Shown here: positions 1-64,000 of the stretch, in pieces
How the letters are laid out: the number at the start of each line of letters is the position of its first letter
Numbering within the stretch: position 1 is the stretch's first letter
Source: Trichoderma breve
Lineage: Eukaryota > Ascomycota > Sordariomycetes > Hypocreales > Hypocreaceae
Reading direction: 5' to 3'
NCBI RefSeq assembly: GCF_028502605.1
Contig: NW_026611594.1
Coordinates: forward strand, 1,319,501 to 1,383,500
Length of the DNA stretch: 64,000 nt
The notes under the pieces: model-generated
Database searches by the model: none
The model's input: the letters and a program-made list of their open reading frames with translations, nothing else
What the model was told of the DNA's origin: nothing
Position numbers and translations under genes: made by a program

Positions 1-1
1 T

Positions 2-166
2 CAGATCGCAAAGGGCCTCTCCAACTACCTCGAACATAGAAGGAAGAAATTATCCACAGGCTCATACTACCATGCCGTCCAAAAGCTTTGGTGCGTTCTG
101 TCCAGCACATTCGAATCACTTACTAACAGAGCAATAGCAACCACCGGAACCTTGCTGATGGGTTAG
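2..166 (+). CDS. possible 3' end of a gene entering from the left
   Basis: An open frame of 54 codons runs from the window edge to a TAG at 164-166. Its start (QIAKGLSNYLEHRRKK) looks like an amphipathic helix, of the kind that ends peptidyl-carrier or condensation domains of NRPSs. In Aspergillus fumigatus the ETP synthetase gene gliP lies next to gliC, so an NRPS ending just before a P450 would fit. This is inference: a 54-codon open frame can occur by chance, and no carrier-domain serine motif is visible. Sequence left of the window would settle it. Confidence 0.25.
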   Translation, partial: QIAKGLSNYLEHRRKKLSTGSYYHAVQKLWCVLSSTFESLTNRAIATTGTLLMG

Positions 167-340
167 GATTCCATACCTATATATCGTGGGCGAGCGAAAA
201 TAATCAATGGAATGTAACAGCCTACTTTAACCCAGAGATCTATGCTAGCTACCGATCTGGGTAGTACAATAATTAAATGCTTCATTGAACATACTGATGC
301 TTTTCCAACTCTTGTTATTTCTCCTGTGAATATTAGGTTG

Positions 341-463
341 TGTTACGTTCCGTTATACCGTAGCGCCGTACAGGGCAAAAGATTAGGCTAATCATCGCAA
401 TTGTAGCAATTATTTTAACGAAACCAGTTATTTATAATTGGTACGGCGGACCAGATCGTAACA
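341..463 (+). repeat. 123-bp terminal-inverted-repeat element, copy A
   Basis: The element begins TGTTACG and ends CGTAACA, a perfect 7-bp inverted terminus. An inner pair, CGCCGTAC at 364-371 and GTACGGCG at 441-448, is also inverted. Its core (CAGGGCAAAAGATTAGGCTA) recurs with few changes in reverse orientation at 2969-3098 and more weakly at 53217-53296. The TG...CA ends suit a solo LTR of a Ty3-type element; the size and inverted ends also suit a MITE or miniature LTR element. No clear target-site duplication was found. Confidence 0.7.
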
Positions 464-1122
464 TAAATACTTAATATAATTATAACTTTATTTAACTAAG
501 TATTTAAATATACTAATAATATATTACCATAAAGGTTTATTTAAATATAAAATAAAAAAAAATAATTTTATATATAAATTATAATTAAAACTCAGTAATT
601 CTTCTTTATTCCTTGGTATATTATACTATATGCTATATAACCTTATATAATTCACATATAAATGTCCCTAATATTAAACTTTATTTTTACCTAGAGAATA
701 AAAAAGCTAGCTTCCTTACGTTAGCAGTTACTATTATTAGGAACAGTCCACAGGCGAATTTTACAAGGTAATACAGTAGTCTGTCTCTCTGCTAAATAGT
801 AATAGAGCAGGCCTTTACAACAAGTTAACGTCAGTTAGTGGGGTCCCGGTGAATATTTATATTGTCACTCTGGTAGTAATCGTCGGCCAGTATATTTAAC
901 CCTTGGTATCAGAAACCCCGATGTCCAAGCCCACCGCCCTTGTTTCCATTATTAGGTTTCATCTTTATTTATGTCGATGACTTGAAATACGAAATAAGAA
1001 GATAAAGGCTAATCCATGACAAAGACAATACTATTCCTCGGAGTCATGCACACGTCAATTCCATAATTTCCTCATATTCTACTACCATACACACAACAAA
1101 ATTGGCATAAGAAACAAGCAGA
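464..1122. other. AT-rich intergenic stretch upstream of the P450
   Basis: From about 464 to 760 the sequence is very rich in TA steps and has no open frame, like the RIP-degraded element at the right end of the window. It may be the decayed interior of the element whose end is copy A. From about 760 the composition returns to normal and this part probably holds the P450 promoter. No gene seen. Confidence 0.5.
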
Positions 1123-2975
1123 ATGGAGTACATCAGTATGAGCTACTTAGCACTTCTGTGTTGTGTTTTTTTAGTTTGCCATATTTACCGGCAAAAGGAG
1201 CCAATTATCCATTTTATAGTATATCTCTCATCCGCATTCCTCTCATCATCTACTTTTCGGTAGCTCATTTTATACGTAGCTCTCTACCGTCGTTTATCCA
1301 ATTCGGGACATCCAGGGTCGCCTAATCTCTGGGCCACTATGGAAGTTTATAGACGGGCAGGGTCTTGACAAATTCTTGCGTGGTCACGAGGTTAGCCAAG
1401 ATTGGCGACGACATGGCCCAACTTATCGAATCTGGTCGGGGTTTGTCCCAGAAATGTGGGTAAAGGCGCCCAGGCCGGTGATTCTGAGAAGACTTAGGTA
1501 GACTAACTATGGAGTTTTAGTGTCCTCACCAGACCAGAAGACGTCAAGTCTTTCTATGTCGACTCTGCAGTCCACACCAAATGCACATCAAGCAATGGCG
1601 GATGGCTATTTCACCAGCTCCTTGGAAACTGTATGGGCCTCATCAACGGTGAAAGATGGAAGAGAACACGCCTTGAGTTCAATAGCTATTTCATCAATCG
1701 CGCAATCGCAGAATTTTCTCCCCAGATGGAACAAGACGCCGCAAAATATACGCAGAATCTTACAGAGGGAAGTGGCCACGGCGTCGATTTGATACATGCA
1801 GGCAACATAAGTCGATTTCCTTTCATGACTACGGCGGAGCACATCTACGGACCTATGACGGAGAAAGAAAAAGAGAACCTCTGGTTGCTAGGCCAAAGGA
1901 GTCTCAGATTGATGGGTAAAGTACTGTCTGGTGGTGTTTACAGGTTCAAGGTCTCTCAATTCTTAAGACCAGGGACACACCAAAACTTGAAGAAATTCGA
2001 CGATGAATGGACCGCTTTCAACGAGCAAGTATACAATGCACGGAAAGGCCGCGGCCAAGAGCCTCCTTTTGTACACATTTGGGAGAGCTTGATAAAGGGG
2101 AAGATTTCCAAGCAAGAGGTTTGCCACTGCAAATCCGCAGGCTCTGCAGGATTATGTCTAACCTGTCGTTTTCCATTTAGTTGATACAAACCATGAGCGA
2201 GATCCTTTTTGCGAATTTAGACGTATCAACCCACGTTCTTGGTTGGTTGATTATCTTTGTTGCCCAGAATACCGCGTTACAAGAAGAGCTTCGTAGGGAA
2301 ATAACTAATCAATCTAGCGATATGGTGGAATTTCTGCGCAAAAAGGACTCTCTACTACACTTTTGTTATCTAGAATCTCTACGCCTTCGGCCATTTACAG
2401 GTAAAATGTCATCCCCAGTTACTATCATAATAAAGCAGAAATCGCTAACAAGTAAACAGTTTTTACTATTCCCGAAAGTTCTCCAACGGATAAGGTTGTG
2501 GGAGGATATAGGATTCCAAAAAACGTAAATTTGCCTAATCTCTCCCTGAGTAATCTTTCTAACAGATAAATGAGCAGACAAGTGTTGTTGTGGACACATT
2601 AGCAATTAATCATAATCCTGAATTCTGGGGCGATGATAGCAGAGATTTCAACCCGTATCGCTTCCAGAATCTATCAACCAAAGAGGTAGGAAAGATAATG
2701 CCATTTAAGCCTGCTTATGCATTGTAGCATAGCTAATAAGTTATAAGCTTCGCTATAATCTGTTTACCTTTGGATTCGGGTCACGGAAGTGTCTTGGTCA
2801 GCATTTTGCCGACGTTATGATAAAGCAGTTTCTCTGTAAGCTGCTAGAAGGTTATAAATTAACGTTACCAGAAATGGAGATCCGAAAAGGAACGGAGGAG
2901 AAGTCTAGTATGGATACATGGGTGCCTATTTCAGATTTACAAGTCGCTCTGTGTCCAATTGATTCACTGTTATGA
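1123..2975 (+). CDS. cytochrome P450 of an ETP-type locus (GliC/GliF-like)
   Basis: Microsomal haem monooxygenase, probably an oxidation step on the diketopiperazine scaffold. Seven exons keep frame: 1123-1218, 1280-1455, 1521-2118, 2181-2400, 2460-2524, 2578-2685 and 2748-2975, giving 496 residues, normal for a P450. The N-terminus is a hydrophobic anchor (YLALLCCVFLVCHIY). The helix-K ExxR is ESLRLRP, and the haem-binding loop is FGFGSRKCLG with its cysteine ligand. The ATG at 1123 is chosen because it precedes the anchor. The stop TGA at 2973-2975 lies in the first bases of repeat copy C, so insertion may have set the present C-terminus. The neighbours are GliG/N/A/J/K/Z-like genes, which supports the pathway assignment. 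Position after a putative NRPS end favours GliC over GliF, but I cannot decide from sequence alone. Confidence 0.85.
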
Positions 2976-3098
2976 CTTAGTCCTTCGTAACAGCTTGGTT
3001 CTATATAAATAGGTAGCTCTACTATAATAATCACTACAATTGAGATTATTAGCCTAGTCTTTTGCCCTGTTTGGCATAACGGTTAGTGGACCGAAACA
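2969..3098 (-). repeat. 130-bp terminal-inverted-repeat element, copy C (reverse)
   Basis: Read on the minus strand from 3098 it starts TGTTTCG and ends CATAACA. It matches copy A along its length, including CAGGGCAAAAGACTAGGCTA and a terminal GGACTAAGTCATAACA against GGACCAGATCGTAACA. It lies opposite to copy A, so the P450 gene sits between inverted copies. Its left end overlaps the last seven bases of the P450 coding sequence. Confidence 0.7.
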
Positions 3099-3195
3099 TT
3101 TCTTAATTTAATATTATTAATACAAATTTACCAAGGTTATATAAGAGATTTCATGACGACTTTAATACTTAATATACTAAACTATTACACATCGA

Positions 3196-3227
3196 TTTTT
3201 TTTTTAAAAAAAAAAAAAAAAAAAAAA
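3196..3227 (+). repeat. T10-A22 homopolymer block
   Basis: Ten T followed by twenty-two A in the convergent gap between the P450 and the GST gene. It could be a retroposed poly(A) remnant or a simple repeat. The rest of 3099-3298 is AT-rich and without a gene. Confidence 0.85.
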
Positions 3228-3298
3228 CACGTGCGTGGCAATAGGAAGTCTTGATTTTAAATTCTTGCTCAATAACTAGCTAACATGGGAATGGACCT

Positions 3299-4121
3299 TT
3301 AATTTGTGTTGTCGAGAGCCGCAAGCTCTGACTCAGACAGCCCAAATCGTGTAACTCTATGTATTGCTTTTGCAACCGCTGGTAATGCACTTACACGCTC
3401 ACTCCATGCTTTCAGATGTGGCCATTCGTTAAAATCCAACTCAGCCGACTTGGCAATTGCCTCGTTTGCGAGGGGTAAGATGGCAAAATCGGCAATAGTT
3501 ACCCTGTCAGGTAAGGCCACGAAAATTTGACCAGGCTCCTTTAACCGCGTCTCCAAGAAGTTGTACTCGGTCCTGATGTATTTAAGTAGAACAGAAAGGG
3601 ACTCGCCGATGTCCACGTCTTTAGGCATTTTCATCAGGAGCCATATCTTGCCAGTGGCTCCTAGTCCAGCTGTGTAGGACATCAGCCAATTCATAATTAC
3701 TGTTTTTTCGTGCAAGTTTTTGCCTCGATAGAGGCCTTCCAGGTCGTATTTCTCTGCGAGATAGACCAAGCAAGCGGAAGAGTCGAAGATGTTCAATCGG
3801 CGGGCTTCGCCACTGACCGGGTCGACTTCCGTATCTTCCATGGCAGGGACCATTTTGTAGGGATTGACAGCATGAAACCATGTTTCTTTGCTAGTTGATT
3901 CGATGAGATGAATGGCATGAGGAATCCCCAAAGCTTCAATCAACATCAATGGTTTAACCGAATTGGCTGTGGATGTCGGGCTTGCTGGCGTGTGTATTAG
4001 TGCTGGTGCTTATCTGGACAATGAATAAATAGGTTATCCCACCTTTCTTAACATACAGCACCAGCTTATCCTCTGGGATAGCCGTGGGGCGCACAGAGAG
4101 ATCTTGCTGCATTGAATCCAT
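3299..4121 (-). CDS. gliG-like: glutathione S-transferase, GliG-like
   Basis: In ETP pathways GliG adds glutathione to the oxidised diketopiperazine, supplying the sulphur of the disulphide bridge. Two exons, 4121-4043 and 3984-3299, with a 58-nt intron, give 254 residues, as expected for a fungal GST. Residues 1-105 form the thioredoxin-like N-domain, with YVKK and the loop SPTSTANSVKPLMLIEALG across the splice. The C-terminal helical domain has TIADFAILPLANEA, where the conserved aspartate is the usual N-capping residue. It ends convergently with the P450 and is divergent from the GliN-like gene, sharing a 295-bp promoter. Other fungal GSTs look similar; the specific call rests on the neighbours. 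Confidence 0.85.
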
Positions 4122-4416
4122 TTCGATAGTCTAGAAAGCTACAGGAAGAAAGAATGCAGAAAAAAAAAATGGGAGGATGACCTTTGCAAATGATACTTGA
4201 TGGTGTATTCTAATCTATGGTGGGAAAACGTATTGATTAGTCCGGCGAGTATACAACATAGTGCCCGAAGACTCCACACCGCCGTTACCCGGGAGTGCTA
4301 GCTATAGTACATACTTCAGACGCCCGTTTCGAACATCATTATTAATTCAAGCACCTGGACCGTGTTCTTCTTTGATCATAGGTATCAAGTGTTGTCTCAT
4401 CTCTCTTAAAAAAAAA
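4122..4416. promoter_or_regulatory. divergent promoter, GST / methyltransferase
   Basis: 295 bp between two start codons facing away from each other, so it should drive both genes. It holds GC-rich patches with CCG triplets (TCCGGCG near 4240, CCGCCG near 4280), possible contacts for a Zn2Cys6 factor. An A-tract directly precedes the methyltransferase ATG. I do not see the TCGG-N3-CCGA motif reported for A. fumigatus GliZ. Confidence 0.6.
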
Positions 4417-5331
4417 ATGGCTGAAAGTACGATAGAGGATACATACCGTGGCCCTCGTCATCAAGGCGAGTATGATCGCTTACGTATCCAGCATGAGCTT
4501 GCCAAGACTGCAATGCAAGGAAAGCTGCTATATTCCCCAGTAGATTTGGCGCAACCCAATCTCCGCGTTCTCGACTCAGCAACTGGCGAGGGAACCTGGC
4601 TCATTGATCTTGCCCAATCCGTACCAGCTTCGGCAAGCTTGTTCGGCGCTGATATAGCCCCTCAACATTTTATGTCCCAAGACCAACGACCCCCCAACGT
4701 GCACCTCTCTGGTCATTCGATTTTTGACCCCTGGCCGGCTGAATACCAGGGCAGTTTTGACGTGGTCCATCAACGCTTTGTCTTAACAGTGGGTTCTGAT
4801 GAGACTGCTCAGGAAGCCGTGAAACTGCTTTTTGCTTGCGTCAAGCCTGGCGGTTTCATTGAACTTCATGAGGGGGATATGTTATCAATTCAGGAGGGGC
4901 CGGACCACGTAGCATTCATGAAGTTCCGCGACATTATGGTCAACGCATGGAATTCTATTGGGCATCAGCCAAGTCCAGGATCATTTCTAGTACAGTGGCT
5001 GAAGGCTGCGGGTGCAATAAATATCCAACAAGATCGCCAAACCATCAAAGTAGGAGCTGCAGCCGATGACAAAGAGCTCGGAGAGAAAGCAATGGCTGTA
5101 CTGCTTCACCTTTTGGATGGAATGAAGAAGATGTTGAGTGGTGAGTTAAATGGATCTTTATGCTTACCTGGATGTTCACTAAAAATTCACAAATATATTG
5201 TAGATAAACCAGGGCAGCCAACGAGTAGCGAGTTCGATGATCTTCGGAGTGAGCTAGAGCATGAACTCCGCACTGTCGGCAACGTGTACTACTATCATCT
5301 TGCGTGGGCACAGAAGGCCACTATTGGTTGA
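4417..5331 (+). CDS. gliN-like: SAM-dependent methyltransferase, GliN-like
   Basis: Class I (Rossmann) methyltransferase of the LaeA/GliN type; GliN methylates the amide nitrogen late in gliotoxin assembly. Exons 4417-5140 and 5204-5331 give 283 residues. Motif I is VLDSATGEGTWLIDLA, a following acidic turn is GADIAPQ, and the post-core segment FDVVHQRFVL then CVKPGGFIELHEGD is typical. The open frame continues upstream to 4261 only from a GTG; the ATG at 4417 after an A-tract fits the domain start. The 63-nt intron (5141-5203) is a multiple of three and has no in-frame stop, so an unspliced form would code for 21 extra residues. GliN rather than another LaeA-like enzyme is inferred from context. 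Confidence 0.8.
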   Translation: MAESTIEDTYRGPRHQGEYDRLRIQHELAKTAMQGKLLYSPVDLAQPNLRVLDSATGEGTWLIDLAQSVPASASLFGADIAPQHFMSQDQRPPNVHLSGHSIFDPWPAEYQGSFDVVHQRFVLTVGSDETAQEAVKLLFACVKPGGFIELHEGDMLSIQEGPDHVAFMKFRDIMVNAWNSIGHQPSPGSFLVQWLKAAGAINIQQDRQTIKVGAAADDKELGEKAMAVLLHLLDGMKKMLSGELNGSLCLPGCSLKIHKYIVDKPGQPTSSEFDDLRSELEHELRTVGNVYYYHLAWAQKATIG

Positions 5332-6023
5332 TGGAATCGAATGTCGATGAAATTCGGAGTGAGGCATAAAAAAGTCCATGTCTTTTCTGAATGAGGTACG
5401 AGCAAAGTCTGCGGCACAGAGAAGCTCAGTAACCCAACTAAGTCAGAACTACGGTCAAGATTTGCATCCCAAGCTTGTGATAGGAATATATAGTAATTAT
5501 CATATCTTGAAATAATTCCTCGAGTCTAGCGATGAAACACTGCCAGAGCCATCCTTCACGGATATTCAGGTCACATACATGATAAACTGAATATTGGGTT
5601 TACCTCCCTGTCAAGTTTTCAAGTTGCATTCGCCCCCATGCTTGATAGTTCTATTCCCTCACCAGGATTTACAGGTTATATACAGCGACTAACACTGAAT
5701 CATCTATTTGAATTTGTCATGTCTTGATGTTGTTTTACTAATTAGATAGCCGCCAACTCAATCCAGCCCCTGTGCTCTTGCAAGTAACCGGCTGAAGTTT
5801 TGTCCCACGTGCTTATTTAAGTGTATTAAACTAAATGTGGTAGTCAAAATTCCATTCTCCTCAAGTCACAAAATTAACACTTCTGAGGACATGGAGTTAG
5901 TTGCAAGTCATCATCATCTCTCCATCCATGCCCCTCCTCACACTGCCCTCCCTTGGCCGCCAGTCTTAACTTGAGAAATCATCCAGGACAGGGCAGTCTA
6001 GATCCCCGAGGTTTCGCCATCAC
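5332..6023. other. convergent intergenic region
   Basis: Both flanking genes end here. I see no coding frame, RNA gene or repeat; it must contain the two 3' untranslated regions and terminators. Confidence 0.6.
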
Positions 6024-7744
6024 TCATGCCTTTTCAACAATTGCCAGGTCGTTGTTGGGCTCTGTTGTTTCCTTGGGCAGGGCCTCATCTGTTGCTTTAG
6101 GCCAATAAAACGCTGTAATCAGCACAGCTCCCGCTCCCAGAACACCAGTAAGTAGCCAAAATGCATTGCGGTATCCATCCATAGACACTACTACCATGTC
6201 CCCGGCAGCTTCTCTTTGCGAATTCATCAAAGCATTGGCCCCTGCTAGGAGTACACTGGCGCCGACCTGGTATGCTGTATTAAATAACGCAGCAGCAACG
6301 GCATGACTGCCGGATTCAACGTGGCGAAGCAAAATACTCTGAGCCGGCACCATTGCAAGCGGGCTGCCACAAACAAACAAAATCGCGCACACAATCGAAT
6401 ACCAGTATCCCCCCCCGTGGTACGTTCCACCGGCTCGTTCTGGTGTTGCGAATGCCCAAGATACAGCGCCACAGGCAGTTATTACGAGGCCGAGAACCAG
6501 AGTCCCCTTTTCTCCGATCCACTTGACCATTGGCGCGGACAGAGCCCCGCTGGCTATCGCAGAGAAAGCACCTGGCTATGGTAAAACAAAAGTTAGCAGG
6601 TACGTTGGAGCAGTGGTTTCGGCGTGAAGGCAGATGAGAATGGAACATTTACCAAGAAATATACAGCAGTAAGGACGGGCGTGTAACCCAATAGGTTCAC
6701 ACACAGTTGCGTAACAATAAAGAACCAGGCGCTAAAGCTGCCACCGAAGGCAAATATGGCAAACATCATGAGCGCAAACGGGCCCGACCTCCAGACATAG
6801 CGAGGGATAGCTGGGTTGGGTACTTTGGTCTCGATGAAGAACAGCGAGATGCAAATGCATGCGCCGAGGATCACGCCGACGAGGACGGGGGCCGAGTCCC
6901 AGCCAGCTCTTGCGCCATCATTGACGCCGTATACCAACAGCGCAACTCCAATGGTAAACACAACAGCACCGAGGATGTCGATGGATAGATCGCTAGTTCT
7001 CGCGAACTTTGGTAGGAATAAACACGCGAAAATAAGGGATAACGCCGTCAAAATAATACAAACCCAAAAGATGGACCTCCACCCAACTGAAGAAGCTGTC
7101 GATAGGTTAGCACTTGTAGGCTAGCAAAATCGGGCCAGAACAAGGGTCCATTACAAGAGAGGAGAGAACCAACGACAGTACCAACCGTGGATCCCAGAGG
7201 CGCACACGCTGTGTAGATGGCCAATGCTGTGTTGCGTGCCTCTCCGTCAGGAAACGTCCTGCTGATGATGGCAAGTCCGTTTGGAGCCTGAGTTGGGAAG
7301 GTTAGCGCAGACAAACTACAGGTAGTAACCCGTTCAAACACAACTACTTACGGTTAAACCTGCCCCAATACCTGAAATGGCACGACCAGCGAGCAGGGTG
7401 CCTTTATTCGTTGCAGCGGCGTTGATGATGTTTGATATGGTGAGAATTGCTGTACCTGTGATGAAAGTCTTTTCTAGGCCTAGCCATTGGCCTACTTGGC
7501 CCCCAATCAAGAGTAACGACGCAAACGTGATACTATATACAACTAAAACCCAATTGACATCTTCAGAAGTGAAGTCAAGGGCTCGTTGAATGTCCGGCAG
7601 CCCGAAGAGAACTGCAGATAGCTGGAATAGATCTAAGAAATTCACCAGGGTCGTGGTGAGAAGGATCAGGTTCCGATCGGTTTTCTCATTGAATCGTCTC
7701 CCGAAATGATAGGGAGGGGTGCATGACGGCTGAAGAGAAGGCAT
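6024..7744 (-). CDS. gliA-like: MFS drug:H+ antiporter (DHA2), GliA-like exporter
   Basis: Plasma-membrane exporter expected to expel the pathway product and protect the producer. Four exons: 7744-7352, from 7287, then two larger ones ending at TAA near 6024. The 64-nt first intron has GTAAGT and CTAAC...CAG signals. Hydrophobic segments occur throughout, e.g. WVLVVYSITFASLLLIGGQV, ILGAVVFTIGVALLVYGV, MMFAIFAFGGSFSAWFFIV and GYRNAFWLLTGVLGAGAVLI, consistent with a 14-helix DHA2 protein. The motif GRAISGIGAGLT marks the conserved helix 4-5 region. Length is about 500 residues, slightly short for DHA2 but without an obvious gap. It ends against the GliN-like gene and starts divergently from the dipeptidase. 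Confidence 0.85.
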
Positions 7745-8153
7745 TGGAGATGGTCTGCCTTCGGCGTCAAAATTTTCTATCAGTACTGAGGCGGAGGGGC
7801 AAATGGTTTCTGTAAGAACATAGTGTTCGATTACATTTAGTGGTTGTAATCAGTAACTCATCGTCTTTTGTACCGACCTTCTCCTGTAGTAGACCCGGCA
7901 AGTTCCCGGAGCCTTTTCGGGGACTATGTTGCCCCTTTACCAACAAGAGATGTAGCAATTGGCGGCCCAGCCTGGCCTACCTTGGCTCCGCGTTTTTTAT
8001 GTCCCCTTATGAGTGAGTGTCCGGTTTAGGTATATCTAGGGTACTTTCAGCCTCGGTCTGTGTGGGGAGATAGCCCAGATTTGGCAGTTGAAGGACCACG
8101 ATACCCAGATAACCAATGAAAAGGGTTACGGGAGTTTCACGATAATCAATGAC
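7745..8153. promoter_or_regulatory. divergent promoter, exporter / dipeptidase
   Basis: About 410 bp shared by two genes transcribed outward. At 7905-7921 there is CCCG and CGGG in inverted arrangement (CCG-N9-CGG), a plausible Zn2Cys6 dimer site. TCCGG recurs near 8020. Unproven as a GliZ site. Confidence 0.5.
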
Positions 8154-9704
8154 ATGCCACATCCTGCTACCACCATGCCTTTGTCTGAGTCAAATGCGTC
8201 TAGGATGGACGAGGCATTGGAGGTGCTGGGGTCAGTCCCACTAATCGGTAAGCCGTCGCTGCGACATTGATCTGAGTAATGAAATACAGCGCGCTGACTC
8301 TCTGGTGTGGTGTAGATGGGCATAATGATTGGCCCCATCTCATTCGTGGATTTTATGACAACCAGCTAGATGAGCGCTTTGATCCGAACAAGAACCTCGT
8401 CGGCCATGTCGATCTGAAGCGGCTACTTCAAGGGAAGTCTGGGGGCGCCTTTTGGAGCGTATACGTCGACTGGTGGGTGCTAAAAGTGTCTATAATCCTA
8501 TGGTTCTTGTTACATAAGTCTCGTATGAACCGCTAATGCGTGACGGAAACTCTTAGCCCAGAGTCAGATGACTTCAGCGACAATGCTGCGTATTTCGAGA
8601 TAATCCGAGACACGATGCAACAAATAGATCTCGTTCATCGGTTGGTACGACTGTACAGAAAGCACACGGGACTGGTTAAAAGAGCATCCGACATTATGGC
8701 CTTGCATCGCGAAGGCAGGTTTGCTAGCCTTATTGGGGTCGAAGGTTTGCACCAAATTGGTAATAGTCCAAGCATTTTACGACTCTACCATAAGCTAGGT
8801 GTCCGGTATGTGACGCTGGCACACAACAAGAACAATCTATATGCCGACAGTGCTGTAGGTGATCAGATTTATCAAGCATTATTGCGGATGCAGTTTTTCG
8901 ACTAACCAGCCAGACTGCAACGACTCCAGCACACGATGGACTCTCTGTCTATGGGAGGGACATGGTTCGAGAAATGAATAGAATTGGAATGTGAGACCAC
9001 CCATCTATCTGTCTATTGTAACTTCAGGATGGTCTCTTAATTTTTTGATCCAAAGAATTATCGATCTCTCTCATACTAGCGAGGCCGTAATGCGGCAGAC
9101 CCTTGACATATCAGCAGCCCCGGTTATCTTTTCTCACTCGTCAATGTTCGTATAGCTATAGCCTGGCGTTTGATCTATAACATCTCTGTGCTGACCGGAG
9201 AAACTCAGAGAATCAATAGTTCCACACGTTCGAAATGTACCCGACTCAATCCTAGAGAAGCTCCAGCAAAATAATGGTGTGATTATGATCTCCTTCATAC
9301 CATCTCTAACGACTGTGGATAGTGTAAGAGCGACACTTGATCACATAGTTGATCACATCATACACGTCGCTGAGTTGATCGGCTATGACCACATTGGCCT
9401 CGGATCTGATTTTGATGGCATGTTCAGCGCTGTTAAGGGCATCGATGATGTCTCTCAATACCCAGCGCTGGTCTGCAAATTACTTGAGCGAGGAGTTGAT
9501 CGGCTAAATGTGCAAAAGATCCTTGGGCTCAATATTATCCGGGTGTTAGAGCAAGTCGAAACCGTATCTGCATCTTGCCAAGACAAGCTACCAGTCATGG
9601 TCGAGAGCATTAAACAGCTATGGAATGATGAGTTCAGGGCCACAGTCAGACAACACTACCCCGAAGCGGAACATGATATACCAAGGACGGAATTCACCAA
9701 GTAG
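8154..9704 (+). CDS. gliJ-like: membrane dipeptidase family M19, GliJ-like
   Basis: Zinc dipeptidase; in ETP synthesis GliJ trims the cysteinyl-glycine part after gamma-glutamyl removal. Six exons keep frame across GT-AG introns. All expected metal and catalytic positions are visible: HND in IDGHNDW, the glutamate in GVEGLH, histidines in IDLSHTSEA and IFSHSS, and the aspartate in GSDFDG. Length is about 415 residues, normal for M19. The frame extends upstream only through a TTG, so the first ATG, at 8154, is taken as start. It ends 32 bp before the end of the convergent GliK-like gene. No secretion signal is visible, unlike animal renal dipeptidase and like fungal ETP enzymes. Confidence 0.88.
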
Positions 9705-9736
9705 ATCGATTGAGAAGTTTTTCTTGTCTCTAATAT

Positions 9737-10582
9737 TTACCTGCAAACCCCGTCGCCTCTACCCCAGAGTATACTATGTAGATAGTCATGATGAAACCAC
9801 ATTGTCCATAAAAGACAGTCAAATGATTTTAGAAACCAACGAGGAACCTCTCCATCATCACCTTTCAACCTGTGAACACATACCTCAATCCAGCGTGCCA
9901 CTCTTTGCCATATACTATCAAAAATCTTCTTACCGAGCCGGAATCTGAGGGAAGATGTCGGTTCAAAGGTCGGTTGGGAGACCATCCTTTCTTGATACTC
10001 TATTGGGAGAGATTTTTCATGGGCACCGCGGATCAACAAACCCTTTGAATTGTCAGTTCCTGCAGCTCGATGATGGAATATTATCAAGCCAGGCATAACC
10101 ATGAAGTACGTACCATGTATCGTTGAGAAGGTAGTCTTTCCCAGCTCCTGTCGACTTGATGCCTGGCCACTAGTGTCGTAACTGATATCGATGAGCCGTC
10201 GCGTTGTAGAGTGGCCGTAAGTGTTGCTGTATTGTATGCAATCCCTCCGCTAAATATTGTCAATGAGATAACTCCTCTACTCTGCATCACCCCCATGCTA
10301 CTGCCCGGAGAACAAATACCCTTCAGTCAAGATCACACGGTGCATATCCTCTGACGTTAGTTGATATGCGACACCGTATACTGGGATTTCCTGCTCCTCC
10401 CTCAAACGGATCCCTCCCATAGCTGGGTCGGTATAGGGCACACCCATTACATTAAAGCATAGGGTATGCGTGTTGATGGCTGCAATTTCATACTTTCGGG
10501 GCTGAATCTTCCGTCGCTTGACAAAAACTTCCTCCAGCATATTGGAGCCATAAGCAAAATACCAATGAATATCGTCGGACAT
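9737..10582 (-). CDS. gliK-like: gamma-glutamylcyclotransferase-like protein, GliK-like
   Basis: GliK removes the gamma-glutamyl group from the glutathione adduct. Exons 10582-10320, 10249-10110 and 10059-9737 all keep phase and give 241 residues, near the family length. The GGCT signature FAYGSNM starts at residue 9. The core follows (VYGVAYQLTSEDMHRVILTEG, then GGIAYNT over the first splice), and the C-terminal part GLLIRGAHEKSLPIEYQERM is the helix bundle expected in GliK proteins. The tail has a hydrophobic, tryptophan-rich stretch (WTMWFHH). It is divergent from the regulator gene. A housekeeping cyclotransferase would be shorter and lack this tail, so the pathway call is good. Confidence 0.87.
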
Positions 10583-11409
10583 CCTGGTAGGTCTGAATAC
10601 TGAAACTGGAAAGAGGCAATAAATTCAGGTGCATTCTCAGCGAGCTTCGTGTAAAGTCGGATAGTGTGAATTAATTAATCCTCGAGGAGATAAATAAGGA
10701 GCACTTTGACCAATCGGCCTAGGTCTACAATTGTACGTGTATACGAGCCGAGTTAGTGCGTCGGTATCAACCCAAGTCGCATTGATTTGTCTGGTACCTA
10801 TGTCTGGTACCTGATACTTGATGGAAGGTCCCTATATTTACTAGTATCCAACAAACTCATATCCCTTCCATACCAAACAGGGTAAGGCCTAAGGTTTAAA
10901 ACAGCCACACATTTCACTCAGGCCTTAATGGCGTCCGAGAACCGACAGTGGGTTCACAATCTCTCATTTCCAATCGTTGCGACTACGTGATCTTGAAGGT
11001 GTCATGGACTGTTGATTAAGCACTCAGATGCAGCGAGCATTAATATTTGATTGGCCCTTGGCACCACCTACTGCTGCATGTAAGCCGTACTAGTACACTG
11101 CTGCATGTAAGCCGTATACTGCTAGTGGTAAGATGTCCAAACTGCGCTTGGTCCTTAATATTACCCGGCAGTATTTCTCTCACTTTCCAACCTTGATGGT
11201 GCGGTTATCAATGTACGCCCCAACCTTGATAGTATCAATATCCCTACCTAGATACTCCTACGTAGTACATCCTTGGACGACGAAACGTGACTGAACTACG
11301 CAAACCTTCGTGCTTTAATTATAGTGGCCGATCCCAAGATTGCGCCATAATGCTCAACTTTTTAGTTATCAACTAGGACGTTAGCCATTGGCTGAAAGCC
11401 GCTGTTGTC
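10583..11409. promoter_or_regulatory. divergent promoter, GliK-like / Zn2Cys6 regulator
   Basis: 827 bp, the longest promoter in the block, upstream of the presumed pathway regulator. It holds CCG-N11-CGG at 10748-10764, CCGAGAACCGA near 10936-10946 and a 20-bp direct repeat at 11070-11116. These are candidate sites for the regulator or for a broader factor; none is proven. Confidence 0.55.
11070..11116 (+). repeat. 20-bp direct repeat in the regulator promoter
   Basis: Two exact copies, 11070-11089 and 11097-11116, with a 27-bp period. Each contains CTGCTGCATG and AAGCCGTA. It could be a slippage duplication or a paired operator. Confidence 0.85.
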
Positions 11410-12949
11410 ATGCCTCGAGACCAAGCAGTAACCCCAGAGTTTTTAGAAAACGACAGACAACCCAAACTTCGGAGTGCCTGCGATGGCTGCCATGCGGCAA
11501 AGATCCGTTGCACGGGAGACACACCTTGTGCTCGCTGCGCAAGAGAGTGAGGAACATCATCAGCACAATAAAGCAGACCCTGCATTAGGAAACGGGGGGG
11601 GGAGGCGGAAGCTAATTGAACTTCACGCAGGAATCTACGATGCCACTACAGCTTCAAGGCAAAAATTGGGAAACCAAAAGGTAGCCTGAACAAAAAGACA
11701 ATAGAGCGGATGCAGCAGATGGCAAAGCTGGGGGGAAATAACCAAAGAACGCCGCCATCAGAATCCACAGTTGCTCGTTCCGAGACCCTAGCTACAATAC
11801 AATGTGCGGCGAACAATTCATTGTTATCACCCGTTAGTGGTGAAAGCACGGCTGCCGATGTTATTTTATTGCCTCAAAATAGTCATGAGATCCAGGATAC
11901 AATAACCTCTAAGTCACTTACCCTTGATCACTCTGAGAGTCTTATATATGAGGGTGACGATCTCGATGGGATGGAAAATTGGCATCCGATGGTAACTGCC
12001 GAGAGTATCGAAAAGGTACGTAAATCGCCACTATTGCAGCATAACTAGTAGAGAAAGTTCAACACTGACTACAGTCAGGAACCCATCCAGACAACTGCAA
12101 ACTCACATGGTTCGTGCCCGCCCATGTTCCACGAAGATCTTCGGAGCCTCTGATAGAATATATGATATTGAGGCCACAGCTAACCATTCCCAAGACCTAG
12201 ATCCAAATAGCAGTGGGACAACGAATGAAATACCAATCGTTTATGAAGACAAATCGAGCTTCTGGCGCAATACCACCTTTTCACAAATATCTGGTGCGAT
12301 TGACACATCTTTCTCACAACTTTCCTCGTATTCGCCAAAATCAACGCCATCTGGACAGATCGATCGGCAATGTAGCGGCCATGGTTCGATACTGTCGCCG
12401 TATGCCGGGCCATCCCAACCCTACACGCAGCCCTCATCTCCCTGCACCTGTTTTGCTATGTTAAGCAGTCGTCTTTGCGAACTACAAGCCTTATCAACAG
12501 CCACAGAACAAACGCGGGCAATCGATTCGTTACTGGTCCAATCACAGTCCACGATTCCTTATATCAAAACGCTCTTCAAGTGTCATAACTGCATGCGGGA
12601 CACGCAAGGACTCCTCATGGCCACAATGGTTTTATCCCGTTTGCTGACCTGGACACGACTTTCTCTGGTAGATCAAGAGATTGGCCAGATTTCTGCACAG
12701 GTACGCCTGGGAAACTTCACCGGCTCTAGAGAATTGGGTATTACGGTGACGCGGCTGCTTCTCCGAACTCACTGGTTGGATCTCAAGAAGACTGTAGAGC
12801 GTTTCCAAGACAGGGTTGATCAGATTGGATACGACAAAGCGGATAGAAGTTATTTGGCTACACAGGCTGAGAACTTCAGGCTGGAATTAAAGCAGTTTTC
12901 CGAGAAAGTGCCAGACGTATCACGACCTAGCTTCCTTATGGCCGTATAA
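11410..12949 (+). CDS. gliZ-like: Zn2Cys6 transcription factor in the GliZ position
   Basis: Likely pathway-specific activator of the ETP genes. Exons 11410-11546, 11631-12019 and 12075-12949 join in frame to 466 residues. The binuclear zinc cluster is [11 protein letters not shown] then TGDTPCARC and a final cysteine in the next exon, spacing C-x2-C-x6-C-x5-C-x2-C-x6-C. A basic linker [17 protein letters not shown] follows, as in AflR/GliZ-type regulators. The C-terminal half has a cysteine-rich [11 protein letters not shown] segment and a helical region matching the AflR-like effector domain. The intron inside the zinc cluster is common in this class. A nine-G run in the first intron could cause sequencing error but is outside coding sequence. 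Confidence 0.85.
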
Positions 12950-14423
12950 TGAGTCACAAGGGAAATATATGCCCAGAACAACCCTAGTCTGGGCGCTATT
13001 GAGAACCTGGGATATAGAAGTGATAGATTATTGTCGTTGAGGATTCTTGGTGCGTATAAAAGTAAGCTCGATCCTTTAGAGTCTTAGACGTAGATCGTGC
13101 AAAGAATTAGGATTCTCTGAAGGTTAATGATGATATAATGCCAGGTGATGTCCTGTGGCTAATGGTATACTGGTCTCATTATCAATACTGCAACCCAGCC
13201 CCCAAGAATGCCTCGGAGTTACATACATACGCAACATATGTAAGCTAAAGGACTAATCAAAGAAACAGCCGTAGCGATGCGTATTAGGAACACGCGACGC
13301 GCGACAGATCGCTATATAAGCAATAAGAGTGATAATAAGCTATACAGGTTACCAGCACTCTTGACTGATGAGCAAAGTTTCATTAAAACAATTATATATA
13401 TAAATGGGCGCGTACACGTGTGTGTGTGTGTATTTGGACTGGAAGAGTCAGTCATCCTGAGGGTGTACAATTATCCTCGAAGGACATTGCGCATTCTGGA
13501 ATGCGGGAGACATCGCGAGGATCAACCGCCATTAGGTCGACGCTAGTCGGATCAAAAGGCGCAACGTCAGGAGTATTAGTGTCCATAATGTTGATGGGTT
13601 TGATGACTGCATATACTCAATTAGCCGGCAGTCCTTAACACTGGAAAGAGGCTTATATGGTACAGGAAATGGAGAAGGCTGGATGTTTCTCATCAGGGTT
13701 CTTAGATACAATGATTAGGGCTATAATAATAGAAATCTCTGCGCAAAGGACCATCAAGGTTCAACCGCATTTCTCCGGGTTCTCTATCTGTCAGGTAGAT
13801 ATTAAGGTTAGGTCGGGACTAGATATTTAACACCTTATCAATAGGCCTTTCTATCTTCCCCTTCCTTACTTCAAGTCCGGTTTGCCAAAACGCTTCATTA
13901 CAACTACAATTAATGCTTACCGCAAGCATTAACCTCCATAATTGCCTGGTGTTTACTAACACCCCAGTATGTTACGTGCTATTATTATATAACTCGGTTT
14001 TTTTGCAAACCCCTTGTTGGCATCTTACTATTGGTATCGGCTAATGGTTAATCCGGTTTTACTTACCCTGTAGGCCTATTGTCACGTCTAAGAGTTAGGT
14101 CTTAGCATAAACTTGCTAATAGTAGGAGAACCTTGATAGACAGAAGGCGTATACGCATAATCTAGACAAGTCGCAGTATAACAGGGCATGGAGAACATAA
14201 ACCCCGCTCCAATAGCCTATAAAAGAGCAGCGCATTACGCTTCGTTCCTAGAAACCAGTGTTAACTATTTTACCTAAACACGTAATAATCGACCAAAGCT
14301 GAGGCACTCGTTTATATCCCTCAGACTTAGGTTTCCTTTCTTCTACAGAGACGCGTCTGATGGTTAATATTGACCGTGAAATCAAGAGAATCAAATACAG
14401 TAGATTCTCCCCAGCCAGGAAGC
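12950..14423. other. gene-free interval right of the ETP block
   Basis: About 1.5 kb with only short chance frames. It contains a GT dinucleotide run at 13418-13431 and moderately AT-rich sequence from 13700 to 14200. It plausibly marks the right border of the ETP block. Confidence 0.55.
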
Positions 14424-15309
14424 ATGAGCGCTGCAACAAAGGAAACGTTGGCGGAGATCAACGCTAAACACTTCGAGTAGGCCTTTCAGCCCTACATCCA
14501 GTAGCTGTCTTTTCGCCAAGCGCTTCTGAATGATATCATTAATTGCTAATGTTTCGCGTTACCTCTGCAGCAAGGTTAGCCCCGGCGATTGGCAGCAATG
14601 GGTCCGCGACCTCCACGGACAAGTCGTCGAATTTCTCATATCACCCGAATTTCCAGCTTGGCTTGGGCTACCAAGCCAAGGTACATGCCGGATGCTTGAC
14701 TACGCGTGTGGAGACGGAGTCATCTCTAAGGGGCTTAAGCGGCATTGTTCTTCGGTTGTCGGTGTCGACGTCTCTGGTAGCATGCTGGACAAGTACCGGA
14801 AGACAGCCGCCGACCTAGGCTGTAGCACTGACGAGATGGTCGGTGTACGCGGCGACCTGCTAGCCGATAACGTACAGCCAACAGACCCGCCGCTGCCTGA
14901 GGAAATGTTGCACAATTTTGACCTCGTCGTCATTAGTATGGCCTTGCACCATTTTGAAAATCCCGAGCGTGCCTTGCAGCGGCTTGCAATGCGTCTGAAG
15001 GTAGATGGCGTGCTTATGGTTATAGACTGGACCCCTCTTGATCTCAGTACACCAGCCCAGTGCCGGTATGAAGAGGAATTGAGAGAGCGTGGCGAGAGCT
15101 TGGAGTCAGTTATGGAGAGAGTAAAGGGGCATAGTGCGCGACACACCGTGAGCAGACCTGACGGCTTCACGGAGGCGGATATGAAGGGCCTGTTTAAGCA
15201 GGCTGGATGCGGAGAAGTTAGATGGAAGCTGGCGGAACAGTTAAGCCCCGTTCCTGTGGCTGGTGCCAAAGGCCAGTTGTTCTGGGCTCGAGCGCAGAAG
15301 TTGGCGTAA
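14424..15309 (+). CDS. class I SAM-dependent methyltransferase
   Basis: Small-molecule methyltransferase with a Methyltransf_11/12-type fold; substrate unknown. Exons 14424-14476 and 14571-15309, with a 94-nt intron, give 263 residues. SAM-binding motif I is MLDYACGDGVISKGL, motif II VVGVDVSGSMLDKY, and motif IV FDLVVISMALHHFENP. It is not like GliM by size, and it lacks the motifs I would expect for the thiomethyltransferase TmtA/GtmA. The GC-rich coding sequence contrasts with AT-rich flanks. Convergent with the SDR gene. It might decorate an ETP or serve separately. Confidence 0.8.
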
Positions 15310-15582
15310 GGGAGGTAAAATAGAGAATATTTTATTTTTAGGTTTACTTTTAATATGAGTCTTCTATAGTATTAGTAGATATTTAGTTTACCCCCTACAC
15401 AAAACGCACCACCTTAGATAAAAGTATAAAAGTACCAAAACCTCTTACCACCACCTCGTCTAAATCTACAATAAACGTGTATTATTCATAGCAGTTGGAG
15501 TAATCTAGTCAATCTCGGACAGTGCACGTCAGCTTTTATTGTTGGGCTATTTCATGGCGGTTATAACTCCGATCCAGGTCCT

Positions 15583-16440
15583 TTACCATGGCTGGACACC
15601 TGCCATGTTGATAACTAAACCCATATCCGTATCTCTTTCACCTTCAATAACTGATGTGACGAGCTCTGCTCCAATCTGTGGATCTATGGCTCCCATCTGC
15701 CTCAGTAATTCTTGATCGCCGCCGAGTCCAGTAGCCAGCAGACCTGGGCTTACTGCGCACACTTTCACCTTGTCCTCCTTCAGTACCCGTGCCCATTCGC
15801 GCATCATCATGTTCATTCCAGTCTTGGCGCTCCTGTATGCACTCCATCCCAATTCTTCCTTCGGCCAACCCTTTGCGGGTGCTCTGTCAGTGAACCGCTC
15901 TTCCTTCGTCTGTCCGTGCAGGGTTGCAGTACCGCTTGCAATGAAGATGAGCCTCGGATCAGCCGACTTCAGAAGCAATGGGGTAAAGACGGAAGATACG
16001 ACGTGCGACCCGACCGTATTGACTGCCCATGATTTGTTCCATGCTTCCCGTAGGCTAACCTTTCCCAAATACAGCTCACGATCAAAATTTGCACCTGTCC
16101 GTTAGCACTGGTGGTCAGTAGATTACCTCAACTCCATGAACCAGAGATAAACTATACCTGCGTTATTCACAAGAACATCCAATCGCCCAAACTGCTCCTC
16201 CACGAATTTAAAGGCAGAATTGATTGACTCGTCATCTTCAACATCAAGCTGAATGGGCTCCACCGTGGTAGAGCCGTTGAGCTGCTTAGATGCCAACTTC
16301 TCAGTCGCAGCTGTTGCCTTTTCTAGAGATCGGCCAGCAAGAAGTATTTTGTAGGACTTAGATGACTGACACAGAGCGCGGGCAATTTCCAGCCCCAACC
16401 CAGTGTTTCCACCAGTAATGAGGATTATGTTAGAAGACAT
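15583..16440 (-). CDS. short-chain dehydrogenase/reductase
   Basis: NAD(P)-dependent oxidoreductase; substrate unknown. Two exons separated by an intron near 16077-16150 keep frame (VLVNNAG then ANFDRELYLGK). Cofactor motif TGGNTGLG is at residue 9, NNAG near residue 94, and the catalytic YxxxK is YRSAK, with serine in FIASGTATLH. About 260 residues, normal. The start ATG at 16440 immediately precedes the Rossmann fold. It is convergent with the methyltransferase and divergent from the bZIP gene, so the regulator may share its promoter. Confidence 0.85.
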
Positions 16441-16898
16441 CTTAGGCTTTCTTTCCTATAATGGCTTTTGGCTCCAACAGAAGGCAGAAACACGAAGATG
16501 AAACTGAGTTTTGCGGAAAGCTTCTGGCATTATAATCTATACGATCACTTTGGGCAAAGGACCGTTCAATGAGAACGGCGATAACCCTCTATGCAGAGTG
16601 CTGCTACCTCCATGGTCATATGGCACGACGGTCTTTGTTTTGTCTGAACCCGGATTCAGGTTCCTGTTTGATTGGTTCCTCAGCCGTAAGCCAAGCTTGG
16701 CACGGCAATGGATTACACAGGTCCATAGAAAATATGAGGGTGGTAAAGGTAGGGTGCAGGTTCGGAGCACGGTGTTAACGGCGATTAAACTCCTAGTCGA
16801 TGGATCGTGCATGGCAAGTGGCTTACTGTGCCGGATTCCTTGCTTTGCACTTGATGTTTATCTTGTTTCTGTTAAGTTAGTATCCGAAAGGAGTGCTG
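16441..16898. promoter_or_regulatory. divergent promoter, SDR / bZIP regulator
   Basis: 458 bp between outward-facing starts. An open frame of 140 codons crosses it but resembles nothing and has no coding context. No distinct motif recognised. Confidence 0.5.
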
Positions 16899-18050
16899 AT
16901 GGACCTACTATTCTTCGAAGAAGCTGCTGCTGAGGCCGCAAAGATGGAAAGTCAGCGGCGGCATAAGAAACGCGTTCTTAACGCGGCAAGAAAAGAGCAA
17001 AATCGTTCTGCACAAAGGGCTTACCGTCAGTTACTCTTTTAGCCCAGCATTTACGAGATTGACTGAGACTAACTCGCTGCGGGTTCAGGAAAACGGCAGA
17101 AAGAACGGCGGGAGAGACTACGGGATGAAAGTCTTCAAAGATCTCAAAGGCAATCAACACCTCAGTCACTACCGCACCCGCCCCTGAATAACTACACTTC
17201 TTATTCTGAAACTCTACTAAATCATGTTACAAGCGATTCGTCAAGTAAAACGAAGCCATTCATCAATTCAGGAGGCCCAGCCTCTGCAAGAAAGGACGCT
17301 TTCTCTTCTTCACCAGTTGAAATCCCGCCCTTGACTACAGGCGAGGCTAGAGGCAGTGAGCTCCAATTGCCTGATACAGAAGACATCATGCTAGCGGACC
17401 TTATCGGGTTTTGCCATAGGGACAACATACCACATCGAACAAGAGACGGCCCAAAGGTATCGGCAGATTGAACAGGAATGTCTTATATAGCCGATCCTGA
17501 TGCTAGTAAGATTCATTTCATGCAGAATGCTATTTTCTCAGCAATCATGCATAACGCTATATGCCTGGGATTTGACCTAAACGCGGTGGCTGCATGCAGT
17601 TTCTCCTACATATCACCATTCTACCAACCTAATGCTACGCCTCAGACTGATCCAAAAGACCTTCTCACATCAGCGAATCTACCGACGACTAATACGATGC
17701 CGGCGAACCTTCGTCCCACATTAAGCCAGCTACTTATTCCTCACCATGCCAGCCTGGATCTCATCCCACTTCCGCTGCTTCATGAACGGGCAATCATGCT
17801 CTCGGCTGCTATGCCCATTGCATACAATTTGACGGAATTTAAAACAGATATCTTTGTTCGAGGAGGTCTAATGGTCTGGTCTTCATCCGCAACAGAACTC
17901 AGCGATGCAGTGACAAATACAAAGAGAAGTTGTTTACAGCCATGGGATAGCGAATGCTGGGAGGCTGCTCCCTGGTTCCTCGAAAAATGGAGCATTGTTG
18001 TTGATGGGCGGCAAGGTGAGCTTGGGAGGAGGAGTCTACGAGACGTCTAG
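16899..18050 (+). CDS. bZIP transcription factor with DUF3425 domain, possibly broken
   Basis: Basic-leucine-zipper regulator of the Yap-related fungal class. Exon 1 begins at ATG 16899 (MDLLFFEEAAAEAAKMESQ) and reads KEQNRSAQRAYR; exon 2, from 17089, continues KRQKERRERLR. The C-terminal part from about 17478 has the DUF3425 character: FMQNAIFSAIMHNAICLGFD, PHHASLDLIPLPLLHERA, then QPWDSECWEAAPWFLEKW. Between them is an in-frame TGA at 17469-17471. An intron from GTGAGC near 17359 to CAG at 17475 would bypass it in phase. However the skipped stretch includes, in another frame, YRQIEQEC, which resembles the segment usually preceding this domain, so a frameshift is the other explanation. Divergent from the SDR. 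Confidence 0.65.
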
Positions 18051-18747
18051 GTCATTGGCTTCAAAGAACTGAAGAAATGCCTTCCAGGAGTTTAGGCCTT
18101 GGGGCCGTGAGAAGACTATAGTTAGCTATTCTCTTTTACTCTTTATTCAGGCACATCATAGACAGATACCTGTCACATATGCATCAACCAGACGATTATA
18201 TTCTTCATTATAGGATCCTGTCAACTAAATTTGGTTCTGGATAATTGTCAAAAGACTATCACTGCCCATGCACCTTCACAGCTCGTTCCGATTCAATACT
18301 CAATGCAGTGGCGAACATTTGCCTAGCAATTCTGCGAGATACTACATTTATAACGGCATCTAACAGATCTCACAGCATACAAGTAGCTCCTGTTGGTCCG
18401 ATGAGGATGGTCCGATGGTCCGGTGGTCCGATAATCTGCTAACGTTGGCCTTTGGTCTATTACTTCCCGCTTCAAGGGGATAAAGTCAAGGCGCTGCCAA
18501 TAGGAAGTACATGTTCTCATTTTCATCAAAATCATATTGTTTCCTGTCTCACAGTTCTCCCGTACCTTTTCTCTACCTTATCTATCCCATTTCTTATTCG
18601 CATCAGATCTTCATTAGCATCAACTTCGACATCTTCTGCGCTCAATGGCAACCTCATCATCGCTTGTTAACCTAATTCTCAATTAATCGCAATTGAGAAG
18701 GGTAAACGTGGCACTATAAAATAAATCAGCTCATTCAACGTCTTAGA
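18051..18747. promoter_or_regulatory. intergenic region with GGTCCG repeats, upstream of the thioesterase
   Basis: About 700 bp, holding the bZIP 3' end and the thioesterase promoter. Four GGTCCG copies start at 18395, 18409, 18417 and 18425. A pyrimidine-rich stretch runs from 18530 to 18610. No gene seen. Confidence 0.6.
18395..18430 (+). repeat. short GGTCCG tandem array
   Basis: Four copies of GGTCCG with 14, 8 and 8 bp steps, most followed by ATG. It lies about 320 bp before the thioesterase ATG. It may be a factor-binding cluster or a minisatellite. Confidence 0.7.
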
Positions 18748-19404
18748 ATGTCGGAAGAAGACGGCATCCATCAACTCAATCGCAGCTACAGCCCAGCTCT
18801 CAACCTAGTCCCTCCCAACTCCAAGTCTAAGCGATACGACGACGCATTAGCCTACTTTCGAACGATTCCATGGTGTGCGGAGCTGCTAGAAGCTTCTGGC
18901 ACTCATTACTTCCTCCCTAACTGCCGAAATCCAGCTTCGGATCACCGAGACCAATTCTTTAGCACGACCCTAGCCACACCAACTACTCTGAAACACGTCT
19001 TGTGCTTTTTTACGACAGAGGACCGAGATGTGCTACAGGATACATCAATGCCTATTGCCAAGGTGCAGACACTTTACGCTCCAGAGGACGGCCTCGGTGG
19101 TATCGGATCAATGATGCATGGTGGAATGATTATGGCCTTGCTTGATGAGTCCTCAAATGTACTGCTCGAGATCAACACTGTAATGAACAAACAAGGTACT
19201 ATGTTTGAAGCAGGAAGTGTTACGGGGGGGATGGAAATTAAATTTACAAGACCTGTTATCACCGGGCAAACAGTTTTAGCTACAGCCAGCATCGATGCAG
19301 TTGATGGACGTAAGATGAGGATCAACTGCGACATACGCGACGAAGATGGAATAATATTAGCCAGGGCATCTAGCACATGGTTTGTCGTTAAACATCACCT
19401 CTAA
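18748..19404 (+). CDS. hotdog-fold acyl-CoA thioesterase-like protein
   Basis: Single-exon protein of 218 residues of the 4HBT/THEM4-like class, which hydrolyses acyl thioesters. The catalytic-region motif is MMHGGMIMALLDE (residues 126-138), where the HGG and the downstream Asp/Glu are typical. The following strands, GGMEIKFTRPVITGQTVLA and GIILARASSTWFVV, complete the hotdog sheet. About 100 residues precede the fold without a targeting signal. In fungi such proteins often sit in metabolite clusters or fatty-acid metabolism; no synthase is near. The neighbour on the right is a Zn2Cys6 gene ending convergently. Confidence 0.8.
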   Translation: MSEEDGIHQLNRSYSPALNLVPPNSKSKRYDDALAYFRTIPWCAELLEASGTHYFLPNCRNPASDHRDQFFSTTLATPTTLKHVLCFFTTEDRDVLQDTSMPIAKVQTLYAPEDGLGGIGSMMHGGMIMALLDESSNVLLEINTVMNKQGTMFEAGSVTGGMEIKFTRPVITGQTVLATASIDAVDGRKMRINCDIRDEDGIILARASSTWFVVKHHL

Positions 19405-19933
19405 AGCAAAGATATGCTTAAGGAATCTCCTTATAATATGGAACATAAAGATTTCCTAACTCCAGTTGACATTTTGACTAGACGATGACCATCTTCCGAT
19501 GTCTAACTAAGGGCAACGTGGTTTTTGCTACATCACTAAATCAGATCATAATACTTCGATGCTTAAACTAGAAGATGTGAGAGGCATATTTAGGAGAATC
19601 AGATGACATACACTGAGGCAGTGAGCTACAGATGGTGTATGTTTGACGACTGATCACGATTCCATATTGGAAGGCGTGTCGTGCCTGTGAAGAATAATGG
19701 AATCAATTCTATGTTAAATTGTTAATGATTCAGAAGCTCTCACATCAAGAAGGAGATTATCTGAAGAGGATAAATAATTCTCATAGTAACTCCAGTTGAG
19801 TATGAATTGGGGTGAATGCGCAACCCTTTTCCCCATAAATAGCACAACAGTACAAATCGCTTCCTTTATAATCTGATAGCTCTATCCATAGCCAGGTAAA
19901 TGTTTTACCGGCTACGAGGACTTTGTTGAGACT
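19405..19933. other. convergent intergenic region
   Basis: 529 bp between two gene ends, AT-leaning, with no coding frame or repeat seen. Confidence 0.55.
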
Positions 19934-21707
19934 CTAATAGTTCATTAACTCCTGCCAGGAGCCCAATGGTTGCGAAAACCTCAACACAACATGCCGCTCA
20001 TCACCAGCATAAACAGATATGCCCTGAACTCTCGCCGCAGCTGGTATATCATTTGAGCATCCAACGATAACAGCGCCTTCTTCTAAACTCATGAGTCTCT
20101 GTGCGGCCTTGGCCACCAAAGCGCTGTTCCATAGACCTTCCTGCATTGGATTCCAGGTCATTAGCTCTATAGCTCTTCTCCTGATGAAAGGGTCACGACA
20201 TCTGGTAATAATGGCGAATAGGATAGGTATAACGCCAGTATCCATGTGAAAACGGGGGCGCTTGTTGGATGTTGCCTCCGAGTCATAAATTTGCATTAAT
20301 GCCTCGGCAAAATCGAGCATCTCGTTGAATTGATTGGAGTATTCATCCCACACGCTTTCATCGTCATTTCCTCTGGAGTCAACAGTACACAAGTGAGTAG
20401 CTAGGTACCTTTTCTGCAGCTCGAGCAATGTGAGGGCCCTCCTGTTCGCAGCACTTGCAAGTAACTGGCTGTTTTTTCGTTGAAATGCATCAAATGCGCG
20501 GCACCATTCTCCAAAGCAGTTGACTAGGGCACATAGCGCTTCTTGGTCTGAGGGTCTGTCGAGTATCCACTGCAATGCAATATCATGGATTGCTTCTCTA
20601 GCTTCTGAAAGTTGTTGGAACGTAAATTCGGGCGGGCTTGACCTTTGACATTCAGGTACGGCGTAACTCATCTCCAGTAACCCATCTATCGAGTTCCCAA
20701 AAATCTATATATACCATATGTTAGAATTTCTTTTTAGTACATCAAAATGGTACGAATACTTGCCCATGATATTTGAAGTGTGAGGCGATTAAAGAAAGCC
20801 ACGATAAGGTGGAAGAGATGATTGCCGGCAGATATGGTCGGCCGTATTTCTCTCATCATTCTACAACCAGATGTGTAAAGTTTTATGGCGGATCTCATAT
20901 GCCCTCGGAGAATCTGGGTCAGTCAGTAATTAAAATGAGAAGATCTAGAAGGCAATATACCTCAACACATATAAATATAACACATGATACCAGGTGTATC
21001 AATGACAGGTCGTGCCGGACACCGGAGAGGCTATTGATGGCAAGATTGTAATGACGCAAAGCAAACGAAGCGTCACCGCCGGGACTGCGATCTATGTATC
21101 TCTCGTGGTATGTGGATAGAGCGACAAGTGCGTGCCAAATGCAGGGTTCTGAGTAAGCCAACTGCAGGACCCTTGTACTCCAAAACTCATCAGGGAAGAA
21201 CATTAAAAGCTGCTGTATTGTTTGTTCGGTGAAAAACTGTATGGAGCGAGCCACACGATGGACGTCATGATTCTGCACGTGTATCATCATCCATCTCAGT
21301 TGCGGGGCCGGTGATGGGTTGGACGATGATTTGGTAGTGACCCGGTAGCCGTCGCAGGAGTAGCCGGATGAGGTGCCTACTCAGGTGAGCATCCAGATAA
21401 AGTATACATAATACATGTAAGTGCTAACTCAAAGGATATGGCCTTACATCTAACGCAGGACGGGCGGGTCTCGTCGCACTTGAGCCTCCGAACTATAAGT
21501 AGAGTAAGTCATCGCCGTTGCTGTTATGCTACACTGGGAGCTGACTGACTTCTGCGAATCTCGGCGTTAGCATCTTCAGTGCGCCTACCTAGACCCGCAA
21601 TCGGCTGGACAGGGGCTGATGAATCGCTTACTTGCATGTTTGGCAGCCCGTCCGGACTTTGGGTGCTCTTGCTCTTCGGCGTTGGCCTGGCTTTACACGT
21701 GTCATTG
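19934..21707 (-). CDS. Zn2Cys6 transcription factor with fungal-specific domain, splice-phase anomaly
   Basis: Nuclear regulator of the C6 class with a PF11951-like C-terminal domain. It starts MTRVKPGQRRRARAPKVRTG, with CQTC ending exon 1. The next exon supplies RRLKCDETRPSCVRC and a third CTSSGYSCDGY, so all six cysteines exist. Downstream exons (IQFFTEQTIQQLLMFFPDEF; HALVALSTYHERYI; MRSAIKLYTSGCRMM; and 20671-19934) join in frame. The anomaly is the first junction: exon 1 ends in phase 2 at a good GTAAGC, but after the only AG (TATAG) the next exon starts TTCGG, which throws RRLKC out of frame. A two-base loss at the acceptor or a non-AG acceptor (TAT before AGTTCGG) would explain it. Divergent from the RTA1 gene. 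Confidence 0.75.
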
Positions 21708-22122
21708 CGGCTCTGACTAGAAATACTGGTGCATAGGTAGGAAGTCTGTCAAGATGCCCAAGACAAGATGGTGTAGATTCTTCCATCCCTCTCAACGGGT
21801 GCAACATTATGTCCGAGGACAAGGGGGCTAACCAGATGAAAGCTGCGTATATCACTAGTACTAGATGGGAAATGTCCTTACGGCTCGGCCAATCGGGAAT
21901 CCCATAACATTGACAGCCCCATTCATCTGATAACTAGAGCCTAATAGAGTGGCCCCAACGCCGTATGGGCAGTGTCAAGACGATTAATTAGATATATATA
22001 TATATATATACTGAGTTTGAAGTAATTTATAAACTGTACGGAAGGGGGTTGGAAGATAAAAGTCTATTTACATCCGAATTCCTCTCAGTTGTTGGCCTCT
22101 TTTCTTCAGCACCAAACACAAG
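21708..22122. promoter_or_regulatory. divergent promoter, Zn2Cys6 regulator / RTA1, with TA microsatellite
   Basis: 415 bp between outward-facing starts. A pure TA run occupies 21992-22010. The pairing of a regulator and a membrane protein on one promoter suggests joint control; this is inference. Confidence 0.6.
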
Positions 22123-23094
22123 ATGGCGCAACAAGGGGATGTCGAGTCCACGGACATGTGGCAATTCTCTCCTTCACTCGGCGCCTCCATTACCTTTCTC
22201 GTCCTTTTTTTTCTAACAACTGCCGTTCATCTTGGGCAGGCAATTTACTACAAACAGAAATACTGTTGGGTCATTATCATGTCAGGCATATGGCAGGTCT
22301 TGACGTACATCTTCCGCACGATTAGCATCCAGCAACCCGACTCTTTCAACTACTATGCTGCCTGGTTTGTCCTCATTCTCGTTGCGCCACTTTGGACAAA
22401 CGCCTTCGTCTACATGGTGTTCGGTCGCATGGTCTGGAACTATACAGACGATCGTCGCGTGTGGCGGGTAAAGGCGCAGCATTTCGGTTTCGTGTTTGTT
22501 CTCTTGGACATTGTATCATTCATCATCCAAGTGTACGGTGCTGCCAGAGCCACAACGAAAGACGCACCGACAGATAAGGTGCTTGAGGGATTGCACATAT
22601 ACATGGCTGGTGTTGGGATACAACAACTATTCATTCTCATCTTCTGCTTGTTTGCGTTACGGCTTCTACTCCGAGTACGCAAAGAAAGTAACGAGAAGGC
22701 CAAGTTAACAAAGTTAAGCCCCGCTATGCTGCTCCTCTATACTCAATTTGTTGTATTGGCTTTAATTTCAGTAAGGATCTATATCTATGGGCAAGACATG
22801 TGTGAGATTCTATTTCCTAACTATTTTTGTCAGCTTCGAATTATCTTCCGCATTTGCGAATACGCCCAAGGACTCGACAGTACTATACCACTACACGAAG
22901 CCTACCAATATGCTTTGGATTCGCTTCCCATGCTTCTTGCACTTGTTGCCTTCAATGTTGTACATCCGGGACGAATCATGAGCGACAGTAAACCTGACCT
23001 ACCGTCATTTCGGATGCAAGAAAATCGCATGCAAATTGGAAGCGCAGACGCCGCACAACCAATCGTTTTGAATAGCTTCAGAAAAGACACATAA
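22123..23094 (+). CDS. RTA1-like seven-helix membrane protein
   Basis: RTA1-family protein; members act in lipid translocation and resistance to toxic amphiphiles. Seven hydrophobic segments are visible, starting ASITFLVLFFLTTAVHLGQA. Family marks are LWTNAFVYMVFGR, the loop GLHIYMAGVGIQQLFILIF, and the C-terminal HEAYQYALDSLPMLLALVAFNVVHPG. Inside the frame, 22771-22833 has GTAAGG, a CTAAC branch site and CAG: it is a 63-nt intron, free of stops, and its removal gives ALIS-LRIIFRICEYAQG, the conserved helix-6 region. The mature protein is 302 residues. A paralogue lies at 32094-33256. Confidence 0.88.
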   Translation: MAQQGDVESTDMWQFSPSLGASITFLVLFFLTTAVHLGQAIYYKQKYCWVIIMSGIWQVLTYIFRTISIQQPDSFNYYAAWFVLILVAPLWTNAFVYMVFGRMVWNYTDDRRVWRVKAQHFGFVFVLLDIVSFIIQVYGAARATTKDAPTDKVLEGLHIYMAGVGIQQLFILIFCLFALRLLLRVRKESNEKAKLTKLSPAMLLLYTQFVVLALISVRIYIYGQDMCEILFPNYFCQLRIIFRICEYAQGLDSTIPLHEAYQYALDSLPMLLALVAFNVVHPGRIMSDSKPDLPSFRMQENRMQIGSADAAQPIVLNSFRKDT

Positions 23095-23583
23095 TATTTA
23101 CTAGCAAAAGAGAAGTGGTTGTACAGTTGGTTGACTCTCTGCCATGGAATTGTTTTAGAGTAGCTTAGTGTTTTAGGGTTTAATTTTGTCGCCCAAGCGG
23201 AGAGAGCATATAGACTTCCACCAAGATAGGCACAGATTGAGACGGTATTTGCCTAGTTACTAGATTTAATATATAATAATAAGATGCTCATCGAGACTGG
23301 CTACGTTGATGAAGACTAATACCTTTAAATCTTCTCAAAGGCGACTAGGTTCTATGCTGGAACAGTTCAACGCTAGAGGTATCGGAAAGCTCAGTTTGTA
23401 TGTCACAGCGCTTATTTGCATATTTGCTAAACTTTCAGGGTAATAAACTTCCAAAGTAGGTGATCGTTCATAAGAGGTAGATGGATTAACGTTTGTTACT
23501 ATCTAGCCATGGCAATTCCCTACCTCTAGTAGTATTACCCTATAGTTTCCCCGATCAGATTGGATGCTTAATATTTCTTCCCA
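23095..23583. other. convergent intergenic region
   Basis: 489 bp between gene ends; AT-leaning; no gene or repeat seen. Confidence 0.55.
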
Positions 23584-25185
23584 TCATAGTCCTGACACCT
23601 TGATCAAAACTGACTTCGTCTCCATAAATGTCTCAATACTATGGATATAACTCTCCCTTTGCACTCCACTCCCCTTTTGCCCACCAAATGGCATGTCGTC
23701 GCCCTTCGTCGGACTTGTGCAGTTAACACCTACTGTTCCTGCTTCCAGCCTCGAGGCAACTCTCATCGCTCGATCCAGATCCTTCGTATACACCGATGCG
23801 TACAGGCCATGCTCGGTATTGTTCGCGTTTGTCACTGCTTCCGCTTCTGTGTCAAATGTGTTTATGATCACCACCGGCCCAAAGATCTCCTCCTTCATGA
23901 TCTGGGCATCCTCTGGGACATCTCTGAATATCGTAGGGTTGATGTATAAGCCCGAAGCGGACTGCTCGTCGGTTATCAACTTGCCCGTCTTCTTGCCCAG
24001 CTCGATATACCGCAGTACTGTGGCGTGCTGAATCTTATCCGCCTGTGGCCCATGGTTGACTTGGGGGTCGGTCGGATCACCCAGTCGAGCGGACGTGAAG
24101 GCAGCCTTAAACTTCTCGACAAACGATTCAGCGATAGAGCGCTGCACATAGATGCGCGAATTTGCCATGCAGGTCTGTCCGCTAATGAGCTGGATGCTGA
24201 ACTGAGTCTCTCGTACCGCGGCATCAATATCGGCGTCGTCAAAAATGATGGCGGGTGACTTGCCCCCGAGTTCAAAGATCAAGTTCTTCATGTTGGAATC
24301 GGCGGCCATCTTGGCGATTAGTTTTCCCGTGCGGTTGGATCCGGTGAATGTCAAGGCCCGGATGTCCATATGCGAAGCGAGCGCCGCGCCGGAGACGGGG
24401 CCGTGGCCAGAGAGAACGTTGAGGACGCCAGGGGGGAAGCCGGCTTTTTGGGCGAGCATAGCGACGTACAGAGACTGTGGAAATTTAGAATGGGAAGCAG
24501 ATGTGAAGGGTATCAGAGAGAACTAACCGTCAACGGCGCTTTCTCACTACTCTTGAGAACGACAGCATTGCCGGCGGCTAATGCTGGTGCCAGCTTTTTA
24601 CAAAAGAAGACGAGAGGTGCATTCCAAGGAATAATCGCCGCAACGACACCTACCGGCTGCTTCAAAGTAATGTTTACAAACCCCGGAGTATTCAAGCTTG
24701 AACCTCCTTGAGGATATGCTGCCTCAGAGAAATAGCGGAAGTACTTGGCACCCACGGTCGCATCGAAGTACGTTGATACAGGTCTACCCATGGACTCAGC
24801 CTCCAGATGCGCTAGATCTGCATTAGCCTCCACGATGAGGTCGGCGAGCCGCACGAGATATCTGCCTCTTTCGTACGGTGAAAGACTGGCCCACGCTGGG
24901 AAGGCAGCTTTGGCAGCCGCTACAGCGTCGTCTACATCTTCCTTGGTCGCTTCATATACTATTTCATTATCTTGTCAAAACCCACGTCGACAGAGCATAA
25001 GCATCGATAGGAGAACCTTACCTTTTGCTAGTAATGAATCAGACTTTGCAGAAAGAAGATCAAATGTCTCATTGTTAGAGGACGGTCGGAACTGCGGGAT
25101 GTGAGTTAGGCAAGAAAGACATTGCGCAGTCACTTCATACCTTGCCGTTTATGAACAGCCGCGTTTCAATAGAAGTGGAAACCAT
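23584..25185 (-). CDS. aldehyde dehydrogenase (NAD(P)+), class 1/2 type
   Basis: Oxidises an aldehyde to the acid; substrate unknown. Starts at 25185 (MVSTSIETRLFINGK). The first two introns give in-frame joins (NGK-FRPSSNN, LLAK-DNEIVYEATKED), and a further intron lies near 24480-24527. NAD fold is GVVAAIIPWNAPL and FTGSNRTGKLI; the base glutamate is in FELGGKSP, the nucleophile is the cysteine in ISGQTCMANSR, and the C-terminal motif is EEIFGPVV. About 475 residues, normal. The residue before GQ is serine where asparagine is usual. It reads the same way as the downstream permease gene, which begins at 27703, and may share its pathway. Confidence 0.9.
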
Positions 25186-26049
25186 TGTCTCTTACAAGCT
25201 CTATCAAGCAGAAGCTGAAATAGTATATAATGTAAGGATCCTCCGTCGTCTCTGCTGCTGTGTTGCAACCTCCAAATCAGCCAAGGAAAGGTGCGATTGA
25301 AATGCTCGTCTCGACAGGACCGCTATCCGAAAGGCCGCAGGTTACACATGGTGAATGATTCAGCTTGACTGGCCTAACCTGAATTCGGGAACCTCTCGCG
25401 GTTTGATTCGGACCGCGAGGCATTTGTAATCGCAGTCTGTTGCATGGTACTCGTATGTACGACCAACATACAGTGCTACATATCCCATGCAATGTTTCAT
25501 CGTGTGCCAAGGGATGCAATCAAGAAGGAATTTCCTCTCCACCACAAGCTCAGAAATAACCTATTAAAGCTTGGAACTTTTAATATGTGGGCTGGCGGAG
25601 AAGTCGCAGGGTTCAAAGTCGGTAGCGCTTATGCATCCCGAGACGAACGAAGCCGAGTAGCTTCGAATGGCTTCAGGGGTATGCTCTACAACGCTAGGGA
25701 CCAACCGCATAAGTGGAGATGTCAATTGGATGCCGCAATCTCTTTTGCCCTTCAACGGAAAGGTTCGATGTTCTCGGCGCCATTAGGCACCACCATTAGA
25801 GATAAGTGGCAAAGATGCAGTATGTACGGAGTAAGTACCGTATGAATACTAAGTACCTTTACCATGAGAATATTACAGTATACGTATCTTGCATGGATGA
25901 TTTAAAATGGAGTGTATATATTACACCGGTTTAGCGAGAGAAGAAGGCGAGGTTTCTATTAGATTCTTCAGAATTAGAGTCATTAATTACCGTGGTACTT
26001 TGCGTCAAAGTCGTATCCTCCCCTTCCATGTCTACATGCATGCAATGAT
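25186..26049. other. intergenic region between dehydrogenase and permease
   Basis: 864 bp holding the dehydrogenase promoter and permease 3' end. A 133-codon frame on the plus strand (25444-25845) resembles no family and is treated as chance. Confidence 0.5.
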
Positions 26050-27703
26050 CTATAACATGTATCTAAAGTTCTCCTGGTCCTCCACGTTCTCGCCCCCATC
26101 CCGATGCTTCCGGTCAAACTGTCTATTATGCCAAGCCAAGGCCCCTGTCACCAAAAGTATGCTTACAGTTGCGAGTGTTGCGAAGCCGACACCCGTAGCA
26201 AACCCAGTAGGGTATGTCGGCGCCTGCTTAGTGATGAACACATTGCTCGCCACGAAGTTCGCACAGTTACCCATCCCCAGCTGAACGGCACTCGCGACAG
26301 CCTGCTGCGGGCGACCGCGTAGGTTACTGTTGAGCCAGCCGATAAGGATGGGGAACTGCATAAATGAACCAAAAGCGATGATGTACAGAGCAAAGTAACG
26401 CACTGCCGGTGGCTGGACCTGGGTGTACTGTATACACCAACCGATGAGAGAGAAGATGGCGCCGGTGAGCACAAACGGCCAGCGGAGGGAGAGTTTCCCA
26501 GAAGCATAGGAAGTAGACAGAGTGACGACAATGCCTACCATCCAGATGGGAATGCTCATCACTTGGGCTCGTGAGGCGCTCCAACCGAGCTGGGCAAGGA
26601 TGGTTGGGGTGAAGGATGAGATGGATGCCGCGCCCATGTCGGCACAGAAGTAGATAAGGGTGAACGACCAGATCTTCCAGTCAGTAAGAAGCTTCAACCA
26701 GTTAATTCCCTTGAAGTCAACCCTCTCTCTCCCGCGATCGTGGCGGAGGCGGGCGAGAAGCATGGCTCGCTCATCGTCGCTGAGGAAGGTTGCCTCTTGC
26801 GGGAAGGCTGGGATGATGAACCATGCTGCGAGTCCGAAGGCAAAGGTGAAGAGGCCCTCGAGGATGAAAATCCATCGCCAGGCCTCATATCCATGCATTC
26901 CATTCATGTGCTCGATGGCGTATGCGAGGAGCTGTGCTTCGTTAGCGATGTTACTCTGACATGGGGGATATAAGACTTACGCCGCTGAAAGCGCTACCGA
27001 GCAGAGCAAAGCAGATGAAATATGAGAAGCGGATATAAAACTCACTGCGCTTATAGTATTGCCCAATAAGAAGAGCGGCCCCTGGGGGCATCAGTTACGG
27101 AACCCTCAAAAGAATAGTAGGTTGATACATACCGGGCGGCAGACCAGCCTCCATGATGCCCATGATGAATCTACAAGCAAGAAGCCCACCATAGCTCCTC
27201 GTGAGTCCCTGGCACATCGAAACAATACCTAAATCTGGTTAGAAAATACGTCTCAAATCACACATTATCCAAGACATGCCAAGAATCAGCATCGCTCCCG
27301 CAAGCCAGTGGTTGGGCTTGATTTTATTCAAACTCATAAACAAGTTACTCGGGATCTCTACGATCACGAAAGGAAGGTAGAAAATCCACAGGCAGGTGTT
27401 AAACCCATTCGACGGCATATGAAGCGACGTCTCCAGCTTGAAAAGCCGCGCATTGGCAATGTTCGACCGGTCCAAAAAGGACACGAGATATAGGCATCCC
27501 AAGATGGGGATCAGGCGGATGTCGCATTTGATTAACAGTCGCCGGGCGGCCTTGGGGTCTTCATAAAACTCGCCATCATCGTCAGAGTCCTTGGGCGTGG
27601 AACTACGATCGGCAGCGGCCACCTCCTCGTTGGCAATGCTGGTGTGGCTCGACTTCTCAGTGCTTGCCGGCACATTGATGACGGTGTCGTCCTCAGCCGC
27701 CAT
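26050..27703 (-). CDS. MFS permease, DAL5/allantoate (anion:cation symporter) family
   Basis: Uptake permease for an organic anion such as a carboxylate or vitamin. Residues 1-50 are acidic and cytosolic; RLIPILGCLYLVSFLDRSNIANAR is the family's helix-1 signature. Then come LWIFYLPFVIVEIPSNL, AWRWIFILEGLFTFAFGLAAW (the conserved helix-6 RW motif) and further helices to LLVTGALAWHNRQFDR. Three introns lie between 27240 and 26950. ATG 27703 is preferred; an in-frame ATG at 27760 would add 19 residues with no obvious role. Roughly 490 residues, complete. It is divergent from the rhodopsin-domain gene and in tandem with the aldehyde dehydrogenase. Confidence 0.88.
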
Positions 27704-28204
27704 GATGGTTGGATACGGAAAGCTTGGATGGGTGATGGATGAAAGAGAAATCCTCAGCACATCTAGGTAGAGATAAATAAAAGTCCTCGGAACTTACCCG
27801 CTTGTTGCACACTCGGCGGGGCCTGTGGTCAACCAACAGAGACATTCCCTCTAAGCTGGGTTCGCGCACTTTGCCGGCATGTGTTTCTTCGACTAACACT
27901 CAATTTCGACATCGGCGCAGTAGCGCAAAACAAACCCCTGCACCGGATTCTGAGCCGGACTCGGTGTGTTGCTCCACGTCTGCACTTACGCTATGGCCAT
28001 GTCCGAATACTACAATCCCATGTTCACAGTCAGCAAGGCGCCCATGCCATCCCTATCTATGTAGGATTCTTCTTCCACATACTGTAACAAGTTTGAAGTA
28101 TAGGTAGGCGTAGTAGCTAGTTTCAACCGTAGGGAGAGAGGAAGATTATGACTGTTCTTTCCTCCTCTTTCAACTTGGTGATCCATTGAGAGGCCGTCGT
28201 CAAG
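27704..28204. promoter_or_regulatory. divergent promoter, permease / rhodopsin-domain protein
   Basis: 501 bp between outward starts. No clear motif beyond CGGCG and GCCGG patches near 27815-27875. Confidence 0.45.
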
Positions 28205-29555
28205 ATGCCAGAATCCAGGGTCGCCCTCTTTCTCGGCGTTGACATTTCAATCACGGTTCTAGCCTTATCGGTCGTCGTATTGAGAGTCTGGCATCGATGG
28301 TCGCAGAGCCGGCTCGCGATTTCAGATTACCTGGTCAGCACGGCCATGGTGAGTTGAGTGTCTTGTAGGAGGGGCAAAATTCCGTTTGACTGACCATACT
28401 TCAGCTAGCTGCTGTCATACATCTGATTCTTGATATTACCAGTGCGCAAAAGCCATTCTTTATGTTTCTGTATCGGTCCAAAATCTAAACTTCTTCCAGT
28501 CACGGCCGCATTTGGCTATGGCCGCCACCAAAGGGATCTCCCGCCAGATCTCCAAGGGTCCTACAAGACCAACCTCGTAGGTCACATCAAATTCTATAAC
28601 ACTATTTTCGCATTATTTAACAGCAGCAGATGTTCTGGCTCATCCAAATCTTCACCAAGCTTCCGCTTTTGTTCAGTAAACTCTCCCTGACGTTTGTTTA
28701 TCGCGACCTCATGACCCTCGTCGATCACCCCCTCGTCAAATTCTCCCGTGCTGTTAACTACACCCTCATGGTGGTTCTCGCGGGCTTCTTCACAGCTGCT
28801 ACACTCGTGAGCATGTTTGCCTGCGACCCGGTATATAAGAGTTGGCTACCTAAAGTCCCAGGGCATTGCATTGATACAACGGTCATGTTCAACTATGTCA
28901 CCGGCTCCGTCAACGTATCTACTAGTATATGCCTGATTTGCATTCCGTTACCGGTACTATATCTGGCCAAGAACAAGCGCATTGAAGTGAAGCAACTGAC
29001 TGCTCTGATCCTCTTTGGTTTGATGTACATACAAATTTACCCCTGGATTTACAGACTATTATTGACTTTTCCTAGCGATACTATAATATCTATAGTCCGC
29101 CTCTACATGATTACCGATCTGTACAACGTCAAAACAGATTTCACTTGTACGCCTTTCCATCCGATCCGTCAAATATCTCCTGACATATCTAATTTTCTGC
29201 TCACTCAGGGCTAATCATCCCTACACATATCATGATTGTCGTCGAAATGAACATTACCATCATTGCTGCCTCCTTGGTCGTCATGCGACCCTGCTTTCAA
29301 GCCATTTTTGACCTCGCATTCCCCACGTCTCTCTACGCTAGCCACAATGCATCCAGCCGTGGAGACTCCAACTACCACAGCAGGAGGTCGGATGGGTACA
29401 TCATGAGCCTAGATGAGAACGATGGTGCTGTCCAGCGCGAAGAGTCCACTGGTCGGCGTGGAACGGGGGAGAGAATATTGAAGACAGTAGATATTGAATT
29501 GGCGAGTAAGGACGCGAGTACGGAGGACATACTTAAAGGTAGGATATTTTTTTGA
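28205..29555 (+). CDS. fungal rhodopsin-domain integral membrane protein
   Basis: Seven-helix protein of the fungal rhodopsin-domain (PF20684, PTH11-related) type; function in the family is mostly unknown, some act as surface sensors. It starts MPESRVALFLGVDISITVLA. Five introns join in frame: after DYLVSTAM, before ITAAFGYGRHQRDLP, before MFWLIQIFTKLPLLFSKLS, after ALILFGL, and DFT-W before LIIPTHIMIVVEMN. Conserved points are GYGRH, the FSKLSLTFVYRD stretch and CIDTTVMFNYVTGSVNVSTS. The tail (from ASSRGDSNYHSRRSDGY) is polar and cytosolic. About 360 residues. No CFEM domain is visible at the N-terminus. Confidence 0.8.
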
Positions 29556-32093
29556 GTTTGGAAAAATATCAGCTGTATCGTTTACAGGCCGTTTTACTTA
29601 CTCTGTGTACCAGAAAACCGATTACGAAATCCAACTGACCGACCAGAATGGCATAACAAATAAGTTAAGTATTGATATGGAGTTTGCGCCGTGGAGGCGG
29701 ACCAGTCAATACATAGAATCCGCCCATAGGCGATGCAGCATGCAGAGAGAGGGACCTACGGAGTACATTAAGCAAAATCTTATGCGGTCGGTTACGGTGA
29801 CATTACCAATTCACCAAGCATAGTACTGAATGGAACATCAAGAAGGAAGATGAACCAAGGTACGAGGAATCTGGACAGTGCTACCACGGCAAGCTGCATG
29901 GACGCCGTGTATTTGGTGTCCAATTTTTTACAGGAGATCGTCAAACCCCTGAATTTCACAAGTCTATTGCACTATTAGCAACATAATATGATTATATTTG
30001 CTTGGGTGTTTGCTGTGGAGATGAGCTGTGATCAACCTTAGGAAAACGCCACCTAGTTCACAAGAGGGCGTAGAGTTTGACTTGCGTGCATATATAGAGA
30101 AGCAATTTGAGATTTAAGGATATTTACATACACACCATTTCTATTGCTTACTTTATACATTGCGAGTTTGCATTTTCTTCAATTCGTTGATTGCAGAATC
30201 GCAATTGCCCTCTCCAAACTTTCCACAGCCTGGGCCGCTATGAAGACATCATTCTCTCAGAAGGCTGTTGCTTTAAACTATATGTGATAACAAAGCAGAT
30301 CTACACGTCGAGACCCAGACGGGGCCACAATTTAAGCAGATCGCCTACTGTAGATGATATCCAAGGCGGACATGGCATGGGTACGCCCTGCCCGGGAGGA
30401 GTCATATCACTTTTGAGAGAGGTTCATGAATCACCAATACTACATAATGTATGCAGTCAGTTTTAACGCTGTACAGGCTCCAATATTCCCACTGCTACCA
30501 TAAGCATACTGCTACTGGAGTATCTGTTTGCTACGCTTTGTATGCTGCGTGAGAGACAGTACAGGCATCCGCTTGTGAAGTGTCGTATACAAAACCCGAC
30601 CCTCTAGGTTCCTGGTCGTCATTTGTGATTGAGCATTTACCATTGGCGTTACACAACTCTGGTACGTACTACGCGTCCTTCAAAGCCAGCGCTGTCTGTG
30701 GTCTCGATGAGAACTGGAGCAAACAGCAATTTAAAAATAAAAAAATGTCAAAATATTATCCCAGTCTTCTTCCTCGCCGACTGTGTCTTTTTATTACTTT
30801 GCACTATTCGCTGTTCCCAAACTTGTCCCGCTAAAAGTAATCCTACCATGCCATATTCTCGTGTCAAATATTCTCGGGCTAGAGTCTAAAAGCTCTACCC
30901 TGATAGTGATCGATCATGTTTTTTCGGTCGATGCAATGGCGAAGCATGTTCATGCAATGCACCTGGTGGAACGCGTCCAGAAAACCGAGGTGGGTGGCAG
31001 AGGTGGATGCTGCTGCTTCTTGGGAATACAGAGAGCAGGGGGCCTAGAAAAGGTACCGGGGCCTAGGAAACGGTACCGCGGACCAAATGCCATACCGATA
31101 GGAGTCAATTGACATGGCTTCCTAGAGGCTCAATAACATCTAAGGTTGCAAGTAAAGCTGGCCAAGTCTATCCCAAAGTACATAGGTATGATATTGGTAG
31201 CTTTACTACGTATTCAATGTAGAGTGGTTGGTTGAATGATGAAAAAGTGAAACCGACTCGTAATTCATGGGTAAAATTAATTCCGCTGTTGTCGTAATAC
31301 TTGCCGACGCGCAGATTTTAGACAGATGCGGCATCACCGCGGCGGACGGAAACCTCGATCCTACCCTAAATTATGGGGCTTCAATGGTACTTTTGTTACG
31401 AGATCATCATGACCAACACAGATCAAGCTGGCTCGCTACGGTAGGGTCATGACCCCCTTGGCTAACCTCGGGTATCGCTTGTACAAGGGTTAGATGGTAT
31501 GGAATTTGAGCTGTGCTAGAATTGTAGGGTAGATTTTGAGTGTTCAATCTGATTCAGCTCATATCACGGTGAGGCTTGTAGCTTCGTACTCTACTCGTAG
31601 TTCTTAATAAGTGACTAGAATTGGAAAGATCCATCTTATAAACTTATATTCAACTGCTCCTGAAGTGGCCCAAATATGATCTGCTCATATAATTAGCCTC
31701 GTAATCCGTGGTAGATGCGAGTATGCAATTCATCAATCATAGCGCTCACCTGCTCTTTGGTCGCAATTTAGGTCTGCACATGTGTAGCGGACGATTCTGT
31801 ACGTCTACAAGTTCTTAGGTGTCTACAATCCAATGGTATGTTCTTGATATATGTACTCATCACGACTCCGCACTTTCACTTGAACTATACTTATTTCTAA
31901 CAACAGCTTTGTGAACATGTTTCTAAGCCAACTCAAGCAATTTGCAACATTAAAGAATATGCCGTAAAAACTAAATCTCGTGATGGATGCAAGAACAATA
32001 TCATGATGAACTTAATAAATTATGACCAGAGTTAGTCTAATTCCTTTCTGGTATCCATGCATCTCCACTACTTTCACCTTTGGCTCAACCACA
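29556..32093. other. 2.5 kb gene-poor region
   Basis: Many short frames, none resembling a family, and frequent stops on both strands. No repeat or RNA gene recognised. Composition is near that of other intergenic parts, so it is not RIP-type sequence. Confidence 0.5.
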
Positions 32094-33256
32094 TTACTCA
32101 GCTGATGAATGCTCTCGCCGATCAAAAGACTGAAGAGTGATTGGTTCAAAAGCAGCAGAGCGACCCTTCCACCAGTGAATTTTGGACGAAGGAAAACTGC
32201 TTCCGGGCCCCTTCAGAACCATCCCAGGATGCACCAGATTCAGAGACGCCAGAGCAAGAAGCATGGGTAACGCATCAAGATATAACTGGTAGGCTTCGTG
32301 ACGCAGTATTTCGTTGGAAGAGGACACGCCACCGCTAAACTCGATAAGTCGAAACGTAATTCGCTCCTGGTTGGTGTGTTAGTACCAGGTGTGGTGTAGA
32401 CGGCGAGAGTATACGGACAACAATCAGAATGAGAACAAGAAATATGACGAGAATGAGAGGACGTATCCACCTATTCCGATTTTTCAGTGTACCGGTACGG
32501 ATATCAAACGATACTTGTCGGTAAAAGGACGTAACGACAACGACGAAGATCAACACAAAGAAGAGCTGCACCCCAACACCGGCCATGTAAACTTTTCTTC
32601 CAAGGCTTGCGTTCTCTGTGCTGTGCTGATCTGCCATGAGCGCACCGCCAGCAGCTTGAACGATGAAAGAAATTATATCGGCCGCCACGAAGCCTTTTGC
32701 AAGCCAACGAGCCGGGATCCTGAGTGCTGTTTGTTTCGGGTGGAGGAAGTAAATGAGGCGGGAGACGACCATGTATGCAAACGCATTTATCCCTGGACAT
32801 ACATTGTCAGAACATAGTTAGAGCTGCTCAAAGATGGTGATTTCCTACACAATGGAGCGAGAAGGAATAATAGTGTCGAAAGGGTCACATATGTAGAGTT
32901 TTGCTGATCTTTTGCACCCAACGTGCGTAGAATGAAGCAAACGCACTCCCATAGTGCACCCATGGTGATGGCCCAGCAGAATGGCTAGGAAGTGTTAACA
33001 AGCGCACGGCAGTGAGGGTTCTTTTTTTCCAAACCTTCTTCAAAGTAATGGCCTGTGCAAGGTGCGCACACGTAGTCAAGCCAAACGCAATCGCAAAGGC
33101 GGCATTATCTTCCCAACGAGGATAAAAGCCATAGTTGGCGTTGCAGGCGTCCGGAGGAACATAGCCATTGGTGTCGGGGACTGCAGTCGTACAGGCTACG
33201 ATCACGGTTGAAGTGGTTCCTGACAAGAGGGTGGGCGTGGGGGTAATCGTCACCAT
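32094..33256 (-). CDS. RTA1-like seven-helix membrane protein, second copy
   Basis: Paralogue of the protein at 22123-23094. Start 33256; the N-terminus has an outer segment with cysteines (VACTTAVPDTNGYVPPDACN), as in RTA1 proteins with an exoplasmic head. Introns must be removed: GTTTGG...CCTAG joins AITLK to PFCWAITMGALWECVCFILR; GTAGGA...CAG joins APL-W to INAFAYMVVSRL; a third joins LILIV to RITFRLIEFSGG. Family marks are YMAGVGVQLFFVLIF and HEAYQLYLDALPMLLALASL. About 300 residues, apparently intact. The last splice donor (GTCCGT) is unusual, so that joint is the least certain. Confidence 0.82.
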
Positions 33257-33906
33257 GCTGGTTGTTTTACGCTGAGATGAAGCAATTGCTATAAACTCAA
33301 GGAGGACTCGTTGTTCTCAGTTCTGTCAGGAAAGATGTGATTTATAAGATAATGCAAATATGCATTCGCCTAACCGGTGCGTTTTTGAGATCATCGTGGC
33401 CATCTTGACATAGGAAGTGGCCACCGCCTCCTTTCTAGCGGGTATTGTACGCGGCCACAATCGTTTTTGCGGGGATGAAAACGATGGCCATTCGCAATAG
33501 ACACGATATATTCCTTGGTAAGGCTGAATGAGGTTTACGCCTGAGACAGATTAGCCCCGTTGTGCCTGGTATTCTAGATTTGAACGTAGCTTAAACAGGT
33601 CCCGCTCACTATTCATTGGCTCGGAGCATCGCTTTCGTCGCTTTCGCAAGTATTGGAAAACGACGCCGTCCCACTCGGCGCTAATCTGGACAACTTCTCC
33701 ACCTTGAATCACGGCATGAGATACACAAAAAAACATCATAGCATGCTGCTAGAAGTCCGGGCTGCATGTGTGAATTGGGATACAATCCATAAATGCAAGC
33801 GAACATGCGAGTGGCTTATACAAAACGTGTCCATTTTCGTTTATCTTGCTCCAAATGTACCACGCACTTATAATTTAGAGACTAGTTCCATAATATTATA
33901 AAATCA
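33257..33906. other. intergenic region
   Basis: 650 bp with the RTA1 promoter on the left and a regulator 3' end on the right. No gene or repeat seen. Confidence 0.5.
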
Positions 33907-35297
33907 TCACGTCTTCATTGAGCCAGTCGCCATTCCCAGCGGCCACATCATGTGCTGCTGAAACTTGAAAGGCAGATCTGCAGCTACCCTAATAACCCAC
34001 GCTGTACTAATCTCTTTGCAAAAGGCAAAGTGCTTTGACTGAGGACTAAGAAAGTGCTGCTCTAAAGCGTAGTTCAGCATGAGAAAATGGGATAGTAAAA
34101 CACGCGCGCAGCTGTTGGATGGCTCTGTGAATGCCTTAAACTCCTCTTCCGTCATCTTATTTGTCAATCCGTAGCAAGGCGCAATCTCTAAGAACGCTGT
34201 ATCAGGTTAATGCGTGTAATCATTAATAATAAAAACAGGACGTACCTTCAATGGGAGACTGCTTGGCCAAGCGACCCAACCTTTCGAGTGCAGAGAGGTA
34301 CTTGATCTCTGCGGTTCCCTGGCACAACACCCGAACAACTTTGAGAGACGCAAGACAGTCATCTAGCAAAATCGCGTTTTTGTTGGTCAGATGCCAGGCG
34401 ATATGTTGTTTCATACTGCCTACAAATGCCTCCCTCGTAAAGTTACGGAACATGGACATTTCGAGGTCTGGAACCACTTTTGTCTGGATAAACATCCACC
34501 CTCGCAGCATCGTTATAAATTCCATCATTGCATCTGGCATATAGGCAGATTGATAAGTCAATGCTATAATAGCCGCGTACCGGGCATCGGCGTCAATGGT
34601 CGTCAGACATGGTTGTGACAAAGCTTCGTTAAGGCCATTGATGGCGGCGACTCGCAGATCCAGTGCCTGGATGGAGTAGTCTGCGCCGTGGAACAAAGTG
34701 AGGTGCTGGGCAGAAAGGCCAAGTATGGCGTTGGCAAGGAACTCGTACTGTCCAAGGCATCAACACGCCAGTTCAAGCTGAATTCGTTGACGTTCTAGTA
34801 GAGCTACATACCTCATGAGACATTGCGGCAACATTGCGCCAGACTGGTTCTGCACCATGCGGCGCAGGGGGGTAAGCTTCTAGTAGGAAATGATGGTAGA
34901 ATTGTAGGTGATTGAGGTTAACGCATGATTTTGAACTTGATGAAACTGTGTTGTGTGATCTTTTGAGTGTAGGCCGCGGAGCCTCTGGATATACGCAGAT
35001 GAGCCCCATGCGATTGCAGCTACAACATTCTGGTTTTGCCTCGGAGCATTTGACTCTGCGTCGTTTGCAGTTATAACAACCTTGTCGCGACTTGCTAAAG
35101 CCTTTGCCAGGCACTGGCTTCTTCTTCCTTTTGAGAGGTTGTGATTTGGTGTTTTCTGTATCCAAAGTTTCTTTCTCGTCTGCCGTGGGTGTTGTAACGG
35201 AGTCCGTATCGGTCGAGACGGGCGTCTGCTTGCAAGGAATTGTAAATGAGGTTATGCTACCGCCATCTAACGTAGGGGATACGCTGGAGGCCACCAT
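33907..35297 (-). CDS. Zn2Cys6 transcription factor (sterol-regulator-like class)
   Basis: Nuclear regulator. An acidic/Ser-Thr N-terminus precedes a basic stretch (QPLKRKKKPVPGKGF) and the zinc cluster CYNCKRRRVKC, then SEAKPECCSCNRMGLICVYP near residues 80-107. The following LQFYHHFLLEAYPPA and WRNVAAMSHE-YEFLANAILGLSAQHL are the pattern seen in Upc2/ECM22-related and similar regulators. Introns near 34757-34800 and 34190-34245 separate three coding parts; the last ends WPLGMATGSMKT. About 430 residues. ATG 35297 is chosen; the frame continues upstream without family features. It is in tandem with the carrier gene to its right. Confidence 0.8.
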
Positions 35298-35763
35298 ATT
35301 ATCCGACGGCTTCTTCAAATTTGCATCCTTAACACCATGGAGATGAAAAAGTACGACGTTGATAGCTGTGGATAAAATCACCAGCCAAGTTCCATGGAAT
35401 TTGCTGGCAAGGTTTCTCAATTCCAATCTGGCTGTGCCTGCATGTTGCCCAAGCCGCGGCTGAGCAAGATGACGCAGCAAGGCGCTAATAATACAGACGA
35501 TTACGTACCCCAACGGGTAGCTCAGTTGCGGTGCTCAGTGAGACAACGGCGATGTGTGATAGATCCTAGGGAAGTTTCACAGTGCTCTTCAGCAGTGGCT
35601 GAAGGAGTCAGGGCTCATGATTTGGCCATTGGCAACCTCTTGGCCGGGTATCCGTGTAGTTAGAGAAGTGATGTGCTTATTTATACATTCGATCCCGCTC
35701 TGGAACTTGGAGAATATCTTTCACCTCCACGGGTTCTTCCAAAAAAATCCCCAATTGGCGCCA
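35298..35763. other. intergenic region with a tRNA-like D-arm only
   Basis: 466 bp. At 35513-35531 there is GGGTAGCTCAGTTG, like an A-box, but no B-box follows, so no tRNA is called. Otherwise the regulator promoter and carrier 3' end. Confidence 0.45.
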
Positions 35764-36757
35764 TCATCCACTAAGCTTCTTGTCAGAGCCTCCGTCGCCT
35801 GCCATGTATAATTTACAACCCTCGTAGCAGCCTAGGTATAATCCAGCGCCAAACATGCTTGCTAAGAATGTAAAAGTGAGTCCACGAAACAGGCCTCTCA
35901 CCCCCTCGGTCCGAAGAATATTCTTCGCTGTAGCCATGGGGCCCTGAACGACTGTTTTTGCACTGGAACTAGCCGGGGTGTTGCCGCCCGCCGCCAGCCT
36001 CATTCTCGTCTTGACAACATCCACAGGAACAAATATACATGAAGCACAGCCAGCTGCGGCGGCAGCACTCATGGCGCTGACTTTTGCTTGATACTGAATG
36101 TCACGAGCCAGATCACTATCCCCCGCCGTCAATCTCTTCTTGAGCCATTCATACAGGCTAAATGTCAGACTAGTCCCTGGCAGAGAGCTGGCCACTAACA
36201 TGGTATAACCTGTCCATAGCCGGGTGGGTTGCCGTGAAAACGTCTTCAAGGCCTGCATCAGATGCGAACGCTGTCCAGGAGATGTGCTCCTTTGTTGGGA
36301 GACTTGTGCATTCTGCTTAAGCACTTCCGCTGGATTGATGATGGCACAGGCCATGAGATCCGCGGCCGCACCACTGATTGCATGTGCAATTGGAAGAGGG
36401 ACAAACTGTAAATGACCCGATTTCTGCGCATTTTCAAAGAGGCTCTTTGAGGCCTCATAGATTGCAAAGAAGGCTGCGGATGATGGTATTCCAGCTATCA
36501 AAGTTGGACCAAAGCCTTGATAGAGCCCGCGAAACAGACTGGGATGGAACAGGCCATTCAACTGGCGGTAGTGCGTCCTGTAGGCGGGCGATTGGATTCT
36601 TGTAATGATGGTGTCCATGGGGTGCACCGTTACATCCACCACGACTGTGGCAACTGCCGCAGCCTGGTAGTAATCATTCGTCAATTGGACGTACTAGAGT
36701 CTCTTTTGAAGTATCGTAACTTACCGAGAGAATGTCGCCGCCGCCGAAGGAAGGCAT
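35764..36757 (-). CDS. mitochondrial carrier, S-adenosylmethionine-carrier-like
   Basis: Inner-membrane solute carrier. Exon 1 (from 36757, MPSFGGGDILS) joins AAAVATVVVDVTVHPMD through a short intron at about 36672-36724. The three repeats are recognised by HPMDTIITRIQS, NPAEVLKQNAQ and VPVDVVKTRMRL, the PxD/ExxK/R signatures. GLYQGFGPTLIAGIPSSAAFFAIYE and GLFRGLTFTFLASMFGAGLYLGCYE are the even-numbered helices. The first repeat resembles PET8/SLC25A26 SAM carriers most, so SAM exchange is likely, but I cannot exclude another substrate. About 318 residues, somewhat longer than Pet8. Two methyltransferases lie elsewhere in the window; any link is speculative. Confidence 0.8.
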
Positions 36758-37092
36758 GGTTATAGCAGAATAGTCCAGGGAGCAGGATTGTCGCTACACA
36801 GGCCGTATTTATCGTATAAGCGGCTCAAAGGATGAATTGATTGCCATGATGCTACTGCCTGCTGGGTACCTAAGGTATCTAAGGCAACATCTTCTGGCTG
36901 TTAGTAGGCGGGGGTACGTGCTCTGGGACGGAACAGAAAGACTAAACTAATAGCAGCTTTTAGTTGCCTCTAAGTTCAGGTAACCATAATCAACAACTCC
37001 TAACTCTCGGGCAATTGAAAGGGAGTTCTTATCGGTGTATCCCTTGAGAAAACATCCACATATTCAACCTTACAACCTAGGTACACGGTTCA
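36758..37092. other. intergenic region
   Basis: 335 bp, carrier promoter and regulator 3' end; nothing distinctive. Confidence 0.5.
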
Positions 37093-39559
37093 TTACGGGG
37101 TCTCGACATTCCGTTCTACCGTCTGCAGCCTCGACGTGCGCGCATTGACATTATCTTCTTGTGCAAACAGCTTGGGTAGCATGCTCTTGTCGATAATGAA
37201 CCAGTAAAGTACAAAATCATCCTGAAAAGCCGGTGAATGTACTAAACTGCGGGGGGCTGAACAGTTTGCCCATTTGGGTTTCCATCCAGTTATCAAACGG
37301 TCCAAATTCAACACCTGGCAACTCGCTTCCGAAGATAATGCTACTGTAGGCGTCATTCTGTGGCCTTCTGTTAGTATCATGAATATATTTATGAGAACCA
37401 GGTCTTTGTTATCCTGATAGAAATCGCGTATACTCACTAATGAGACATCCATGTTCGGCCAGGCTTCAACACCATCGTCTCCCCAGTCCCACTGTAGACC
37501 AGTGAGCGAGCCTTGATCGATCTCGCGGTGGTAGTGTCTTTCTAACGGAGGAGACCCATTCACCGCGATGAACTGCCGTACGTGCTTGACGACCAGCCTC
37601 GCGCGACGATCCAGCTCGGCAGCAACTACATTCAGACGCTTCATTTGCACAATGCTGGACGCATCACTCATCCTGTCAAATATTCCGACGGCATAGTGTG
37701 TGAGTCGTAAGTCATCGTCCACTGCCTTGTGCATGGGATTCTCAAGGAGGTTGGCCAGAATAATAATCAAGGCCGAGAAATAGGCACATCCATTCGTCCT
37801 GTACAATCTTCTGTTAGCGTGCCAAGCAAATTTCTAGTCCCGAGACTCACTTCGCGAGCTTACCATATGCTACAATCGCTCAAGGGAGCCCGACACATCA
37901 GCATCATGCAGTGCCTGCTCATATGGACGCAGTATTTCCAGCCCCCAGGGAGGGGTGGAAGCGATCTGGGGCGGTCTATATCGTCACTTCCAAAGGTTGA
38001 GGGCTTCAGACGCTTCCGCCACTCGGCATCGTGACTCCACATCCCGTGAATCATAACTAGACATCCAAGATACGAGAAGTGCGTCATACAGAGCCAGAAA
38101 ATTGCTGTGCGGTTGGCGTGCTCAGTTACAACATCTGCCTGCAGCTCGGGCGGCACTGTCAATCTCCAGCGCTCCAGCTGGTTGTGGAGGAGAGCAACGC
38201 GTCTTTGGCGTTCTTGTGGCGTGATCTTGGAGGCCCGAGTAGAGAAGAGTTGATCATATACTTGGCCTTGAACATGCGCCAATCGCAGCCGGAGTCGGAA
38301 GAAATTGACTAAGAAACGGCCATCTTTGGCGTAAACGTTCCCAGCTCCGTCAGGAGGCATGTCAGTTGGGAGGTCTAGGTCGATGTCATCGTCGGCTTGA
38401 ACTGATGGCGTATGATGGCGGATACATATATCCTTATCAAACAGGTAGGCAATCCAAAAGACACGGCTGCGCTGCAGGACCTCATCAGGGCTGTTATGTT
38501 GGTGATCTCGACTGTGGAGGTGCAGACGGTGGGCGAGGCGAATTGCCGTCCCAATAAGCACCACTGCAGGACTTGAATCTTTCAGGCTGTTGAAAATGAT
38601 GACTAGTCCTAGGATAACCTGCAAGCTAAGCAAGTCCACGTCTCGAGTAACCAACTCTGAGAGGACTGATTGAACATTGCTGACATACTTAGCCGCTTGG
38701 CCATCTTCATTTTGTAAATCGAGATCATCAGAAGGAGAAGTGGGCAAGCGAGTGCCCAGCGCCAGCACGATATTTATTGCAGCCCATGTCTTTCGAGGAT
38801 TTTGACACTCAGATGCGTAATAGTCATGTAGCTTGCGGAGGAATGTTGTTTGCGAGAAGAGCGGCATCAATGAGTTTATGTGGGTGAAATAGTGTTCTAT
38901 GATGGGCTGAATTTCCTCAAAGGGCGGGAGGTGAGGATATGAGTTGGTCCACTTCGTGTCAGACATAAGGGTTTCAGATGCAGCCAAATCAACTGGGTGA
39001 GTCACACTAGAGAGCTGACTCAAAACGCCGGTAAAATCATTGTCAAAATGAGTTAGGGGCTGGTCGGGCAGCTGATTTGGCACTGGAAATGGTGACAGTG
39101 CTGTAGTCACCAGAGATGGTGTCTCTTGAGATTGGGTAGTAGCCGCAGTCACAGCACCAAAAATTTGTTCGATCCGTTCCTCCATGCGAGCAAGCCTCGA
39201 TTCAATGCTTTCGATTCGCCTCGTCCTTTCGTAGTTAGTTAACCACAAGCACATTCACGAGACAGCATCCAATCTACACACCCATCTTGACTGGCCATGG
39301 CGGCGTGATCAGGAGCTACTGGTGAGCAAGGCAGCTCTGCTGGCTGTGGCTGAGCGGATTTAAATCGTTTCCGCGCTCGCGTAGTGCAGCATTCTGCCTT
39401 GTAAAGCCGACAGTTGGAACAGGTTGGCTCAAGCATATCGCATTTGATCTTCTTGAAGAAACATAAGTCGCAGGCTTCATAGTCGGTTAGCTAATTTTAT
39501 CAAGACAGAGATTTCCTAATACCTTTTCGCCTATTCACTTGGTAGGCTACTTCCATCAT
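37093..39559 (-). CDS. Zn2Cys6 transcription factor with PF04082 domain
   Basis: Nuclear regulator. Exon 1 starts MMEVAYQVNRRK (39559) and a 47-nt intron joins it to ACDLCFFKKIKCD, completed by MLEPTCSNCRLYKAEC, so all six cysteines are present. A coiled-coil linker IESIESRLARMEERIEQIF follows after a second intron. The fungal-specific domain has FEEIQPIIEHYFTHINSLMPLF, AIRLAHRLHLHSRD and SRVFWIAYLFDKDICIRHHTPS, the hallmark of PF04082. A third intron near 37807-37865 joins DCSI-W to TNGCAYFSALIIIL. About 770 residues, full length. It stands between the carrier and the old-yellow-enzyme gene, all on the minus strand. Confidence 0.85.
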
Positions 39560-40126
39560 ACAAGTTCTGTAACTGACAGGTTAAGATGATGAAACTAGTA
39601 GACTCAACAAGAAGGGGCAGATTATTTGTGTACTGTACAGCGTACTAAGCCCAGGCATTATTAAGCTTCGAAGGATGTGAACCTCACAAATTTCTCCATA
39701 ATTCCGACCCGACTAATACCAATACAGTATCTAATTGTAGGCAAGATAGACGCTGGTTCCGTGCCGCTGATGAAATGATCGTCTCTTGGGCTTAGGCTAA
39801 TAGCACATACTTGGACGGCCGATAACGTCTAGCTCAATGCTTCAACACAGGCGGAATCATCAGTCAACAACAGCTAACTTGGCGCTAGAGCTCCGTTGAA
39901 TACCACATCCAGCTTTTCTTCGTAAGATGATGATTCCGGAGGCCACATGGGCTATACCTCAAAATCCAAAATATACAAATGTAAATAGGCGTGCACCGGT
40001 TATATACTCCCGTGTGGTAGTGACGCGTGTAACCACGTTACTCTCTTACTTCGAGGTACGAAGTAGACTCTTAGAAATATCCCTGATGGCCTCCCTGTCA
40101 GCGGGATACCGTAGATTGCTGGACTT
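39560..40126. other. intergenic region
   Basis: 567 bp with the regulator promoter and the reductase 3' end; no gene or repeat recognised. Confidence 0.5.
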
Positions 40127-41681
40127 TTAAGGACTCTCATATGGCGTGCTGTTAGCGGAAGTCACCAAGGGAAACCACGGGCGCTTCCTTTCATGGTCCA
40201 CAATCGCAGCTGCTTCGTGAGCCTCTTTGTCTTTCAAGAAGGACTTGATTGCCTCCTCATCGCTTGAGTCAAACGGCTGGAAACCAGAAGCCACCTGCTG
40301 CATCTGGGCACCAGCCAAGATGAGCCCAAGCGTACTATCGTTGTCAAAGGGAGATACTGGCTTGACTACACTCGTCACTCTCCCACTGAGCAGATCTCTT
40401 CCGATCCAAGGCTCTTGAGCAGCCGGGCGGGCGATACCGACGGCATCTACTGTACTCAGCGCGCTTATCATCGCATCGACTGTCCGCAACCCTCCCGTAA
40501 TAAAAACTTTGGTGCGGCGCTCTGCGGCTGTCTTTCCCAACTGCGGAACGATTAATTCGGCAAATCGGAGGAAGAAAGCCTCACGATTTATAGTTGTCTC
40601 TTTAGTCCACTCATGGCCTACTTTCTCCAAAGTGCCACCGCTCAACTCGACAAAGTCCATCCCGACCTCATCTTGTAACACGCGGCATACCTCAGCGGCC
40701 TCAGCTGCTCCAAAGCCGCCTTCTTGGAACTCGACACTGTTGAGCTTGACGCCGACGATGAAGGATGGTGACGTCCTCGCGCGGATTTTCTTGGATATCT
40801 CTAGCAAGAATCGCATACGGTTGGCCAGAGAGCCTCCATAGCTGTCTACTCTCTTGTTTGTGCGCGGCGATAGAAACTGTGCGATCACATAACCATGGGC
40901 GCCGTGTAGCTCAATTCCATCAAAGCCTGCAGCCTCCAGGTATTCCGCTGCGTGCACAAACCCTTCGATGAGGAAGTCAATATCCGCTTGAGTTGCTTCT
41001 CGTGTTGTCACAAACATTGTATTTTGTGCATCCGTGGCTTTCGAGCTACTTATTAATATGATTCCGAATAAATATGAAACGTTTACCGCGCCTTGACAAA
41101 ACTTACGATAGGGTACGATGGACGGTGCAATTGCCGCGGTTCGCGAGTTTGCGGCCAGAGCTTGGCGTCCTGCGTAAGATAGCTGGGCTACCATGAGAGA
41201 ACCACCGGCTTTTCCAGCAGAAGCCAATTCTTTGTAGGCCTCAAAGCGCGGTCCATGAAAAGGGTGAGATGCATCAATAATGAGATCGCCCTGCAAGTGT
41301 GGCAAGGTTGAACTGATCTGAATGTTACCCGTAAGTATCATCCCAAACCCATTTTTGTGTTCGCCCCATCTAAGTAGTTTGTCAGAGAGCCAAAAATTGG
41401 GAATAAGATGGATCCCAGCACAGTATGAACTGTCACAGAACAATGTGCATGTCCAGTTCAGGTAGCTTTGGCACTTACCTTCTATATAATTCTTTTATTT
41501 CCTCAGTAGGGATTCCACTAGCTTCTATGTTTTTAAAGTCCCAGGTTGCAAGAGTTTCGCCCATAGATGCCTTAAAGATTCGACCGTTCATAGTCTGTTT
41601 GGCGAAATGGAATGTAAGCGGTTCCCCCAGGGTCGCTTGCTTTGCGGCATCGCCACTGTCCTGATATCTCTGCATTCCCAT
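40127..41681 (-). CDS. old yellow enzyme / NADH:flavin oxidoreductase
   Basis: FMN-dependent ene-reductase or related enzyme. Start 41681 (MGMQRYQDSGDAAKQ); a first intron joins IKELYRR to WGEHKNGFGMILTGN. The barrel contains LMVAQLSYAGRQ, the active-site stretch GIELHGAHGYVIAQFLSP with its His pair, then YGGSLANRMRF, FVELSGGTLE and KVFITGGLRT. About 470 residues with the segment described next. At 41043-41103 a 61-nt stretch has a good GTAAGT donor and TAG acceptor, yet removing it breaks the frame, whereas reading through stays open (RKFCQGAVNVSYLFG). It may be an insertion, a retained intron or a lesion. Divergent from the quinone-oxidoreductase gene. Confidence 0.85.
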
Positions 41682-42280
41682 TTTTAGTGTGATTTTCAGA
41701 ATAGAGAAATATATTTCAGAAGTAATTGTATAATTTGAGTCCCAAAGTTGAAAATGTCCCCATTATGAAGTTTTATAATTATTAGACACAATGCTCACAG
41801 CTTAGATAATTGTGGAACTCCGTGAAGCGCCGTGTATCGCCGTACTCCGTACAACGCCGTGAAACGCCGTGATGAAGATGCTCCTAACTATATGTAGTTA
41901 GTGGAGTCGATCTGAAGCTCGAAGAGCTCGAAAAGCCTCGCCACACAGGTTCTTGAGCCATAATGCAGTATTGCGGCGAGAAAAGTGAGCATCGCTTTAT
42001 AAGCTGGGATGCCAGAGACTCCACGGCGCCATGGCGACCCCAATTGCGCCACCGCCCGGAAGCTTATCAGCCAAGTCTTCTAAGAACGAAGTAGAGGAAT
42101 TGGAACATATTGCACAAAGATTTGCATATAGATGGATATATCAGATTATGTTCTCTCTTCAAAGTTTTGCCTATATAACCGTATCTCCAGGGGCAGCAAT
42201 TTGAACAAAGAAAAATACCAGCCCGTCTCGTAACCATAAAATAATTTCATAGCTTCAGCTGCCAAGCTTGCTTCTATACG
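41682..42280. promoter_or_regulatory. divergent promoter, old yellow enzyme / MDR reductase
   Basis: 599 bp shared by two redox genes. It holds the CGCCGT array at 41818-41871 and, near 41915-41945, GATCTGAAGCTCGAAGAGCT with nearby AGCTCG repeats. Good candidate for joint control. Confidence 0.6.
41818..41871 (+). repeat. degenerate 10-bp-period CGCCGT array
   Basis: CGCCGT at 41828, 41838, 41855 and 41865, with CTCCGT variants at 41818 and 41845, so units are mainly 10 bp apart. The spacing equals one DNA turn, which would place bound proteins on one face. Confidence 0.75.
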
Positions 42281-43454
42281 ATGGCTGAAGAGATTCCTAA
42301 GACATCTAAACAGTGGAGAGTCACTGGCTATGATGGATTTGATGCCCTGAAGTTCATGGAGGAAGAAGTCCCTATCCTTTCCGATAATTACGTACTCGTT
42401 AAAAGTAAGCCATCTTTCCCTCTGGAAACAATACAGGGCCATGCCATTAACCAGAACCAGTCCAAGGCGCATCACTAAACGTGAGTCTATGTTATAAATG
42501 CATTGTTCAAATGACGTAAGCTGATCTTATGTATAGTTTCGTGACATTATCATTCCCCTTGGCAAGTATCCATTCTCTCAAAAGCCCAACGTCGTTCCCG
42601 GGTCGGATGGAGCCGGAACAGTCATCGCGGTTGGCAAAAATGTTACGCGATTCAGACCAGGGGATAAGGTTGTTACGATCCTCAACCAACGACATTTGGC
42701 GGGGTCGATGGATGCTCAAGCCGCAGATTCAGGGCTTGGTGGATCAATCGACGGAACATTGCGCTCAGTCGGTGCGTTTGACGAGCAGGGACTTGTCAAG
42801 ATGCCGGAAGGCTTGAAATTCATCGAGGCTGCCACTCTTAGCTGCGCCGGTCTAACTGCCTGGAATGCTCTTTTCGGATTATCAGCCAAGCAACTCATGG
42901 CAGGCCAATGGGTTTTAACACAAGGTACAGGAGGAGTCAGCTTATTTGCTGTGCAGTTTGCCAAACTGGTTGGCGCTAGAGTCATTGCAACAACGAGCTC
43001 TGATGAAAAGGCCAAATTACTTAAAAGTCTAGGTGCCGATCACATCATCAACTATCAAGAGACGCTAGACTGGGGAGAAGTCGCCAAGGAATTGACTGGA
43101 GGAATTGGTGTAGATTTAGTCGTCGAGGTTGCAGGAGCATCGACAATGAAGCAGAGCGTTGCTAGTTTGAAGCTTGATGGTACTATGAGCGTTGTTGGTT
43201 TCGTTGGAGGCGAGGGCAACGGAGCAGAAGTTCCAAATTTGTTAGATCCGTGGCTTAAACATTACACGGTTCGCGGCATCTCAGTCGGTAGCCGGCAGCA
43301 AATGGAGGCTATGTGCCTTGCTATTGAGGCCAATTTGGACAAGCTTCGGCCGATTGTTGACTCACGGGTATTTGAACTTGAAGAGCTCAGAGATGCCTAC
43401 AAGTATTTGCAAGCTGGAAAGAATTTAGGGAAAGTTTGTATCAACATAGAATAA
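42281..43454 (+). CDS. MDR-family NAD(P)H:quinone oxidoreductase / zinc-less alcohol dehydrogenase
   Basis: Medium-chain reductase that reduces quinones or enones with NAD(P)H. Exon 1 starts MAEEIPKTSKQWRVTGYDG; a small exon after the first intron supplies QGASLN and then FRDIIIPLGKYP. GroES-like part: NVVPGSDGAGTVIAVGKNV. Cofactor domain: LTQGTGGVSLFAVQFAKLVGARVI and SLGADHIINY. No structural-zinc cysteine cluster is seen, so the quinone-reductase branch fits. About 345 residues, complete. It shares a promoter with the old yellow enzyme and ends 198 bp from the convergent CYP505 gene. Confidence 0.88.
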
Positions 43455-43652
43455 TGCGCAATTAATCCCAAAAGAACACACTATCAGTCAATTTTCCCTT
43501 CTTTTAATTAGCCGTCTTACATATAAGAAAAGTATTTTGGACAACGGTATTCCAGCCTATAAACTTAGCCTACAGTCTTATAAACAATCACTAAATAGTA
43601 CTGATATGCGATCTTCGGAAGCATCACTGGTTCAATAGTAGCTATGACACTT

Positions 43653-46600
43653 CTAGTCAAAAACATCAATCGCATATCGTTCGCTGGTGATACGTTCAAA
43701 CCACTCCATTGCTTCCTTCTTTCCCATTGGTACCCCTTTCGTTTGAAGTTTATTTGACAAGATGCGAATCAAAGTTTCTCTGACCCCATCTGCCATTACG
43801 TTAGAGCCACAAACATAGATTTTAGCATTGCTGTCCCACAGCTGGGTGACATTCTGTCGTTCATGCCAGATGCGGTCTTGTACATATTTGCATCCGTGAG
43901 AGGCTTCGGGTTGACGACTATAGGATCGGAAAACAGTAACAACGCCAGCGGCTTCCCACGTGCGAAACTCATCATAATATAAATCGTCGTCCAAAGGGTT
44001 TCGGCAGCCATAAAAGAGAACTGCGGGTGCAAGCGAGCGTCCGCTTTTCAGAATGATGGAACGCTCTTCGATGAAAGCCCGAAATGGAGCAATACCGGTA
44101 CCAGTGGCGATGCAAATTATTGGCGTTTTGCTCGAATCAGCTGGCATACGGAACCCACCTTGACCAGCGCGGATAGAGACCTGGAGTCGATCTCCCGGTG
44201 CAAGCGACGACAAATACGACGATGTAACACCAATATATCGGCCGTTCCCAGACAATGCAGGGCTATCAATGACCGAATACGTTAAGGTGGCGGTTGTAGG
44301 ATCTGAAAGTGGAGAGGATGAAATTGAACTGTACAATTTATTTAGGTTAGAAAGAATTGAAGAATATTTAACAGTGGAAGTTTGCAAGGTTGATTCTTAC
44401 TATTTTCGTACTCTCATAGGTGGTAGAAGGAGGAGGAAGTGGTTGAAAGGTATTAAAAGGTCTGAAAACTGCTCGGCAATGTCAAGTATAGAGACGCGTT
44501 TGAGCCTAACCTCCGTCTCATAGGCATCGGTAGCTAGGTGATAAAGCTGCTGTTTCGACTTCCCATCCTCAGCAAGAAGATAGAGACTAAGAACATTCTA
44601 AGTTGAAATGTCAGATGAAGAGCTCAGAATATTATCTTTTTCAGTATTGTACAAACCCGTTTAGTTGCTGGTTGTCCAAGCTCCACGTAGGATGTCAATA
44701 GACTCGATATAGGGATACTAGTATCCGTTGGGAGGGTGGTTGGTTCTGAAGCCGTGATGACAACATGGGAGTCCCATGCCAAGTTGAAGCGCCGTATAGC
44801 TCTCAATACTGTTTCTTTTGGGTTATGAGGAAGCACGGCGAGGTAATCGCCTGTTGCGTAAGTTATATCGCTGGGTAGTCTGACTTCGAGATGCCTCTTT
44901 TTAGAAAGTGATTTGCTGGTTACCAAAGTGCGGGCAGCCACCACAAACCCCTCTCTAGTATCCTGGCGGAGAGTTACAGCCCTGGGAGTCGAAAAGGACA
45001 CCGAAAGACCGGAAATGGGTGACTTATCGTTCTCTGTACATCCGCCAAACTGCTTTTCGATTGCGGGCCAGAGAAGTTCATCCTCCCAGCATTCAAAGTC
45101 GCTGAACATATCTCTATCCTTGGCATTAGTGGTCCCCATTGAAACAATGCGACGAGCACCGAGCTTCTCTAGAGTAGAATCTACTAGTCGAGGAATGCGA
45201 TGAAAAGATTTGACCCAATCGGAGTGACCTAAAACATATCAGCCAGATAGCATAATAATGGTTCAATACTGAAGCATACCGCAGCCATAAACGGCGTAAG
45301 CAACGTTGTCTAATTTTTCTCCGTCCATATTTTGGATCCAGTCGACAAAATGGCCGGCATTATGTGGTGGTTGCCCCTCATATGAAGATGTGATGATGAC
45401 GATTGGCCCGTCTGTAGGGAGTGCTTCTCTACCAGCATCCAATGTGTCCGCTGTAGCCTTGAAGCCATGAGAAGAAGCATCATTTGCCAGTCGCTGAGCC
45501 ATGAATTCACATGTTCCAGAATCCGAACCGTAGAGTATTGTCAATTTTGTGCCACCACTTACTTTCGCGACACTATTCAATGGACTTGCCGATAAATTAG
45601 AACGCGATTGTTGATCCGAAATTGGTAATGGGCCTGGCGTCTTCCCACTAAAAGCTCCAGCAAGCCGTGCTTCCAATTGGAAAGGCATAAGTCCGCCTCG
45701 TGGTATAGCTCGAATTTTGAAGTCTTTTGGCTTTATAGTCAGAGTTTCTTGTACGATTAACGAATAAGACGGGTTGTCCATAACGAAGTTGAAGTTTTGC
45801 ATAAGCATAGCGAGTGCTAGAATCATCTCTTGCCAGGCAAAAGGCCTCCCAATGCAGCTTCGTAGTCCAGTACCAAAGGGACTCCAACAGTGTGGAAACT
45901 CTTTCATTAGGCGATTGAAGTTATCATCCATCATTCTCTCAGGCACAAACTCGTTGGCGGTATCCCCGTAGACTTTCGGATCAAGGTGGGATTTTGCCAG
46001 CAGGCAGACGAGTTGTTCGCCAGCTTTGACCCGGTACTTACCTCCAACGGTTTCATCTTTGGTTGCCTCTCTGGCAAATGCCGAGATTGGTGCATTAAAT
46101 CGCAAAGTCTCTCGAATGACCTGAGTTAGAAACACGTATTAGTGCCCAGTAGACCGAGAGCTTCGAAATGCGTAAATATGACTGATACACACCGCGGATA
46201 AGTACTTTAGCTTCCCAACATGATCTATCATGATCGGCCCACTCCCCACGACGTGATCAATCTCAGCCTGTACCTTGCGGTAAACGTCGGGGTTCGTTAC
46301 TAATTGATACATAGTGAACGAAAGCGTGGCAGCGGTGGTTTCATGGCCTGCAACAAGAAACGTGATCAAATTGTCAATGATGCTCTGCTCTGTCATTTTG
46401 CGGCCAGTTTTAGGGTCCACGCCGTTGATCATGGCGTTTAAAAGATCTTTAGGATCACCAGTGGCATCTGGGGCTTTTTGCCTAGCTGCTAAGACTTGCC
46501 CAGCAGTCGTTCGCAGGATGGCGATATTGGACTCGAATTTGCGATCTGCTGACTTATGAAGGATGGACGGTAATACGCGCATGTTCCTGTCTCCGGCGGC

Positions 46601-47325
46601 CTTTAGTACAGCATACATTGCTTTAATAAACGGATGCATGTCGTCTCGGTAATAGGAGTTAAATCGAAACCCCATGGAGCAGAGCGCAACAGTATCGAGG
46701 GTGAGACGTGTGAAGTCTTCTCCAACGGAAATCGGTGTAGATGAACCATAGCGCGCCCATTTCAGGGTAAGTTGGCTTGACACCTCATGCATATTATCGA
46801 ACATTCCTCGGATCGACATTGGCCCAAAAGCAGACATCAACACGCGGTGCGCAATTCCCCAATTTTCTTCTTCTTCTCCTGAAGACTGTGTGCTGTTAGT
46901 ACATTGCTGCTAATTGCTTATCACCTTTGGGACCGCCTACCGTAAAAAGTCCATCATGTACAACGGCCCTGAGTTCCTGGAGTGGAAAAGTCAGAAGCAG
47001 AAACAATTAGATTGTGTAAAGCATTTTACCTCAAGATCACCTTGAATAGACTTTTTGAATCGGCTATCATCGCAGGCTTCGTTGACAAATTCGTATGATG
47101 AAAGAATCACCAGTTTGGTGCCACCGATGGATAACTTGTATATTGGCCCTGCAAAAGTTAGGGAATTTGGCCTTTGTATGCAGGTTACAGTATCCTTTGC
47201 GTACCGTATTTATCTGCAAGATGAAGAAGGGATCCAAGCGGGTATTCTAGATTAATATCTGGGATGTTTCCCAGCAGCGGAATTGTCCGCGGTTGTGGGA
47301 TGTTTGAGTTCTTGCTCGTGGTCAT
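43653..47325 (-). CDS. CYP505-type cytochrome P450-reductase fusion
   Basis: Self-sufficient monooxygenase; CYP505 members hydroxylate fatty acids near the methyl end or oxidise cluster intermediates. The start ATG at 47325 gives MTTSKNSNIPQPRTIPLLGN, with no membrane anchor, as expected for soluble fusions. P450 part: oxygen-binding AGHETTAATLSF, ExxR in RETLRF, haem loop FGTGLRSCIGRPFAWQE. Reductase part: flavodoxin ILYGSDSGTCEFMAQ, FAD motif RKYSISSSP across a splice, and NADPH-binding IATGTGIAPFRAFIEER and YGCRNPLDDDLYY; ends YAIDVFD. At least seven introns, all joins readable in frame, about 1,060 residues. Convergent with the MDR gene. Confidence 0.9.
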
Positions 47326-49227
47326 AATGTATTTGTATTAGTCAATCGGTTGACAATACACTGTTGTGACGTGCTTGAATTGTAGACTTGAGATGGTCGG
47401 TATAAGAAATACTAGTTTTAGAGATTGAGGGATGAGGATATATATATGTGTGTATGTATCTGTCTTGGAAATGCCACCACTTTGTGTGATTCGTAAGTCA
47501 ATCTATAGGAATGGGCTGACCCTGCAGACGACGATTGAGTCTTGACATACAAAATTTGGTATGCTCTAAAGCCCCTTGAATGACCCAGGACCAAGTGACA
47601 ACCAATCTTAAGTTACGTCTGCGCCACTGCTGATTTGCCGCTAGCCGCGGAGGCCGATGCTGCTGACGAGGGGGCTACACATCATTATAACCGGCATTAT
47701 TCGCCAGCCTAATACCACTCTATTTAATGTGTTTTCATATAAAAGGAAATTAAGAACTCAAATGCTTCTGTTTCTTTGATTTAGTATTTTCATATCAAAA
47801 GATGTTGACAAGAGATCCTTGCACCCCTCGATGCGGCTATAAACTCTTGACGGCAACTTATCGCTGGTGGCACTGCTATTGCCGGAGCAGCCTGCAGTAT
47901 TGGATATGCACTAGTATTGCCTGACGGCATTCTATTTGCTCCTGCATTCATGGCATCGGCCGGTAGGTAGCATCCAGCCCAGCCGATTGTGGTAGTTACT
48001 TCTGGGCCGACTAGAGGAGATGTCTCAACCAAGAATTCCAAAATAATGGGAATACATGATGATGGCGAGGCTCCAATGATGCGGCGAAGTATATATAGCC
48101 CACCAATATCATTGAGTGAAGCCACCCTGACGAAAGCCAAGTACCACAGAGTCATAATGAATACCTTTCCAGAAGTGTCAAAGTAAATGATCCGAATCAT
48201 CGTCTCGTATACATTCTATATCGCCCATGGGAGGAGCCGCATTGTTGAACACCCAATATAACATCATTGCTAAACAATTTTGGTGTATCGACTCTCAGTA
48301 GGATACTACAACACCCAATAGCATCTACGTATTCTGCTATTTTGGTTGAATTCTTACAGCCGTCAAAGCGATTGTCAGGTTTTTTTATGAACTGAGAATG
48401 AAGGCAAATGGCATTCTTGAACGATACAAAGTTCATTCGGTGAGCTTAAGGTTAAAAGTTGGCCTAAGTAAAGAGGTGAATGCTCCGAGCTCCACAAAGA
48501 GAAAAATATGTCCCGTATATTGCGACGCCTTCACGTCCAAAGTCTCCATACATTGCGAAGGGACTTGCACATTTCAGTACACATAGCTAGAGATTCAACA
48601 ACATTAGCTCTAGTCAGCCAGTCACTTAATTCATTGTCCCCTATTTATGTTCAAGCATAAACTGATGTGTTTCCAGTGCTGTAAACCGCTCCCTTTCTTA
48701 TCTTGCCATTTCCTCCAGGTCGATATCCACGATGCAGCTATTCTACATATGGAAGTCGTTGCGCTCCAATGAGCCGTCAGAGCGGGGCGGCGTCCGCGGC
48801 AAGACTGTTAGCTGGCTATACGCGTTCTGATTCTCTGCCATATCGAAACCGGAAAGTTGATTGCTTACTTTGTTCCGCTGATCCTCCCGTCAGCTGCACA
48901 GAACCTGCCCCACCGTATTACACATTCTCTTGATACCGTCTTTGTGCACATACAGCGGCACTTAGACGTCGCTGAAGCCCACTTGTCTCTGCATGCAACT
49001 TCTTGGAGATCATAGGCACATGTTTGCCTGTGATGATTAGCCTGTTCAAATTCATGAGGCCGTTTAACAAAAAGAATGGGGGGCTATTTGAGTACTATTC
49101 AGCGATAAAATAACTATGTATTGTCTCGACTAGCCGAGTAATTGTCTCACCAACCACTTCTACTATCATCTATACTATACGCGCGTTTAGTGGAATACAA
49201 AATCTAGTCTGAACGGTCCTAAACTGG
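47326..49227. other. 1.9 kb gene-poor region
   Basis: Contains the CYP505 promoter. A minus-strand frame of 136 codons (48200-47790) resembles no family I know. No repeat or RNA gene found. Confidence 0.5.
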
Positions 49228-50388
49228 TTACTTAAGGCCGCTCACGATCTCTGTTGTGGGCGATATTGGTCTCGACGAATCAACTGTGCAGAGAGGCACT
49301 GTTTCCTGCGCGTCGATCTTCCTGGACCGCCTCACAAGAAACCACTGCATCGTCATCGCAGCCATTGCCCCATTCCAGACAAAAACGAGCACCATGCCGA
49401 GCGAAAACACCCATGAATCTGATAAAACGGCCGTGTCGCAAAGGCTCATGACCGCAAAGTCGTCGATGCCGTCGGGAAGTACGAAGCTCGATATCATGAG
49501 GATGGCCTGGCAAAGCGCAACATCGGCATAGTGGACATATCTGATACGGCGAGGTATGGACTCGAAAGTCGACAATCCTCTACTCATCCGCCGCAGGAAG
49601 AAGTAGATTATCACGTCGACAATTGTCAGGGACACGGTAACGAGGCCCACAATCTGCGCACTGAATGTTAGTTTCTCGAGGATACTGTAACAATTGAACA
49701 CTTACACCATGCTCCGAACTAAAATGATCTGCTGTTCCCTTGGCAAAAATGCCAGTCACCATGCCTCCAGCCACAAGCGGGGCGAAAACACCAAGCTGGA
49801 GAATCATCTGCCACCTATCGACAACTTTCTTATTCACAGGCCGGCCGATCAAATGACATAAAACAGTTGCCGAAGCAAGTAGAAGAATAATGGGATAGAC
49901 GAGAAAGAAAGCAAGTGTCATGCAAATAACTGTTGCGCTGTTAGCTGAAATGGAAGCGTTGTATGGGACTGAGGCTCAGACTCACGATGTATCAAACCGA
50001 GAATGATGAACGTCGACTCTGAGACGTCGTTGACGAGAAACTCGTCTTTTGTAAAATCGATGGAGAAGGCGTTGCCAGAGCTACTGATGTTGCGTATGCC
50101 CAATGCGAAGTTCCGTATCGAGGCGGGAGGCTGTGAAATGTTGCCCTGCAACAGAATTCTTAAGCCGGTGACACCAGGCTGGAGCCAGCACTGTTGGTCA
50201 GATGACAGAGTGTCTAGCTGGTCTTGCAAGAAGCTGGTAATGTAAAAATCATCCTGCTTGATCGATGCGCGTGCTGGAGTCTTCGGTATTATCCCGTCCT
50301 GCGACTTGTCAACTGGAAGCTTGATGCAGTTGACCGATAGGATAAACAAAAAGATCAACGCCCATCGGAGGGTCGAGGTTGACGCCAT
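49228..50388 (-). CDS. secreted-head membrane protein, cytochrome b561-like
   Basis: Begins with a signal peptide (MASTSTLRWALIFLFILSVNC) and an outer domain of about 110 residues with a single internal cysteine (QQCWLQPGVTG). Then come membrane segments MTLAFFLVYPIILLLASATVL, WQMILQLGVFAPLVAGGMV, IVGLVTVSLTIVDVIIYFFL and YADVALCQAILMISSFVL, and a last one WVFSLGMVLVFVWNGAMAAM. Histidines in GLIHLICMT, SSEHG and YVHYAD fall where b561 haem ligands would lie, and the arrangement matches fungal DOMON-b561 proteins, but the outer domain is not clearly DOMON. Two introns (after GLIH and after SSEHG) keep frame. About 345 residues. Function unassigned. Confidence 0.6.
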
Positions 50389-51273
50389 CGCCGCTGAAGC
50401 TGGCTGTATAAGAGCAACTGTGATTCGGTAATTTGGCACCTTTGAGCACACGCCCGGTTGTTTGACAAGATAATGTAGCGCCGATACTTTGATACACACC
50501 GAGTTCCTCACGCTATAGTTTGAAGCGGTAGTTGAAGTTGGAGCTTGGGTTTTTATACATCACCGCGAACAATCAACGCCCAGCACATCCCATACTTTAC
50601 GCGCGTCACCAATGCTTTCTTATTATAGCATTTGAACACCGCCATGTAATAAGACCGACAATGTCAGGGCGAAACCAGGGTTACAACTGCATGCAACCCA
50701 ATCCATGGCACGTAGAGCAGGTAAGGCAACAAGGTCGCCGACTCTTTAAGTAAAGTTGTCAGAGTTGATTGCTATTCGGTATTCCTTGCGACGACTTGCC
50801 AGGTAAGTAAGCCCTAATGAGTTGCTAGGCTCCGCCATGCATCCTTTTTCACTGCAATGTGTGCTTTATGTAGGTTATATACATTTCTATTGCTTAGCAC
50901 CGACAAGTATTTGCCATGGCGGGGTTCTGCAACGGAATCCGTGGGCCCCGCAGGCACAGACAAAGAGACAGATAGTCTACCCCTAAACAACGTTGTGTTT
51001 TGCAATAATTAGGACCATTCTGCGCGGTGAGACATGTTGGACTTGGGAAGATGTGGCGTGTGCTGTACAATGTTTCTCAAGGTGCCAGATACGAAATGAT
51101 GCTGCTCCCTTAATGCAAGAGCCTGAGTAAGTATCTCGTCAGCATCATCGCGCGACTATAAAATTTGCTGCCTATATGATACGGAAAAAGGTTCAGTAGG
51201 GCCGGTTGGTTTGAAGTTCTATAGCCTTAAAAAGAGTCCAAATCCCATTCAAATCGTCTTCTTCTTCTTGTTT
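50389..51273. other. intergenic region
   Basis: 885 bp with the membrane-protein promoter and the next regulator's 3' end; no gene or repeat recognised. Confidence 0.5.
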
Positions 51274-52977
51274 CTAAATATCTCTTTCGCTATTGGTATC
51301 TTTATCCAAAAAGTCAATCTCGCCGTTTATCTGCAGTACACGGGCTAGTAAAGCTGCTTGTAAGATGCCCGTCTCAACCCCCAATTCCTTCAGCTGTGCA
51401 ATAGCCCAATCACGGTAGAGCCTCGAGGCCCATGGAACTGCCGAGACCACGTATAATGGCCACAATAAGAAGCCGCCCCTGGCAATAAAACCCGCCTGCT
51501 GCCGCTCTCTGTCCGTGAACGAAAGAACACTAGCGCAGACCTCAGCTATGAGGGTGTTAATGGCATGCTGTGAGCGCAAGCGTTGATAGTCCACATTGAT
51601 TTCTCCTTTCGCCTGATCGAGCGTGTTTAGAATGAGTTCATTGGTAAGGATGCGGAGGGTGTGGCAGTTGATCGCGTTTGATACGTGCACATCGGAATAA
51701 GAATTGACGCGTGCTGGGTTTGGTGTGTCTCTCGCTGCAAGACTATGGTCAATTGCAATCCCATACGTAATGAATAATCTCCTTGACCAGTCTGCTAATT
51801 TGTTATCCAGAGCCGAAGCCCTGGAGATGACTGTAGGCCTATCTATAAGTATTCCATTGTCAACAGAAGCTCGCAGAGAGCATAGATCTATGGCTAAATG
51901 GTGAAGTTGATCCTCGAAAGCCTGGTTGGTGCTTTGCAAGTTTAGTGTCTTAGTAGACCATCGCTGAATCTCGTCAGGAATGTGCTGGGATCGTTGAAGA
52001 GCCTGGATTATCTAGGGCGCGATCAGGTCAGTGAGACTATAATTAGTGCAAAGATGTTGACTAAAAGGCTGCATACCGCGTGTGAGCGAAGGTGTGAAAA
52101 GATGCGTGTTCCAACAGCATCCATTAGTCGTTGCTGGGCGAACTGAGAAATAAGCGCTGTTGCCCCTGTGACATGGTTCGACCAGATATGCAGTGATTGT
52201 GGCGAGCAACACGCTATTGTCTAAAGAACGTTGTTTGTTTACAAGCCTTGGGAATAAAATGAGACCCGATAAGGAACCGCTTACCTCGTACAAAGCAAGA
52301 AGTAAGATGCTCACAAGAGTCTGATCTTGGATACGTAAAGTTTCATCCATCAAGGCCGCTTGAGTGAGCTGAATAGCGAGAACGTATTGTGCATTTGCCG
52401 CCAGCAATAGATCTCGATTTCTTCGCAAATTCGCAATACCTGCCATGCCGATAGCAACGATGGCAGTAGGCAGCGCCAGGTCGCGAGCATTATCGTCATA
52501 TATGACTGGAAGGTACTCGAGATGCCCACCACCCGAAATGGGATCTGTCAGCACGAAATTGAAGAAAAAGAAGCTTACAGCCTGATCTGTAGTGGGAACG
52601 GAGAGTGCAGGTGTGATTAATCCTTTACTCTCATCAAGCTGACTAGGAGATTTAGCCTCCATGGGGTTGCCGACCAATTGGGTAGCGACCATAGGGCTCT
52701 TCACTTTGTGTTTGGCTTGGTTAGACTTGTGAATGGTCTGCCTAGTTTGGTCACGAAAGGTAAGATCAAGTTTGTCGCGGTAACCCCCACAGACAGCTCC
52801 CTTCTTCAAACATCGCCCACAGGATGGAACGCCATGATCACACTCGAGGACGGCCAAGTTAGCTTCTGCGACATTTTTGAAGGAACAGCAGAGAGCGATG
52901 AAAATTGGTCTACTTACTTTTTTCTTCATAGTACGGCAATTACTACACCCTGTACTTGGCTTTCCTATATATACCAT
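51274..52977 (-). CDS. Zn2Cys6 transcription factor with PF11951-like domain
   Basis: Nuclear regulator. Start 52977, MVYIGKPSTGCSNCRTMKKK; removing the GTAAGT...CTCGAG intron gives CSNCRTMKKKC then DHGVPSCGRCLKKGAVC, the full six-cysteine cluster with C-x2-C-x6-C spacing. DLTFRDQTRQ after it is typical of this subclass. The effector part has FFFFNFVLTDPISGGGHLEYLP and IVAIGMAGIANLRRNRDLLLAA, and ends in DKDTNSERDI. Further introns near 52215-52285 and 51960-52075 were not traced base by base. About 520 residues. It faces a 238-bp gap followed by repeat copy B. Confidence 0.82.
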
Positions 52978-53216
52978 TGTGTTGCGGATTGTGAAGTACA
53001 GGCTATGGTAAACAGAAGCTTAGCAACAATGAAATTTCTGGTAAATTGCAAGTTGTGTTGTCACTGGAGTGACGTAAGCTGATACAAATTGTAACTGAAG
53101 TACGGAGCAAGGAGTTCTGGATTCCGCGGAGCTTTCAGAGACCCCCTGGTAGTCTGGGCTAATTTAGCCAGTCTTACTAACCTACGTAGCAATTGGTAAT
53201 TTATTGATAGCTATAT

Positions 53217-53296
53217 TGTTACGAATCCACCGCAAAGATTAGGCCAATAACCACAATCGCAATAATAAACTCGGTGCAAAGGCTCGGGCCCTGACA
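53217..53296 (+). repeat. diverged copy B of the terminal-repeat element
   Basis: Starts TGTTACG and ends CCTGACA, with the core AAAGATTAGGCCAAT close to AAAAGATTAGGCTAAT of copy A. It is about 80 bp and lacks the inner inverted arm, so it is a shortened or more decayed relative. Confidence 0.5.
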
Positions 53297-53515
53297 AATA
53301 TATATACATATGTATATCATACTTCAACTTCCATCAGTCGCATATGAATACAGTTAGCGTTTAAATAAAATCATGTTGATGATAAATTCAGCTTGGGTCT
53401 ATTTACTAGCCACATTTTACTGTAATATTGGACTCATGCTGACCAGACTCTATCACCAGCATAACCCTGAACTTAAAGCTTTGCCCTTCGCATACCAAAC
53501 CCAAAAGCCGGTCTG

Positions 53516-54232
53516 TTATATCTCTTCCATTATTGTCGTTTCGTCAACAGCATTGGCGAAAGGCCTGTATGCTTCTTCGTCGATTTGGGTCATAGTAGAC
53601 TGGGTAATCTTCTTGTACTTTAATCCGTAAAACTGAGCGAAGCTCATGATCAAAGGATGCCATTTATCGGGGTCAATTCGGTTAGGGTATCCATCCCAGC
53701 GAATGCTCTCATGGACGTGCGTTTGCAATACCATCACTTCCAGCGCGATAAACCCCCTTATATCCATGTCACCCATCATGTCGTATACTCCTTTCAACTC
53801 TGCTTCCATCTGAGCCGGACACTCTGCAATTCGAGGCGGTCGAACCACGTTGGAAGCCGCAGGGGTCAATCCTGCACGTGAAAATTTGTCTTTCACGCAC
53901 TGGTATCCTTGACTGCGTTTAAAGTACAAGTATCCCATGTCCTCCATAGCCGTCGTCACCGCTTTCGACCCAGTAGTCATTGCCAAGGCATTAACCGCTC
54001 CGACCATGGTATCGTCAGCCATGTTGATCACGCACTGCTTGGTTCTAATCAGGTTGATGGTCGATTGTGAATCAGCACTTAGACCAAGCATGCATCGATT
54101 TCCAAGCCACCAGGCCGAGGACATAGGCGCAATGTTAAAAGTCCCGTCCTCGTTCTCGGTGGTGATGAGTACGACGGGCGTGCCCCAATAGTAAATTGGT
54201 GGCGAGATTGTCGAAGTCGGAGGAGTAGACAT
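53516..54232 (-). CDS. flavin-reductase-like (FMN-binding split barrel) protein
   Basis: Single-exon flavoprotein of the PF01613 class; members reduce flavin or act as FMN-dependent oxidoreductases. From ATG 54232 (MSTPPTSTISPPIYYWGTPV) it has 238 residues. The FMN-binding segment is PVVLITTENEDGTFNIAPMSSAWWLG, followed by RCMLGLSADSQSTINLIRT and CVINMADDTMVGAVNAL. HESIRWDGYPNRIDPDKWHPLI is the C-terminal part common to fungal members. The frame extends to an ATG at 54271, which would add 13 residues. No partner monooxygenase is adjacent, though the CYP505 gene is 6 kb away. Confidence 0.82.
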   Translation of the reverse strand: MSTPPTSTISPPIYYWGTPVVLITTENEDGTFNIAPMSSAWWLGNRCMLGLSADSQSTINLIRTKQCVINMADDTMVGAVNALAMTTGSKAVTTAMEDMGYLYFKRSQGYQCVKDKFSRAGLTPAASNVVRPPRIAECPAQMEAELKGVYDMMGDMDIRGFIALEVMVLQTHVHESIRWDGYPNRIDPDKWHPLIMSFAQFYGLKYKKITQSTMTQIDEEAYRPFANAVDETTIMEEI

Positions 54233-56080
54233 TGTCTTTATGATCCTGTCAAGGAATCGTGATGATATCAATAATGTGTGAGGTTGATTGTATGGAAGCT
54301 CTACAGTTTACGATTTGGATTGGAACCTGTGTATTTATATTTCAATTTTTCACGGTCTATTCTTTCAGTCTTCCCACTGATATCAGTGCTGGACATGTTG
54401 CCATCAACACCTACTTTCATGGCAATGCTGTGGAACTGTTCCAGCATCCACGTGCCGTTGGTCTCTTTCATTGTTCGCCCCACGTTGCAGATATCGTTCC
54501 CATGTTCATTGCCCACTTTGAAGACAACTACATTTTATCTTTGTCGCTTGTTGTAGACAATTGGGTATTGGGCTGTAAGCAGGCAGAATAGCCAATGGTT
54601 TACTAGGTGTTTACTAAGTAGTCCTACATTACATACTCATTGAATAGTTAAATTTCGACCTTATAGATTCCAACTTCCTCGGTACTCAAGTCTTATCATA
54701 GCATGTTTCAACGTAATCTAAATGAAGTGTTGCTCCCAAACAATGTGTGCTTTCCCACAAACATTGTAGTTCTTATCTTGGATGTTTCAGGCCCGCGTTG
54801 GACACAATCCAGTCAAGGGGCTGAAAAATCGAGATATCCGCGGAGTTCTAGAGTTGCGTTATATGTGACCAATCACAGGGGGCAACGTGATATCACCCAT
54901 TAGGATATTACAGCGGTTATGCTATTTGAGGTAACTTGGCGAGATATTCGGTGCATGGGTCGAAGACTGTTGCTATCGTTATGACCGGGTGCAGGTACCC
55001 ACGTGGTAGATAATTTGCATTTCTTCACATGTTCAGAAGCAGACTACCCCCTTGAAATCCGATCAAAGATGCCAACCTATGGACTATCTAAGAATCTAAA
55101 ATGGCTGTCAAAGAAATTTTTCAGAGATTTGTAGCACTGCGAACCCTATTTTGATCGTTGGACTTTGCCATGGACCCCCCTGAGTTACCCCATACATGGC
55201 GCGAGACATAGCAAAGATGCAAAGAAGATACTCCCAAATCTCAAAGGATTAAATCTAATAATCCGAAAAACGAGATTGCTAATATGGTGAATTGTCATCA
55301 GCAAGGCATTCACTAACTTTTCATTCCGTGCTTATAACAGCCCTCAACGCCAGCGGACCGTATGCCGTTGGCCGCTTGATCGGTGGAGGGAATTACACAG
55401 GAGAGGCATGGGGGGGTTTATTCTGTGGAATCACAACTCCCGTGGTTGATATGGTAAAACTATCGAAGACAGGTTAAAAGAGAGCCCCCACGACCCTGCC
55501 GAATTCATCTCCATGAGGCCAACCCAATACGGGCAATGTTATACAGCTTTTACGTATGCAATTAATACCTATTCTTTATTAAGTATTGTCTGAGAGAGCT
55601 AAAATAATTTATTAAACATGAGGTAGTAGTATGTAAGAAATTTTCGAAGTCTCATGTGACTAGTATAGCTTTCCCTCCATCCTATCAGCTATCCCTTTAG
55701 TCAAGCATTATTTCACAATATCATTGACATGCATGTGCATCTAGCGTCAGATCCCTTTTCTCGAGACGTATTTTAAGGGATGTGACTATCTTACCTTGCA
55801 AATTGTTTTGATCGAAGAGACCAGTTTCCCGCAAATCAGCCGAAGCAACGTCACGGGGATAGGAGAAACTGAAGATAGACCCGCAGTGACTCCCCGTATA
55901 TACTTAATGCTGATCACATTAGGTTACGTCAAGATATGTAGACAGATATCCTGATTACTGCACGCTACGTAGTGAAAACATCATCATATAAGCAGTCTGT
56001 GAGATTCAGTATAGACGAGTCTATTACATCCTTCCTAAAGGCTCTTTAGATTGTATATAGATGTATATTTACAGATATAC
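54233..56080. other. 1.85 kb gene-poor region
   Basis: Short frames only, including one of 110 codons at 54259-54591 on the plus strand that matches nothing. AT-richer toward 55550-56060. No repeat recognised. Confidence 0.5.
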
Positions 56081-57729
56081 TTATAAACGATTGGACATGT
56101 TCAGATGAACTGCTTTAATAATGGAGTATGGAGCCAATCCAGACTCGCCCAGCTCAGATCCAATTCCGCTCTGCTTCACTCCTCCAAATGGGACCTGGTC
56201 GTTACAGTCTTGACTCGAGTTGATCCAAACCATACCTGCTTCAAGTTTCCTAGCAACTCGGTGAGCCCGCGTTAGGTTCTCGGTGAAAACAGCGGCTCCA
56301 AGCCCATATTCCGTATCGTTTGCCATTTCCAAGGCCTCGTCCTCAGTTTTAAACTTGACGATAACTGCAACAGGACCAAAAATCTCTTCGCGGTATATTC
56401 TCATTGTGGATGTCACTCCTGTGAAGACTGTAGGGGCGATAAAGAACCCTTTGCCGTTGCCAACAGTTTTTACTGCATTCCCTCCTGTAATTGCAATGGC
56501 CCCTTCGTTTGTACCGATTTGGATGTATGATAATATGCGATCGTACTGTGCCTTTGTTACTTGAGGCCCCTGGAAAGTCCCTTCGGCAAAGGGATCCCCG
56601 ACCTGCATCGACTCCACTCGTGTTTTGAATGCCGCAAGAAATTCATCATAAACTCCTTCTTGAACAAGAATGCGGGAGGTCGCTGTACATATTTGGCCGT
56701 TATTCCACATAACACCGCCGTGCGCCCATTTGACAACTTGGTCCAATTCTGCGTCATCGAAGACCAGCAATGGGCTTTTACCGCCAGTTTCTAGGGTGAT
56801 GTTTTTCATGTTGAGGCTGGCATATTTCATAATCTCTTTTCCCGTAGCGGTACTTCCTGTAAATGCAATTTTATCAACGCCCATATGCTTAGCTAGAGCA
56901 GCGCCAGCGACTCTGCCATGGCCATTAATGATGTTAATCACGCCTGGTGGAAATCCAGCCTCCTTGACAAGACTTGCGAAATACAAGATAGACAGCGGGG
57001 TTTGTTCAGCCGCCTTCAAAATCACAGTATTTCCGCAAGCTAGAGCTGGGCCTAGTTTCCATCCAGCCATCTGGAGAGGGTAGTTCCACCTAGTGAGATC
57101 AGTAAACCTGTGGCTTATAGGTGGGAATAATCCCAACAATGTCGATTCCAAGCTTTACTTACGGAATTATTTGGCCACAGACGCCAATCGGCTCTCGAAT
57201 TGTATATGCAAATTTTGCGGGGCCAGTTCCCAAGACAGATCCGTTGATCTTATCTGCATATCCAGCATAATACCTGATCACTGCTGCAGTGGCCGGGACG
57301 TCTTCGCTGACAGAAACACTATATGGCTTACCATTGTTCCATGTCTCGATGGTGGCAAGAGTTTGCAGGTTTTGGTCTATTAGCTGACTCAATTTAAGCA
57401 TCAGATTGCCCCTTTCAGTGGGCGAAATCTCGCTCCAGCTGGGATCTTTGAATGCTCTTCGTGCAGCCTGTACTGCATGATCAACGTCATCTTCAGAAGC
57501 AGTATAAACAGAGGCAATTATTGACTCGTCGCTGTGCATTATTAGTACATGTTTTATGTCCGTCAGAGTGAACAGATGGTATGCAAATCCAAGGGACATA
57601 CGCCGGATTAAAAACGTCGAGCGTTTCGTTGTTTGAAGACTTGACAAACTCATTGTTGATAAACAGGCCGAGAGGTTGAGTGTATTTGAGGCCATTTGGC
57701 GCCGTGAGTTCTTTGAATAGATCTGCCAT
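56081..57729 (-). CDS. aldehyde dehydrogenase (NAD(P)+), class 1/2 type, second copy
   Basis: Start 57729 (MADLFKELTAPNGLKYTQPL), with an intron near 57535-57600 joining VFNPA to DESIIASVYTASEDD and another near 57083-57160 joining QIIP to WNYPLQMAGWKLGPAL. NAD fold FTGSTATGKEIM, base glutamate LETGGKSP, nucleophile cysteine NNGQICTATSR, and EEIFGPVAV and PFGGVKQSGIGSELG all match the family. About 490 residues, intact. Its start lies 214 bp from the end of the degenerate retroelement, so its promoter is short or partly within the LTR. It is clearly a different subfamily from the enzyme at 23584-25185. Confidence 0.9.
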
Positions 57730-58699
57730 CTTTAAATTACCGAGCATTGACATTAGGTTGCAAATATTTGAGAAGGAAGAGGTCACAAGATATATCTAGG
57801 GCTCATATGCCCATGCCTTTTGCTCTATCACATAAACTGGAGCTGTTACGCTAATATCGCGATGCATTGCCGAAGCCGTATTAGCGCCCATGGAGAAGGC
57901 AAACATAGGTGCCTACGGAGTGGAGTTATTTCTAAACTACCTTGTCACGACCCAGCTCTTATGGTCGTAACAAAGGGCCTACAGGGTAGGTACTTTCGGA
58001 TTAACGTCGGCCTGCGCAACTAATTAGGAAGCGGTCGACAGAAATCAACGTCGATTCCAATTAACGCAAGGACAAATTAATTAAAATTATAATCAATTCT
58101 ACTCAACTCCAGAATACATAACTAAATATATAAGTTTACTTTATATTACTTATTAAAATACTTAAATAGCTAGTTATTATTAACGTAATAGCATTTAAAT
58201 TAAACACTTAAATACTTCTTTTTATAAGTTAGTAATAAGATTACCCGTCTACCGACTTAATCGCTCCGCTAATATAAACTATAAAACTATTCTAAGGTTT
58301 ATCCCTTAGAAATAGCTAACCTATACTACCCTATAAGCACTAGTTTATTATATAATAATAACTCTTATTTAAACAGTTACCTTAGACCTACAGGTAATAA
58401 AATACTAAGGACTTAATAATTTATAAGCTTTAAAGTCTTAAATAATAATACTAATTACAAAAGCAAAGCTTAAAGTAATTATAATAATAGTAATACTAAA
58501 ATATAAGATAATCTTAAAGAAACTACTAAAGACGTTAAAATAGCCCCTTAACCACTAGCTAATACGTAAAAAGCTAAATAATACTTCTTAGTACTTAAAG
58601 AACTTATAAACTAATTATACTAAATAATTACTACTTAAGCAGCTACTATAATAATACTTTAAAAATAAATACTAGTAGTAAACCCTGTGGTTAACCTAG

Positions 58700-59560
58700 C
58701 CCCTATAGTATAATAAAAAGAACCCGGAGAAATCGTTAAGCTAGCACTACTAAACAAGTTTAAAGGAGATCCTAAACAAATCTAAAAGTTTTTCACCAAT
58801 ATAAGAAACTACTTTAGCTATTTTCTAACTACAATAGCTAACAATAAAATAAAAATTTAAACAGTAGGAAGTCATTTAGCCAAAACTACTAAAAATTAGT
58901 TTAAGCCCTACCTTAGAGACTTTAAATAAACCAAAGATCCTAAAAAACAATACACCATTAACCTATTTAACAACTATAATACATTTAAAAAATAACTTAA
59001 AAAACTATATAGGAAAATCAATAAGTCTAAGAAAGCTAAAAATACGCTTTTTCAAATTAAGTAAAAAAAACCCTACGTAAAATACACTACTGCTTTTATA
59101 TATCTAGCTACCAGAACCAACCTAAATAATAAAGTACAACAAATACTTTACTACTAAAAACTTAACCTAAATATTAAAAACAAACTCTCTAAAAACGAAA
59201 AGCCTAACACTTTTAATAAACTTACAGAAAAAGCTACTTACATTAATAAACAATAATTCTAATAATACTAAAAACATAAGTAAGAAGGAAACCTATAAAA
59301 GATAAACTAAAAGTACTTTTACTTTAGTAATAGCGCTAACTAAGGAAAAAAAAAAAACCTTATAATATATAATAATAAAAAGCTAAGACTAATAAACCTT
59401 AGTATTATTAAGGTATAACGTAAGAATATTAAATATTATAATTATAGTAAAAAAGGATACATAAAGAAATATTACCAAGCCCCTAAAAAAGACAGTAATA
59501 AAAAGTTCACACCTATCCTAGAACCTAAGGAAAACTAAATTATTAATACTATATAACCTT
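58700..59560 (+). pseudogene. gag remnant with mutated zinc knuckle
   Basis: Frame pieces such as LLNKFKGDPKQI near 58745 fit gag. Near 59434-59480 the sequence reads KYYNYSKKGYIKKYY, which aligns to a CxxCxxxGHxxxxC knuckle with every Cys now Tyr and His now Tyr. Stops are frequent. Confidence 0.7.
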
Positions 59561-61079
59561 TAGTAAAGTATAAGCTATTATACTTTTTAATATATTATAA
59601 TAATAAGTACTAAACCTACCTTAGTAATAAATAAAGATTAGGATAATACCTTAAAGAACTAAAAAATACCTTAAATATACTTAAGGAAGTTACCTAAGAG
59701 GAAATAATAAAAATTAAATAATAATACGCTAAACTTATAAAACTTAAAAAGTAAGTAGAAAAATATAAAAGAAAAGGTAACTTATATAATACCTTTAATA
59801 CTTTCTTAAAAGCTTATTAAATACTTAACAAAATCCCTATTATAGTAACATATTACCTATAAAATAATAAAATTATACAGTAAGAAAATACTTTAAACCC
59901 CTAGTATAACTTTAATAAAAAAGAAAAAGTACTTTAAGAATAAAAGCAAAAGGAAATTAAACAATAAAATTAAAATACCCTAATATAGAACTATAATATA
60001 AAATATATTAACCTTAACATTAGTAAACTCTGTCTAAATTATAAATTATAAGAACTACAGGGACCTAAATATCCCTGCGGATAAAAACCTTTAGATAAAG
60101 AAGATAATAAAAGCAAAAATAAAATAATTTATAATAAAAGCAGAAGAATCTATAAATACAGCTTTTATAGAATTAATAAAAAATATTAATAATAGATTAA
60201 TACTCTCTTAAATATATACCCTTTTATAAAATACAAAACCTAAGGACTACTTATAAATAAACTATATAAAGACTATAAATCCTATATATTATTTAACAAC
60301 TAATATTATATATACAATCTTAAAAAAAATAAAAACTATAATAATCTCTTAAATACTACGCCACTAGTAAGCCCTATACCTACAGAATTCCTTAAATAAT
60401 AGGGAAAAATTCTAAAAATTAATATAACCAAGGCCTACAATAAAATTCAGGTATTAAAATAAAAATTCCAACAATATCTTAATAATAAAAATACCTTATA
60501 CCCTAAACCAAAAGTATAAAAAACAGCACTATACTACATCAACAATATTTTTCTCAGGAACTAATATAACAAAGCTAATATTACCAACTACCAACTACTG
60601 CTATATAAATAATATACCCTTTACAAACTTAGGGAATAACATAAAATCTATAAACCTCCGAACTATAAATAAAACAAGTTCACGCTTTACAATAAGGATA
60701 ATTATATAAAATATAAAATATAACACCGCATACTTATATATATTATAAAAAACCTAGCTAAGCAAGGTTTTAATTTTAAAAAACACACTAGCGGATATAG
60801 TATTAACACTAAGACATTAAAAATTAGTTAAAAAAACCTTCGGAAGTATTATAAGCTTACTAATAAGTATATCCCTAGACTTAAATATACCTAGTATAAA
60901 TACTATAATATCTAAACTTAGGAACTAAGCTAAATTACCTTAGAATTAAATAATATTAAGGCTAACCTTAATAATAAGGAATAAAACAGCAATAACCCCT
61001 AAAATAATAATAACTACTACGACGATGTTAATAATACAACCTATTATAATCTAAATACTATCTTAGGAAAAAAGAAACT

Positions 61080-64000
61080 ATAAAAATTCCTAGTACTAGG
61101 ATTTTTAAACGGAGAACCTATTACAGTCTACATAAACTCCAGAGCTATAATAAACTATATTACGCCTTAACTAGTCAACCGCCTACAGTTAAATAATTAT
61201 AAAAAAAAGGAATTATATACCCTTATAAACATTAAGAAATAATAATTTACCTATAATAACAGAACTATTAACTACAAAACTAATCTCCTTAAAATCTAAT
61301 TTAGTAAAATAAATAATATATTTAATTTTAATATTACTAATATCACAGAATATAATATACTCTTAGGATATAATTAACTTAAGTTACATAACCTTAATAT
61401 TAACTAAATCAAAGGCTAGGCAAAATAGTAAACTCGCCCTAAACTAATTAATTTTAGAAATATACTATAACTAGATTAAGAGGATCAACAGAATACTATA
61501 ATATCCCCGACAATAGGATCAGTAACCCCTACATTATATAAAAAAACAAAAAAACATATAAAAAATAGAAAAATTATAAAAAAGGTATAATTTAAGGAGC
61601 TACAGAAACTCCTAAGAATAATCAAATATATTAAAAAGCTAAAGAAGAAATAACTTAGATTTCTTAACTCGATTATACAAAAAGTTAAAAAACTATACTA
61701 CTAAGACTAATAAACACTAGAACGTTTAAAAAACGTATTAATAAACCTTTAGCATATACTAGTCTTTAACAAAGAACTAAACACTAGATTACTAAAATAT
61801 AGTTAATAAGACTATAAAATTAAACTTATAGACAATAAAGTACTAACGTTTAATAAGATCTATAACCTTAGTATTACTAAACTTAAAATACTTAATAAAT
61901 AGATTAGGGACTAGCTAAGAAAAAGCTATATTAAACCTTCTAAATCCTTAGCAGGATATTTAATTATATTTATACTAAAAAAAAACAGTAAACTTCAACT
62001 TATTATAAACTATTAATAATTAAACGTAATAACTAAGAAAGATATTACGCTACTACCTTTAATTTCGGAAATTAAAGACTAACTTATAGGAACTAAAATC
62101 TTTACTTCGCTAGACCTTAAAGAAGTATATAACCTTATTTACATTAAGAAAGGCAACGAATGGAAAACCGCCTTCTACATAAGATATAAACTTTACAAAT
62201 ATTAAATAATACCCTTTAAACTAATAAACACTCCTGTATTTTTCTAAAAAATAATTAACTATATATTATAAGACTATATAGATCATTTTATTATTATATA
62301 CCTTAACGATATCCTTATTTATTTTAAGAACTTAGAAGAATATAAAGAATATATTAAAAAAGTACTATAGATACTTTAAAATAATAAACTCCTAGTAAAA
62401 CCTAAGAAATACAACTTTTACATACAGAAGATTATATTCCTAAGATATATTATTACCCTAGGAAAAATCTAAATAAATCCAGAGAAACTTAAGGTAATTA
62501 ATAATTAAGAACTACCTAAGAATATTAAGCAAGTATAAAGTTTCTTAAAACTTACTAACTACTATTAACGCTTTATTAAAGACTTCTCAAAAATTACTAT
62601 ACTACTTACAAACTTAACTAAAAAAGACATTAAATTTAAACTTACACAAAACGCTTTAACAGCCTTTAACTACCTTAAACAAGCTTTTATAAGTACACTA
62701 ATATTTATAATATTTAACCTAAATAAACCTATTACTATTAAAACTAATACTTTAAACTTTACAATTAGTAAAGTACTTAGTTAACCTAACGATATTAATA
62801 AAAAGAAACTTAGGCCTATAGCCTATTTTTCTAAAAAACTACATAAACTAGAACTTAAATATCCCATCTATAATAAAAAATTCCTAGCTATATACTAAGC
62901 GCTTAGTAAATAGTACTAGAGATACTACTATAAAAAAAGCTAATTTCTAATAATAATCCTTATAAATCACTAAAACATTACTTACTTTATAATAATATAA
63001 AAATTATCCTATAAATAAGTTAAGTACTATAAGCAACTTTCTAAATTTAAGCTTATTATTAAATACTACAGCGGATTAAACAATAAACAAGCTAATACAC
63101 TTAGCAGACGTCTAAACTACTTTTAAAAAATCCCAGAAGTTAAGGCCTAGTTACTAAAAAAAAACCAGTATAATAACCTAGTAATTTAATTAATCAACAC
63201 CTTATATTAAATCAAAATAGATAATCTAATTATTAACGACATTAAAGAACACATTAAGAACTAGGAAAATAAATAATATTTAAAAGGCGTTTTTATAAAT
63301 ACTAAATACCTAATACTAAACAGACTTATTTAGGTACTAGAAGACTTATAAAACAAAGTAGTAAAATCAGTCTACGTATATAAGCTTAATAGATATTATA
63401 GAATTAGGAAAACTATATAATAAGTTAAATAATACTTTAAATTTAAAGGTATTAAGATATAAGTACAAAAGGTTATATTAAAATATATAATATATAAACA
63501 AGCTAAAAGCCCTAAATATAAACTATACAGATAACTATAACTACTACCTATACTACAGCAACCATAGAAATTAATCTTATTTAACTTAATTACTAAACTA
63601 CCTCCTTTAAAAGAACTAGTTATAAAAGTACTTTATAACAGTATCTTTATAGTAGTTAATAAACTTACGAAAATAACCTACTTTATATTATTTAAGGAAG
63701 CTAGTAATATAAAAGAATTAGCCTATGTAATAATAAAATATATTACAAGTAACTATAGACTACTAGGAAATATAATCTTTAATAAAGGAAATACATTTAT
63801 ATCTAAGTTCTAGAAAACACTTACAGCCAGACTAGGAATAAATTACAAAGCTAGTACAGCCTACTACCTATAAACAGATAGATAAATAAAAAAGATTAAC
63901 TAAATAATTAAAACTTATTTACGCTATTACATTAACTTTAAATAAAATAACTAAGTAGAACTCCTCCCTATTATATAACTTATATATAATAGCACAGAGT
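61080..64000 (+). pseudogene. pol remnant: protease, reverse transcriptase, RNase H, integrase
   Basis: Protease: GEPITVYINSRAI near 61115, from a DSGA-type active site. Reverse transcriptase from about 61960: [20 protein letters not shown] at 62100, then [10 protein letters not shown], and YLNDILIYF at 62297, where YxDD has become LND. RNase H: ITIKTNTLNFTISKVLS near 62730. Integrase from about 63590: NSIFIVVNKLTKITYFI, then ARLGINYKASTAYYL near 63830, and VELLPII at the window end. All are interrupted by many stops; no function is possible. Confidence 0.85.

Follow-up and report, generated by a model that had tools for sequence, protein, structure and literature searches.

A complete, apparently intact ETP gene cluster in Trichoderma breve, probably for a product of the thiosilvatin series

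Genes of the locus

The window, by which we mean the whole stretch of 64,000 nucleotides of Trichoderma breve DNA that was analysed, carries seven genes (C, G, N, A, J, K and Z) at positions 1123-12949, preceded at its left edge by the 3' end of D. A first-pass annotation had described the seven as adjacent ETP-type genes that keep their reading frames, and all were indeed open and spliceable, with 21 introns between them. In window coordinates, the features are:

1..264, plus strand: 3' end of D, DMATS-family prenyltransferase (Pfam/NCBIfam; PF11991); exons here 1-90, 138-264
1123..2975, plus strand: C, GliC/SirC/TcpC-type cytochrome P450, 496 aa; exons 1123-1218, 1280-1455, 1521-2118, 2181-2400, 2460-2524, 2578-2685, 2748-2975
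3299..4121, minus strand: G, GliG-type glutathione S-transferase, 254 aa; exons 4121-4043, 3984-3299; GliG is the clear best solved match
4417..5331, plus strand: N, GliN/TcpN-like methyltransferase, 283 aa, called from domain and position; exons 4417-5140, 5204-5331
6024..7744, minus strand: A, MFS transporter, 498 aa; exons 7744-7352, 7287-7170, 7086-6653, 6575-6024
8154..9704, plus strand: J, GliJ-type M19 dipeptidase, 403 aa; exons 8154-8247, 8316-8472, 8557-8854, 8914-8990, 9056-9145, 9209-9704; GliJ is the clear best solved match
9737..10582, minus strand: K, GliK-type gamma-glutamyl cyclotransferase-like protein, 234 aa; exons 10582-10320, 10249-10114, 10042-9737
11410..12949, plus strand: Z, Zn2Cys6 regulator, 440 aa; exons 11410-11546, 11631-12015, 12079-12109 (the least certain), 12180-12949

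The likeness of N to GliN and TcpN is one of domain and position. Catalytic residues and motifs of M19, P450, GGCT and Zn2Cys6 proteins served as standards. For N, I and P the output of a simple codon-model gene finder was kept, and for C, G, A, J, K, Z, T, D and M2 it was corrected with hand-set splice sites.

The cluster continues to the left of the window. The bimodular NRPS P was found 3.9-10.1 kb outside, within the 30 kb in which an NRPS had been expected, together with a GliT-like oxidase (T), a GliI-like lyase (I) and the remainder of D, which is placed between I and C and starts at C8:1318467 or earlier, depending on its first exon (C8 is the contig of the cluster). D is the sole PF11991 match found in the genome (C8:1318518-1319570). 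GliT is the best solved match of T, and I matches ACC-synthase-type PLP enzymes. The cluster reads (M2?)-T-P-I-D-C-G-N-A-J-K-Z at C8:1306303-1332449 and shows the ETP hallmark of G, J, I, C and T in linkage with a bimodular NRPS. M2 is a second GliN-like gene, assigned to the cluster, if it belongs there, by adjacency alone. The ETP sulphur chemistry proposed in the first-pass annotation is supported by this linkage and by GliG, GliJ and GliT as best solved matches of G, J and T. The "accessory gene block" is more than accessory: taken together with the 13 kb on the left, it forms a complete cluster.

Promoters of the cluster showed no shared motif: CGG-N(0-8)-CCG occurred 4 times against a shuffle mean of 4.4, TCGGN3CCGA was not observed, and the top 6-, 7- and 8-mers stayed within the shuffle maxima. 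A methyltransferase at window 14530-15309 was considered as a GtmA-type S-methyltransferase and rejected, its best solved match being a generic methyltransferase (7.1e-05) and GtmA being absent from the names of the 13 listed chains. The AT-rich right end of the window was likewise rejected as a mitochondrial insert, with zero frames of 100 aa under code 4 beyond 57.8 kb. The window gave no match in Rfam.

Relatives of the NRPS and of the cluster

A motif scan of the T. breve NRPS revealed two T motifs and two HHxxxD motifs, and in its T. virens orthologue Pfam marks two stretches each of A and C and one of T. Translation of P probably begins 18 bases upstream of the modelled start, as in the T. 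virens model. GliP requires a third T domain. In P, a third, C-terminal T domain is absent by motif, and the approximately 990 bp past the stop carry no GGxS in the three plus frames, where no third T exon was found. The two A-domain pockets, compared at nine positions each that we take to be those of the PheA numbering, are identical to those of the T. virens and P. roqueforti homologues (9/9 and 9/9) and nearly so to those of the P. brevicompactum homologue (8/9 and 9/9). Both differ from the pockets of the Metarhizium homologue, which was taken as clapurine-type because the clapurine cluster has been reported at 100% for M. brunneum.

The tcp (clapurine) cluster of Claviceps purpurea (BGC0001365), whose reported end-products after expression of sirC in that fungus are prenylated cyclo(Tyr-Gly) sulphides, has the full set of eleven genes: T, P, I, D, C, G, N, A, J, K and Z. 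By locus tag, the six genes T-P-I-D-C-G are collinear in both and Z stands at the far end in both, while A, J, K and N are rearranged. As in the tcp-type gene set, D and K are present, the GliM type is missing from C8, and no second P450 of the GliF type was recognised in the frames of the block. The tcp cluster differs in that its D and C fall in another clade, in the A-domain pockets as judged from Metarhizium and in the possible second N-methyltransferase of T. breve. Penicillium, Aspergillus and Talaromyces (P. roqueforti, P. brevicompactum, P. expansum) have tcp-like loci whose P, D and C are among the closest listed outside Trichoderma, with P and D identities of 50-58%, shared pocket residues and, in several, the same P-x-D-C spacing of locus tags. 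The tags of P and D differ by two in five of the six genomes in which both were seen and by three in P. taxi; C adjoins D in 4/4 genomes. The literature searched contained no paper fixing the product of these loci; for P. expansum, "clapurines 72" are mentioned (PMC11766614).

Trees were built for D and C. Both proteins fall outside the Claviceps clade, in clades with the listed thiosilvatin producers T. virens, P. roqueforti, P. brevicompactum and P. crustosum. Identity of D with the C. purpurea protein is 43%, and with those of P. brevicompactum and P. roqueforti it is 57-58%. Among the matches listed (120 of 169 for D, 120 of 2701 for P, 96 for C), at least five of the 13 producer species named in a review were found and eight were not seen. 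The homologues came from T. virens (P, C), P. roqueforti (P, D), P. brevicompactum (P, D) and P. crustosum (C), all of them on the producer list of the review; for these producer species, compound and genome are from different strains. The agreement has its exceptions. D of Fusarium chlamydosporum, a listed producer, falls in the clapurine clade; D and C of Tolypocladium, a listed producer genus, are distant and outside both clades among the matches listed; and C of P. camemberti lies outside as well. P. expansum, P. solitum, Niveomyces and Paramyrothecium carry the cluster yet are missing from the producer list.

Proposed pathway and rival readings

From the seven genes the product cannot be told, as had been stated, a verdict that became too cautious once the left side was read. 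Because the DMATS gene lies between I and C and C8 has no PF00891 match, the cluster appears to belong to the prenylated (clapurine/thiosilvatin) branch. A prenylated sulphur-bridged dipeptide of this kind, and not gliotoxin, is the most likely product. Our best reading is an ETP of O-prenyl-tyrosine and glycine: the cluster, complete and apparently intact with the seven-gene block as its right half, would serve for a product of the thiosilvatin series (probability about 0.63), either dithiosilvatin or, if an enzyme encoded outside the cluster adds S-methyl groups, bis(methylthio)silvatin.

The analysis directly establishes which genes are present and linked, that their frames are open, how they relate to known families and how far the pockets agree with those of producer-species homologues. 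We infer the product and every chemical step of the following scheme. D would transfer dimethylallyl onto the tyrosine oxygen before or after loading, and P would join the aromatic residue to glycine and release a diketopiperazine. C would oxidise both alpha carbons, G would add two glutathiones, K, J and I would strip these down to the dithiol, and T would close the disulphide. N, perhaps with M2, would methylate the ring nitrogens; A and Z are the predicted exporter and activator. Clapurine is described as lacking the two N-methyls that silvatin carries, and the presence of two GliN-like genes in T. breve, where C. purpurea has one, would suit these two groups.

The shared set of eleven genes could instead specify clapurines proper, in which the prenyl-Tyr-Gly disulphide bears no N-methyl groups, as is the case in Claviceps. 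One N gene is certain and M2 is uncertain, which would fit. We nevertheless regard this reading as unlikely, given the greater identity of D to the Penicillium proteins than to that of C. purpurea, the position of D and C outside the Claviceps clade, the pocket differences from Metarhizium and the report of T. virens as a source of N-methylated silvatins. Somewhat less probable still is another prenylated ETP, with tyrosine and serine or another second residue as in phomamide and sirodesmin. The sir cluster of Leptosphaeria maculans shares the ETP core and a SirD-type prenyltransferase, and the specificity of A2 is not readable with certainty from its residues. However, K is missing from sir, no extra sirodesmin-type P450s, acetyltransferase or other side-chain genes were recognised by eye in the frames listed beside the cluster, and the pockets match homologues from species with Tyr-Gly compounds.

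That the cluster is silent or decayed and yields no product is improbable. Related clusters are often silent, and the C. purpurea P450 is reported to be dysfunctional without an obvious sequence lesion, but all T. breve models are open and few conserved columns are changed: 0/86 in C (columns conserved among 19 homologues), 2/87 in D and 1/340 in P. Least probable is a gliotoxin cluster, as gli names would have it. C, G, N, A, J, K, Z, P, I and T all have gli counterparts by type in A. fumigatus, G, J and T with GliG, GliJ and GliT as best solved matches. Yet the GliM-type family PF00891 has none of its 15 genome matches on C8, a second P450 was not recognised in the frames of the block (read by eye; profile scoring covered 92 of 186 candidates), and a prenyltransferase is present. 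Moreover, T. breve has a separate gli-type cluster on another contig (C3:1582-1616 kb). Its approximately 34 kb, with an ABC transporter and an O-methyltransferase and without DMATS, are the likely counterpart of the T. harzianum/T. reesei-type gli cluster of the same genus (PMC7080844), with which the present cluster has the P, C, G, I, J, K, N and T types in common.

The cluster within Trichoderma

A survey of 12 Trichoderma species, T. virens among them, reported dimethylallyltryptophan synthase as absent, and a later one reported a DMATS-type cluster in T. harzianum M10. T. breve is now added to the Trichoderma with a DMATS-family gene, for which an ETP role is suggested. Since none of the D matches listed (120 of 169) is named T. 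virens and the survey is without the synthase, the T. virens copy of the cluster may lack D or have it unannotated.

The first thiosilvatin dates from 1981, when it was isolated, and the open-access literature searched held no published gene cluster for thiosilvatins, only guesses at their biosynthesis genes; PMC4938161 itself remarks that clapurines resemble dithiosilvatin. The locus would provide a defined set of genes for a series of ETPs whose biosynthesis a 2019 review predicted only by analogy with gliotoxin. We tentatively, and with more doubt than conviction, extend this to a thiosilvatin cluster type, which would link the 1981 compound family to genes in Trichoderma, Penicillium and Sarocladium. 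NRPSs of this type would form the diketopiperazine with no C-terminal T domain like that of GliP, and the two N-methylations would be split between two GliN-like enzymes. Some T. virens genes filed under gliotoxin outside the gli cluster ("gliZ" TRIVIDRAFT_191964, a second gliT TRIVIDRAFT_31354 and perhaps gliA, where it is assigned to scaffold 4) would belong to this second ETP cluster instead. Surveys of "gli" genes in Trichoderma can mix two ETP clusters in one genome, which matters for claims that gliotoxin clusters of biocontrol strains are incomplete or that their regulators are missing. T. virens P0122 is unlikely to be TvGliP, because it lies on an 88-kb contig and the T. virens gli scaffold is approximately 30 kb. 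The scaffold given for T. virens gliA is conflicting.

Extension and borders of the gene block

The first-pass annotation had proposed a block of seven genes for sulfur-bridged, gliotoxin/sirodesmin-like (ETP) metabolites at window positions 1123-12949; these encode a P450 (C), a GliG-type GST (G), a GliN/TcpN-like methyltransferase (N), an MFS transporter (A), a GliJ-type dipeptidase (J), a GliK-type cyclotransferase (K) and a Zn2Cys6 regulator (Z). The block was confirmed with the same first and last bases. Models were built with a simple codon-model gene finder, after which splice sites were set by hand; all 21 introns are GT..AG and none of the seven models contains an internal stop. The Pfam families match expectation. 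Among solved structures, J matched GliJ (1.4e-108; next other match 5.6e-77), G matched GliG (7.4e-57; next other match 4.8e-13) and K weakly matched a gamma-glutamyl cyclotransferase (5.5e-06). Key residues are kept: FGFGSRKCLG (heme motif) and ESLR in the P450; HxD, Glu, Asp and two His in J; YFAYGSNM in K; and CX2CX6CX5CX2CX6C in Z.

In the T. breve genome (38.5 Mb, nine contigs), the NRPS that had been expected to the left of the window on contig C8 (NW_026611594.1) is present within a gene run ordered M2-T-P-I-D (C8:1306303-1319764).

Genes flanking the block
C8:1306303-1307351, +, M2, second GliN-like methyltransferase, 26.5% identical to N, adjoins T
C8:1307952-1308977, +, T, GliT-like, with GliT as best solved match (4.5e-79)
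C8:1309438-1315596, +, P, bimodular NRPS, 2032 aa
C8:1316582-1317976, -, I, GliI-like ACC-synthase-type PLP enzyme
ends at window position 264, +, D, DMATS family prenyltransferase, first exon of model not fixed
window 14530-15309, single-exon methyltransferase, 259 aa

The left border is M2, which may be a twelfth cluster gene, or T. To the right of Z, the first frame of at least 230 aa is the methyltransferase at 14530, which does not look ETP-like and has no GtmA among its solved matches; domain matches on that side also point to a thioesterase-like protein and a short-chain dehydrogenase, and Z therefore looks like the right border. For D (325 aa) and the NRPS (1828 aa), the public T. breve models fall short of ours, and the NRPS model also of that in T. 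virens (2038 aa); they are probably annotation errors.

Cluster type and a second ETP cluster

The clapurine (tcp) cluster of Claviceps purpurea consists, according to Table 1 of PMC4938161, of exactly Z, N, J, K, A, G, C, D, I, P and T. These eleven genes are common to both fungi; T-P-I-D-C-G is collinear, whereas A, J, K and N are shuffled. K and D form the telling pair because, among the three clusters compared in that paper, gliotoxin is the only one besides tcp with a K homologue, and sirodesmin the only one besides tcp with a D homologue. D is the sole PF11991 match in the T. breve genome, and a D query returns only D itself. None of the 15 genome-wide matches to PF00891 (GliM type) lies on C8. 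Judged by gene content, this is a complete cluster of the tcp type, predicted to make a prenylated ETP. The earlier assignment to ETP-type sulfur chemistry is supported, with GliG, GliJ and GliT as best solved matches of G, J and T, and sharpened.

Queries with G, J, K, I, N and T each also matched contig C3 at 1582-1616 kb, the next-best place for G and T; with J, K, I and N it is equalled or outscored by other loci. This stretch holds a PF00891 gene and a P450; reading by eye adds an ABC transporter, a Zn2Cys6 protein and an NRPS, the last outside the 78 matches of the genome search.

Second ETP cluster
C3:1582304-1616159, T, O-methyltransferase, ABC transporter, Zn2Cys6, G, J, K, NRPS, C, I and N, several recognised by eye

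It fits the description in PMC7080844 of the T. harzianum and T. reesei gliotoxin (gli) cluster (33-35 kb, with an ABC transporter), so that there are two ETP clusters in T. breve.

Relatives, substrate pockets and probable product

Among the matches listed, P has Trichoderma orthologues in T. virens Gv29-8 (87% over full length), T. afarasin, T. camerunense and two Trichoderma not identified to species; next come those in Niveomyces, Paramyrothecium and Scytalidium and in many Penicillium, Aspergillus and Talaromyces. The spread is similar for D and C. Locus tags of P and D are two apart in five of the six genomes with both tags (N7523, N7486, N7477, UA08 and Scytalidium B7463, where D and C form a fused model) and three apart in P. 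taxi (N7495). C adjoins D in 4/4 genomes (N7486, N7477, UA08, NLU13). With contigs matched by length among the rows transcribed, P and D share 14 contigs (T. breve included), D and C 13 (one a fused protein) and P and C 15.

In the D tree (38 rows), T. breve shares an 18-member clade (97/88) with Penicillium, Aspergillus, Talaromyces, Sarocladium, Niveomyces and Paramyrothecium, and Claviceps and Fusarium chlamydosporum fall in a separate clade of nine (100/98). In the C tree (33 rows), its clade (100/99) has 16 members and includes T. virens, Sarocladium, Paramyrothecium and Eurotiales, with Claviceps, Metarhizium and Epichloe in a separate clade of six (99/97). For D and C alike, Tolypocladium lies outside both clades, as does P. 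camemberti for C. Since the Hypocreales are divided between the clades, there are hints of transfer or old duplication.

Nine pocket positions per A domain were placed by motifs, with PheA numbering, in T. breve and 41 of the 120 NRPS matches listed. The T. breve codes are DAGTILCIC (first A domain) and DVASLASIG (second). Within the T. breve/Penicillium group of 23 rows, T. breve included, the second is the same in 21, and the first is complete and identical in 14, the other nine having gaps or one to two changes; Metarhizium majus has DAGTILAIS and DVASYIFIA. A thiosilvatin review names 13 source species of these prenylated sulfur-bridged dipeptides, five of which appear among the matches listed. 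Four fall in the T. breve group (T. virens, P. roqueforti, P. brevicompactum and P. crustosum) and one, F. chlamydosporum, in the other. Silvatins consist of Tyr/Phe and Gly, the founder bearing an O-prenyl, two N-methyls and two S-methyls, and clapurines resemble dithiosilvatin without N-methylation, according to their discoverers (PMC4938161). From pocket codes, source species, silvatin composition and this likeness, the product is most likely thiosilvatins. N, perhaps also M2, would act as N-methyltransferase, and S-methylation would be performed by an enzyme encoded outside the cluster; other Trichoderma are reported to carry gtmA genes (PMC7080844). An orphan compound series would thereby be tied to genes.

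By motif, the NRPS at C8:1309438-1315596 is without the C-terminal third T domain expected of GliP-type diketopiperazine synthetases. No third T motif was seen in the 30 best NRPS rows (29 with two T motifs, one with one), and a C-terminal third T domain occurs in four of the 16 rows ranked after them, some rows being partial. If cyclisation by GliP requires the third T domain, the T. breve NRPS group must cyclise another way.

T. virens genes and the right end of the window

The T. virens orthologue of P450 C is TRIVIDRAFT_191958; TRIVIDRAFT_191964, named putative gliZ, is six steps away, as Z is from C in T. breve. The second gliT candidate and TvgliA lie on T. virens scaffold 4 according to PMC7080844, whereas PMC9030297 has its gliA candidate on scaffold 34. 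That these genes belong to a cluster like that of T. breve is a lead only, because model numbers may depart from gene order. Against it count the lack of any D row named T. virens among the matches listed and a survey of 12 Trichoderma species that reports no DMATS. A novel DMAT cluster has been reported from T. harzianum M10 and may be the one described here for T. breve. The T. breve cluster may help to tidy gene assignments in T. virens gliotoxin genetics.

Window positions 58000-64000 are AT-rich (22-23% GC) and strongly strand-biased (A > T, C > G), with raised TpA/ApT (1.3-2.1), consistent with a RIP-degraded repeat; they hold no 100-aa frame under code 4. A further P450 gene lies at 45713-46927 (C8:1365213-1366427), 33 kb from the cluster.
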